The position numbers and the translations under genes are program-made. From positions 20,628,630 to 20,692,629 of the forward strand of contig NC_063451.1 of the NCBI RefSeq assembly GCF_020379485.1: a stretch of 64,000 bases of DNA. The letters run 5' to 3'. Shown one piece after another: positions 1 to 64,000 of the stretch. The first letter of the stretch is position 1, and each line of letters begins with the position of its first letter. The notes beneath the pieces were generated by a model. It ran no database searches and was not told the DNA's origin. It was given only the letters and a program-made list of their open reading frames with translations. The stretch comes from Brassica napus. Taxonomy: Eukaryota; Streptophyta; Magnoliopsida; Brassicales; Brassicaceae.

Positions 1-650
1 ATTGTTCGAAAACATGAGTTTCCCTTGGTCTTCTTTCTGAGTTTCTTCTCCTACACGCTCCTCGTACGCCTTAAGTCTTCCAACTATATCCTCGAAACCC
101 GTCGAGTTAAGGTCTAGAACTTTCTCAAGCGATGCTACTATCTGGATGTACTTGTGTGTCGGAAGACCCTTCAAGAACTTCTTGACCATCTTGGATTCTT
201 CTATGTTTTCTTCCAACGAGGTTGCTTTGGATGATAGGCCCGATATCTTCCCCACAAAGTCATCGACCGTATCTGAATAATCCATCTTCAACCTATCAAA
301 CTCCGTCATCAACGTCTGAAGTCTCGCCTCCCTTACACGATCAGCTCCTATGTGTCGCGACTTGATGGTGTTCCAGATCTCTTTTGATGCGGTTTGTTCT
401 CCCACCTGGAGAATCAATGTCTCGGGAACAGATTGAAACAAAAGAGCTATCGCAACATCGTTCTTCTTTTGATCATCTGAACCGGGTTCGATCGTGTCTC
501 ACACTTCATGAACACGTAGTATAACCTTCATCCTCATCGACCAAACTGTGTTGTTTGTCGATGTCAACATCGGACATTGGATGGATGCCGATCCAAGGTC
601 CTTGCCGATCCAAGGTCCTTCGTGCGTGGAGCCCTTGTCACGTACGCCAT
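1..650 (-). pseudogene. Copia gag (UBN2-type), broken and partial
   Basis: Minus-strand translation from an ATG at 650 gives a Copia capsid of the UBN2 class: the N-terminal N-x-T-V-W-S-M-R-M segment, then the typical helical region ending in K-M-V-K-K-F-L-x-G-L-P. Two breaks are visible. A direct duplication of 17 bp (586-602 and 603-619) shifts the frame near the N-terminus. A TGA at 499-501 sits where the family has Trp (V-H-E-W-D). It would have encoded the capsid-like particle protein; the present copy cannot. Confidence 0.8.
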
Positions 651-746
651 CTTGCTTACGCTATCTCTTATTCACAAGCACCAGGATATTAAGCTACAAC
701 CTAAGCTTAGATCGAGTCTCCAACCTGAGGCTCTGATACCAATTCA

Positions 747-1033
747 AATCTCTTAGGAAACAAAGAATTATAAGAACAACTTTTCTTATTAGCTTTAGAA
801 ACTACTCAAAACTAAAGCTCTCAAGGTTTTCACTCTTAGATCGTATGGAACACCTCTCCATTAACCTTATATTTATATGAAAGACAATTTTCTTTAACAT
901 GTATATGGAAAACACAAACATAACCTAAATAGAAACTTCATTTTCCTATTTGTAGGTTTTCTTATTATGTTTATCTTAACATATTAAACATCTAATAATA
1001 TGTTAAGTTTCCACAAGATTGGAATTATCCAAC
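747..1033 (-). repeat. 5' LTR of the truncated Copia element
   Basis: On the minus strand the segment begins TGTTGGATAATTCC and stops just before the Met-tRNA primer site. It is AT-rich and about 287 bp long, within the normal Copia LTR range. No second copy is present in this window, so the outer boundary rests on the TGTTGGA start alone. Confidence 0.7.
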
Positions 1034-1293
1034 ACAAAGAAGATCGTAGGCGGACACTAATCTAATAGTGTTCTGCTAGATTCTTATTTGGGGACATTGT
1101 CCCGTTGGTTGGTAGTGCATGCGATGTTTTGGGATGGATGAAACTTTAGTACCCACGGCTAATTAAGAAAATGACCAACGGCTTAAAAAATAAGACCAAG
1201 ACTGTAAATTTTGGTTGGATGGATTAAACGACCAACAATTTACAATAAATCTTTAAGAAAAAGGTTACAAATATGTTCATGGTGGATGGATAA
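1034..1293. repeat. Degenerate repeat array, left part
   Basis: This stretch has phrases that recur at 19876-20640 and 22391-23890, such as TTGGATGG, CGACCAAC, GTACCCACGGC and TTATTTGGGGAC followed by TTGTCCCG. It is the target into which the large Copia element inserted; its last five bases (1289-1293, GATAA) are that element's target duplication. I see no ORF in it. Confidence 0.7.
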
Positions 1294-1886
1294 TGAAGAT
1301 GTATGGTTAAGACGGAGATGTAGCAGAGCTGAAGTAGTTCATGAAGTGAGACATGAACTACTATATGAGACGAACGAGTCATGAGATGCACGTGTCAAGG
1401 CAGATGAGTTAAAGGAAGATTTAATGAAGTGCCAGATAAAAGGAAGTCTTGAAGAAGAAGCAATCGATCTCAAGAGAAAAGGAAGATTGGCTTACTCGCT
1501 GAAGGATAAAATATGGGAAGTTTCTAGTGGGTAGATCTTTAGATCTAGGGTTTCCTCTGCAATACATAAAGAGGGTTTTGGCACTATGTTGCCAGTTAAC
1601 ACACAAAGAGAGCTTTTAGTAATATAGGGTTTTTGTACGTCCGGTGAAGGAGAGGCAAAACATCTAGGGGTTAGGAGCTTGAGTGGTTCAGAGACTGTCA
1701 TAGGTCTGTGAACGTATGAGACTAGTCAACAAGTCAAGGTTTATCTTGAACTTGATTGAAAGATTTCTTTTAGAAAGAACTTGTATGTGCTTTTAAAAGG
1801 ATTAATCTAGTCGTATTTCTTGGAAAGAATTATCCATGTGTTACTGTGTGTTCTAGTTTGTGTTGCTCGTTTATCTTACATTAACA
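1294..1886 (+). repeat. 5' LTR of the large Copia element
   Basis: 593 bp, TG...CA ends, matched almost base for base by the 3' LTR at 18342-19875 outside the hAT insertion. The TATA-like site is TACATAAA near 1563, whereas the 3' LTR keeps TATATAAA (19553-19560), so the 5' promoter has probably drifted. Confidence 0.93.
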
Positions 1887-1888
1887 AT

Positions 1889-1900
1889 TGGTATCAGAGC
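1889..1900 (+). promoter_or_regulatory. Primer binding site (initiator Met-tRNA)
   Basis: TGGTATCAGAGC lies two bases after the 5' LTR. It is the standard plant Copia minus-strand primer site, complementary to the 3' end of initiator methionyl tRNA. Confidence 0.92.
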
Positions 1901-1947
1901 AGGTATCTGTGCTTTGTTTCTAAACATGTAGGATCTTGCGGAGTGAG

Positions 1948-2691
1948 ATGGAGAGCTATCACGAGATGGTGCTGAAATCAAAGGTGGTTCTGGAAGTAGG
2001 GAACTATAGCTTTTGAATGGCAGGTATGAAAGCTACAATCAAAAGTATAGACCCGCTGGCGTGGAAGGCTATGGAATCTGGTTGGACTTCACCCGTTGCA
2101 AGGGGTGATGATGGGAAAGATGTACCCAAGAACGAAGAACTCTGGACTGATGAGGAGAACAAGATGGCAAAGTTCAATGCTAGAGCTCTGACTATCATTC
2201 ACTGCAGCGTCGCTAGAAAAAAATTTGAGCTAATTCAAAGATGTGAAGCAGCAAAGTATGCTTAGGATATCTTGCAGAGGCATTTTGAAGGAACGCTGAA
2301 AGTCCAAAGCTCGAGGAAGGACATGCTTGCAACCAGATTTGAAGAGCTAAAGATGGAAGAGCATGAGTCAATTGGTGACTTCAGTTCCAAACTCAGCTCG
2401 CTGGCACAAGAAGCACTTACCCTTGGGAAGAAGTACAAGGAGAAAAAACTGGTGAAGAAGTTTCTAAGGTGCTTGCCGGCTAAGTTCATGGCATACAAGG
2501 CAGCTATGAGTGTATCCTTAAATAGTGACGAGATGACCTTTGATGAAGTAGTAGGTATGCTTCTAGCTCACGAGATGGAAGTGTCTGGTGGAAAAAAGGA
2601 TAAAGGAATTGCTCTCGCCTCAGTTGAGAAGGATCAGACGGAAGATAACGATCCAGTGTGTCTTTTGGTCAGAAGGTTTGACAGAGCTTTG
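1948..2691 (+). pseudogene. Copia gag, N-terminal part (interrupted by Gypsy insertion)
   Basis: Starts at an ATG 48 bases after the primer site. The translation is a UBN2-type Gag: acidic N-terminus, then a helical capsid region ending K-K-F-L-R-C-L-P. Two tryptophan codons have become stops: TGA at 2014-2016 and TAG at 2263-2265. The frame runs into the Gypsy LTR at 2692. The remainder of gag, including the zinc knuckles, resumes at 10774. This copy cannot make a full Gag. Confidence 0.88.
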
Positions 2692-3827
2692 TGTGGGAAC
2701 CGAAATTCACACTGTCGATTTCCGTTTAAATAAGGAAAGTTAGGAAAACCCTAATATCCCAGAGGTCCCGGATATCTGTTAAACCACACGCCAAGCAATC
2801 AGAACACGCAATCAAAGACGAAAAGAAATAAGAAATCGTAAAAGAGAGCAAAAGGAGTTTTATTCCGAATCCGCGTATGAGCGTTACAACAAGGTAGAAG
2901 CCTTGGCCACGAGAGCTGTCGGCGAGATTCCTAGTTCTAACAACCTAAGACTGCAAAACCTAGTTGAGTCGCAGCTCGAGATAACAAAAACGGAAAGTTT
3001 CCTAATTGCTATAAGTGCTAAGTTCGCTCTAAAAATTCTCCCCCCATGCCTCTCGCCTAGGACCCCTTATATACTGGCTCCAAGGTCGGTTTACGCCTTT
3101 CCTCTTCTGCCCTTAAGCCGCCATAGCATAAAAATGGAGATATTCCATTTTTTCCGATTTTCGTAATTATCTTCAAAATTTCGTATTTATCCGCGGAAAC
3201 TTGACATTTATCTTCCCTTGCGGACCAAGCATAAACCGTCATGCGGTTTACGGGCTGTTGGTTAAGAAATCGTAAGTTGGGCCTCGAGTCGTGTCCTAGG
3301 TCCCCTTGGGCCGTCTTTCGACTCGAAGCGTTTATTATGGCTTTTTTCGATAAAGAATGAACTTTCCGCGGTTTTTACGGTAAAGTTTGATTGATTACTT
3401 AGAAATGGCAGGGAACGTGAGATGGGTTCGCTACGGTATTCGGGAGATAGCATCGAAGGGTAGACGAGAATGCATGGACAGATGTCGTATCGATGTTTCA
3501 GAAGAGCTCGGTCGCTACGTAGCGACCAAACTTTGGTTCGAGCTCGGTCGATACGTAGCGACCGAGCGGAATGGGCATTTGGTTGTTATGCAGTGACTGA
3601 GCTTTGGCTCGAACTTGGTCGCTACGTAGCGACCGAGCGGAGCACGCGTTTGGTCGCTGCGTAACGATCCTTCTCGAGCTCTTGTCCGATGTTTCGCGTT
3701 TCTTCCGCAAAGGTTTTTCGTAAAGAAGAATCTATTTCGAAAGTATATTTGTCGAAGAATTCTTCTACGTTTTTCTTTTTCGGGAATTTGGACGTTAACT
3801 TCGTCGTAACCGTTTTTGACCCCAACA
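2692..3827 (-). repeat. Gypsy 3' LTR (minus-strand orientation)
   Basis: On the minus strand it begins TGTTGGGGTC and ends TTCCCACA. It contains a TATA-like box for minus transcription (TATATAAG, 3066-3073) and five tandem imperfect palindromes of the GGTCGCTACGTAGCGACC type at about 3505-3665, in the U3 part upstream of the TATA box. Confidence 0.92.
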
Positions 3828-3840
3828 GTTATCCCCCCAG
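3828..3840 (-). promoter_or_regulatory. Gypsy polypurine tract
   Basis: The minus strand has CTGGGGGGATAAC directly before the 3' LTR start TGTTGGGG. This is the expected place for plus-strand DNA priming. Confidence 0.6.
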
Positions 3841-3964
3841 CACATTGGGAACGTGGATTTCTAGCGAGGTCCTAATGCGCGGTATGGCGAGTTCGGACGA
3901 GATTGGTGTATTTGGGCGAAGTTCGTGTCCAAAAATCCGTAAGTAAATAGTAATTTCTCATGCC

Positions 3965-3972
3965 TATAAGAA
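3965..3972 (+). promoter_or_regulatory. TATA-like box of the antisense ORF
   Basis: TATAAGAA lies 133 bases before the ATG at 4105. A CT-rich leader with repeated CTCATTCTCATA-like words lies between them, typical of plant 5' untranslated regions. This suggests the antisense ORF is transcribed from its own promoter just inside the element's 3' LTR. It is inference from sequence only. Confidence 0.5.
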
Positions 3973-4104
3973 GGGAGGTAACTTCTTCATAATCTTCACA
4001 CTTACTCATTCTCATACTCATTCTCATAGAGAGGTTTTTCTTGAAAATTTCTTTCTCTTTCTCTCCGTCATTTCCTCCTTGATCTTAAAAAAGAAAAACA
4101 CGAG

Positions 4105-5915
4105 ATGTCGAGTAAAAAAAGGAGTTCGAAGAAAGGGTCTTTGCCCGCGAATGTTTCTGAAGAGCTTCGAGTGCCGAAGATGGAATTCATTCCTCATTCG
4201 GTAGACCCCGCCGAGAATGAGGCATGGTGGGTGGCGTGTTATGGTTTGATCACGCCTCCCTTAGAAAAATCGTTCCCGGTCATGAACCGTCGTCCGGTGG
4301 AGGAAGGCGCGCCGAGTAGGAGCACTAGCAGATTTCTCGAGGTCATGCGGTCGTTCTACCATATTTCGGACGCGGTGGAATTCAGGATTCCTTGTCAAGG
4401 AGAGTGCGCTAGTAGTCCCCCGAGGGCTTCTTTACTTGTTACGAGGCATTTGTAGTGCGTTGCCGTTTATGGTTTCCGATCCCCGAGATCATCGTCCGTA
4501 TGTTGGGTCGTTTCGGGGTGGCGATAAGCCAACTGAATCCTCTTAGCATCCAGCACCTCATAGGGATCCTGGTCCTGAGCTACGAACATGGTCTCTCTCT
4601 CTCTTACCGTTGATCATTTCGAAGCGCTTCTTCGATTACAGATCATCCGGGATACATACACGTACAGGCTAGTTCCTCGGAACTTCATGTCGGTGGTAAA
4701 GGGGTTCACTTCTAACTTCAACTCGTGGAGGAAGTTTTTCTTCTTCGTTCGTGTAAACGCAGCGTCCGTTGAGGAGAGTTGCATCCCACTGTTTCGGAGG
4801 TCGCCGAACGATCGTCCTTCTATCAACCCTCTTGCTCCGTTTCCTGAGGACATTATTGCGATGAGGGACCTGCTCAGGAATGTTCCTTTTTTCTGGACTT
4901 CTTTTACGCCGAAGAGAGTTCGTAGGGCGTTGAGTTTTGTGCATCCTGGTCCTGCTTTGGACGGAGAAACAAGGAGTGATTCCGAACCTGAAGACCAAGG
5001 TCCCAACGCCGGTCCCAACGCCGTTCCCACTATTGTGACGGGGCCGAATTCTTCGAATGGGAAAGATATTGATCTCGGCGACCTGGAGTTTTCGGTGGAC
5101 GATTGCATGCTTCCAGGATGGGATCCGAACCTCGCTTTTGGCGATGGAAGTTGTACGAGCGAGGTCCCTATTCCGCACTTCGATGATTTCTTCGCTGGTC
5201 TTCCGTCGGGTTTTGACGCTCCTCAGGCCACGAGCGAGTCAGGGAGGCCGAGAGTTGTTGCGGAAGGATCTCGCATCATTAACGGGGTATAATTTTTAAT
5301 AATCCCGACGATCGTTATTATTATTTTTTGCTTATAACGTGTCAATCGGTTTTACAGGGTTTGAACTTGCTTGGATCGGCCATTGAGGCGAGTCATAGAG
5401 AGGCCATGATCTATCGCTTTAAAGCGGAGAAGGCGGAAAAGGATCTTGCTCGCATGCGAGGCGAGATGTTGGCGCGAGACGCTCAACTCGCTCGTGATCA
5501 TGCCAAGGCTGTTCGCAGGGCGGAACGGAAGGGCAAGAGGGAAATTGTCAAGGTGATGAAGACTTGCGCTTCTCAATTTCAGGTTGAGTACGGGAATCTT
5601 AAGGGTGCTTTCGACTCGCTGGGCGACTTCCGTGAGTGTCGCGGCTCCGTTGGGAGCCTTTGGAGGACGCAGGAAGATGACTACGTCTTCGAGAGGGAGA
5701 TGGAGTTAATGAAGGGTGGCATGAAGCATCATGCTCACGCTGAGGCGACCATTCCTCCGATCAACGGGAAGATCCAGGGATTCTGGGATCCCATCCCGGT
5801 TTCCCCTGATACCGTAGAGACTACGGCTGATTTTGCTGGTGATGATGAGGAAGTGAACTTTCCCGCGGATGCATTCGGGGCTTCCTTGTCCGGGAGTTTC
5901 AACTATGACCTGTGA
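4105..5915 (+). pseudogene. Antisense ORF of the Gypsy element (putative gypsy-type transposon domain), spliced, with two frameshifts
   Basis: Transcribed opposite to gag. The first part (4105 to about 4420, basic N-terminus, then E-A-W-W-V-A-C-Y-G) continues in a second frame with [13 protein letters not shown]. It returns to a third frame at about 4590 (D-H-F-E-A-L-L-R-L), matching the plant family annotated in Pfam as putative gypsy type transposon (Transposase_28). A GT-AG intron at 5287-5357 is in phase 0 on both sides. The second exon is charged and probably coiled-coil (K-A-E-K-A-E-K-D-L), ending at a TGA at 5913-5915. Two frameshifts (about 4400-4430 and 4590-4600) kill this copy. Tat-lineage Gypsy elements are known to carry extra, sometimes antisense, ORFs of unknown role. 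Confidence 0.72.
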
Positions 5916-6945
5916 GTGTTTTGGCGGGAAATAGTTTTTCCCATTTTCTAGTATTTAGTGGCCGAGTGTGGCATTTGTTCATATATGTCTGGCCGAGTGT
6001 GGCTTTGAACTCCTACCGCTACGCGGTTTATATAATGGATGTCTGTTTGGGTTTACTTTAGAGCGGGTTTGAAGTGAACATGAGTTGTCGTCTCATATTT
6101 ATCTTCGTTGAGGCGTTCAATCTGTTAGTTCGTTCGAGAGGTGAGTTTTCTTAGAAATCATTTACGATTTTTCGGGAACGTTGAGTTACGAACGAAGAGA
6201 CATGTTTTAGGAATCTCGTATCGTTTAGATATCATGTCTTTGAGATGTTTGAGACCAATGCGATGAGTTTAGGGCAAGACCTAGGTTTACTTTCGGTTTT
6301 AAGGTTTGTGTGGTGACTAGCCGGCTATCGGTTTTCCTGGTTCGATTTCTACCTGATTTGTACCGATTTAAAGTCCGCGATAGGTTCTCGGCTTATACGA
6401 CTTGTATGGTACGAATCAAGCATCTTTCCAGAGATAATTTTTAAGCCAACTAGAAGTGCTAGACCAAAATTTCGGATTTTTTTTTGTAGCGCGCTTTCGT
6501 CCTTGTGTTGGACGTTTGAAGATCAAAAGAGTGATCAGGTTGCGTTTGTTTAAGACGGCTGATGTGTTCGTCGGGGCCAATCGACGAACAGAGTGTAAGA
6601 TTAGTAGTGGTCGCGTTCGGACAATTTGTTCGTATTACCTCGATTTTTAACTTGCGACGTCTCGCAGTTATTTCGAAGACTATACGTATATTTTTGAACT
6701 GAGATTGTTTTGCGATTTTGTCTTAAAAAGAGTGACGCATATTTCGTAAAAATTTTCGAAATCTCGATAGAATTTGATTACAATAACGCATCTTTTCCTA
6801 TGTGGGAGTATACGAGTATACGCACCCACTCCCCCCCCCCTTTTTGGAGAGGGGGATAGCTGAACTCGTCCTTTCGACAAGCTGCCTACGTATCCCATTC
6901 GAGGATCAAGCCATCTCGTAGTTCTGTTTTATGCCGCGAGCGTTT

Positions 6946-9562
6946 TTACTCGGCGGTTGTCGCCGTGCTGACCGCCTTGATCGAGATGATCATGGCAGGG
7001 TCAGTGTTCTCCTCCGGATGTTCCGGTTGAATTGTAGTGTTGGCTTCGGCCTCACGTTGAGTTTCAACGCCCGAAGCGTCTGCGTCGGCAGAGGATTTTG
7101 AAATCGCCTTTTCTCGAAACGTTGTTGGTCAAAGATTTATCGATCTTCGTGCGTTTGCGATTTGCCGTTGCAGAGGCTGTCATCTGTCTTAACTTGTGTT
7201 CTGCGAGGAAGCACAGTCGCGACTGTTTCTGACATCCCCAGATAGCTGCGACTCCGTTTGAGGTCGGGAATTTGACGCCCAGGTGGTACGTCGATGGAAC
7301 GGCTTGCATAGCGTTGAGCCACGGGGTTCCCATGATCACGTTGTAGATGGCAGGATGATCGACTACCGCGAACTCTACGATTTTTGTGACCTCCTTGGCC
7401 ATGACAGGTAGCTGAATTGATCCGAGGGTCATCGATACTTCGCCAGAAAAGCCTGTCAGCGGTTTCTGAGTTCGAGTTACTTCTCCGAGTTCAATGCTCA
7501 TCCGTTTGAGAGTATCGCAGAAGATCACATTCACCGTGCTCCCCGTGTCAATGAGTACTCTTCCGACTTCCAGATCTCGTATGACGAAGTCTATGACGAG
7601 CGGATCGCAGTGAGGCTGATCAATCCCTCTGGCTTCCTCCTTTGTGAAGGTGATTGAGCAGTTCTGATCATCTTTGGTAGGAGACCATGTAGGCCAGTTT
7701 GCGCTCGACTCCGCCTTCCGCTGGTAAGCCTTGACGGCGGAGACCGTATCGTTGCAGAATTGCGATCCTCCGATGATCATGTTAACCCTACGACGATTGT
7801 TATTGTTTCCCTTGTCGTCTGGCCTCCTGCCGCGTTTATCCCCGGATTGGTTTCTTTGGGGAAATCTCTCCGCGGGTAGATTTCTGTCCGGCTTCGGGGG
7901 GCGATCAGTCTCGGGGATGAGATACTTCACGCTGGTTACTTCCGAGAGTTCTCCGGCTAGTAGCTTCGCGGCCAGCCTCGCTCCCAGGACCTTGCAGTTA
8001 GTCGTTGTGTGTCCTCGGGATTGGTGGAACTCGCAGAAGGTGTTTTCGTCATATCCTTGGTTGCGAGTCCACGTATTACCCGTGGTTCGGCCCTGGTCTG
8101 AGCCGATCGCGTAATTATGTGCTCCTTGGAGTTCTTCCCCCTCGTGGTGGACATACTTGTCGTTATGAGAGTTCTTCTTCCTTGTCTTCGGGTCTACATC
8201 TTTCGAGGATGATCTTGCCGACTTATGCTTCTGCGATAAGATTTTAGTTTCTTCCTCGATCATGATTTAGTCCGTTGCTTTGTGGAGGGCGTCTTGGATC
8301 GTCCGTGGTTTTTCGAGGGATAGCCATTTTCTGAATTTCGACTTGTACCAGAGCGCCTTTCTGAGCGCGTCGATGGCCACCTTGTCGCTTATCCCGCTGA
8401 TCCTAGACATCACCAACTTGAACCGGCTGATGAACTCGCGGAGGGGTTCCTCCTCCCTCTGGGACAGACTCCAGAGATCGACATCGGAAATTTCTCTATC
8501 TATGAACATAGAGTATTGCTTGAGAAATTCTGATGCGAGCTGTCGAAAACTCCCGATAGAGTTTCGTTTAAGGCGCGCGAATCATTCGAGGGCAGCTCCT
8601 TCTAGATTCTCGACGAACCGGCGGCAGTAGCCGGCGTCTCTCTTGCCATCCTTCAGCCTTGCTCTTCCCATCGTGATGTGGAAAGCCTGAAGGTGCGCTC
8701 TTGGATCGGTCGTACCATCATACTTCGGTACTTTGATCTTTCCTGGATCGGACACCCTCGTATCTGAGATGCGAGCGGTGAAAGGGGTTTTCCGAGCCCC
8801 TTCCAGCAGTCTGTCGATCTCGGGGGCTGCGCTCGTAGCATGATGGATTTGAGATTTTATGGCTCTTACTTCTGCCGCAGTCTTGGTGATATAGTCGCGA
8901 AGATCGCGTATATCCGACGTCTCGTCAGCAGGTTTCCGCGCTTGTCGGCGTTTACTGCGAGTGAGCTCGGTTTGTTTTTCAGCCAGCTCTTCCTGTTCGT
9001 TCCAATAGAGGATTTCCTCCTCTTCTGTCATTGGTTTGTCGAACGGAGAGCTTTCCCGAGTGAATCGGCTTCTGGTCCTTCTTGGATGTCTGTCAGTGTC
9101 TTCGTCAAAATTGTTGGAGACATCGCTAGGATCCAGGTCGACTTGCTCGACTCCGTTGTCCTCCGAAGCCTTCGCGGGAGGCGGAGGGCTTTCGGAGTTT
9201 CCCTTTTCAACGGGAGATTTCTCGCTAGGGTTTTGACCCGAAGGTCGTTCCTGGGCGGCTCCAAGCCTGTTGAGTGGGGTCGCAAATTCGAGTCTTTTCC
9301 CGCAGACTTTAGTGGTTCCACGGGGGCGGATTGCTCGAGTCCTTGCCGTCAAAGTTTCAACTTGTTTGGTCAAGGTGCTCACGAGCTTATCCTGTTCTTC
9401 CGACCTTTTTTCGTAGGTGGCGAACATCTTTTTAAACTTCTCGAGCGCCGCGGCGTTAGCTGGTGCGTTGGCCGCGGATACGTCCGCTGCGGAAATGTGG
9501 AGATCAGTGCCGCTACCTCCGTTAAGCGGAGTCTGCACGTTATCCGTGTCGTCAGTTGACAT
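6946..9562 (-). pseudogene. Gypsy gag-protease polyprotein, broken
   Basis: From an ATG at 9562 the minus strand encodes a long charged N-terminal region. A retrotransposon gag domain follows (F-A-R-L...S-I-G-S-F motif, then the FISRF helix near 8430). Next come a C-x2-H...H-x4-C finger (E-F-H-Q-S-R-G-H, near 8010) and an aspartic protease with the catalytic D-T-G-S (near 7545). Breaks: TGA at 8582-8584 replacing the family Trp before F-A-R-L, a stop at 8264-8266, and a frameshift near 7100. After the frameshift a reading frame continues to a TAA at 6946-6948. No polymerase follows; about 1 kb without coding signal separates it from the convergent antisense ORF. Confidence 0.85.
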
Positions 9563-9607
9563 GTCTGGTTGAGCGTGATGTGGTTGTGAGTTAGATTGAT
9601 CCGTACC

Positions 9608-9632
9608 CCCCCCCCTCCTTCTAGCGCCAAAC
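9608..9632 (-). promoter_or_regulatory. Gypsy primer binding site
   Basis: Directly inside the 5' LTR the minus strand reads TTTGGCGCTAGAAGGAGG followed by a run of G. TTTGGCGC starts are typical primer sites in plant Tat/Athila Gypsy elements. I do not assign the exact tRNA. Confidence 0.75.
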
Positions 9633-10773
9633 TGTGGGAATTGAAATTCACACTGTCGATATCCGTTTAAATAAGGAAAGTTAGGAAAACCCTAATTTCC
9701 CAGAGGTCCCGGATATCTGTTAAACCACACGCCAAGCAATCAGAACACGCAATCAAAGACGAAAAGAAATAAGAAATCGTAAAAGAGAGCAAAATAAGTT
9801 TTATTCCGAATCCGCGTATGAGCGTTACAACAAGGTAGAAGCCTTGGCCACGAGAGCTGTCGGCGAGATTCCTAGTTCTAACAACCTAAGACTGCAAAAC
9901 CTAGTTGAGTCGCAGCTCGAGATAACAAAAACAGAAAGTTGCGTATTTGCTCTAAGTGCTAAGTTCGCTCTAAAAGTTCTCCCCCCATGCCTCTCGCCTA
10001 GGACCCCTTATATATACAGGCTCCAAGGTCGGTTTACGCCTTTCCTCTTCTGCCCTTAAGCCGCCATAGCATAAAAATGGAGATATTCCATTTTTTCCGG
10101 TCTTCGTAATTATCTTCAAAATTTCGTATTTATCTGCGGAAACTTGACATTTATCTTCCCTTGCGGACCAAGCATAAACCGTCATGCGGTTTACGGGCTG
10201 TTGGTTAAAAATTTGTAAGTTGGGCCTCGAGTCGTGTCCTAGGTCCCCTTGGGCCGTCTTTCGACTCGAAGCATTTATTACGGTTTCTTTCGATAAAGAA
10301 TGAACTTTCCGCGGTTTTTACGGTAAAGTTTGATTGATTACTTAGAAATGGCGGGGAACGTGAGATGGGTTCGCTACGGTATTTGGGAGATAACATCGAA
10401 GGGTAGACGAGAATGCATGGACTGATGTCGTATCGACGTTTCGGAAGAGCTCGGTCGCTACGTAGTGACCGAACTTTGGTTCGAGCTCGGTCGCTACGTA
10501 GCGACCGAGCTCCGGCTCGAGCTCGGTCGCTTTATGCAGTGACTGAGCTTTGGCTCGAACTTGGTCGCTACGTAGCGACCGAGCGGAGCACTCGTTTGGT
10601 CGCTGCGGAACGATCCTTCTCGAGCTCTTGTCTGATGTTTCGCGTTACTTCCGCAAAGGTTTTTCGTAAAGAAGAATCTATTTCGAAAGTATATTTGTCG
10701 AAGAATTCTTCTACGTTTTTCTTTTTCGGGAATTTGGACGTTAACTTCGTCGTAACCGTTTTTGACCCCAACA
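9633..10773 (-). repeat. Gypsy 5' LTR (minus-strand orientation)
   Basis: Close match of 2692-3827 with scattered substitutions and small indels. TATA-like TATATAAG lies at 10007-10014 (minus). Palindromic repeats occupy about 10440-10615 in U3. Confidence 0.92.
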
Positions 10774-11790
10774 CTCTGCAGAAAGTATAGCAATGACAGA
10801 AGAAGACTATTCATGGAAGAAAGACAGCTGAATCTGACAAGAATCCTAGGAAAAACGATGTGAAGTGCTACGAATGCAAAGGATATGGTCACTTTAGGAC
10901 TGAGTGCCCAACGGTGAAAAGAAGAGAGTTCCAGTGTCATGGTGCAAAGGATATGGTCACACACAGGCTGAGTGTGAAGCAGATGGAATGAGGAAGCACG
11001 AGAAGTCCATGATAGGAATCAATGATAGTGATTCAGAAATCGAGAGTGAAGAAAAGGTGAACAACTTTGTGGCTTTTCTGGGAATAGTGGAATATGAGTC
11101 AGGTTCAGAAAGTGAGGCTGAACCAGAAAATGAACTGGATGAGAGCTACAAGGAAGTTCGCGAAACCTTGGTGAAATTGGGTATGGAGAAAACCTGACTA
11201 GCTAAGGAGAAAGATCGACTTGAAACTGAAGTGGCAATTTTGCGACTTGAAACTGAACTGGCAATTTTGCGAGATGAACTACGTAGAGAAGCTGAGTTAG
11301 CCAAGGAAAGTGTCAACTTAGTCAAAGAGAAATTGATCCTTGCCAAGCAAGCTGAAAAGCTCAGAGAGGAATTGTTAGCAGAAAAAAGAGAGCCGCCGAT
11401 CTTCAAAGTGAATTGGATCAACAGTACAAGAAGATTAAGATGCTTACTGGAACCAAAAAACTCGACCAGATCTTGAGCAGTGGTAGAACTGAGAACTCAT
11501 ACATGAGACTCGGCTATACTGGAAGACAAAGTGGTACAACGGGTATGACACGCTTTGTGTCCGAAGGATTCGCACATGCAGAGGAAAGTAAGACACAAAC
11601 TGGCCCAGAACAACCCACTGACTGTTTCTACTGTGGAAGGTTTGGTCACTACAAGATATACTGCTAGAAGTATCTCGAGATGGTCAAGCAAGTTTGGAGA
11701 CAACGTAAGTTCTGGCGGATTGGTAAGACCTCTCAAGGATGGGTAAAGAAGACTTATCTATACCTAGAGACAGTTGCTACTACAAGAAGT
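10774..11790 (+). pseudogene. Copia gag, C-terminal part with CCHC knuckles
   Basis: After the Gypsy insertion gag resumes. A C-x2-C-x4-H-x4-C zinc knuckle is at 10866-10907 (C-Y-E-C-K-G-Y-G-H). A second, partly duplicated knuckle lies at about 10943-10977, and a third at about 11626-11667 (C-F-Y-C-G-R-F-G-H). Between them is an acidic stretch (about 11020-11190) and a strongly predicted coiled coil of repeated L-E-T-E / L-A-I-L-R units (11200-11400). Several frames are needed, so it is broken. Long Gag with more than one knuckle and a coiled coil fits the Sirevirus group. Confidence 0.75.
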
Positions 11791-12140
11791 AACTTCCGAT
11801 GTAACATGGCACGAGTTTCAGATGATACAGATTCAGATGAGCCATGGTACTTTGACAGTGGTTGCTCTAGGCACATGACAGGAAATGATGATAATCTGAA
11901 CGAGGTCTCAAAAGTGAAAGGAGGAAAAGTAACCTTTGGAGATGGTGGGTATGGAGTCATTCAGGGTAAAGGCACTACGTGTAGTTCTGAATTTCCTAAG
12001 TTGGTGAATGTATACTTTGTCAAAACCCTAAAAGAAAACCTGATAAGTGTCAGCCAGTTGTGTGATGAAGGACTCACAGTGGTTTTCTCAGTAGAGCAAT
12101 AAATCAGTATGGAGTGACTGTACTATAAGGAATCAGATCT
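11791..12140 (+). pseudogene. Copia aspartic protease
   Basis: Contains the Copia protease signature W-Y-F-D-S-G-C-S-R-H-M-T-G (about 11845-11882), with the catalytic D-S-G. It continues through the V-x-F-G-D-G-G segment to E-N-L-I-S-V-S-Q-L-C, the usual end of the domain. Frame 11680-12102 is open but is cut off from the integrase by a stop at 12100-12102. Confidence 0.85.
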
Positions 12141-13129
12141 TGTAACAACTGCTACATGTGGAGAACACAATCAAGTGTATGTCAGCACAAGGAAACACTG
12201 AGTTATGACATCAACGGTTGGGTCATATGAATGTCAGAAACATGACTAACAAGGTTCACAAAGACATGGTTCGTGGAGTGCCCAAGCTCAAGATTGATGA
12301 CAAACTGGTGTGTGGTGCATTCAATCAAGGGAAGCAAGTGAAAGTGCAACACGAGAAGGTACCTGATGTACAAACTTCAGCACCATTGGACTTGGTACAC
12401 ATGGATCTCATGGGTCCAATGCAGACTGGAAGCATTGGAGGCAAGAGATATGTATTCATGCTTATAGATGACTTTACCATATTCACTTGGGTCCGGTTCA
12501 TCAGAGAGAAGTCTGAAACTACTGAAAGTTTCAAAATCTGGGCACTCCAACCCATAAACGAACAGGGATGAATCAAGAAGATACGCAGCGATCATGGCGG
12601 TGAGTTCGAGAATGCAGTTATTACTCAGTTTTCTGAGTCAAAGGGGATAGCTCATCAGTTTGCAGCACCAAGAACACCTCAGCAGAATGGTGTTGTTGAA
12701 AGGAAGAATCGGACCTTATAGGAAATGGGTAGGGCGATGCTACATGGAAAGAAGATCGCGAAAACATTCTGGGCTGAGGCACTTAATACGGCATGTTACA
12801 CTATCAATCGGGTGTATGTCAGAAAAGGGACCACAAAAACTCGTTATGAAATGTGGACTAGCAAAACTTATAATCTTGGGTATTCTCATGTTTTTGGATT
12901 CAGGTGCTATATACTGAATGACAAGAACTATCTCGGGAAATTTGACTCAAGAAGTGATGAAGGATCCTTTCTGGGTTACGCACAGTCTATCACAGCTTAC
13001 AGAGTCTTCAACAAGCGATCTGAAATGATTATGGAGACAGTTAACGTGGTCTTCGACGATCCGTCTGTGGTCATAGTAGAACATTCAGAATCAGATGAAG
13101 ATGGTGAGAGTGGACCAAGAGACACCTGA
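12140..13129 (+). pseudogene. Copia integrase
   Basis: Begins with a pre-integrase zinc domain (H-Q-R-L-G-H, about 12210). Its second Cys pair is damaged: C-G-A-F where the family has C-x2-C. The DDE core follows: D in H-M-D-L-M-G-P (about 12400), D in R-S-D-H-G-G-E-F (about 12590) and E in Q-Q-N-G-V-V-E-R (about 12690). The C-terminal F-G-F-R and F-L-G-Y segments precede the acidic linker. In-frame stops at 12569-12571 (TGA) and 12719-12721 (TAG) break it. The order protease-integrase-polymerase identifies Copia rather than Gypsy. Confidence 0.88.
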
Positions 13130-14057
13130 GGAAAATACAGTGGAAGAAACAGTACCTCAACAAGCAATTCAGCAAGTTCATCGAAACCACTCAGTGTCAG
13201 ACGTGATTGGAGGCATTGAAGAGAGTCGAAAGACGCGTGGAAAACTCATCAACTTCAGGGAAATGGTGCAGTTTGCTTGTTTTGTATCTGCAGTTGAGCC
13301 TAAGACACATACTGAGGCTCTTCGTGATGAATAATGGATTGTATCTATGGAAGAGGAACTCGAGCAATTTTCTAGGAATGATGTGTGGGAAATGGTCTTT
13401 CGTCCTGATGGAGTAAACGGAGTTGGAACAAAATGGATCTTCAAGAACAAGACGGATGAACATGGAGAGGTAGTACGTAACAAGGCAAGACTTGTGGCTC
13501 AAGGGTACTCACAGATTGAGGGAGTGGATTTCGAAAAAACCTTTGCCCCAGTTGCAAAACTGGAGTCCATACGATTGTTCTTGGGAATGGCGTGTGTTAT
13601 GAACTTTAAAGTATATCAGATGGATGTGAAGAGTGCGTTTCTGAATGGCGTATTACAAGAAGAAATATATGTTGAACAACCGAAGGGATTTGAATCAACT
13701 CATCCTGAGTATGTCTACCGTCAAAAAAAAGCTCTGTATGGATTTAAACAGGCACCTCGTGTGTGGTACGAGAGGCTTACTGGGTTTCTATTGGATGCTG
13801 GATATGTTAGAGGGAGTGTAGACAAGACTCTGTTCTTCATGGAAGTAGAGAAGAACATCATTGTTGTCCAAATCTATGTGGATGATATTATCTTTGGAGG
13901 AACGTCGCAGAAGCTGGTAGATGAGTTCGTTCAGAGTATGACTCAAGAGTTTGAAATGAGCATGTGTGGAGAACTGAAGTACTTCCTTGGATTTCAAATT
14001 ACACAGTCTGATCAGGGAGTTTTTGTATCTCAAGCTCCTATGCAAACAGTCTGGTGA
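13130..14057 (+). pseudogene. Copia reverse transcriptase
   Basis: The 13347-14057 frame is a nearly complete Copia polymerase domain (RVT_2). It has N-D-V-W, G-T-K-W-I-F-K-N-K, K-A-R-L-V-A-Q-G-Y, F-A-P-V-A, Q-M-D-V-K-S-A-F-L-N-G, L-Y-G-F-K-Q-A-P-R and the catalytic Y-V-D-D (13875-13886). Upstream, 13095-13334 is the linker, separated by a stop at 13332-13334. A frameshift at about 14036 ends the frame just before the connection to RNase H. Confidence 0.92.
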
Positions 14058-14662
14058 AACATTTTGGTCTAGAGAACTGCAAGATATTCAGGACTCCAAT
14101 GAGTACTTCACTAAAACTTGCACGAGATAAAGTTGGAGAAGATGTTGATGCTAAGCTATATCGTGGAATGATTAGAAGTCTACTTTATCTGACGGCAAGT
14201 AGACCAGATCTCTCATTCAGCGTGGGTGTGTGTGTTATATATCAAGCCAAGCCCAAGGTATCTCACTTGAATGCAGTCAAGAGAATCATCAAGTAAGTCA
14301 AAGGAAACTCTGTATCACTTTCTATGGCAGAGGCTGAATACATTGCCATGAGTAGCTGTTGCTCACAACTTCTCTGGATGAAACAAATGTCGGTTGACTA
14401 TGGATTCGCTAAGGTCCTTTTCTGGTGTACTGTGACAACAAAAGTACTATTGACATCTCAAAGAATCTGGTCCAACATTCAAGGACGAAGCACATCGACA
14501 TCAGGCACCACTTCATCAGAGAATTAGTTGAAGATAATTAGGTATTAATCGAACACGTAGTTACTGACTTACAGTTGGCTGACATATTTACTAAACCTCT
14601 TGAATATAATCGCTTTATCACACTAAGAAATGCAATTGGAGTGTGTAATCTTGACTGCTAGG
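14054..14662 (+). pseudogene. Copia RNase H, with internal deletion
   Basis: The frame from 14054 has the K-H-F-G-L-E-N-C connection and Y-R-x-M-I-R-S-L-L-Y-L-T-A-S-R-P-D motif. It runs to a stop at 14294-14296. Immediately after, V-K-G is followed directly by S-V-S-L-S-x-A-E-A-E-Y-I-A, so the central part of RNase H that normally lies between them (several dozen codons, including early catalytic acidic residues) is missing. The tail A-D-I-F-T-K-P-L is present near 14578-14600 in a shifted frame. The domain cannot be active. Confidence 0.82.
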
Positions 14663-15436
14663 CCAAGTTGTGCAGAGATTAGTGCAGGTACAGGTTCAGG
14701 GTGCACATATAATGTAGATTATGTTTGAAACCTGAGAACGCTGTAGAAAAGAGCGGTTTGGTGTGCCGTCAATTCTGTGAGGTACAGGTTTCGCGTCAAT
14801 TTGTGCCCCCCCCCCCCAACCCGCTCTCAAAAGAGCCAGCAATGTTATAGAAAGATGCTCAAACACATTAAAAAAAGAAAAAGAAGAAAAAGAAAAAAAA
14901 AAGAGAATAACAGGGGTTTCGCAGCGCGCGAATAAATGTTGAAAACCCACATGAGTGATGAAGGCACAACAATGTGAAAGCTAGCCATACAAAGACAAAT
15001 CGGATGCACCAGTTCGTGGAATCTACAAGAGTTATGTGTGCAACCTGAATCAAGTGATGAGTCACATCTTGCAGTACATCACGAAAATAGTAAAAAAAAA
15101 AAGTGTTATATGTTTTTAAGTCAGCCAATTGTGAGTTGTGATTCGTGTTACATTACTATCTTGAAAATCTGAGGATACATTATTAATCCACGAATGTACT
15201 TCATGCTGATGTGTTTGGATGAGAGAAATCAAAAGTTATAGGTGCACAAAGATGAGCATTAAAGAACAGGGATCTGAGGTGCAATTTCGGACCAGTTGGC
15301 TGAGTCTCCCCCGTTAAGGAAAGTAGTGGGTCACAAACCCTAAAAAGACTCATGTCGTGCTCCTAACAGATCAAAAAAAAAACTGCAGTCCTTCTTGGCA
15401 TTCTCTCTCAATCGAACCAAGAAAACAACTTCAACA
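14663..15436 (+). other. Non-coding spacer between pol and extra ORF
   Basis: Holds a run of C (about 14806-14818) and a purine run of mostly A with G at about 14869-14912. I see no conserved protein. In Sireviruses a spacer of this kind separates pol from the downstream ORF. Confidence 0.5.
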
Positions 15437-17783
15437 ATGGTGAAAACAAAGCAAATCGCAAAACGAGACGAATCTTTCAAGAGCAAGAAGAATGCAGAAT
15501 CTGAGTCAAGTCGGAGGGAACTCTCTGATGGAGATCCTGATCAAACTCTGCCGAGAAACGACCTCCCGCCGCATCATCTCTTCCAGAGATTACTGAAGAA
15601 CTCGATTCGTTCAACACTGCTCAAGAAAAGGCTCCATCGGAGGAAAGCGATAAACATCAAGGAACCTCTGCTCACGGAGAAGATGCGCCTAAAGGAGTCA
15701 CTGCAACACAGGGTGAGCCCGAGACTACAGATCTGGATCCTCTGACGAATCCCTCACCCATCTCATTTCCTGATGTCCCAATCGTAGCTATGAGTTAAGA
15801 AAAGGTAGAAGAAATCCCTCTGTCTATTGTAGTGGCTGACAAGGAGGCAGATCCTAGTGAGGAGAAGAATCAGAGTGAAGCTGAGTCTGAATCAGCTCAG
15901 AAAGTGGAAGAAAGTGACAAAAACGAAAGAGTTGTCTCTGTTGGATCGTCTTCTGAGGACATCTCCATCAAAGAAGGGCGCAAGAAGCGAGTTCTAAAAT
16001 GACTGGGGTTACGTTCATCAAAAAAGCCAAAGACGAGTGCCTCACACCATGCTATGGAGCACTCATGATCATTGCAGCTCATAACTGGATTCCATCTACT
16101 CACAAGACGCATGTGTCCCTTGACAGAGCGAGACTGATTTACAAAATGGCACATGGGACTCGGGTAAACATGGGGAATGTTGGGGTCAAAAACGGTCACG
16201 ACGAACTTAACATACAAATCTCCATAAAAATCAGCACAAAACATTTTTTACGAAAGTTGTACTTCGTAAAAAATGTCTTTATAAAGAACCTTGCGCTAAA
16301 ATCTTGTTCTAATCTCGATCGAACCAAGAACCGATTGTCTCAAAGCAACGGACACGTATCCAAACCAGCCACGGACAAGCTCGGGTATGGCAATAGGACC
16401 ACGGACAAGCCAAGCTCGGTCGCTACGCAGCGACCAAGCATGCACACGGCTCGGTAGCTACGTAGTGACTGAGCACGCCTACGGCTCGGTCGCTACGTAG
16501 CGACCGGGCGCGCGTACTTCTCGGTCGCTACGTAGCGACTGAGCTCGAGCCAAGTTTGGTTGTTACGTAGCGACCATGCACGTGCACGGCACGGCGCTAC
16601 GTAGCGACCGAGCACATGCACGTTTCGATCGTTACGAAGCGATCGAGCTTTCCCAAAACGTCGATACGACGCGAATCCATGCATTCTTGTCTACTCTTTA
16701 ATGCTATATCTCGAAGACCGTAGTTGAACCATTTCATGTTTCTCGTCATTCGAAGTCATTGATCAAACATTACGATAAAAACCGCAGAAAGTTCATTTTT
16801 ATCGAAGAAACTGTAATAAACGTTTTGAGTCAAAAGACGGCCCAAAGAGACCTAAGACATGACTCGAAGCCCACTTACGATTTCTTAACCAAATAGCCCA
16901 TAAGCCGTATGGCGGTTTATGCTTGGTTCACAGGGAAAGATAAATGTTAAGTTTCCGCGGATAAATCTGAAGTTTTCGAAGATAATCACGAAGATCGGGA
17001 AAAATGGAATATCTTTATTTTTGAGCTATGACGGCTTAAGGGCAGAAGGGGAAAAGCGTAAACCGACCTAGGAGCGAGTATATAAGGAGTCCTAGGCGAG
17101 AAGCAAAAGAGGGACTGGACACAGAAAACTTAGCACTTAGAGCAATTTTAGGCAAATTTCCGTTTTTGTTATTCGAGATGCGACTCAATTAGGTTTTTGC
17201 CGTCTTAGGGTTTTAGAACTAGGAATCTCGCCGACAGCTCTCGTAGCCCAGGCACTTACGTTGTTGTAAACGCTCAAACGCAGATTCGGAATAAGAACTA
17301 TCTTGCTCTCTTTTATGATTTCTTATTTTATTACTGTTATTGCTTCGTGTTCTGATTGCTTGGCGTGTGATATTAGCAGATATCTGAGACCTCTGGGAAA
17401 TTAGGGTTCTCCTACTTTCCTAATTTAAACGGAAATCGACAGTGCGAATTTCGGTTCCCACAGGGAAGATGATTTTCAATCAGATCATGAATCTCTGTGT
17501 TATTCAGAAGAATGAATCTCGTTGGCTGATCTTTCGGCAGTTAATCATGGGACTTCTTCAGAAGCAGCATCATGTGACACCTCGCTCTGGAGATAAGGTT
17601 GAACGTGCTATCACATACAAGAAGGATAAGCGGGTAGGAGAGATCTACGAGCAGCGTAAGGCCAAGGGCAAGAATACAGCCAAAGATGAGCCAAAAGGAA
17701 GAACCTCAGCTCGTCCACCTCGTCACTACCTTCAGCTCCAACAGCACCTCCCTCGAGCTACAGAGCTGGCCCACGTCGGGTGA
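15437..17783 (+). pseudogene. Extra ORF downstream of pol (plant transposon protein / env-like position), split by a solo LTR
   Basis: Starts at the ATG at 15437: a basic N-terminus (K-T-K-Q-I-A-K-R) then a long acidic Ser/Glu-rich region with frameshifts. From 15999 a conserved-looking domain begins (H-N-W-I-P-S-T-H...R-A-R-L-I-Y), is cut by the solo LTR at 16178, and resumes at 17463 (F-N-Q-I-M...R-W-L-I-F-R-Q-L-I), ending near 17783. This matches my knowledge of the Pfam 'putative plant transposon protein' domain found in Arabidopsis Sirevirus-type elements. Its position after pol is that of the envelope-like ORF. Function is unknown; I do not claim it is an envelope protein. Confidence 0.6.
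16178..17462 (+). mobile_element. Solo LTR of the Gypsy family, opposite orientation
   Basis: Begins TGTTGGGGTC and ends TTCCCACA, flanked by the perfect 5-bp duplication GGGAA (16173-16177 and 17463-17467). It is homologous to, but clearly diverged from, the reverse complement of the LTRs at 2692 and 9633. It carries seven tandem palindromic units (about 16410-16655), and a TATATAAG box at 17090-17097. A single LTR with target duplication shows insertion followed by LTR-LTR recombination. Confidence 0.93.
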
Positions 17784-18341
17784 CTGTGTATGAGCTTGGT
17801 TCTGTTGCCATACCTTAGGGTCTACTCACCTCAGAAGACCTTCACGAAGCCTTAGAGGACACTTCACGAGCTCTTCAGACCCTGACTGACATAGTGAAGG
17901 ATCTGATGCGATCTGTTGCAGGTTAGTGTTACTTCTCTATCTTCAAAGGATTTCGTGTTTATTTTTCTTGAAGTTTTTAATCCGTGTGCTCACAAGCAGG
18001 GGAGAAAATGAGGAGTGAGATGAAGAAGGACCCAAGATTGTGGGGGGAGCAATCATTTCGGTTTTCTTTCTGTTTGATATACTTATTTTGATTGCACCAC
18101 TTGTTGCAATTGTTTGTTATCCTTGTTTTTAGACAATCTCAGTTTATGGGGGAGCATTATTTATGCTGATTGTCGTGCTCAGATGTATTAAATACTTGAA
18201 CCCGTGATTAGGATAATATAAGTATGTTATTGGTTGCATTGATCGTGTCAAATTATGTTTTGGTGCAGAATTGTGTTTGTGTTGTTCTTCTTTGTTTTCA
18301 TCTCAGGTACATGTGAGACGACGAATTAAAAAGGGGGAGAT
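17784..18341 (+). other. Copia 3' untranslated region with several purine tracts
   Basis: Three G-rich purine tracts occur: TGGGGGGAG (18041-18049), TGGGGGAG (18147-18154) and AAAAAGGGGGAGA (18328-18340). The last abuts the 3' LTR and is the likely polypurine tract. Repeated purine tracts ahead of the 3' LTR are a reported Sirevirus hallmark. Confidence 0.65.
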
Positions 18342-19875
18342 TGAAGATGTATGGTCAAGACGGAGATGTAGCAGAGCTGAAGTACTTCATGAAGTGCGAC
18401 ATGAACTACTATATGAGACGAACGAGTCATGAGATGCACGTAGGGGTGTTCAATCCGGATATCGGTTCGGTTTAGGTTCGGTTTTTTCGGTTTTCGGTAT
18501 TTCGGTTAGTAAAATATAACTACCATTCTAAATCCATATTTACTTCGGTTCGGTTCGGTTTATATACCGTCGGTTTTTCGGTTTATTCGGTTTATTCGGT
18601 TTTATACCAAAAAACATAATTATTTAGTTTGAGATCATATAAAATGAATTTTAGAGTCATATTGTCAACACAATCATTTATTAAAAATATATTACATGTT
18701 CAAATAAATGAACAAAAAAATAAAAATGCTTCTACTATCAAATAAAATAATCAAATCTATAATTAAAATCAGAGCCTGAAATTTTGAAAATAAAAATATG
18801 AAACAAAACAGAAACATGAAAGAAAAGTTTTTCCACCCTTCCATATTTAGTGTTCATTAAAGTCATGTTTTTTCGATTGAACACGAAACTCTGTTTGTTT
18901 ATAGATAAGAAAAAAGTTATGAAAATTTTCCATTAATTATTTTCTATCAAATTTATAATCTTCATATTAATTTAGTGAATACTAAAATAAAGCAAAAAGA
19001 TAAAAAGAAACTTAAAAATAAGATGTCTGAATTGCGATGTATTGTTATTTAATTATAGTTCAATTTTTTTACAAATTGTTCTTTATTACTATGACATTAT
19101 GGTAATAGTTATTAACACAAATTTAACTTATATAACAAATAGATATTCATGTATTGTTATAAAATAGATACATATTTACATGTTTCTACTTTAGTTGGTT
19201 TTGTTCGGTTTATTCGGTTTAATCGGTTATATACCAAACCATATCCAAATCCTACGGTTTTTATAAAATTATATCCATTCGGTTTATATGGTATATACCA
19301 AAACCAAACCATATTGTCTATTTCGGTTCGGTTCGGTTCGGTACGGTTCGGTTTTACCATATTGAACAGCCCTAGATGCACATGTCAAGGCAGATGAATT
19401 AAAGGAATATTTAATGAAGTGCCAGATAAAAGGAAGTCTTGAAGAAGAAGCAATCGATCTCAAGAGAAAAGGAAGATTGGCTTATTCTCTAAAGGATAAA
19501 ATATGGAAAGTTTCCATTGGGTAGATTTTTAGGTCTAGGGTTTCCTCTGCAATATATAAAGAGGGTTTTGGCACTGTGTTGCCGGTTAACACACAGAGAG
19601 AGCTTTTAGCAATAGAGAGTTTTTGTACGTCCGGAGAAGGAGAGGCAAAACATCTAGGGGTTAGGAGCTTGAGTGGTTCAGAGACTGTCATAGGTCTGTG
19701 AACGTGTGAAACAAGTCAACAAGTCAAGGTTTGTCATGAGCTTGGTTGAAATATTGCTTTTAGAAAGAACTTGTATGTGCTTTAAAAGGATTACTCTAGT
19801 CGTATTTCTTGGAAAGAATTATCCTTGTGTTACTGTGTGTTCTAGTTTGTGTAGCTCGTTTATCTTACATTAACA
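18342..19875 (+). repeat. 3' LTR of the large Copia element (contains hAT insertion)
   Basis: 18342-18440 plus 19383-19875 together match the 593-bp 5' LTR; the middle is a hAT element with its target duplication. A TATA-like box TATATAAA is at 19553-19560. Confidence 0.93.
18441..19374. mobile_element. Non-autonomous hAT element
   Basis: 14-bp terminal inverted repeats TAGGGGTGTTCAAT / TAGGGCTGTTCAAT, and an 8-bp target duplication GATGCACG (18433-18440) / GATGCACA (19375-19382). The uninterrupted 5' LTR at about 1384-1391 confirms the pre-insertion sequence. 8-bp duplications are diagnostic of hAT. Both ends are rich in GGTTCGGTTC-type repeats; the centre is AT-rich with no transposase ORF. 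Confidence 0.92.
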
Positions 19876-20640
19876 GATAAAACAAACAACAATGAACACA
19901 AAGGCCATGAGATTGTTGGAATGGGAAAAAAGCGATAAAGGGCTTAAAAGGAGGTCTTTGAGACAATGAATGAATCGGTCTTATTTGGGGACTTTGTCCC
20001 GTCGGTTGGTAGTGCATGCGTTTGGGGATGGATAGTACCCACGGCTCATTACGAAAGTGACCAACTACTTGAAAATAAAGACTGTAAATTTGTTGGATGG
20101 ACTAAACGACCAACGGTTTACAATAAAGTCGGTAAACAAAGATTATGACTGCGTTGGATAGATAATACGATCAATAATAAACAAAATGTCTTTAGACAAA
20201 GGTTACAGATATGTTGGATGGATAAAACGAACAATGAACAACAGGTCTTTAGACAAAGGCCATGAGATTGTTGGAATGGAAAAAAAGCCATAAAGGGCTT
20301 CAAAAGAGGTCTTTGAGACAATGGCTTAGAAAAATTCATAAGACTGAATTGGTCTTATTTGGAGACTTTGTCATGTCGGTTGGTAGTGCATGCGTTGCGT
20401 TTGGGGATGGATAGTACCCACGGCTTATTACGAAAATGACCAACGGCTTGAAAATAAAGACTATAAATTTGTTGGATGGACTAAACGACCAACGGTTTAC
20501 AATAAAGTCTGTAAACAAAGATTATGACTGTGTTGGATGGATATAACGATCAACAATGAACAACATGTCTTTAGACAAGTGATCAAGGGCTTAAAAACTG
20601 GTCTTTGAGGCAATGATTGTGATACCCACGGATTAGATAA
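19876..20640. repeat. Degenerate higher-order tandem repeat, middle part
   Basis: Successive short units built on GTTGGATGGAT-AAACGACCAAC and GTCTTTAGACAAAGGC repeat with variation. A larger unit is visible: CTTATTTGGGGACTTTG at 19980 recurs as CTTATTTGGAGACTTTG at 20354, a spacing of about 374 bp. No ORF longer than about 75 codons and no known transposon protein were recognised. Confidence 0.7.
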
Positions 20641-22390
20641 CACTACAAGAAAACATTGATTTTACAACTACAAGATTCATTACTAAATAGTTCCAAATAT
20701 GTATTTTGCAACTCATTTGCGACTATAATATATGGTTAGAAAAACCTCGTCGCAAAATGAAGTAGTCGCAAATTGGTTGGAAATTTGCAACTAATGTGTG
20801 ACGAGGAAAAGAGTTATATTAGCAACTATACTACGACTCATAAGAAAGTTGCAAATATTTATATATTTGTAACTACTTAGCAACTGCTACGTTTGTCAAT
20901 ATCGTTCCAGATGTTTGTTACTAAGTAGCTACTGCTTTTGGTTTTTTTATAGTCTTAATGTAGTTATAAATTTAGTGACTAATTTGCAACTACATATTCT
21001 ATTAGTAGTTGCAATATAGTCACAAATATAGTGACTACTTAGCAACAACAAAATTTATATGTAGTCACAAAATATTGTGACTAGTTGCAAACTAGTTTTG
21101 CAAAATATATAATTTTTTAAATAATAAACTAATCTAATTTCGAAAATCAATAGAATTTAGTTTAATAGAAATTTTTATTTGGATAATATATTTTGTTCTT
21201 TACAACTTAAGGTCCAAAATACAAAACATAAAAGGCAAAACATTTAGCATTCGATCTTCAAAACAAAAACTAACAAAGTTAGGTAGTTGGTTATGGCTGG
21301 CATAGACAGTGCTGGTTTGGTAGGAGACTTCGCGGACATATACTCTGAAAATGCCGGATCTTTACCTCGCATATAGCTGAGCACCATCTCTAAAGTGCTG
21401 ATTTGGCTTTGTTGCTATGCAGCTCATGCTGCATTTTCAATGTCTCATCGAGCATTAGCGGGCTGCTTGCTCTTCAGTTTGACACTGATCAGCTTGTAAT
21501 TGTTCTTGTGAGTCTACAAATGAAGAAGAGGACATTCCAGGGCCTTCTTTTCTCTTCTTGTTACCGTAAATTGGACGAAGGCTACTAATTCCATACTCAC
21601 GTCCTCTTATATCCAATTTACGGGCTGTTATGTTTGTATTTACAATCCAAATCCAAATAAATACATATAAAATAGTACAAATGTATTACTTGTGTGTTGT
21701 GAGTTTGTGGAGACATCCACATTTTTAAAAACTGACTCGACATATAGTTTATTTTGTTGGTTTGTTAGATTATTAAGTTTTTTTTTTTTTGACAGCGTTA
21801 GATTATTAAGTAATGATACTAAATAACTAGTTCATATCAATAATATAACTTATATAATATCACAATTTACTTAATTTGTAAATATTGATATTATTTTGCA
21901 ACTACATTGCAACAACTCTATTTGAAAGAGTTGTAATTAAGTTACAAAATAAATGTATAAGCGGATATGTGGATATTATTGCAACTAACTACCACAAATC
22001 ATAACCCTAAACTCTAAAATAACTTACCATCAGACAAAAACATGTGTTACACCTATATAGTCATACATTGCAACAATTTTGCAACAACATCATTTAAATT
22101 AAGTTGCGACTCTTTTGTAACTATAAATTTGTAATTACTTTTTTAGTTTCAAATTGGTTATGGTTTTGCTTCAATTTTACGACTAAGCACTTCAGTTGCA
22201 AAAATGTCTCAAATGGGTATCTAAACAACAACTGAAGTACAATCACTATTTTTTTGTGGCACATTTGCGACTATTATATAACATAATTGCAGTTGTTACA
22301 AAAAAGTTGCAAAATAATCAAAAGCTAGCTGCAAAATTTTGCAACCACCAGTTGCAAGAGGAGTTTCAAAATTAATGTTTTCTTGTAGTG
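20641..22390. mobile_element. Non-autonomous CACTA (En/Spm) element
   Basis: Starts CACTACAAGAAAACATT and ends with its inverted copy (AATGTTTTCTTGTAGTG), flanked by the 3-bp duplication TAA (20638-20640 and 22391-22393). The CACTA ends, 3-bp duplication and dense subterminal repeats of GCAACTA/TAGTTGC and TCGCAAAT on both sides are diagnostic. Length 1750 bp. A central block (about 21250-21600) looks, on the minus strand, like a degraded transposase C-terminus; no complete transposase is present. Confidence 0.92.
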
Positions 22391-23890
22391 TAAATTCATG
22401 TGAACCTGTTGAATGGATAAAGTGACCAACGGTTTACAACACGTCTTCACACAAAGACTGGAATTGTTGGAAGAGGGTAAAAAGCGATCTTTGAGACAAT
22501 GAATCTGTTGGATGGATAAACGACCAACATCTTAGAAAATACTGGTCTTTAGACAAAGGCTATGAGATCAAGCGCTTAAAAAAAAGTCTTTCATAACGGA
22601 AACCTTGCTACCCATGGCTTGCAAAAAAGGCTTAAGATAAAGCTCTGAATTGGTTTTCAACTTGAATGGAAATAGTTACCCACCCACGGCTTAGGAAGAT
22701 TCATTGGAAAATATTGCTACCCACAGCTTATGAAAAGGTCTTTAGACAAATACTGTGACTTAAAAAAGTCTTTAGATAAACACTTACCCACGGCTTAGGA
22801 AGATTCAGTGCAAAATATTGCTACCTACGGCTTATGAAAAGTCTTTACAAAAGGACTGTGTATTGAAAACTCTTTAGACAAACACGTACCCACGGCTTGA
22901 TGAAAAGTCTTTAACAAAGACTGTTAATCAAAACAGATTCATTGGTTAACTACCCACAGCTTTATGAAGGTTCTTGAGACAATATTGATACCTGCGGCTT
23001 TATGAAGAAGAGTCTTGAGACAATATTTCTACCTACGGCTTGAGAAATATCCTTAAGCAAGGAGTCTTTAGACAAGAAAAAGCTCTGAATCTGTTGGGTG
23101 GATAAAACGACCAACTACCCACTGAATATCCACAGCTTATGGAGAGTTCTTGGACAATATTGCTACCCACGGCTTAATAAAAGTTGCGTGTTGGAAGGGA
23201 ACAAACTACCCACGGCTTTGAAAGGTCTTAGACAAATATTGTGGTTAGGTTTTCTGAGTTTTTTCTGCTGTAAAGACGACCAGCGGTTAAAGAAGTCTTT
23301 ACACAGAGCCAGAGACTAATTATTTACATTACCACAAGGCTTGAAAATCGTTAGAAGGAAAAGACCAACCAGGGAAAGAGTCTAAGACAAAGACTATCAA
23401 AATATGCTCCTTACTTCACAACAAGCCTTGGCAAAGAATTTAGACAAAGACTACGCCTGGCTTGTTGGACAAGGAAAACGATCAACGGTTTAGACAAGTC
23501 TTTAAGACAAAGACTATGAACCAAGTCGATTCTTGGTTTTTGTTGGATGGTAAAAACGTAAAAACGTTCAACAATACCAAGTTTAGAGGATAGGTACTTT
23601 GAACCAAACACTGAGCGTATTGGATGGTAAAAACGAACAATGGCAAACCAATTCTTAGACATAAACTACGAAACAAAAAATTGAGTCAGTTCTTGACTTG
23701 TTGGATGATAAAAACGACCAACAAGCCAGGTTTAAGTCAGAGACTATGGGCCGATAATTGATTCTTTACTGCACTACTAACGTGTTAGAAAATTCGTTTT
23801 CAAAGTTTCTGTGAGAAGCGGCTTGAAAAAGTCCTTACTATGGGATACAAAAAGACGATCAATCTCATAAAGAAAGTTATGAAAAAGAGT
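22391..23890. repeat. Degenerate higher-order tandem repeat, right part
   Basis: Continues the array split by the CACTA element. Words such as TACCCACGGCTT, GTCTTTAGACAAA, GGATGGATAAAACGACCAAC and GAGACAATATTGCTACC recur many times in irregular order. Protein-coding signal is absent. The source (satellite, old transposon, or degraded gene promoter) is not recognised. Confidence 0.65.
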
Positions 23891-24450
23891 TTGAATATTA
23901 ACATATTCCTTACTTTACCACTTGCAACGTTAAAAACTCACAAGGTAAGTATGAATCATTTTGCGTGAAGTAAAGACTAAATAATTGTGATTTCCTCAGG
24001 TTTTGTATATATGTGCTTCAGTGGGATCGGAGCCAATTTCAAGTGTAGCAGATTCTTTGACAGGTGTGTGCTTGTTTGTTATTTAGTTAATACGATTATG
24101 AAAATCACAAGATTGTGACATAAATATGAAGTAAAGCTATAGTTTCGTTTATGTGGGTATGTGCTTCACAAACTGTTCATATCCTCCTCACTAATTCCAA
24201 GGATTTTCAGGTATATTTTTTTCCTTACTTTCTTTCTTATAAACTGGTATTATTACATTATTATAATTTACAACCTAAGTTAAGTGATATGTAAAGGTAA
24301 TGAAGATCTTAGCTCCGTTTATAACTAAAAAGGTTTTATTAAGTTGTCTTGACAACATTTCTCTCATTGATCTAGCATCCTTGAGGTTCTAGAAACTGAT
24401 TGCTAACGTATCTATTGATGAACAAGTAGATTCTTTTTTACTATTGGAAC
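23891..24450. other. AT-rich spacer
   Basis: No gene or element recognised. Some polypyrimidine plus AG sequences look like splice acceptors, but no coding exon follows. Confidence 0.4.
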
Positions 24451-25407
24451 AGTATATTGTGCGTTTACAGTGTTTTGTAATCTCTATTTCTTTAGTTTGG
24501 TGCTTGAATGTATTATAAGATTTTTTTTTATTTTTTGAAATGGATGTATCTTGGAGTCTCTTGTAGATCAATGTAGGTGAGAGACTCCTGCAGATTGTGG
24601 TAGTAGTTTCTTTGCAGTTTTAATGTTTTTGTTTTGTTCCATGCTCCCAAACCTCCTTGCTCATTATTAACAGTGTTAGAATCTTTGTAGTTTGGTGCTT
24701 GTATGTATTATAAAGTCTCTTATTTTGTGAAAATCAGTTTGTCTTGGAGTCTCTGATAGATCAGCGTAGGCGAGAGACTCTAGCATGTTGTTGTAGTAGT
24801 TTTTAGAAAGAAAAAAAATTTATGAATGTTTCTGTTTTGTGTTATGCTCTTAATCTTAGACGGTGTTATTTGGTGCTAGCATGTATTATAAGGTCTCTCG
24901 TTTATGAAATGGATATATTTTAGAGTATTGTTGATCAACATAGGTGAGACTCGTGAAATTTGTGATAGTAGTTAGTTTCCTTGAATGTTTATGTTTTCTG
25001 CTCATCCTAACCTTCAGTGATCACTGTTAGTAGTCTTTATGCTGCTTAGAAAAAAAATATTTATTAATTTTAGTTAGATCGGTGCTTGTGTGTATATAAT
25101 GTCTCTTATTTTTGCTTAAAAAAATTGTCTCTTATTTTTCATGAAATAGATGTATAATGGAGTCTCTTGTAACGTTGGTGAGAGACTCTTAAAAATTGTG
25201 GTCGTAGTTTCCTTGAATCTCTAGTGTGTTATGTTTTGTGCTATGCTCATAATCGACTCTACTACTAATCTTAGATCTTCTCGAGTCTTTAAATACACAA
25301 AACCCTAAGATTTATTATCGGCTCTGTTTTCTTTGGACACAAGAAACCGAGAAAGTTGATTTTTTTCCAAAATCTCAAAATGAAAAGAATCGTTGTGTTT
25401 AGATTAC

Positions 25408-25579
25408 ATGAGGCTAGAGAAATGGTAAACCTGGCCGGTGTTGGAGAAGACGATAAGAGCGAGCAGAGAATCGAAAGATAGTTAGCCTTCTTCATCAACA
25501 CTTTACGTCTGTTAGTGAAACTGACTTGAAGTCTGTTCACATTCTCGATCTTCTTTAACTCAATCCTTCCTCTCCACAT
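25408..25579 (-). pseudogene. MADS-box exon 1 (type II-like), with a 10-bp deletion
   Basis: Minus-strand ATG at 25577-25579 opens [15 protein letters not shown], then F-T-N-R-R...[10 protein letters not shown]: a MADS DNA-binding domain. G2 is replaced by W, and K/R positions are altered. Right after the Cys, about 10 bp are missing (between 25462 and 25463). The frame then shifts and continues as [16 protein letters not shown], the second half of the domain. A GT donor follows at 25406-25407, the normal end of MADS exon 1. No K-domain exons were found nearby. An isolated, broken exon, with a plausible leader at 25580-25690. Confidence 0.82.
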
Positions 25580-26392
25580 CTTCTTCTTCTTCTCTCAACA
25601 CAAGCAATCAATCTGGTTTGCTCTGTAATATCGAAAACAGGGGAAATAGAGAGCGAGATGGAAGTAGAAAGCCTTTGTATCATAGGTATGTATTTTTCAA
25701 ATTTGTTTGTTATTGAGTTATACATTTATGGAATTACAAAAAAGAGAGAAAAACATAAAAGTAACGAATAGTTTCATTGGTTAAAACTTAAAAGCATAGA
25801 CCTGATACAATTGTTGGCCGAGGATTTGTTCAGGTATATCCTTTCTTAACTTTTTTTCTTTTATAAATCGATACTATTACAAAAGAAAATTGACAAACTA
25901 AGTTAAGTGGTATACACGTAGAAGTAAATAAATTGGAAACAAAGATCTCAGCTCCATTTATAGTTGAAAAATGTTCTATTAAGGTGTATTGGCAACATTT
26001 CTCTCAGTGTTCTTTGTGAGATTATAGAAACTGATTGCTAAAATATTCATTGATGAACAGGTGGATACTTTTTTTTTTAATATTGGAACATTACATTTGT
26101 GTTTACAGTGTTTGTCATCTCTATTATCTTCAGTTTGGTGCTTGTACGTATTATAAGATCTCTTATTTTATGAAATCGGTGTATTTTGAAGTCTCTTGTA
26201 GATCAACGTAGGTGATAGTCTCCTGCACATAGCGACAGTAGTTTCTTTGAATCTTGAATGTTCTGTTTCATGCTCTTAACCCTCAGTGATAATTATAAAC
26301 GGTGTTAGTTATTTCTTTAGTTTGGTACTTGTGTATTATAAGGTCTTTATTCAGGCCCGTTCCTTCTTTAAGGCACATAAAGCATTAGACCA

Positions 26393-26522
26393 TGATTAAT
26401 CCGAGATTCTTAGAGTGGGGTTCTTTAAAAATCGGTTCTTAGTTTTTTTAGTTAAAAGTTAAAAAACAATTTCTTAACTTCCGCTAAGAATCTCATCCTA
26501 AGAACCCCGGGTTAATCAAGCT
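26393..26522. repeat. Short foldback (MITE-like) segment
   Basis: GATTAATCCGAGATTCTTAG at the left and CTAAGAACCCCGGGTTAATC at the right form an imperfect inverted repeat around an AT-rich centre. Class unassigned. Confidence 0.45.
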
Positions 26523-26819
26523 CTTAGCTTTAGGCCACATATCCTGTTGCCCAAAAAAAAGGCCACATATCTTTAGAAAACAAATTGGTCACGTACATTC
26601 ATATTGATATAACTTAAATTGTCAAATGAAAAGATATATATCTCTCATCCCCAGTTCAAACTCCCATTTTGATATTCGTTTTCCTGTTTTTTTTTCTGTT
26701 TTATTAAAAAGTTTTCATTTTGTTTTGACCGTGAAAACAAATTTTTTAATCAATTTAGCATTGAACTTTGATGTCAAATAAATTCGTGTGTTCACCATTA
26801 GCAAAGCTTATGAAAATAA

Positions 26820-27879
26820 TCCCCTATATATTATTTGTGAAACATTACAACTTCTTTTTGTAGCCACGTGTCATCACTAGGATGATTCTTAGAATTATTA
26901 GAGAAATATGTTGGTCCATCTAATTATATAATAAGTTTTTTATTAAACTAACCATAAATTCATTATTAATGTCATTTATTATTTTCTTAAATAAAGATTA
27001 TGGAATTGCCTAATGTGGCTAAAGTATATATGACAATTAATGATTTTGAATAATAAAGATCTGATAAAAAAATAATATATCTTCTATCAAATTTGTTTAA
27101 TTTTAAACTATTAAAATAATTAAAAAAAATCACAATAACCATATTATAAAAAATTTAGATTTTTCTGTATATGTTATATTTTGAATTTTTAAAAATGACT
27201 ATAAATTACTAAAACTGTTAAAAGTCTCACATTCAAATTTTGCGATCCATGGTTTAAAATTTTTGTTATGACAAAATAAAAATGATTACAAAATAATATA
27301 AATAAAAGTCTAACTTAATTAATCATTAAAATTTAAAATATAAATGTATATATATCATTCTAAATTAAACTATAAACCATATTGAATAAATAAATATTTT
27401 AATTTCAAAATTTACTTTGAATAATTATTTTTGATAAAAGTTTTGAACTAACATTGATAATTTTTTTTTAAATTATAAATTACTAAAACTATTAATCCCA
27501 CAATGAAAATTTTGTTATCAGTAATTTAAAGTTTTTGTTATTAAAGATACACATGATCAAAAAAACATATGAGTAGAAAGCATCATTTAATAGACATTAA
27601 TATTAAAAATATAATATGTATGTTAATATCATTTAAATTTAATTACATATCCTATCAAATTTTTTAAAAAATTGTTTGGATTAATAAATTTGATTTATAC
27701 ATTCGCACTAATTTAATTATATATGTAATAGTTACTGAGTTTTAATTATTCAATATATATTTATTATTTCATAATATGTAAGAACATATTATTATTTCAT
27801 AATATGTAAGAACATATAATACATAAAATAATTTTTATATATAATGTTTATCCCGCACAAGGCGCGGATCTTAATCTAG
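26820..27879 (+). mobile_element. Non-autonomous Helitron
   Basis: Begins TCCCCTATATATTA after an A. It ends with a short GC hairpin (CCCGCACAAGGCGCGG) and CTAG followed by T. The A|T insertion point, 5' TC, 3' hairpin and CTRR end are the Helitron signature. About 1060 bp, AT-rich, no RepHel protein. Confidence 0.85.
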
Positions 27880-28173
27880 TTCTTACCTTATTTTATAAGG
27901 GCCACATTTTTCCAAATGCTTTAAGCCACATAAATACACGGGACGACACTGTCTTTATTTTTTGAAATGGATATATTTTAGAGTCTATTGTTGCTCAAGA
28001 TAGGCGAAACCCTTGAAAATTATGGTAGTAGTTTCCTTGAATCTTGAATGTTTATCTTTTTGTTGTGCTTCTCCTAACCTTCACTATTTTTTCTAAATAC
28101 TGTGGTCGTAGTTATATTTATCTAAAACAATGAAAAATATGATATTGTTTACAAAAGTCCATAATAATAACTA

Positions 28174-29246
28174 CTAGGTCAAGATCCGCGCGGAACGAAC
28201 ATTATATATACTATTTTAATATATTATATGTTTTTTTACATATTTATAAAAAAAATATTGAATAATTAAAAATCAGTAACTATTATATATATATAATTAA
28301 ATTGATGTGAACACATAAATAAATTTCATTAATTCAAACTTCATTTTTTATATTTTATATGGTATATAATTAACTTTAAATAACGTTAATATATATATAT
28401 ATATATATTGTGTATTTTTTGTATTGATATATATATTAAATGACGCTTTCTACTCATATGATTTTTTTATCATTTGTATATTTTTATTAGAAAAATTTTA
28501 AATCAATGATAACAAAATTTCTATTGTGTGATTAATAGTTTTAGTAATTTATAAAAAAATTAAAAAATCAAGGCTAAGCTTAAAATTTAAATATTAAGTT
28601 GTCAATATTTGTTCAATAGATTTTACAAAAAATATTTGTTCAAAGAAAATTTCAAAATTAAAATATTTATATATTTTATATGGTATATAGTTTAATTTTA
28701 ATGTATATATATATATATATATATATCTTTTACACTTGATATTTATTAAATGAGACTTCTTACTTATATGATTTTGTAATCATTTGTATTTTATCATAAC
28801 TAAAAAAAAACTTAAACCATGGATCACAAAAAATTGAATGTGAGATTTTTAACAGTTTTAGTAATTTATAGTCGTTTTTAAAAAATCAAAATATAATATA
28901 TACAGAAAAATCTAAATTTTTATTATATGGTTAATGTAGTTCTTTAATTTATTTTATTAATTTAAAATTGAACAAATATGATAGAGAATACACTAATTTT
29001 TATCAAATATTTATTATTCAAAATCATTAATTTTCATATATACTTTAGCCTTATTAGGCAATTCCGTAATTTTTATTTAAGGAAAGAATGTAAAAAATTA
29101 ATAATAAATTTATGGTTAGTTTCATAAAAAGCTTATTATATATTTTGATAGAACAACATAATTCTTTAATAATTCTAAGACTCATTGTGGTGATAATACA
29201 TGACTACCTAAAATGTTGTAATGTTTCTCTTTTAATATATAGGGGA
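28174..29246 (-). mobile_element. Non-autonomous Helitron, inverse orientation
   Basis: Same family as the one at 26820: on the minus strand it starts TCCCCTATATATTAAAAG at 29246 and ends with a CCGCGCGG-type hairpin and CTAG at 28174. Flanks are A and T as required. The interiors share long AT-rich stretches in opposite orientation. Confidence 0.85.
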
Positions 29247-29289
29247 TAAAGTTGGACGTAGAAATGATGGTAGCTAGTGGCTGGAGAAA

Positions 29290-29865
29290 AATCTTATGGT
29301 ACTTTTATACCTGAAACCGAAACCGGACCGAAACCCTAAAATACCCGAATGATTCATATATTTCTATATCCGAATAACCGAAACCGAACCGTGAACCGAA
29401 CGGGTACCCGAATATCCGAAAAAATAAATTTTAATTTTTTTATATAAGGTAAAATGTCATCAACCCCATTCGAACCCATGTTGGACGGAAAGAATGAGAA
29501 CATTGTTACCACGAGACCGCATTATCTTTTATGCACTCTCTAATATTATACATATATTCGGTATTTCTATATTAGAATACAGTAAATACTTATGAAAATA
29601 ACACTTTAATGACTCGAACTCTAGTTGGATCGACGAATATGCATATATGTAACCATTAGACTACTTAGATTAACATGTTAACTAATATATTTTGTATATA
29701 TTTTTTTTGCTTATATATTAAACGGGTACCCAACCGAACCAAAACCGAACCAAAACCGTACCGAAATTTCATAAGTACCTATTGGATACAAGAATGATTT
29801 ATCCGATATACCCGGAACCGAATGGTTCCTACCCGAAACCGAATCGAATACCCTAATGGCCAGGA
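29290..29865. repeat. CCGAAACC-rich repeat, probable non-autonomous DNA transposon
   Basis: Both ends are dense in CCGAAACCGAACC words, with an AT-rich middle. The layout is like the hAT element at 18441, but I cannot find a convincing target duplication. Not related to telomere repeats (CCCTAAA). Confidence 0.5.
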
Positions 29866-29940
29866 CTTACTGTAAGTACATAAAAGCTGTCATCTGGTTC
29901 ACTAAAACTCGATTAAAGATTATGGTAGTCTCGTATCTAA

Positions 29941-30522
29941 GCCTGGGACTTTTATCCGAGATCCGGATTCGATCCGAGATTCGATCCGGATCCGATCCGA
30001 AAATCCGGATATCCGGAGGGGCCGAATCCGGATCCGGATAGTAAAATGTTGGATCCGTCAAAGCCGGATCCGGATCCGGATACCTTAATTTTTTTAGTCC
30101 GGATATCCGGATCCGTAGGTTTTATTAATAACTATTTCAAAAATAGTAATATCTATATATAAAAATTAATTAATTTAATATATTTTTATTTTTATAATAG
30201 TATATATAAATTTTATGTAAATTTTGTAATATTATACATAGAAATAATTAAAAACATTATATATTTTTTTTATTTTTAAATTATTTTTAATATTTTTTAT
30301 ATATTAATATTAATTTTTATTTATTTTAAGGATCCAAATCCGGATCCGGATATCCGCCGGATCCGGATATCCGCCGGATATTACAATTTTTAGAAGGATA
30401 TCCGACACCCGGATATCCGAGAACCCCGGATCCGGATAAGGATAGCAAAATTATGGATCCGCCGGATAAGGATCTGGATCCGGATACCTTAAAATTGTCC
30501 GGATATCCGACCCGTCTCAGGC
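29941..30522. mobile_element. CCGGAT-rich element with short inverted ends
   Basis: Begins GCCTGGGAC and ends GTCTCAGGC (inverted, one mismatch). Both halves contain many GGATCCGGATATCC-like words; the centre is AT-rich. Layout resembles the hAT element at 18441. No clear 8-bp duplication, so the class is inferred. Confidence 0.55.
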
Positions 30523-30725
30523 CTACTCATATCAGATATGATGATGTAATCAATGATGTCAGTAATGAAACTTAAAATAGCAATCTTTACCATCTATGTG
30601 TGCTTGATCAGCTTCTGTTATTATATTTATTTTCCTGCATTACGTGCATATATGAAACTAAAAGTACACTGGAGATTTAAAAAAAAAAAGCTATTGCAAT
30701 GAGAACTACATGTACAGATACAAAA

Positions 30726-31785
30726 TCAGCCACAGGTGCCAGTGTGTTTGTCTTCAATGGCGTCTCTGTTTACATCATCTACTGAAGAGTTTCGTGAATG
30801 CAGGCTCTTCACTGTGTCTAATTGTAACAATGACCACAAATAGAATATGCCAAACTAATTAAACCCTATGAGCTCGTACATGACCAAACTGAGCTGTGGA
30901 TAAAGTTAGATACTCGAGATATATGGACTGCTTATGGATGGTGAAAAACTATGGTAAAACCAGTACTAAGGAGCTACATCAGAATGGAATCATGTCCTAC
31001 TATATAGACTGTTTAATGATATGATACCTCTGTGAAGGTGCCCGGCTGTTTAGCCAAAAGATCATTGTATTTTATTTGAAGTTCAGACTTCTCAGCGTGA
31101 AGCTTCTCGTAGTCAGAGACTGAAGGACCTCCTAGCTTTTGCTAAATGATTCTGAGGCAAAACCAAACTTTGATCATAAAAAACAACACTCAAGAGCGCG
31201 GATTGCCATAAACCAAAACCAAAGTAAGCATCATATAGTAGGAATCCAAGATTTAACAGAAACAACATTGCAAATCTGCATTGGTGAATTTGGAAAACAA
31301 ATAAAAACTGTGATATAATTTTCTCAAGGAAAGCTATGCCTATGATTCAAAAATCTAACCCAAATTCCTATCAATTCTAGAGGACATGATTAAAAGCTCA
31401 CTCTTTCACTTATTTATATTAGGTTTAGTTCATATAATCTGGCACCTGGTTCACTAAAACGTTAGAACATGGACTAAAGATGATGATAGTCTTTTAGAGA
31501 AACTAATATAAAACAGTTAGAAACAAAATACATGTCAAGTAACTTACTCAAAAGTAGACGTAGGCTTGTCATTCTTCTCATTCAAAGCAACCAGAACTAC
31601 ATTAAAAAATATTATAAATCGAATTATTTGTGAGAAACAGATGAGAGTATTCCATAGGAAAAAAAAAACTGCCGCAATAGGTAATGTTGACTATTGGAAA
31701 CATAAACAATACTTTCGGTGAGAGAATCAACAACTTCACTGGACTCTAGATACTTCGTGGAAGCTTCTTGGACTCTTTCTCCTGA
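30726..31785 (-). pseudogene. c-Myc-binding-protein (MYCBP)-like gene with premature stop
   Basis: Four exons on the minus strand with GT-AG junctions and matching phases: 31713-31785, 31548-31596, 31028-31151 and 30726-30806 (last acceptor weaker). The first gives K-Y-L-E-S-S-E-V-V-D-S-L-T-E, the second I-L-V-A-L-N-E-K-N-D-K-P, the third K-L-G-G-P-S-V-S-D-Y-E-K-L and a coiled-coil tail. These are the landmarks of MYCBP, a small coiled-coil protein that in animals binds Myc; its plant role is not settled. A TAG (31142-31144) interrupts the third exon where the family has Gln. The first exon is not resolved: an ATG at 32342 opens a 74-codon frame but I cannot join it by a good donor. Either a recent pseudogene or a truncated allele. 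Confidence 0.7.
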
Positions 31786-32546
31786 CTAAGACAGACCCAA
31801 AAACATTTCAATTTTTTTAAAAAAACTGTATTTAATAGGCATCCCAACATCAAGTGAGGAAACAAAAAATGATATCAGTCGAAAGAGAAAGAGAAAAACA
31901 GATTTCAAAACAGTTGAAACAAAATTTTAGTTAATTTTCTTTATTTCTTTCAAAGAAGGATGAAAAGTGACATATCTCTTTGGACAGCTTCATCTACTTG
32001 TTTGAAAATATACGAAGAAAAAAACTTTGATGTTTGCAACAACTGATTGTATTAAACTTCTTCTTTTACTTCAGGCTTCGACCTATCTATATTAGATCCA
32101 AAGAAAAATACAATTCGTTACAACTTAAGATAAGCTTCAGCACAGTTTTGTACATGTCTACACGATATAAAGGAGATAAACCCATGCATAACCGTACCCT
32201 GTCGGTGGTTGAATTCAGTCAGTGTGTAGTTAAAGCGAAGATCCTGAATAAAAGTAGCAGAAGGGGCCTTAGAGGTTGATTTTGGCGTTTTGTTAGGCAT
32301 AGAGTTGGGGGGTCTATTCAACATTCGTAACCTCTTTGACATTTAGAAACACACATTTCAATCAAATGAAAGTTTATCTTTTGTACTTTATAAAGATGTT
32401 TGGAATTGCGGAAAATTGAAAGCTTTCATTGAGAAGTAAAATCGAGACTTAAAATTGCCTTAATTTATCCGTCGAGCTCAAAAGCAGATCACTCTCATCA
32501 ATTATCTCTGATGAGTTTTATCTTCTTTGTGAAGATGTGAATGGAG

Positions 32547-32554
32547 CTTATATA
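32547..32554 (-). promoter_or_regulatory. TATA-like box upstream of the MYCBP-like gene
   Basis: The minus strand reads CTCTATATAAGCTCC, a strong plant TATA context, about 205 bases before the ATG at 32342. The presumed leader contains short upstream ATGs. Assignment to this gene is inference. Confidence 0.5.
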
Positions 32555-32559
32555 GAGAG

Positions 32560-34250
32560 AGTGAGTAATATGGGGAGTCAGTAGTCATGAAGGTGCTTTA
32601 GAGGATTAGAGAGCATTAAAGGAACCTGAAAGTGGGGGAGGTGGCTGGACAAAAATATTGAAAGCTTGACGTTATGCTTTGATTGATGGGTTAAATAGAA
32701 GCTTGTCATTTTTGGTTAAACAGAAGCTTGTCATTTTAGTTTCTATATAGCAGAGATGCCGAAACAATTGCCATCAACGGTGCAACTTTTTATATAAAAA
32801 AATATTCATTAAAAATTTCAGAAAGTGAAGTTTTTATTTTATTATATTATTATTGGTTATATATTTACAACCTTCATCGTTATTATTGAATATATCAAAA
32901 ATCTTTATCATGAACCATTATTGTCAATATGTCAGAAACTGCCATTATTTTTGGCTATATGATAAAAATATTATTGTTAATGGTGATATATCTAAAATTA
33001 TTTAACTTTTCAGAAAATTTTAAAGTTTTTATTTTTTTATATAGAATCTTATTTAAAAAAAAAATAATTTTCTTAAAAAATATAACTTTTAAGAAAACAT
33101 TTTGATTTTTTTTCTAAGAAAATGATTTTTGAATTTTGATTTATTTTTTATATTTTATTTATTGTTAATTGCTGTTATTAATTAAACAGTTATAAAATAA
33201 AAATAAATTGTCATTGTAGTTATTGGTAAACAAGTCATTTTTTGACTTGATGAACAAATAAATCAAATTTAAAATTTTTATAATACAAAAGTGAATTCGA
33301 TGATTTAATATACTAATTAAACAACTTCGAAGTTTTAAAAATTGTAATTAAATGTCATCTTGAAGGTTTCTTATGCAAAATTTCCTTTAAAAATTTAAAC
33401 AGCTTCTATTTAACCAAAAAAAAATTTAAAACAGTCGACATGTTTAAGTCCAATAATTTAGAAAAGCATTACGTATTTCTGACAAGTGGGAGCGTTCCAT
33501 AGGGTCGGTGAGTATAATTGTTATGACACTGCTCATTAATGTATGGTATCTATCCATCAATTCAAGGGTACACAAATACTAGTGAACATAAGCATTACGA
33601 ATGACGAAATTGATTCGTTTGAAAAGTACAAAAAAAACATATTGAAAGATGCACAAATTCTGTTTCTAGTCATTCACAAGCCTACACATTAAATGTTTGT
33701 CTCTCTCGAATAACCCTAAAATTTCAGCATTAGTAGTAGCATTTTTAACATGTTTCCGTGACTCTACCTCGGTTATGTGCTGATGAACGGTTCAACGATC
33801 CCCCTTCGATCCATGGTCAAACCACCAGCCTGAAAATCACAACATCAAGGTAATATGATATTAGCGTAAAAAAAATTTGAACAGACAAGCCATAACAAAA
33901 TGATAATATCATAATAAAATGAATTTCTTATTAAAAGGAGAGAGAGAGAAGCCAATCTGATTAAAAGGGGGCAAGGCCTCTCGTGCCCCCAAATGTGATA
34001 ATTCAATCTCTCTTAGACACTCTAATAAGCAGAAAAAAAATAATTTTTCTTTAATTCGGAAAATACGGAAATGGCATAAAACCCTGAGAATAGTTGAAGT
34101 ATTTACAAGTTGTACCAGCGTATAACTCATCCGCCCCGATCCGACCCGTTTGTATGGGCAAATCAATTGAACCGAATCGTCTAACCGTGTAACCATACTA
34201 ACCAACCGAACCAATCCCTCAAAACCAAACCAATCCCTCAAAACCAAACC
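32560..34250. other. AT-rich intergenic DNA
   Basis: Mostly A/T runs. A short minus-strand segment at about 33781-33831 has an acceptor-like TTTTCAG followed by an open stretch (G-G-L-T-M-D-R-R-G-I-V-E-P) and a stop; it might be a terminal exon of an unrecognised gene, but nothing joins it. A duplicated phrase CTGGTTCACTAAAAC occurs at 29893 and 31447. Confidence 0.35.
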
Positions 34251-34440
34251 AAATATGTCGGTTTTAGTAAACCCTCTCAATGTATTTCGAGATCCAATTT
34301 GTCGAAATTTTATAACTCATTTCTCCCCTCTTTTTCCTCTTTTTCTTTCCTCACGAACGAAAAGAAGAACCCTAGTTTCCAAAATCGAGCTTGATTCGGT
34401 GAGAATCGGGATAGAATCCGGTGAAATCTATCCGATTGCG

Positions 34441-36933
34441 ATGGTGGTTGAAACGCGACGGTGTAAGAGGAAGGAGAATCCAACGGAGGAAGAGGCTCCG
34501 AGAGTGAAGTTTGCAAAGACGGGCTCCGGAGAAAATGTGGAGAAGACGACGACGGAGGAGAGTGAAACGAAGGCGGTGGAGATTGTTGAATCGACGGCAA
34601 AGACGACGGATGTCTCGATGGAGAAGACGAAGACGACGGATGTCTCGATGAAGAAGAAGAGAAAGGACTCGACGGAAAATACGGCGGAGATGACGGAGCC
34701 GATTAATGTGGCTGCAGAAGCTACTCCGACGACACTGAACAAAGGTCCTGGAGATGAAGAGAATGAGGAAACCGCTTCTGGAGATGAAGAGAATGAGGAA
34801 ACCGCTTCTGGAGATGAAGTGAATGAGAAAACCGCTTCTGGAGATGAAGAAAATGAGGGTTCCGAAGAAGAACAAGAAAAACCAGATGGAGAGAAGGAGA
34901 GTTCTAACGAGGAGAATGAAGATTCTGAAGAAGAACCTCCAGATGGAGAGAACGAAGTGAATGCACGTTCGGAAGAAGAATAAGCAAATGGAGAAGGAGA
35001 AGAGGAAGCAAACGAGAATGGGAATCCATCTGAACCTCAAGTAACAAATTATCAATGAGTTTGAATTTAAGTCGTAACATATGATTAGGGAGAGCTAGTA
35101 AATCGAGTGGGTTAATGTTAGTAATACTAGGAGAACTATTGGAAAAACTGTCAGTTTTGGTACAACATAGGAAAACTGAAATTTTGTAAACCGAACCGTG
35201 GTATTACTTTGATATGCGTTAGTATAACTTTTGAATAACTTGAGTATAACTTTAGTATAACTTTGGTATAACTTGCAGGATTTGGATGGAAATGAGGCAC
35301 CCGAGGCAATCAAACCAACCAGAATGTTCTTCACGCCATCTGAGTACAAGAAAAAAATAAAGCTAGGGATGAGGTGCATGATAGCTAGCGCGATTAAGAC
35401 GCTAACCAATTTGAAACCGAAGCTGTCTAACGCGGAGTGGAACTGGTTCACGGAGCATCCTCAATTCAGACACATTTTCCACATGAAAAGCGAGAACAAC
35501 CACAGGGTTCAGGGAATGTGGATGTTGTTGCTGCGTACTGCCGGTTGCGAGAGGCGGAGAGAAGTGTGGTTCATTGTGAATGGCGATGCCATCCGTTATG
35601 GGCTGAGGGAACACGGTTTGATATCTGGGCTATTCTGCCACAACTATCCTCTCGACTACAAAAAGCTTGGTGGGACGAAGTTCGTTGATCGAAATTTCAA
35701 GGAAGGAGAACTTAGAAGGTTGGAGGATGTTAAGAAGAAGCTGGTGAACATGGGACCCCACAAAGATAGACTGAAGATGGCGGTTCTATTCTTCTTAGCT
35801 TCTATTGTTTGCACGCAAACGAAGGTTGGACACAAGGCTAATGCTGTGTTGGAGGTGTTCCAGAGTGCAGTGGATGATCTTGACTTGTGCAAGTCCTTTC
35901 CATGGGGTAGATTCTCCTATGGATTACATGCTGAAGGGGATCTCTCACACAATGAAGCATTTTGGAGGGGTGGTGAAAGAGAATACATTATGGTCGCTTC
36001 CAGGTTTCTGTGTTCCACTAGAGGTATGCAAAATCAAATTAATGACTTGATTGCTATTGTTATTTACTGATGGTATTTTATAAATGTTGTGTTTAACATC
36101 TTCTTGCATTCATGGCAATTCCTAAGCTAGGAATGGCGTTCAGAGAACCTGTTGAAGGAGCTGATGTCAACTGCCCGAGGATGTGCAAGTCACTCATTCA
36201 AACGAAATGGAATGACAGGGGTGTCACTTTCGGCGATAAACAAGGAATTGTCTAACACAACCGTAAGTTTACCTGTGAACTAAAGTAGAACTAGAGTAAT
36301 ACTGTGGTACAACTAGGGTAGGATTAAAGTAAAACTATGGTAGAACTATGGTAGAACTAGATAGGGAACTATGGTAGAACTAAGGTAGGACTAGACATGG
36401 AACTATGGTAGAACTTAGGTAGGACTAGATAGGGAACTATGGTAGAACTAAGGTAGGACTAGAAACGGAACAATGGTCTCACTAAGGTAGGCGTGTGTTG
36501 CTATGTTTCAAAATTAATTGTGTTTGTGACAGGATATCGACAGCATCATCCCCACCAGAACTCCACAAGAAGAAAGGTTCTTGGATGACATTTTGGAAGA
36601 TGAAGACGATGTTGATGAATCTGATTTATCTGTGGACAGTTGGGAGAAGTGTCTGGATGCAGGCTATAAGGTCTTTTTCAAGACATGCACGACGAGGATG
36701 TAGCTGCACGCGAAAAACAGATAGAAGCGAGTGAAGCTGCAGCAGGGGATGGAATAGAAGTATGTGAGCAGTCGATTCAACTGGGAGATGTTATGCAGTT
36801 GCTGAAAAGAACGATGAAAGTGATGAGGATAGTTGACAAGAAGGTTGACCAATTGGATGGGAGATTGACCCTGCTTGAGGAGTTTGTCAAGGAAGCACAA
36901 GCTAAAGCAGCAGAAGAAGAAGCACCAGCATAA
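34441..36933 (+). pseudogene. DUF1985-domain gene (MULE-associated, Ulp1-family N-terminal type)
   Basis: Exon 1 (34441-35040) is an acidic, repeat-rich tail (G-D-E-E-N-E-E-T-A-S repeated) broken by a TAA at 34981-34983. After a phase-0 intron (35041-35278), exon 2 (35279-36023) is DUF1985: W-F-x-E-H-P-Q-F-R-H-I-F-H, G-M-W-M-L-L-L-R-T, R-Y-G-L-R-E-H-G-L-I-S-G-L and F-P-W-G-R. An extra base near 35929 shifts the frame, after which D-Y-M-L-K-G-I-S-H-T follows. Exon 3 (36131-36262) and exon 4 (from 36533) keep phase 0. A missing base near 36682 shifts the frame into a coiled-coil end (stop 36931-36933). No protease domain. DUF1985 proteins usually accompany Ulp1-like genes in plant MULEs. Confidence 0.78.
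36276..36500 (+). repeat. Intronic minisatellite (GGTAGAACTA units)
   Basis: Within the third intron of the DUF1985 gene, units of GGTAGAACTAAGGTAGGACT and CTATGGTAGAACTAGATAGG repeat about nine times with small changes. Confidence 0.85.
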
Positions 36934-37482
36934 GGGAAAGCAAAGAAACATAAACGCATGAAGAAGTGAAGTAGAGTGAAGAACTTGCTTGGTGTGTTAG
37001 AACTTTGTTTTATGTTTTTTATGAAGTAGACAAACGATGTCTTTTGATGTGTTTTTTGTTTGTGATGTGGATTTAGAACTTTTAACTATGTTATGACTAT
37101 ATATGCTATCTTTGTTGTGGATGCTTTTACTTTTATTGTGTAGGTCAAGTGAGAGCTAGTAAAAGTCTAGGAGAGTACCAATTGATAAAGTCTAGGAAAT
37201 TAGTTTAAGAGAGTACCTATTGATAAAGTCTAGGAAATTATTTTATTAAAATAATGGTTGATGATGAAAGTCTAAACATAGAATACCAATTGATAAACAT
37301 AAGAGTGCTTAACATAAGATTGCTTCACATAACATAAGTTTGAGCATAACATAAGATTGAACACATAAACTTACACAAGTCTTAACAAACAAAGACTTGT
37401 ATTAACCGAAATAATAAAAATAGATAGGTAGGGAAGAAAAGGTTCTTAGCATATGAACTCAGAACTTGTGAGGTCGAGAATC
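36934..37482. other. Convergent intergenic region
   Basis: Lies between the ends of the plus-strand DUF1985 gene and the minus-strand GRF gene. Contains a short direct repeat GAGAGTACC-AATTGATAAAG / GAGAGTACCTATTGATAAAG (37171 and 37213), and repeated CATAACATAAG words near 37300-37350. No ORF. Confidence 0.5.
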
Positions 37483-38081
37483 TCATGGACGGGAGGTCGA
37501 GGTAATAAGCCTCTTAAGCTTAGCAATCTCTTCAGCCAACTCTTTCACTTCCCCCCTTAGGCGTTCCATTTCTTGTTGAACACCAAAAGCCCATGGCTGA
37601 CGAAAGTGCAACCCATCGTCCTGCACAGTTTCAACCAGAGTGTAAGTCAGTTTCACCATAACACAGTTTTACCCATAGGATAACTCAATTTCACCCAGAG
37701 ATACCCAGAGTATAACACAGTTTCACCCAGAGTATAACACAATTTCACCCAGAGTATTACAGAGTTTCAGCCAGGGATACCCAGAGTATAACCAGATATC
37801 TCTAAGTATTACGGAATTTCAATCAGTATATCTCAGTTTCCCTTAGTTTTACAACGAAGACAAAGATAAGCGGAAATTACCTCATAATTCTTGCAGGTGA
37901 AGTACCTACTCCCAGGCAAGGTATCAAAATCTGATTTGTACTTCGGAGTTGGAGAAACATTCATCATTATTTCACCACCGCATAGGCAACGGGTAGGAAT
38001 TCCATATTGGGCATCGCAAACTAACCCTAACATGTGGTAGTGTTTCTCCAGCTTCTTCATCTCTTCATACGGATGAGTCAT
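37483..38081 (-). CDS. Small GRF-type zinc-finger / coiled-coil protein, two exons
   Basis: Exon 1 (37881-38081) opens with an ATG and encodes 67 residues with C-L-C-G-G-E-I...G-S-R-Y-F-T-C-K-N-Y-E, which fits a GRF zinc finger (C-x-C-G ... R-x-F/Y-x-C). Exon 2 (37483-37620) joins in phase 0 and gives a short coiled coil (M-E-R-L-R-G-E-V-K-E-L-A-E-E-I). Total about 112 residues, both splice sites GT-AG, no internal stop: the only apparently intact small ORF of this MULE. Similar short GRF plus coiled-coil proteins are common in Arabidopsis and Brassica repeats; their function is unknown. The intron contains the GTATAACACAG repeat. Confidence 0.62.
37621..37880 (-). repeat. Intronic tandem repeat (CAGAGTATAACACAGTTTCACC-like)
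   Basis: The intron of the small GRF gene is largely made of imperfect copies of ACCCAGAGTATAACACAGTTT. The core GTATAAC equals the motif repeated elsewhere in this MULE. Confidence 0.8.
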
Positions 38082-38898
38082 GTTCAGTAAAGGGCAAAGA
38101 GTAAAACCGTGGATCTTCAGAGAATATAGAAAGAGAATGGATAAAGAGAGAGTGTATGAATGGTGAGAGAGAGTAGAGAGAGAGAGTGCTTGGGAAGTGA
38201 AAAAGTGTCTGGGAAAAGAGAGGAAAAGACGAGACGAGACCAGATAAAAGAGAAGAGGGAATCTACTTTTTGACCCAAATAATTGAAAATTTTAGCTTTT
38301 TTCGTTTAGGCGCAAAAATAATTTTTATTCTCCCTCCGAAATATTTGCTCTTAGTTATACTGAAGTGTCTGGTTTTACCAATTTTCTTCATAGTTCTACT
38401 TTTCGTGATTTCAACATTTTTTAGTTTTACGTCTAATTTAAATTTGTAAAGAAAGTTTTACTTGTTATTTTTCTGCATTACCATGTAAGCATAAATGATT
38501 AGTGCAATAATATCTTTGAAATCATGAAAACTATAGAATACTTCTTTATAAGCTGATCTTATTAACAAAGTGCTATTGGAAAGACTATATACAATGCATA
38601 TCTTCACTGATCTATTTCTCATGAAACGATGAGTTTTTTTCTTATGAGGTTTGTAAATATTTGTTATCTGCTATATCATTTTTGGTGAATGTGTTTCTGT
38701 ATTAAGACTTATGTAGTTCGGATTGTTTCGAATTATGCCAATTTCTATCATAGTTACACCTTGTTATACTAGTTTTCCACGGTTTTCCAATATATCTCTT
38801 AAACATAGGTTCCAAAACACTTAGCCATAACTGCCAAAACGGTTAAACAGAGGTTGTAAAACAAACACTTAAACTTAGAGACTACATGGTAAGATCGC

Positions 38899-39323
38899 TT
38901 AAACATAGAATTCTTCAAACTTTCTAACAATTTCATCTTCATTTTGTATCTTCTCCAAATTCCTTCTCAGTTCTGCAATTGTTTCGTTTAACTGCGCAAT
39001 TACTCTACTCTTTTATCGGATCTCATCCCGGGCTTCAATCAAAGCTCGTTTTTGCCATAATGTTCCGTCCTCTTCATCAAACCATGCGAAGAACTTGCAT
39101 CCATTTTTCTCCTGCCATAATTTCAATTGTAAAGTTATTTTCCCATCAGAATTGCTAGTTCTATAATCAGATAGGATACCTTAAAACGCTGATAACCATA
39201 AAATCGTCGCCCTGAGTTCTTGTCTGTCCAATCTTGTGTTATGGCTGCCTCCAAGCCACAGAAACACAATTTCCGACCAGAATTTTGCCTTCTCCTTGAC
39301 GATCCCGAACCATCTCCTTGCAT
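38899..39323 (-). pseudogene. Second GRF-type zinc-finger / coiled-coil gene, with a stop
   Basis: Exon 1 (39180-39323): ATG, basic Ser/Arg start, then C-F-C-G-L-E-A...N-S-G-R-R-F-Y-G-Y-Q-R-F, a GRF finger whose third Cys position is Tyr. Exon 2 (38899-39111), phase 0: G-C-K-F-F-A-W-F-D-E-E then a coiled coil (L-N-E-T-I-A-E-L-R-R-N-L). An in-frame TAA at 39013-39015 cuts it. The leader (39324-39460) is a long GA/CT repeat. Same direction as the neighbouring GRF gene and the transposase. Confidence 0.68.
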
Positions 39324-39643
39324 CTTCACTATTTTGTACCGAGAAGGAGAAGAGTCGAGAGAGAGAGAGAGAGAGAGTAGGGAGAGAGAGTGAGAGAGAG
39401 GAGATCGAATCGAATGAAAAGGTGAACAAGAAGCAGTATTTATTTCATTTATTAGAGGTTTAAAGGAGAAAATCCGGGTCGATTCCACAAAAGATATACT
39501 TAGTTTTACCAATGTTTTCAAAATAAGCAAAAGCAACATACGAAAAGCAACGTACCAAAACCAAACAACACAAGAGCCATAAAATCCAAACAAAAGATCT
39601 AGTTTGATTCATTGGAATTACTACTACGCATTCCAAACAACAG

Positions 39644-42074
39644 CTAATTGAAACCGAAATTGTGCCTTGGTCGTCTTATGTTTTGTGTCCTTTTACGTCG
39701 TTCCCCAACAGATGGATTCCTCTTATTCTTTTTCCTTCCCTTCCTCTTGAGGCGATCTGGAGGTATGATATGAAGCTTTTTGATGTGATCTGGTACATTC
39801 CATTCAGACCTGTCCGGCACAGAATAAATGGTCTTGTAATAAGCTAATGCCCAAAGTTCCGTCCAGAAATATTTCGAGCACAACTCATGATACTCTATCC
39901 TGATATCACGTCGATGATCAGGAGCAGCTTCAACCTTAAGGAAATATAAGTAAGCAGCATGTCCGTGTAAACAAGGATACTTTTCATAATCATACACCTT
40001 GCAGGTACAACTCTTCGCTATCAAGTTCACAACATAATTCTTCCCATTATCAGTGTCGGTTACCTCGTACTCAAGCTCATAACTATTAAACTCACGCACT
40101 GGTATTTTCTCAGCTTTGCCCCATAGCTTATGCAAGTGAATCTCGACAAGAGGAACCAGTTTGGTATCAATCGACCAAGCCACAGAGTCCTTCCGATGTT
40201 CATTAAACCAGTCAGAAAACTTTTTGATGATTGTATCCAACAATGGTATTAAAGCATACCTCCTGACGTCCAGAAACACACTGTTCATTGACTCCACACT
40301 ATTGCTAGTGTCCAAGTTGTATCTGACACCTGGGAAATGAACCCGAGCCATGTGCTTTTATCAGTATGCTCCTCCAAATACTTGTACGCTGGAAGAAATC
40401 TCACCTTACAAGATGCGTAAGCAGACACGAACTCCGCCAACGTGTAACACCTAGCCAACTCCATAAATCTCCATCCGACTACGGCTTTGGTTGTGTTACA
40501 AGCATGCCCTCTCACATTCTGAGACAAATGCCATATACAATGGCCATGGTGAGATTGTGAAAACACATTAGCTACAGCCGCGATGAGGCTCTGGTTTCTA
40601 TCGCTCATAAAAACTAATTCAGAAGAGTCTGGTATAGCATTTTTGAGCATCTCGAAAAACCATGTCCAACTAGCATTATTGTCACCGTCGAGTACACCAA
40701 TCGCAAGCGGATAATGGTGACGATTAGGATCTTGAGCTTTAGCAAATACTAGTACACCACCATATCCATTCTTCAAAAATGTGGCATCCACAACTATCAC
40801 CTTCCTCATGGCTGAAAAACCTTCAATACAAGCTCCCAGAGCTATGAAGAGGTACTTGAACTTATTTGCCTCATCCAACTTCACTCCTGTTTTTGTTCCC
40901 GAATTGACCCGCTCTAACATGTACAAGTAGCTATATAGCATCTTGTAGCTCTCTTCCGAACCACCACACAACTCATAAATAGCTAGATTTTTCCCTCTCA
41001 AGGCTGTGGAGTAGGATATTGTTACACCAAGTTTTAACTTTATAAGATTCATGATATCTTTCGGAACAGGAGTACTCAGTTTTCCAGGATATTCCTCATT
41101 CAGAAAAGTTGCAACTAATTCTGCTAAGCCTTTCCTCTTGATGTTGCTGCTTTTACTTTGATTAGACCGAGAGCATGTATGCACACCCGTGTACCTCCTA
41201 ACAGAAAAAAAATTCAGTCTGTGGAATCCTTGCAGCTCGTAAACCCCACTTACAGGTTGCTTCAAAACATTTTAACACCAATCGTCTCCGGTCCGACTTT
41301 TTGATAACATAAAGAAAGCATTCACCAAATGCAGCTCTATCGACCACCTCTTGAAGTGCTTTCTTACTTGGAAACTCCTGATACTTAAACACACCCAAAC
41401 CGTCTTCCCAATCCTCTATAACCTGACTAGCTTTTTTTTATAGGTAGCTGCTCAACATACTTATCTGCACCCATATCCATCTCACATGCGGTGTTCGTCT
41501 CTGCTGCAGTGTCCGTCTCAGCTGTTGTGTCCGTTTCAGCTGTGGTGTCTGTTTCCGCTGCAGTGTCTGTCTCCGCTGCGGTGTCCGTATCCATAAAATC
41601 ATTCTCTGCATCTATCAGCTCCTTCTGTTGATTTGCTTGACCATTTTCTACATACAGAGTTAAGGACCTATGTCCGATTTCATCATAAACATCATCATTT
41701 CCCTGCAACACTTCGTAGTTCATACCAAACAAACTTATGCCCACTCTCGACACCTTCTCTAACTGATTTGATCTACTCGTCTCCTCCACTAACAAAAGAG
41801 ATCTACGGTTGTTTTTATCAACGGTTGTTAGGAAACCAAACAGATCATCACCATCACGAATAATTTGTTGTTCTTCAGATCCATACACCATCGGCATGCA
41901 CTTCAATGCCAGTTTTACCTTACTTTCATCCAACGCAAGCTTTTTATACAACTTTTCTTCTAGCATTGCCAAACTTATATCCTCCACTGTTGTCTTCAAG
42001 GTTACACAAGAGATCTCCCCTTTGAATTTGAAATAGACGCTCACATATTTCATCATTGTATCATGCAAGAACAA
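39644..42074 (-). pseudogene. MULE (MuDR-type) transposase, frameshifted
   Basis: Minus strand. The N-terminal part (42074-41427) ends in an acidic run of T-A-E-T-D repeats. A one-base slip in a run of eight A (near 41438) leads to the MuDR DNA-binding region (F-P-S-K-K-A-L-Q-E-V-V; C-K-W-G-L-R-A-A). A slip in a run of eight T (about 41207) leads to the catalytic domain: V-V-D-A-T-F-L (D1), S-D-R-N-Q-S-L (D2), H-H-G-H-C-I-W-H-L and S-V-E-S-M-N (E). A missing base near 40352 precedes the last part, which has a SWIM zinc finger (S-C-T-C-K-V-Y...C-L-H-G-H). Three single-base slips, two in homopolymers. It would cut and move the element; this copy cannot unless the slips are assembly errors. Confidence 0.85.
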
Positions 42075-42860
42075 AAGAATAAAGTTTTAGTTATACCCGT
42101 AGTTCTTAGTTCTACCAAGTTGGCTACAGTTTTACCAAGTTTTACCTACTCTACAACAATTATCAGTTCTACTTGTTATACCTAGTTATACAAAGTAATG
42201 CTTAATGCTTAAACAAGAACTCAAATGTATGTACGATTGATTGATCGGAGAGATCTCCGTGCAAAGCTATTCACAATTGAGACAATTCACACACCCCCAT
42301 GCATAACAATTTCATATACAAATCAACCAAATCATCCCAGAATCAATGCCATTTTAACACTTTCAATTACAAACCCTAAATCCAATTTCTATCTTGCCCT
42401 CTCTTGCTGCTCGCTGAGGAGAGAATAACTAACCTGCATTACGACCTCTCTGAATGAATGCTAGCCGGTGGAAACGTTGCGGTCCGATGGCGTCGCCGGA
42501 GTAGCTATCGACGTCGACAACAGAGTAGCTGGGAGGGAGCTGCAAACCAGAGACAATAACGAGCTTCTCGAGAGGATGAGGAGCTGCGAGCTGGAGCTTT
42601 CCTCGAGCTGCGGGATAACAATTTTTTTTCTTTTAATTTTTGATATTTTTTTCTTCTGAATTCCAATTGAATTCGGTTTCAATTGAATTGAATTCTCAAG
42701 TACAAACCGTCGACCGAAACCCAGACCAAACCAGATAACTCAACCCATACGCCCCAAATTCGATTTTTTTTTTCAACCCTCGAAGGACATTTCCGTCATT
42801 TCACGCCGACTTAATGAAAAAGGACATAGGCGATTATGGAGTCCATAGGAGATTTTGCTT
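42075..42860 (-). other. 5' flank of the MULE transposase
   Basis: 42085-42195 is packed with GTTNTACC/AGTATAAC-type words (minus: GGTATAACAAGTAGAACT). A possible non-coding first exon ends near 42432 with ATGCAG|GTTAGT on the minus strand. No clear MULE terminal inverted repeat was found here or near 34100, so the element's exact ends are unknown. Confidence 0.45.
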
Positions 42861-43191
42861 ATCACATCAAGGTGCGTCAGATGCGTTGACTCGATTAAAA
42901 GTAGAATAACTTTATTTTTAGTCACGAGACCTATCAAGCCTAGAGGTTCAACAATGTGAGTTCATATAAAGTTGATTTTTCACCATTTCTGTCATTATGT
43001 GTTTGATTTCTTCCCTTTCAATTTTAACATCGGTTGCTTGGCCTTGAAATCGAGCAATTGGCTACAAAGTTATCAAATAAAAGAAAATACATGGATAAGT
43101 AACAGACGAACAGTTATTCATAAAGCCTAGCTTTCTTACAATTAGGAAAAAACAGACGCCACTTCAGGGAAAAAAAAACATGTTTTATAAT

Positions 43192-44675
43192 TATAGTTTA
43201 TGAGGGCAATGCAGAACAATTTCCTTTAGCACCAGCAGTCAGAAGCAAAGCAGCTTCACGCCAAGCATTCCTGACGCAAAGAGTAAAGATTGGTGGTTTG
43301 ACATACCTGAAGTCAAATATAAAAAAAGAGTTGCTTCTTCCATGGATATTATGTTCAGTCTCCCAAGTCAAGAAGTGCTTCATATGAAAGTCTTCTTCAA
43401 TTGCGGTTTAGAATATTTGGGAAAGCAGTTCCAGGATTAGAGTTTAGTCATAAATTCTTCTTATACGAGAATGAAGTAATCAAAGAAGAGAGAAAAAAGA
43501 TTACTAACCCCATGACATCATAAATTGCAAAAGCCTCAGTATCATAGCCCAACTTCTCACCATTATGAAAAGTAAGAAAATAAAATTCTCTTAAACACTA
43601 TAAAGACTAGGTGATGATATACAAACCTCTAAATCATCCACTCCCACAGTTTTAAGGTCACTATCCAACATGCGTTCACTATACATTGGTTGTCCCTGTG
43701 GAGTTTATGTAGAGGTAAATAGGCTTTTCCTCGTCTTCATACTGAAGGTAAAGAAACTCGGCGAGTATCAACTCAGTGACTGAAGGCACCAGAGACATTC
43801 CCAACTATACAATTCGGTTTTTGAACAAATACAATGCCAAATCAGGAGGAGGCTGTTCGTGTGCACTTCCTTTTGAAAAAAGGTATAACCTGTTGAAGTA
43901 AGGAGCACATTCAAAAGAGACACGAGAACAACTAAAAGCTCACCAAACGTAAAATAGATCAACACAAATGGCAATCAAACTGCGATAGGTAAGACAAAAG
44001 ACTATATGATGAACATAGCAGCATTCAAATGCCAAATAAAACAGAGCCATTGATGCATATACAAGTGACACATACAAGTAAGCGAAACCTCTACCAAATA
44101 CTGAACTTCTTTCTCACTAGGCAATCGCATATCACATAGTTTCTAATAAAAAGAGCATCATCGTTCAAGATTCATAATCAAACATCTATCTAAACATGTA
44201 GAATCTCTGATCAATCAAACAAATGAAAGGCCTGAACATTCTTCCCGTTGCATATATCTAATCGCTCTAATCTATCGGCTCGGTTGCACGAGCCATCACT
44301 ACCACGGCAACACAAAAGATCAGCTACAGCCACGAAGACCTCGAATTCGAAAATCCTAACAGTATAGACCTTCGTAATCGAGAAACGATATGAAACATAC
44401 GCATTACCACAGTGACAACTCCGCGCTTGGGCTTAGAATTGAGCAGATTTAACGGATTACGCGATTCCGAAAAAAGCTTGGAGCCACAGAAGTCGCTAGA
44501 GATGTTTCCTCCGCTATATGGGGAGAGTAAGCCATTCGAGAGAGAGAGAAGCTCTGAGAGACGAAGATGACGAACATCTCACTTTATATCGAGACGGGAT
44601 TATCGCTGACGTACGAGCTCGAAGTGTTGTGAAGCTCCTCGCAGTCGCAGTCGCAGTCGCTGCTGCTACCTCCAT
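43192..44675 (-). pseudogene. CLPR4: CLPR4 pseudogene (plastid Clp protease ClpR4), truncated
   Basis: Minus strand. ATG at 44673-44675 starts a plastid transit peptide rich in Ala/Thr then Ser/Arg. A slip in the CT run (near 44548) shifts the frame, then S-G-G-N-I-S-S-D-F-C-G continues to a donor at 44407. Downstream: S-K-G-S-A-H-E-Q-P-P-P (about 43845), G-M-S-L-V-P-S-V-T-E-L-I-L-A-E-F (about 43770), G-E-K-L-G-Y-D-T-E-A-F (about 43550) and K-P-P-I-F-T-L-C-V (about 43300). ClpR4 is a non-proteolytic subunit of the chloroplast Clp core. Damage: frameshifts, a TAG before L-G-M-S, Gly-to-Arg changes, a TAA after A-L-P-S, and loss of the C-terminal part. Introns are retained, so it arose by DNA duplication, not retroposition. 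Confidence 0.85.
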
Positions 44676-44985
44676 TTTTGCAGAGACAGTCGCCTAGACA
44701 CAGAAACGATAACGACGATCGGTGTCAAATCGGGCTACATAGCAGACTTAATGGGCTTAACATATTCAAACAATTGGCCCAATATTTTGACTCTCACTGG
44801 ACCGGTCTCGATTTTTAGATGAAACCGAAATAAACCCGGTAATTAGCTGAGCCGACAAGTCTGGAATACTTTTAATCGGTTTTAACATACCAGTTTTTCC
44901 GACTATGCTGCTACATCTCTAGGTATGTTCCTCTAGAAAGTCACACAACAGAGCTTAACGGACAAGCAACCACTACATGAGACTC
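44676..44985. other. Former CLPR4 upstream region
   Basis: Short intergenic stretch containing likely leader and promoter sequence of the CLPR4 copy; no recognisable TATA box or ORF. Confidence 0.35.
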
Positions 44986-45297
44986 CTGGGGTATGATTGT
45001 TTATGACTTTTACTGTTATGGCTTTTAAAGTAATGACTTTAGAAAATATTTGGATGCGACTTTTGTGACTTTGGCTTTACAATAAGAATAATAGTTTTTA
45101 AAATCTCAAATTCTACCTTTTAAAGAAAGTAAAGCAACAAGAAGAAAAAATGAGAAGTTAGGCTTTAGGTGGCTTTAAGGGGTTTGAGAAATTGTAGGAA
45201 AGAAAAAGTGTGATCGGTAAAATATTTGGTGTTAGAGATTTTAGGTCATTTTAAAGTCTTCAAAGTCTTCAAAGCCTAATCCCCAATCAGAGCCCTG
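44986..45297. mobile_element. MITE-like element, probably hAT-derived
   Basis: Ends are inverted: CTGGGGTATGATTG at the left and CAGGGCTCTGATTG (reverse complement) at the right. The inside shows further inverted similarity (GACTTT, AAAGTC runs). About 312 bp. The expected 8-bp duplication is not convincing. Confidence 0.5.
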
Positions 45298-46223
45298 GTG
45301 AGGTAAGTATGCAAAGATCACTCCACAAAACTAAAAACTCAAATGCATAACCATGAACCGTAGATTTTTTATAAGGAAAAATTATTGTTACCTATACAAA
45401 TAATACACCATCACAACATAACCACATTTAGACAAAATAATGTATTAAAAACAATATATGACAATGAGGGTAATTGGTTGAGTTTTAACTCTGTACTTTA
45501 GCTTTATTTCTTTTTAAATCACTAAATTTTACTAATCATGTTGTAACTTTATTTTTAAAAGTTAAAACCTACATCAAGTTTCTATTAATTTTTATAAATC
45601 ATGCTTTAACTTTATTTTTTAAGCTACAACAAAAAAAAATAAAGCAAATTTGTTTCTTATGTATTTTAGGCAAAAGAAACCTACATCTTCTTTTCATAAG
45701 ATGTAGAATACGTAAAACAAAAAAGAAAGATTTACACTCTAGGACACTTTCCTTATTTTTATTTACACGGTACGACACTTTGTTCTACACACACACTTTA
45801 CCTAACAACTTGTCTTCTATCTAGTTACTTTCCTAACTAACATTTCCCCAATTTCGTTACAGATCAAGTACAAAGCTTCTTCTCCATGTTTCTTCTGACA
45901 GGATTTATCCCTAGCCTTTGATCTCTCTTTATTTCCAAAGGCTGAAATTTAATATCATAGATCTAGACAAGACACTTACCCTTCTTTGCACATCGACCGT
46001 TAGATCATCCTTTTATTATCGACGGCTTAGATCATTTCCAAAGTTTCACCATCTTCCCTCATTCTGTTCTCTACGGTGAGTTAACTCCTTCATTCCTCAT
46101 TACCCTGTAAATTAACAAGATAATCAACTGCGAAATCAGCACATCAAACCTTACTTTTGTCTATGTCTTTCACGTTATATCCAACTAAATAAAGATTTCG
46201 CTAATTTGTTGCAGGCAACCACC
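45298..46223. other. AT-rich region and leader of the second MULE transposase
   Basis: 45300-45720 is A/T-rich with no gene. A likely untranslated exon ends near 46076 (TCTCTACG|GTGAGTT) and an intron runs to the acceptor GTTGCAG at 46208-46214, ten bases before the transposase ATG. Confidence 0.45.
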
Positions 46224-49200
46224 ATGGCCGACCACTGTATGGTCATTGCCGGAGAATGGAAGACCTCCGACGACGGCAGTTGAAACTTCTCCATCGACAA
46301 ACACCAAATGTCGAGGATCGTGACGCTTAGCCCCTCCATGACGTTGGTAGAACTGCAGAACAATGTGTTCAAGGAGTTCTTTGCTAACACCCAAGCACGC
46401 CCACCAGCCTCTTTGAGCTACTGGCCTCCAAACTCTAAAGAACTGGCAACGGGGATCTCAACCCCACCGGTCATGCTCACACACGATGGGTATGTTTCTT
46501 ACTTCTTCCGTCATTTCGAGTTACACAAGGGCATGAACTTGTTTGTCACGTTCAACCATCAGTCGGACCCAATCAATACGAGTCAAGTAGCTGAAAATCT
46601 TTTCCCATTCACCACTCCCAAACAGCCTATCACCAAACCCCTATCTCCTCAACCGTTATTCCGGTCCCCGTCCCCCTGCATCCGGACTTTCCCCGCCTTC
46701 TATCGCCGCATCAAAAATCCCCGAATTTTCCCTTTTCCCTGATGATGATTTACTTGGAGGCAGCCCTTCTAAGCCATCTAACACAACCACCAGCCCTCAC
46801 TCAGCTCCTTCCAAGATCCGACGTTTCTCACTTATTGATGAAACGGTTCTTTGTAGCGACGATATGCTAGAAGAGATGTTTAAAGCAGACTCCGACAACA
46901 TCCCCGGTAGTTGGCAGACAGAAGCTGAGGAGGAGGAGGTTATCGGCCCTGACAGTCCCCTTCCTCCCGGTTTTGAAGAAGTTCAACCACGCGGTTATGA
47001 CCACGACTTTTGGGACCCTTTGATTGCGAAACATCTCGGCGGATCTGATGCGGAACAGGTGATTGATGGCATCGATGTTCCTAAACTGCTCCATACATTA
47101 TCCACAAAGGTGATGCGTTTAACCACACTGTTACACCACCCGGAGAGCAACCAACCAACTGGAAGCCTGATCCAGAAGATCCTACCTCACATCATCACAG
47201 TTTCCCCCATGTATACCCTAATCCGATGGACACACGCACACCTCAATCAGTTCCCTCAACTACCACACAGCATCGGAAGTATCCACATGGACAGCCCACA
47301 ACATGTTCAGCCGGAGTACAACGCCAGTATAATCCACATGGACAACCTACCTACACCCCCAACGGTGTACATAAGTCCAGTACTCCACATGTAAACTCCA
47401 CGCCGTCCACGCGTGCACCCCCAGCCCGTTCCAACAAATCCCCCCAAGTCCCCCCTTCGACTCCACCACTTCGCGAGACCAGGGCACTCTCAGAGATCAG
47501 CGATGAGGAATTTGACGTTCCACCACTCTTTGACGATCTTTCCTACGAAGCTGAGGATGTGCCCGACTTGCATTGGGAGGATAGCAGCGAGGAACCCTTT
47601 GTGGGGAAACTGTATGCAACTAAGCAGGATTGTCAAATTGGGCTTGCTATCTACGCAATCAAGGAGCAGTTCTACTTCAGGCAAACCCGAACCACTAGGC
47701 ATTCCTTTATGCTTAGTTGCCATGATACTACTTGCGATTGACGCATACTAGCGAAGGAGCTAACCAACTGTGGTTACTACACCATCAAGAAGGCCCAGCT
47801 TGATCACACCTGCACCATCGAGACACGCAACCTGTATAGGAAGAAGGCCACATCCAAAGTCCTTGCTCCTGTCTATCGCTCTCGCTACAGCGATCCCACC
47901 AACGGACCTAAATCACTACAGCTTCAGCAGATGATATTGGAAGACCTTCGCATCTCCGCGTCCTACATGAAATGTCACATGGCAAAAGAGCAAGCTGTAA
48001 ACAACACTGTTGGAAACACAGAGGATTCATTCCTAAACCTCGCCTCCTATTTCGAGAGGCTCAAAGCTACGAACCCAGGCACGGTTACTGCAATCGAAAC
48101 CGAGCTTGACATAGAAGGTAACACACGTTTCCTCTATGGTTTCCTAGCTTTTGGTGCTTCGATACAGGGGTTCCGCCGGCTATGCAAGGTGCTCATTATT
48201 GACGGTACGCACCTATCGTGAAAATACAAGGGGGTTCTAATGACTGCTAGTGGCCAAGACGCAAACTTTCAAGTGTTCCCTATGGCTTTTGCTGTCGTCG
48301 ATGGCGAAACTGAGGAAGCGTGGACCTGGTTCCTCACGAAGCTTGAAAGGATCATTCCTGACTCAAATACCCTCTCCATTATCTCAGATTGTCACTCTTC
48401 TATAATCAAAGCCAAGTGTGCTGTCTTCCCACATGCACATCATGGAGCCTGCATAGTCCACTTAATGCGTAACGTGGTCTCACGCTACAAGAACAAAGGT
48501 CTAGCCAGAATGGTGTGTGAGGCTGCATTCTCTTACCGGCGCAAAGATTTTGATCTCTGTTTCGCCAAAATCAGGCAAGCAAATGGAGAATGCGCCAACT
48601 ACCTTGAGGGGATTGGGACTTCAAAGTGGTCTAGGACTTACATCCTTGGGAATGGTTACAACCTATTGACCAGGAACACCGCAGAGCAGCTCAACAATGC
48701 CTTTACCAAAGCTAGGTCTTCACCAGTCATTGAGCTATTCAGGTTTATCCAACGCATGTTGACTCGCTGGTTCTCTGCTAAAAGGACCAAATCAGCCAAG
48801 TGTCGGGGCTTTGTAACACCAGAGGTGGAGAAGGTTATGCAGACACATATTAGGCTCACCAAAGGCAGCAAGATAGCAAATATCACCACTTGAAGCTATA
48901 AGATAAGGGGCCTATTCGGCCATTCCAACACTGTTTCCTTAGAGAACAAAGTGTGTACCTGCCAGGTCTTCCAGAAGCTCATGATCTCTTGCGGCCATGC
49001 TCTCTTAGCTGCTGACTCCATAGGTCTCCCATATGTTCAGCTTTTTGGTGATTGCTACAAAACTCAGACATGGATTGACACATACGCTGGTGCCATTTAC
49101 CCTGAATCCCCCCTAGGAGTCTTCCCCATTCCAGAAACCATTACTTCCGTCCTCATGTTCTCCCCTCAGACTCGACGATCCTCTGGACGGCCAAAGGACA

Positions 49201-49393
49201 AGCGTGTCGCATCAACCGGTGAAATCCCGGTAAAAATCTTATACTCTGCACTGTAAACTTCCTCTCTGTCTTTAGTAACACCTCTAACCCTTTTTGATTG
49301 CAGGCACCCAAGAAGAAAAAACTTGTCCCTAACAAATGTGGCCGATGCGGCGGAACAGGTCACAACAGGACCAATTGCGTTGTCCCAATCTGA
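46224..49393 (+). pseudogene. MULE (MuDR/VANDAL-like) transposase with four Trp-to-stop changes
   Basis: ATG at 46224. N-terminal domain, a Pro/Ser-rich linker, the MuDR DNA-binding region ending D-H-T-C (about 47810), and the catalytic core: I-I-D-G-T-H-L (D1), I-I-S-D-C-H (D2), H-H-G-A-C-I-V-H-L and N-T-A-E-Q-L-N-N (E). A SWIM finger (C-T-C-Q-V-F...C-G-H, about 48955) follows. After an intron (49230-49303) the last exon holds a C-x2-C-x4-H-x4-C knuckle (C-G-R-C-G-G-T-G-H) and stops at 49391. Four in-frame TGA codons (46281, 47739, 48219, 48891) all sit where Trp is expected. Two frameshifts lie at about 46670 (run of C) and 47100. It converges on the Ulp1 gene. Confidence 0.87.
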
Positions 49394-50457
49394 ATGCGGT
49401 TAATCCTATATCCACAGGTCTTGTCTGCTGGATAGCGAATTCACCGGTCATCACCCCTCTTTTTTTTTGGCTATTTTGGGCAAATTAACATGTAATCACT
49501 TTTGCACATGTTCACGCTTCTGCGTCTGCCTACCAACTTTTATTGAATCGCGGATTAGGGATAATTTTCAACTTCTACTTCGATCTCCACTGTCTTTTAT
49601 AGGAAATTTAATCCATGTGTATTACACATTCAACGGTCACATGGCAATCTACAGGTTGTCCACATGGACAACATTTTTCATTGCTCCCAAGTGCACTGCA
49701 ATCAACAACTAAGATAAAAGAGTCAACTAATTAACCTTATTGACTTGGACATCTATTTCATTGCTCAAACTCCACATCAAATTCACCCATGTCTTTGCTC
49801 AAACTCCACATCTATTTCATTGCTTCCAAAATTCACATGCACAATTCTCTCGCATTTTCATTCTGGTTCTACTACGATATACTTAAGTACACCTTTACAT
49901 CTTATATCAACGTCACCCCACCTGTCTGCCAATTTTTCTTAATATATACTTTATAAAGAATACGGAAAATATATATTTGTTGCCATGGTCAACTATCTCT
50001 ATAGTAAATGTTATATCAAATGTTATCCATGTGTACTTCATCATTCAGTGGCACACAGCAGATATAGATCTGTACATATGGACACCCATTATGTACATAT
50101 GTACACCTATTCCTCTTCTATCCACATGTATAACCAAACTCACATCGGCAGGAAAGTCGAATTTTGTTTCTAGTTCTACTATACTGTATATGTGTACACC
50201 TAAACCTCTTCTCACCACATGTATAACAACCACATCATACATTACAACATTAAACCTGCAACAAAAAACATATCACACCAACATCGCAAACCAAAAAAGG
50301 AAATCCACTTAAATACGTTCATATCATACAATCCCAAAATAATCCATCATTCTCACCTACCAGTTCTCGTCCATTGAACACAAACAAAGCTTAACAAAAT
50401 AAAGACAACATCCAAAATACAACAACACTACATAAACCCTAGCTTTCACTGCATCTC
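49394..50457. promoter_or_regulatory. Convergent intergenic region with CCACATGTACACC-type motifs
   Basis: No ORF of interest. Contains at least eight variants of the motif, for example at about 49609, 49660, 50022, 50072, 50092, 50122, 50190 and 50213. The same motif occupies the introns of the neighbouring protease gene. Confidence 0.7.
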
Positions 50458-53400
50458 CTATCCCACATAAACTGGCACAACCCAATCCTTGTACAAGTCC
50501 ATAGCCCACTGCTTCCTCATTATGTCCACCAGCTCGTCGGTCAAACCATCCATCCTAGGATGGGGGTTCCCCAAAGCATGAAGCTCCATGAATTTGACGG
50601 CCACGGGCCAACAATCTCCACTACGGCGGTTCTCGTAAGCACCTCCCATTCTTTCAACCGTAAAGGGCTCCAAACTATACGCTCCATCTTCAGGGGGCGG
50701 ACAAACCTTATCCACCAAATAGGGCAGCATCTTCGACACAACTTCCAACAAACCCCACACCGCTGCCATGTCTTTCAGCCTTGGGTTTGGGTCTAGCACC
50801 AGCACACGCCAATCTTTGAGACTTATGCACAGTCCCACCCAGTGGTTTCCATCCCAAATCATTGGCGCATACAGCGTGTCGATCTCCGCTCCCCACTTCC
50901 TCCCTTCCTTAGTTAGAAACCCTGAAAGTCGCCCATCGCCCAACACCCTTCCCCTGTTACCCCTAGCTGCGTTGAAAGCCCTTGCCTTCCCTTGCAAATG
51001 TGCTACAAACCAAGGCGGGAGGAATATGCTTCGCCTTTCTTTGAGTATCTCCTCATGTCTGTTAGCTACGTACTCAACCAAAGCTTCTATATGATGTGTC
51101 CACATGTACAATATCAGCTTTCCCACACACTCAAAAATCCAGCAATATTTTTCTGAATTAACAACCCAAAGCCAATACTTGAGTAGACACCCATTTCTGG
51201 GATGCGGCAAGATCAAGGAAGAATTGGTTGTCCAAATCATCTTTGCCAGCATTTAGATGCAACCTGCAAAAATAGTTGAAAGCTTACATCCAAATTCACC
51301 ATCATCATACCAAATTTAAGGAGACTTACACTTTCGGATCCCCAACCAACACATTCTCGAAAAAGCGAAAATCTGAATCTTCAACCGTTGGAACAAGCTT
51401 TTCCATGGTAAATGGCTCCTTCGCCAACAAAAAGGCCGCCAAGTCCGCTTCCCTCTCAACTGGTTTGTATTTCTCGCTCCTCTGGCACGACGAGGAATCA
51501 CTTAGCTCCATCACTTGCTTATCTCCATTGCCATCGCTGTCACAGCCCTCACCTTCTGAAGCTGCCCCCTGCCAACAACAAACAACATAACTATTACGAC
51601 AAACAAAACACACTTCTCAGACCGGACTTATTATCAGTGAGTGTACCCCTGTACATTACGGCCAATTATCCACATGTACATACCTGTTCAGCAATGGGAA
51701 AATTTTCAACGACCTTTTCAGCCACTAAGCCGTCACCCAATGCCCCCTTTTTGCCGTCCCCCTTTGCCTCTTTTACATCTATCGCCGTCACATTCTACAC
51801 AACCCAGCGTAAAAACACACATTAACAGAAGTCCATGTGGACACCTTTAGAATACTTATGGTCATTAAGTTAAAAAAAAAATCCACCTCTTAAGCTGTTG
51901 GGATATTTACCAGGTTCTCTTTCACTGAGCCGTCAAGTACGTCCTTTCCCCCGTTGCCCCCCTTTGCCTTTTCCATTTTTGACGCTTCCCCACTCTACGC
52001 AAGAGGCCCAAAACCACATATTATATATTCACTTATCACGACAACTATTATAGGCAATATATGCACCACTTTTACCTTTTCATTGGGGCCTTCCATCAGA
52101 TCGCCCAGTTCCATTGCATTACCTTCAGCTTCCATGCTCTGGGCACACACATAGACATATTAACGCCCGCTCAACTTGTACACATGTACAAGCTCGTTAC
52201 ATAAAACATGTGTACAACAAATTCTTATTACCTGGCCATCAGTGTCCTTTGTAGCTGCACCAGCTTCCGTTCCCTTTCCAACCTCTTTCTCAGCTACCGT
52301 AACCGTCACCCCCCGCGTGATAACACCCACCAGCCTATTCAGGTCTCCAAAATCCTGTGAAACACTTGTGAAGCTATTACAAACAACCAATGTAAGAAAT
52401 GACAAAATATAAGGCGGATCTTACCACTTCAGCCGGGACCCCTAAATCAGCACCCGCATCACTCTCCTGCTCAACATAAGACAGCGGGTAAGCATTGCCA
52501 ACAACAACCTCCCCCCCCCCCCTAGTTTTTCTGCCTACCTCTTCCTCAGTTACGTAGAATGTGTTGCTCCCACTACCATATAGTACCACATGGGCCTTAT
52601 CAGTTTTGTCCCCCTTCTTCGTATAGAGCAATGGAACACCATCTCCTTCTTTCAGACCATGTTCAGCAACTGTCTGTGTCCTGGTCTCACCCCCTTTGAC
52701 CGCACCCAATTCCTCCATGCTGTTATCGGTACCATCAGGGTCGCTTCCCCCAAACAGAGCCCCTGGCTCAACAGAAACAACGCTCTTCTTTCTCCTCCCC
52801 AACCCTCCCAACTTACTGCTTGAAAACTTCCCTATCGTTTTACCCTTATACTTCCTCAGCATACTGCCTTGCTTCTCTACAACCTTGTTTAGTCTCCCGA
52901 GCTCTTTTTTAATCTGCTCAACAACCACCAGCAGAGCCTCGTACTTATCCCCCCCCTCCATCGCCTTTCCGACTGAAGTACCTGCTCAACCTCCTCTGCT
53001 TCATCAAAGCCCCCGCCTCTTCCTTGTGAGTTAATTTCCTGATTTTTCTTTTCACTTCGGTCACAACTGGGTCATGGACATAGACTGGTTCTGAAGCATC
53101 ACCGCCACCCCACTCCCCTTTCTGGAACTTGTGCCCCGATTTCAAAAGGTCCACCATGTACGCCACTTTCCTGTCAAATATCTCGCAGTCGAACACACCC
53201 CACCATCATCTCTATCCTCATCAACCTCCATCATTGGGAGAACCGTCAACTGCATCAAAACAGTACAACAATTGAGAACCTAACAAAAAACGTGCACAAT
53301 ACTTGAGGAAAAGGCAAACATGTGGCTAACTTTTTGTTGTACACACGTACACTTACTAAAGTTTATCCACGTGTATAACTTTACATCAGTTAACCACATG

Positions 53401-54552
53401 TACACCTTTCACCAGATTTCCCCAAACACAACTAAACAACTATACCCAAGACAGGCTTGTACACAAAATCATTTGTCTCGGCATATCCACAGATTAAAAC
53501 TACTAACCTTAGGACTTTGCTCCGCATAAAGCACATCAGTTAGCACCAGCCCCGTATGTGTAGGCAGATTGTCCCCAACATAGCTCAAGAGCGTTACACT
53601 GTCATCGCCTCCTAGCCGGTTAAGCAGAACAGAAATGGCTTCAAACACCCACAGCTCCAGTGCAAGTGGGAACCCCAATAGAAATTTACTCTCCTGCCTC
53701 AGCTGGGCGCAGAAAACACCCTCTGGGTCATCACACTTCCCCAACACCTTCTTAGGCGGTATCATTGTGCTAATTGTCCACCAAAACGACTCACGCCCCC
53801 ACTGAAAGAAGAAGAACTTGTCTAGCTTCTCCACCAATTTAACATACTTCAAGGTCGGCTCTGGCTTCTGCGTTTTCGGCATCAGCACCCCGTCAACAAT
53901 GATGATCAAACAGATTCTTAGCTTCTTCCCCGGAGACAGAGTTTTGTCACCAACAACCATTGCAGCAAGATCTTCTAGAGTCAAGTTACGCCTCCCCCCC
54001 AAACAACTTGTCCCAGAAAACATAGTTTGTTTTCTTCGGCTTCATTTTATCATCTACCTCGTACCCTGGTTCGAACTTCCCACAAGGTAAGCCCGTCACA
54101 TGGCCAAATTCAGCAAGCGAGAACCTAGTCGGACCGCCACCGAAAACAGGCCACATCTCAAACTGTTTCTTCGTTACCAACTGCCCTGCGAGCATTCCAT
54201 GTACCAATTTTGCTGAAAGGGCGCACCTCCGCACTGGTAACCTAAACAGCGGCCCGAAGCACGAACACAACAGCCTCTCCATCTCTGCTGAACCTTCAAG
54301 CACATCCCTCACCAGAAGCAGAAACTCAAGCGAGGCATAGCAGTTGTTCCTATTACTGGGGTATCGGTCGGTTGCAAAGAGACGAGGTGGCAGCCTCTCA
54401 TTGACCAACAACCTCGGGCGGTGCCGTGCCTGAGCCCATAGACACGGATGAAACCGTATAAAATCAAGAACCATTAAGAAAGGCCAATAAACCTTGATTC
54501 TAAACTCACCGTCGTCGATTGCTTTGCCTGCTCTCTTTCTTTTTGTTGACAT
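50458..54552 (-). pseudogene. DUF1985-like / Ulp1 (C48) cysteine-protease gene of the second MULE
   Basis: Minus strand, about eight exons: 53508-54552, 52425-53249, then short ones near 52232-52354, 52079-52138, 51911-51995, 51684-51795 and 51334-51570, and 50458-51264. Exon 1 is DUF1985-like (R-F-S-L-A-E-F-G-H-V-T-G-L). The middle exons are charged and repetitive with a coiled coil. The last is a C48 SUMO-protease-like domain with His in N-H-W-V-G-L, Asp in V-L-D-P-N and Cys in G-D-C-W-P-V, so the catalytic triad looks complete. Ulp1 enzymes cleave SUMO from proteins; the role in transposons is unknown. Frameshifts occur at runs of G (about 53994-54000; about 52947-52953) and near 53200, so it is probably broken unless these are assembly errors. 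Confidence 0.82.
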
Positions 54553-55031
54553 CGCCAAGAGTCTTTGTCCCGTCTCGCCGTCGTCACTCCACCGTTTTTC
54601 CGTCGTCGCTTTCGCCGCCGGTTACAAAGATCGAGTTAAGTTCCGTAAAAAAAAGGAAAAGGTTACAGTTTCACCTTTTTACGGGCCCAACATAATAAAA
54701 TTAACCAAAGACAACCTTAAAATCCACTAATCACCTTCGCCTCATTTCGAATTTCGAAACCGCAAACCAGTGTAACCAGATATATTTGTTGTTTTACTAA
54801 ACTACCCACGCCTGGTTTCGCTTTATGGAGGGCATGCACGACTTTCACCACTACAAAGTGTGTGGGTAGCAATAACTGCTCTTTCATGTAATAAAATGTC
54901 AACAAGTGTCTATACATGAAAATAACTCAACAAAAAAGACTATCTATAATATCAAATAAATTAGATAATCATGATAAAAACATTTATAAATATTTTAATT
55001 TAATTTTGGGTGGTTTTAAATTATTGAAATA
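54553..55031. other. 5' flank of the Ulp1 gene
   Basis: No gene. No terminal inverted repeat matching the region left of 46,000 was recognised, which fits VANDAL-type MULEs that lack long inverted ends. Confidence 0.4.
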
Positions 55032-56354
55032 CTAGTATTAGCTCCCGTGCGTACGCACATACATTATTCTTTTTTATTTTTTTTATTATATAACATATAT
55101 TACAAAATTCTAGTGAATATAAATGTTATTTTGAAAGTTATTGGTAGACAATTTTTTTCTAAAATATATTTATAACAGCCTGATACGGATCCAAAGTGCA
55201 TGTAAAATATTGATTGTTTAATCCAAAATCATTAAATATGAAAACTAAGGGAAAGTATAGATCTAGCACAAATATAATTAAAATATTAAAAATAATAATT
55301 AAAATATTAACTTTAATTTGTAGATAATTGACGTATTTTTGCTCTTTTCTTATATATATATTTTTGTTTTCTATCTTGTTTTTTTTTATTTTGTTTTTCA
55401 TTGTCAATGCTATATTTATCCCAAATTTTTTGTTTCTGAGAAAATCTACAAAAAAAACATACAAAAAACGTATGTTGATCCAAAAAATAATACCACCATA
55501 CAAAAATAAGAAGACCAACCTGAAGTTAGATCTTGATACAGAGGTAGACATGAGTCCTCGTTTCTTCTACCACTTGATTTTCTTAATCCCTATTTTCTAT
55601 CTTCTTGTTATCACAACATATTGTTATTTCTTGAGGTGCTTCTTATGTTGATCTTCGTACTTCCCTTCCTTGAATTACCACGACCACAACGAAGAATCAT
55701 GTGCCAGCAAATTGAAAACTAATTTAGTCCTTCGAAAATTCTTCAAAACAAAAGAAAATAAAATAATTATAAATAAGTTAGCCAAGAAAAAGATTCATAA
55801 AAAAAAAAAGAAACATGAAAAACTATGATTTGATTCGACTCATAAAGAGTCTGGGAGTTATTACCAGGAAATTATCAACCTTGCGGGACGCTTTGCTATG
55901 GAAATTTTTGTTTTTTCTTGTTATTTCTCAAACATTATTTGTTGTGCAAATGTTTAGCAAGATATTTGTAGTCCCGAGAGTGTTGATACCATTAGTATAA
56001 ATTAAAAAAAAAATGAAATTTCATCACTTTAACAAAATAGAGAGAATCAGTGGAGCTACTGCAAATAATTAGGCAAATTTAGGTAGAGATGAATCTGAAT
56101 TTTATAGAATTGTTAGAGTAAATTTGCTATAAAAAAGATTAATTGTTTTGAAAATCGTGAAGAGATCATGGGGTAGTGTTAGAAATATTAAGGATTTTGG
56201 TTTATATCAAAAGTAATAGAATCAGTTAAAAAGGAACGATTCTTTTCATTTAATTTTATTTACTGCATTTGATTTTTTTTTTAAAAATTATATAAAAAAT
56301 GCCAAGTGTTAAAATTTGATTGGTCATGCGACTTGCGCTTTAGTATATAAAAGA
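55032..56354 (-). mobile_element. Non-autonomous Helitron
   Basis: On the minus strand: starts TCTTTTATATACTAAAGCGC at 56354, ends with a GTGCGTACGCAC palindrome and CTAG at 55032. Flanking bases are A (5') and T (3'). About 1.3 kb. Open frames inside (55328-55651, 55159-55551) are low-complexity and not convincing. Confidence 0.82.
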
Positions 56355-57520
56355 TTTAAATAACATAAATATTATTTTCATATCACATTTTAAATAATAG
56401 CAAACTTTGATAATTTATAAAAAAAAATATTAATATGATTATCTTAATTGATAAAATTAATTGTTTCATAGATACATCACATAGTTCACATATTTTATTT
56501 TAAAATATCTACAGTGTATAGCTTACAAGTACAACAAATTTAACTACAGAAAAAATATATGCAAAAGAAATTTACAGTAACAACTTTACAGCTACAATCG
56601 ACTTATCTACAGCAAAACTTTTACATCTTACTTTTTACAGCCACAGTTGAACCCATCACCACCAATATCCTTGAACTATTGTGTGTTATGTTGCTAACAC
56701 CATTAACTTAATTTTGATGGTAACATTTTGACATATTTTAATATGTTTCATTTTGAATGATTGATCTGTGTGTATTCATATGGATATTTGCTATGTTCCA
56801 TTTCTTAAAGAAATTTTTATTGGATGATGCCAAGTTCCATATCGTTTTTCCGATATCAAAATGATTTATTGTGTTAACAACATAACACATATTAGTTAAA
56901 AATATCATGTAATTCATATAGTTCATGTAGTTTTCAATACATTAGTTTTTTCAAATGTGTAACCATGTGGTGGTGTCTTATTCGTGTACCTTACAATCAT
57001 TTTTCGTTTTCTTTTGCAGTGATCATGTAATGTGAAAAGAATAATTTTACTAAAATACAACTCCAACTAGCCACAACTACATTTTCCACGATATTAACTG
57101 GTATGTGATTTTCTCTTAAGAAGGTATCCATTTCATGTTGATGATATTATATGGATTACTCTTTTTGTTCCTAAATGTAAGGGACTTCCAATAATTTGAA
57201 TTTCTACTTTCTATCAAACTCTCTTGGAACTGTGTCTTGATAACTCGAAAGATCATTAGACCACACACTCTTAGCTACTGTGTGTTTTTCAGGTATGCTG
57301 CATTCAGAAAGATTAAGTCTCCATATATGTTGTACAAATATGTAAAGAATAGTGTCTTAGGCATATTATAGAACATTCAGGCTCTCATCGTGACTACAAC
57401 CAGCCATTAAATTCAAATATACCACCTATGTATAGGCATATAATAGAACATTATTATGGCTTAGGCATATTATAGAACATTATTATGGCTTAATCATCTT
57501 TCCTGAAGAATAGTGTCCCT
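56355..57520. other. AT-rich intergenic DNA
   Basis: Nothing recognised beyond short direct repeats such as GGCATATTATAGAACATT (57361 and 57465). Confidence 0.4.
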
Positions 57521-57524
57521 ATTG

Positions 57525-57722
57525 TGGCATTCCAAACACCAAATTCATCAACATGGGAGAAATAAAATTTATAGAACTTCCAAACCTATTTTGTATGTCC
57601 CATTGAGCCATAAATCTTGGAAGTCTTCCATTGTTAAGATTTGAATCCAGTCTTCAACAAGCTTACATAGGTTCTTTGTGTACATGACCATATTATCAAT
57701 ATCCTTGATATCTGCAACTTTT
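57525..57722 (-). pseudogene. Unrecognised coding-like exon
   Basis: The minus strand is open and looks protein-coding: D-I-D-N-M...N-L-C-K-L-V-E-D-W-I-Q, then M-E-D-F-Q-D-L-W-L-N-G-T-Y-K-I-G and a stop. Composition (acidic, aromatic) is unlike the AT-rich surroundings. I do not recognise the family. Half of it is duplicated at about 58228-58310, where the C-terminal half is absent. Confidence 0.4.
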
Positions 57723-58826
57723 TATCTTGTCTAATAGTTTTACAAAGAAGACATATGGTTTATACAGTTGCAAAATTTACGAAAATAAGACTAAATAATC
57801 TGATGTTGCGGTTTAAATGGTTATTGTATGATTCAAGATGAAAGATTGAAAATTCCAAGTGAATTGGTAAAAATTCTTATATGAATATTAAGTCAAATGA
57901 AAAAGAAGAAAGATATAAACATATTTTGCAAGTAACAGTAGATCTGATTTAAACTCACCAAAAACTCTAAGAACAGTAAATCAGAGCTTGAAAACCGCAA
58001 AAATAAGAAGGATCATCTCAAAGAGCCGTAGATAAAAGATGGTGATGAAATAGAAAAGGGTGAAAAGATAAATGGCTTTCTTACTAATTTCTCAAATGGT
58101 CGAATGAACCACATATGTATTTTATACAAATAAATCAAATATTAAACAAAATAAGATAACCAAGTTACTTATCCAACAATCCTATGACAGAAGAGAAAAT
58201 TTATGCTTGGATCTTAGCTCTTGTTCAGATTTGAATCCAGTCTTCAACAAGCTTACATAGGTTCTTTATGTACATGATCATATTATCAATATCCTTGCTA
58301 TCTGCAACTTTTATCTTCTCTAAGAGTTTTACAAAGTAGACATATGGTTTATACAATTGCAAAATTTACGAAAATAAGACTAAATAATCTGATGTTGCGG
58401 TTTAAATGGTTATTGTATGATTCAAGATGAAAGATTGAAAATTTCAAGTGAATTGGTAAAAAATCTTATATGAATATTAAGTCAAATGAAAAAGAAGAAA
58501 GATGAAGACATATTTTGCAAGTGACAGTAGATCTGATTTAAATTCACCAAAAAATCTAAGAACAGTAAATCAGAGCTTGAAAACCGCAAAAATAAGAGGG
58601 ATCGTCTCAAAGAACCGTAGATGAAAGATGATGATGTAATAGAGAAGGGTGCAAAGATAAATGGCTTTCTTACTAATTTCTCAAATGGTCGAATGAACCA
58701 CATATATACTTTCCATAAATAAATTAAATATTAAACAAAGCCTTAGAAAAATAAGATAACCAAGTTACTTATCCAACAATCCCATAGCAGAAGAGAAAAG
58801 TTATGCTTGGATCTTAGCTCTTGTAA
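57637..58826. repeat. Tandem duplication, unit about 590-600 bp
   Basis: Copy 1 starts AGATTTGAATCCAGTCTTC at 57637 and copy 2 repeats it at 58227. The two run in parallel to TTATGCTTGGATCTTAGCTC (58201 and 58801) with few differences. The high similarity suggests a fairly recent event. Confidence 0.9.
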
Positions 58827-59286
58827 TGGCCAACTAGATTTTGATACGCTCTTTAAAAACGTGGATTGTTCTTTGGTTTTATATTTTATATTATTTTGAG
58901 CCGTGATTTCAAAACACGTGTTATTTTAACCTTTTGATTTTATATTTTACGTTGGTTAGGTTAGAGATTTTGTTATGGAACTCATAACTAAGTTTTAAAA
59001 AATTAAAAAGGTTTTAAATGGTTATTAGAATGATTATCATTTTATATTTATAATTATTGGATATTTGGTCAAGAGAAACCAAATATTATAGGGCATAAAG
59101 AATATTCACAAATATTTATTTACTATTTCAAACAGTTATTTAAATACATGAGTTGGTAACAAAATAATTAAGATTTATTAACTACCGAATTTTAAAATAT
59201 GTAATTTATATTTAATTTGTGTACATGTTATATTTAGTTAGTTTTAAATAATCTTTTTTGTAGAGAATTTCGACCAGCTATATATA
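58827..59286. other. AT-rich intergenic DNA
   Basis: No gene or element recognised. Confidence 0.4.
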
Positions 59287-60944
59287 AAATTATATGGGGG
59301 CCAAATATGACTCAAAACTTGATTTTGATTGCAAAACTATACCCAAACTTGAATCAAATGCAAAATTAACCCAAAAGTCTTGTGAAATTACAAACACTCC
59401 ATTGTGACCAAACAAAAAAACATAACTCATTTTTACGAATATAGTCCCGCTAAATCTTCTGAGTCTTATGAGATTCTGTTAAGCCTTCTAGACGACGTCC
59501 ACAGATGTCGTCTGGTATAGTTTATCGTAAAAATAATTTATAAATTTTGTAAAAAATATTTTGATAAGCGAAAAATTAAAATCATGTAATTATAAACAGT
59601 TTTAAGTGATATAAATTAAGATATAATAAAATTGAATTGTTTTCAACATAGATGAGTGAAAGTAGTGAATCATGATATTCTTTGGTCTAGGGTTTGGCAA
59701 CATATGTTGTAGTATTGTATGTATTCTTAGGGTTAGATTTTGGAAAGCTTAAATGGTTTTTTGAAAAATTAATTTTTTACCGTGATTATTTCTGTGTATA
59801 GTAAACACTTTTTAAGTTTAATTTGATTTTATGCAGTGTTTAGTTAGTTAATTTACTTTAGGGGTTATGTTTAGGGTCTAGACGACTAACATGTAAGTCG
59901 TCTGGCGATTAAAAGACTTCTCTGAAAGTCTTCTAACTCCCGCTAAAAATATTTTAGTTTTCCGCTAAAAATATTGAAGTCTTCTGGGCGACATACAAGT
60001 AAGTCTTCAAGTAAGTCTTCTGATCGAAAAAATTTAACCTTATTGAAATTTTGTCTCCATATATAAAGAAAAATTTACACATTCTCTCTCCTCCTCTCAA
60101 ATGGGTGCAACAAAAATGGTAGGTTCATCATTCTAAAACTCTCTAACCTCTATCTAATCTCTTTGAACTTATAAACACCAAATTTTATATCAATTAATTG
60201 TTTTTGTCTCATGTCTTTCTCACTAGTTTATCTTGTTTTGCAGGTTTTTCATCACATGGATCTCATCTTTCACTCATTTAAAGGTATATTTATTAATTTT
60301 AGATATGTATTTTTTTGTGTTCTATAAATGTAGATCTATCTAATCTTCCACTCATTTTCTCTGTTTTTAAGTCATTTGAACGTTTTTGGAGATACATGTT
60401 TTTCATAACTAGATTTGGATATGCAGGTTTTTCAGATCTGGAAGACTTCAAGACTTCCAGGAAGTCTTCTGACGGAGCCTTCTCCCATTCTCCCTTTCAT
60501 AATAGATCTGAACGTTTTGGTAAGTTTTTATGTCTGATTTTTCTTCATTTGGTAACCTCCTGTTGCATAAAGTTCATACATTTTTTCCCAAACTAAAACT
60601 CTCCAAACCCACTCTAATCTCTTTGACTTGAAAACACTAAACATTATATGAATTTTTTATTTTTGTCTCATGTCTTTCTCACTAATCTATCTTTTTGTTG
60701 CAGGTTTTTAATCAGATGGTTCTCATCTTCCACTTGAATATGTACTTTGTGTGTTCTATAAAAGTATGTCTATCTAATTTTCCACTCATTTTCTCTGTTT
60801 TTAAGCCATTTGAACATTTTTTTATATGATATGCAGGTTTTTCAGATCTGAGTTTGATATACATGTTTTTCAGATCTGGATCAGACTTTGGAAGACCTAT
60901 GGAAATTCTTCTCGGAAGTCTTCTAAAATATAATGCGCTAGAAG

Positions 60945-61018
60945 ACTTCCCAGGAAGTCTTCTAGACGACTTCCAGGAAGTCTTCTAGACGACTTCCAGG
61001 AAGTCTTCTGGCGGGGTC
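60945..61018. repeat. Direct triple repeat of a 24-bp palindrome
   Basis: GACTTCCAGGAAGTCTTCTA follows itself three times without spacing, each copy itself palindromic. Confidence 0.85.
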
Positions 61019-61822
61019 TTCTTCCATATCAAGTGGAGGCTAAGCTTGTCTTTGTAGAGGAATGATCTATAATAGTTTTGTTTGTGGCCTGTTTTGTGAT
61101 TTGCATGTGTACTCCTTTAGTTGTGATTTTTTTTTTATAGATTTGAAGAGATATTAATGAAAAATTTTGGTAAATATGTTCATTTTCCACAATATTATCT
61201 TGCCAAAATTACTTGACATAATTGAAGTTATTGATACAACTTCAATATCAAAACACAAAAACACAAAAAATCAGTCACATTTATTACAAGTAAGGGAGAA
61301 GAATTCTCAAGAAAACTTAGTCAAATTCACAAAATATAAAACATTACATAAGTTCAAAGGTAGAACACTTTCATTAGATACATAAGTAAAAAGTATATCT
61401 TATTATCTGAGAAGACACATTAAACCATGTTAGTTGATATTCTTGAAGTTACTTAACAATTTTGAAAATTAAATAAACATATCTTAAAGTTAATTAACAA
61501 ATTTACAAAAACTAACGTAGAAGACTTCCACGGAAGTCTTCTCAATTAGTTAGAAACTTTACTAAGCATGAATGTTGGTAACCTCATAAATATCACCAAT
61601 TAAGTTATAAATTTCATTCAGTATCCCCAATATTGACTAATATACATGAATTAACAAAAAAAAAAATTTAAAGTCTTTATAGTTTTAGAGAAAATGAAAG
61701 TTTATTAAACATTGACGCAGACGACTTCCACGGAGGTCGTCTGGTAGACTTCTAGGAAGTCGTCCATTAAGGTTAGTTTTGCAATTGATTTTTAACCTAG
61801 ACGACTTACATGGAAGTCGTCC

Positions 61823-62453
61823 ATCTTTGTTTTTAAAAAAAAAACTCGAGACGACTTACATGTAAGTCGTCTCGGGAAAACAGGTTAGTTATGCATTTGA
61901 CCGGATTGTGTCAGAAATTTGACTTTTTCTAGACGACTTACACGTAAGTCGTCCAATAGAAAATTAAAAAATCAATATTTTGTTATACCTAGACGACTTC
62001 CATGTAAGTCGTCTCAGGTTAGTTTTGCAGTTGAAAAATAAAACAAAAATATGTTTTTTTTCTAGACGACTTATACGAAAGTCGTCCGTCCGACGACTTA
62101 CATGGAAGTCGTCCAAGATAAGCAAGGTTTGACCAGAATCTCGGAATAAAATCATGGACGACTTCAATGTAAGTCGTCGGACGGACGATTTCCGATTTCC
62201 GTGTAAGTCGTCTAGAAAAAAATAGTTTTTTTTGTTTTATTTTTCAATTGCAAAACTAATCTGAGACGACTTCCATGTAAGTTGTCTAGGTATAACAAAA
62301 TATTGATTTTTTAATTTTCTACTGGACGACTTACGTGTAAGTCATCCACGAAAAGTCAAATTTATGACACAATCCGGTTAAATGCAAAACTAACATGTTT
62401 ACCCTATACGACTTACATGGAAGTCGTCTCAAATTTTTTTTAACAAACAAAGC
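61823..62453. repeat. Large inverted repeat with arms of about 280 bp
   Basis: Left arm about 61823-62105, right arm about 62165-62453, spacer about 60 bp. Matching words in inverse order include GGATTGTGTCA / TGACACAATCC, AATCAATATTTTGTTATACC / GGTATAACAAAATATTGATT and the palindromes between them. A transcript would fold into a long hairpin. Confidence 0.85.
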
Positions 62454-63016
62454 CAGACGACTTACTTGAACAGATCTGGGAAAAAAAGCTGATTTCATAG
62501 TTTCAACCAGTGAGATAACTTGTTTAGCACACAAAAGTCTTCTCCAAACACTGAGAATCTCAAACAAAAGTGATCCACCAAGAATAGTAAGCTTCAATGG
62601 CTTTATGAACCATAAAAAATTTAGAATCAAAATCTTGGGTTTTTTCCGATGAATATGGAGAGAAAGTAAAGATGTGTTGTTTTTAGTTCATAAGAATTGA
62701 GAAAGAAAGAGTGTAAATCGATTTTTAGGTGCATTAAGAGCTTCAAATTGGTTTGTTCATAGTGGTTGGTGTATTGATGACAATGACAATATTGTGAATA
62801 CTTGAAGAAGATGAGGGTGATAGAGTAAAATATGCATTTTCAAAAAAAAAAAAAAAAAAAATTCAAAAAAAAAAAAAAAAAAAAGTGATGGCATTTTTGT
62901 GAATAATCTGAACTTTGGGGATGAAAGATGCAAGTCAAAGTTCCAAAAAAAACATGGATTAGTTTTGTGTTTGATTTTAAATTTTGAGTCATATTTGCAA
63001 AAACTCCAAAATATAT

Positions 63017-64000
63017 TTATAATTATATAACCAGTATTATAACACAAGATCATTATTTTACCAATTTTTTAAAAAAATAATCGTATAATATATATGTTAA
63101 TTTATAATAATTCATATTTTTTATAAAAACATATATGCATAATTTTATTTATATGAAAATTAAAATAAATAGTTTATTTTTAAAGGATGTAAATATGAAA
63201 GAAAATAGTCCATCTTTTAACTTATTTCTCATTGGTGAAAAAAGTCATTTTAGTGTTTTATTATTTATTAATAATATTTTTTAACCCGTGGTAGAAAATA
63301 TTATGTTATGTACAGTGATTCAAACAAACACTTTAGTTGACAAATATTAAATTTATAAAATAACATAGGAAAGTTGTATTAATGTTTTGCTATATAAATA
63401 TATGTGGTATCAATTTAGGATATTTTAAAGTCTTACCATAACAATTGTTACCTTATAAAATCAATCATGAATAATTATAATATTTAACATATTACCATAA
63501 ATAAGTTCCCCCAGATTTATTTTTATAAATATTAGTTTTTTAGACTTAAAAATATTGTAATTGTATTAATTATAGTGTATAGTTTTTAAAATGTTTTCAC
63601 CTAGAAGCAAGTTGAGTCCAACTTTGTGCTTCTGTTTTAATAATATTGATAACTTTTTGAATTAAAGATTAGGCAGAGAGAGTTAGTAGCATTAGTTGAC
63701 CTAAATGCATTGAAATCACAAGCGTATTGGTAAAAATTCTTCCAACCAATGTCAATTTGAAATCTCCGTTAATCTCTTATACTCTAGACCACACTGCGTG
63801 AGTATCCTTGTTATAGAAAATTTATAAGTTTACCTCTTGCATTTCTCTAACATTCGAGAGGCCAGAGGCGGAGGTAGTAAAAAAGTAGAAGGATTAGCAG
63901 ACTCCACTATTTTTTAATTTATTGTTATTTTTAAAATTGTATCGACTCCACTAAAAAAAGAAAATTTGACTCGCTAAAAACACAACCCCACAAAAATAAA
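63017..64000. other. AT-rich intergenic DNA
   Basis: No ORF or element recognised; the last ~150 bases (GAGGCCAGAGGCGGAGG and onward) may be the edge of another repeat. Confidence 0.35.

Follow-up and report, generated by a model that had tools for sequence, protein, structure and literature searches.

A VANDAL-like element with a Ulp1-type gene

The window analyzed here, a 64,000-nt stretch of the Brassica napus genome, contains two MULEs. MULE1 lies at approximately 33.9 to 42.9 kb (window 33900-42850), and open frames that by eye resemble pieces of gypsy and copia retrotransposons are present at 2272-16457. MULE2, the subject of this analysis, is a VANDAL-like non-TIR MULE whose full length is 9,204 bp (9.2 kb; 45725..54928, + strand). 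Its limits were defined from related copies and from a non-autonomous element at another locus (L012), with which it has the termini GAAAGATTTAC...ACTC in common. Each end is bordered by the target-site duplication AACAAAAAA (45716..45724 on the left and 54929..54937 on the right, neither with a strand), which has the 9-bp length of VANDAL-type non-TIR MULEs. This duplication is A-rich and its placement was set by the L012 termini; L012 itself is flanked on both sides by its own duplication, TTGTTTCAT. Long terminal inverted repeats were not found, in that none of the 13 inverted pairs of at least 18 nt in 45000-55400 connects the two ends of MULE2.

Two genes occupy the element. A VANA-like MULE transposase gene (46224..49394, + strand, limits set by eye) carries a PF10551 match within 48240-48893 (E 1.4e-16). 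On the - strand, a second gene combines a DUF1985 (VANC-family) region at 53469..54558 (PF09331, E 1.7e-17 and 5.1e-18 for two overlapping frames) with an Ulp1 (Peptidase_C48) domain encoded by an open frame at 50458..51252 (PF02902, E 1.7e-38). These regions were joined through introns at 53252..53508, 52138..52232, 51793..51911, and 51573..51681, whose splice signals were read by eye and whose limits are uncertain by a few bp. The same order of DUF1985, middle part, and C48 is found in the relatives L029-L033, and the presence of both domains in one gene is the feature by which Kaonashi/KIU elements are recognized. The copy in the window is broken: its transposase frame survives only as fragments, and its DUF1985 region is divided over two frames.

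Database searches relate this gene to a known anti-silencing factor. A profile built from its relatives allowed the MULE2 DUF1985 region to match VANC21 (E 3.2e-12), and the best named protein relatives of MULE2 are from Brassica. Searches of PDB sequences with the C48 domain gave no match at E 0.01, and no relative of MULE2 was recovered from the viral contigs searched. Because DUF1985 is the family of VANC21, whose structure with target DNA is in the PDB (9lnj), the MULE2 gene product looks like a Ulp1-type VANC in a VANDAL-like element. A VANC21 crystal, then unpublished, is also mentioned in the accessible part of PMC8756742.

A directional motif concentrated in MULE2

Sites with no more than three mismatches to CCACATGTACACC number 41 in the whole window, where 9.86 ± 3.40 are expected, and none of 100 shuffles reached this count. 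MULE2, which makes up 14% of the window, holds 29 of them, compared with a mean of 2.9 and a maximum of 7 when this stretch was shuffled 30 times. The original prediction that at least 17 variants of a private motif lie at 47270-53410 is thereby borne out. Nine of the ten single positions it listed are within 2 bp of a site; the other, 52207, is weaker, with more than three mismatches to CCACATGTACACC and two to GTTGTMCATGTG. By comparison, MULE1 has three sites in 8,951 bp and the remaining window has nine in 45,898 bp.

Within MULE2, noncoding DNA is strongly enriched and accounts for 16 of the 29 sites in just 2,746 bp. One cluster fills the gap separating the two genes (49502..50229, + strand), and others fall within the introns of the VANC-like gene described above. 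The intron at 51573..51681 has a motif at its donor end (51668-51684), that at 51793..51911 contains one at 51831-51847, that at 52138..52232 contains two (52178-52194 and approximately 52204), and that at 53252..53508 carries four spaced 26-28 bp apart (53311, 53339, 53365, 53392). Eight more sites form the densest cluster of all, in 222 bp of the transposase linker (47200-47421; first to last site 47203..47421, + strand), where only "a few" variants had been anticipated. This cluster is coding DNA, and the rest of the coding sequence has five sites in 6,183 bp. The linker cluster encodes PHGQP/PHV peptides. A similar cluster is present in the relative L028, and no conservation of the linker motifs beyond their coding role was evident.

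The motif model was obtained by refinement of non-overlapping sites. This procedure replaced a free expectation-maximisation on both strands, which settled on a stretch rich in A/C and on a palindrome that had been symmetrised. In the refined model, 12 of 17 columns carry at least 0.6 bit, and the extended form is approximately TATCCACATGTACAMC. Weight matrices were also trained on seven intergenic, seven intron, or seven linker sites, all initially chosen with the consensus of the original prediction, and 10, 14, and 12, respectively, of the 15 best matches outside each training set return to MULE2. The inner ACATGT is palindromic, as had been claimed, but the motif as a whole is directional, with 25 of the 29 sites on the + strand.

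CACATG/CACGTG (bHLH), GTAC (SPL), and CATGT (NAC) are boxes for host transcription factors, and the resemblance of the motif core to such common boxes of plants would fit their recruitment as enhancers. We consider this very improbable. The motif is longer than such a box, its sites extend into a coding linker and introns, it has a preferred spacing, and it tracks a C48 clade (see below). Moreover, it is not enriched elsewhere in the window, where 5 sites compare with 4.2 in shuffled sequence for 1-33000 and 2 with 1.0 for 56000-64000.

The spacing of the motif is most evident where it is tandemly repeated. The window element and L009-L042, some of which are near-copies of one another, contain 152 tandem arrays. 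Among those with periods of 15-60, periods of 24-28 were found for 17 of 21 motif arrays (unit with no more than two mismatches) and for 16 of 82 motif-free arrays (at least five mismatches), with 26 in-between arrays left out. Genome-wide, CACATGTAC occurs in 305 same-orientation pairs with gaps of 6-36, compared with 252 for a control word that is itself a word of the motif. Among the 100 pairs listed, all from the first contigs, 47 are spaced at 24-28 bp, compared with 16 if spacing were uniform; after merging similar fillers, 25 of 53 listed pairs retain this spacing. A 10.5-bp periodicity was not found among the 22 pair distances of MULE2's own sites.

Some motif copies lie in recognizable local duplicates. 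In the gap, 49604..49675 (+ strand) is an old duplicate of 50018-50090 (local alignment score 61; best of 300 shuffles 37), 50092..50146 (+ strand) is an old duplicate of 50185-50236 (score 71; best of 300 shuffles 34), and both carry motif variants. No excess of internal repeats was detected in the transposase linker (34 versus 34 in shuffles) or in the first intron (26 versus 29), and for the VANC gene there is a weak hint of a duplicated exon (53 versus a largest shuffle of 46). Such duplicates, together with the tandem arrays at other loci, are what would be expected if slippage had merely multiplied a functionless word that relatives then inherited. However, the word persists between fillers that differ from one another (53 distinct ones among the 100 listed pairs), and orientation and spacing are alike in different places. 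In addition, three relatives with 48-51% C48 identity (L037, L038, L039) retain the motif, although blastn finds nothing in them that matches the gap past 49472. We therefore assign passive duplication very little weight as a full explanation.

Distribution of the motif among relatives

A search of the same genome with the C48 domain found 145 places at E <= 1e-20, some partial and many distant. Fifteen of these were read besides the window: L028, which was fetched because it has the motif; ten selected from the top 13 C48 ranks, with rank 11 skipped; and four hand-chosen loci of 2,951 bp each, with C48 identities of 51%, 42%, 42%, and 35%. The motif is present in all 12 loci with 48-88% C48 identity, L028 included, at 10-24 sites with no more than three mismatches (shuffle means 1.1-3.3). 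In the usual orientation, all three loci at 35-42% identity have only 0-1 sites. Thus, as far as the loci have been read, motif type tracks C48 relatedness in this genome, which is the outcome that the original prediction had set beforehand as its check.

Several loci have individual features. One of the distant loci, L040, has five motif sites in the opposite orientation (shuffle mean 1.4, largest 4), mostly inside a repeat of its own. In this Ulp1-type locus (42% C48 identity), the word CCCGTCCACACC occurs 12 times with no more than two mismatches at 976-2947, mostly as a 15-bp array, and may be either a motif private to a different clade or a repeat within coding sequence. The motif in L038 has drifted toward CATATGTAC, with 18 instances of TATGTAC and four of CATGTAC. 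At L034 (G000:C294:53756835-53759174), two tandem C48 copies are present, and motif sites lie between and beside them.

The motif also extends to loci that lack MULE2 proteins. Its exact form occurs 96 times in the 997-Mb genome, a count whose control is void because the exact motif reads the same backwards. Thirty-eight of these sites sit in 20 hand-chosen 10-kb stretches, 12 with clustered exact sites and eight with single ones. At least three sites with no more than two mismatches, exact ones included, are found in 19 of the 20 stretches and in seven of the eight singles (shuffled sequence averages at most 0.33 and never exceeds 2). Only four of the 20 match MULE2 proteins or 82 relatives. 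Either blastn or an exact match to the 11-mer GAAAGATTTAC indicates a MULE2 end in nine of the 20, and neither does so in the other 11; this 11-mer is also absent from 41 kb of window sequence that lies outside the MULEs. L012 is a non-autonomous element with MULE2 termini, its own target-site duplication, the motif, and no MULE2 proteins. L013 and L020 share 96% identity across 3.9 kb, and L012 is approximately 95% identical in pieces. L012 1610-7614, L013 3307-7243, and L020 2819-6744 are closely related, motif-rich non-autonomous elements. The single L013 ORF examined had no Pfam match. The simplest reading of the protein-less motif loci is that they are non-autonomous relatives sharing the mark.

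Presence of the motif in the non-autonomous L012, whose termini match those of MULE2, might instead indicate internal sites for the VANA-type transposase, rather than a VANC target. Its orientation is compatible with this view, since 193 of 222 sites in 13 copies (the window included, and the copies related to each other) point along the transposase strand. However, the MULE2 motifs begin approximately 1.5 kb from either end and are located in the linker, the gap, and the introns of the other gene, a layout that known VANC targets show in the accessible part of PMC5735166. Binding by the transposase is accordingly an unlikely explanation. We favor, at a probability of about 0.8, the reading that the motif is the self-recognition mark of a Ulp1-type VANC anti-silencing system in a VANDAL-like MULE family of Brassica. 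The DUF1985 protein of the family would bind the motif in dense arrays, with neighbors approximately 2.5 helical turns apart, and binding would strip DNA methylation over the element, by analogy with VANC21, a protein that binds a motif of its own, and with VANC6. Non-autonomous elements with the same motif would ride along, and the broken copy in the window would rely on intact relatives. New motif copies could be supplied by local duplication and retained by the preference of the protein.

Two VANC types and comparison with known systems

MULE1 carries a VANC21-like DUF1985 exon (35273..36070, + strand; VANC21, PDB 9lnj, E 7.7e-69), and no Ulp1 domain was found in the three MULE1 ORFs scanned. 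Its motif, GTANAACT, forms an array of GTAKAACT at 36280..36453 (+ strand) with steps of 11, 22-23, and 34 bp, and sites on the - strand are less regular. GTANAAC sites of MULE1 are found in 11-bp steps on the + strand near the DUF1985 gene, and on the - strand near the transposase. The two elements were originally described as related neighbors, and both do pair DUF1985 with a transposase, but identity is only 28% over 68 aa for DUF1985 and 36% over 118 aa for the transposase. From these low values, MULE1 and MULE2 are judged to be two VANC types, VANC21-like and Ulp1-type, that are distantly related and not the products of a recent split.

Their motifs had been regarded as unlike each other, which does not wholly hold. 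The right half of the MULE2 motif is GTAYAMC, and the VANC6 motif reversed is GTACAACT or GGACAACT. GTANAAC is enriched both in MULE1 (38 versus 4.3) and in noncoding MULE2 (11 versus 2.2). Uncorrected p values from matrix comparison are approximately 0.05 for MULE1-MULE2, 0.002 for MULE1-VANC6, 0.015 for MULE1-VANC21, 0.016 for MULE2-VANC6, 0.87 for MULE2-VANC21, and 0.086 for VANC21-VANC6. Given these values, a GTANAAC core common to the MULE1 and MULE2 motifs is suggestive only. Use of the VANC6 motif itself by MULE2 was rejected, as exact AGTTGTMC occurs five times in the window (3.55 expected) and never in MULE2; likewise, YAGTATTAY occurs three times in the window (2.53 expected) and never in MULE2.

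In B-DNA, 26 bp corresponds to approximately 2.5 turns and 11 bp to approximately one turn. A 2022 study by Sasaki reportedly dealt with motif density and helical periodicity. We tentatively suggest, while leaning slightly against it ourselves, that the register is 26 bp for Ulp1-type VANCs (2.5 turns, with adjacent sites on opposite faces of the DNA) and 11 bp for VANC21-type proteins (a single turn, with sites on the same face). Spacing might then be part of the code that separates neighboring systems, while the GTANAAC core would be old and common to MULE1 and MULE2 of Brassica as well as to VANC6 of Arabidopsis.

Transposons that demethylate targets through a DNA-binding protein of their own are rare. 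VANC-specific motifs in tandem arrays are described in the accessible text of Hosaka 2017 (PMC5735166), RdDM acts at the same regions (PMC10398659, as far as its text was available), and a review available in part (PMC13317346, citing Sasaki 2022) states that Ulp1-carrying VANCs recognize the motifs of their own group. Coevolving, element-specific anti-silencing, as inferred in the original prediction, is therefore already published for Arabidopsis in what could be consulted of PMC5735166 and PMC13317346, the latter with Ulp1 types. From sequence, that interpretation seems largely right and is partly supported, in that MULE2 pairs DUF1985 with a Ulp1 domain and the motif tracks C48; the distance between the MULEs qualifies its picture of related neighbors, and its kind was already known. 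Brassica VANC motifs were not encountered in any title or abstract of the open-access literature searched. What appears to be new is the Brassica motif, its spread to protein-less loci, its spacing of 24-28 bp, and the cluster in the coding linker. A second plant genus with VANC21-like and Ulp1-type systems side by side, each having its own motif and spacing, would, together with the 145 C48 matches (some partial and many distant) and the VANC21-DNA crystal, make it possible to relate specificity to protein sequence, and sequence-addressed epigenome tools could follow.

Among known systems, MULE2 resembles Arabidopsis VANDAL21/VANC21 and VANDAL6/VANC6 (PMC5735166, PMC10398659, in their accessible portions) in joining a MULE transposase to a DUF1985 protein and in having a short motif, differing by VANC type, that is amplified in noncoding DNA and often tandem. 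It is unlike them in that its motif is CCACATGTACAMC rather than YAGTATTAY or AGTTGTMC, and in its Ulp1 domain, its spacing of approximately 26 bp, its one coding cluster, and its occurrence in the genus Brassica. With the Kaonashi/KIU elements, non-TIR MULEs whose VANC gene includes Ulp1 (available text of PMC13317346 and PMC6117577), it shares DUF1985 plus Peptidase_C48 beside a MULE transposase; those elements are reported there with motifs of their own, and the likeness seen here is one of domains. A further comparison is MULE1, which likewise has a DUF1985 gene adjoining a MULE transposase, a motif of its own, and possibly a common core. MULE1 differs in being VANC21-like, with 11-bp spacing and without a Ulp1 domain in its scanned ORFs.
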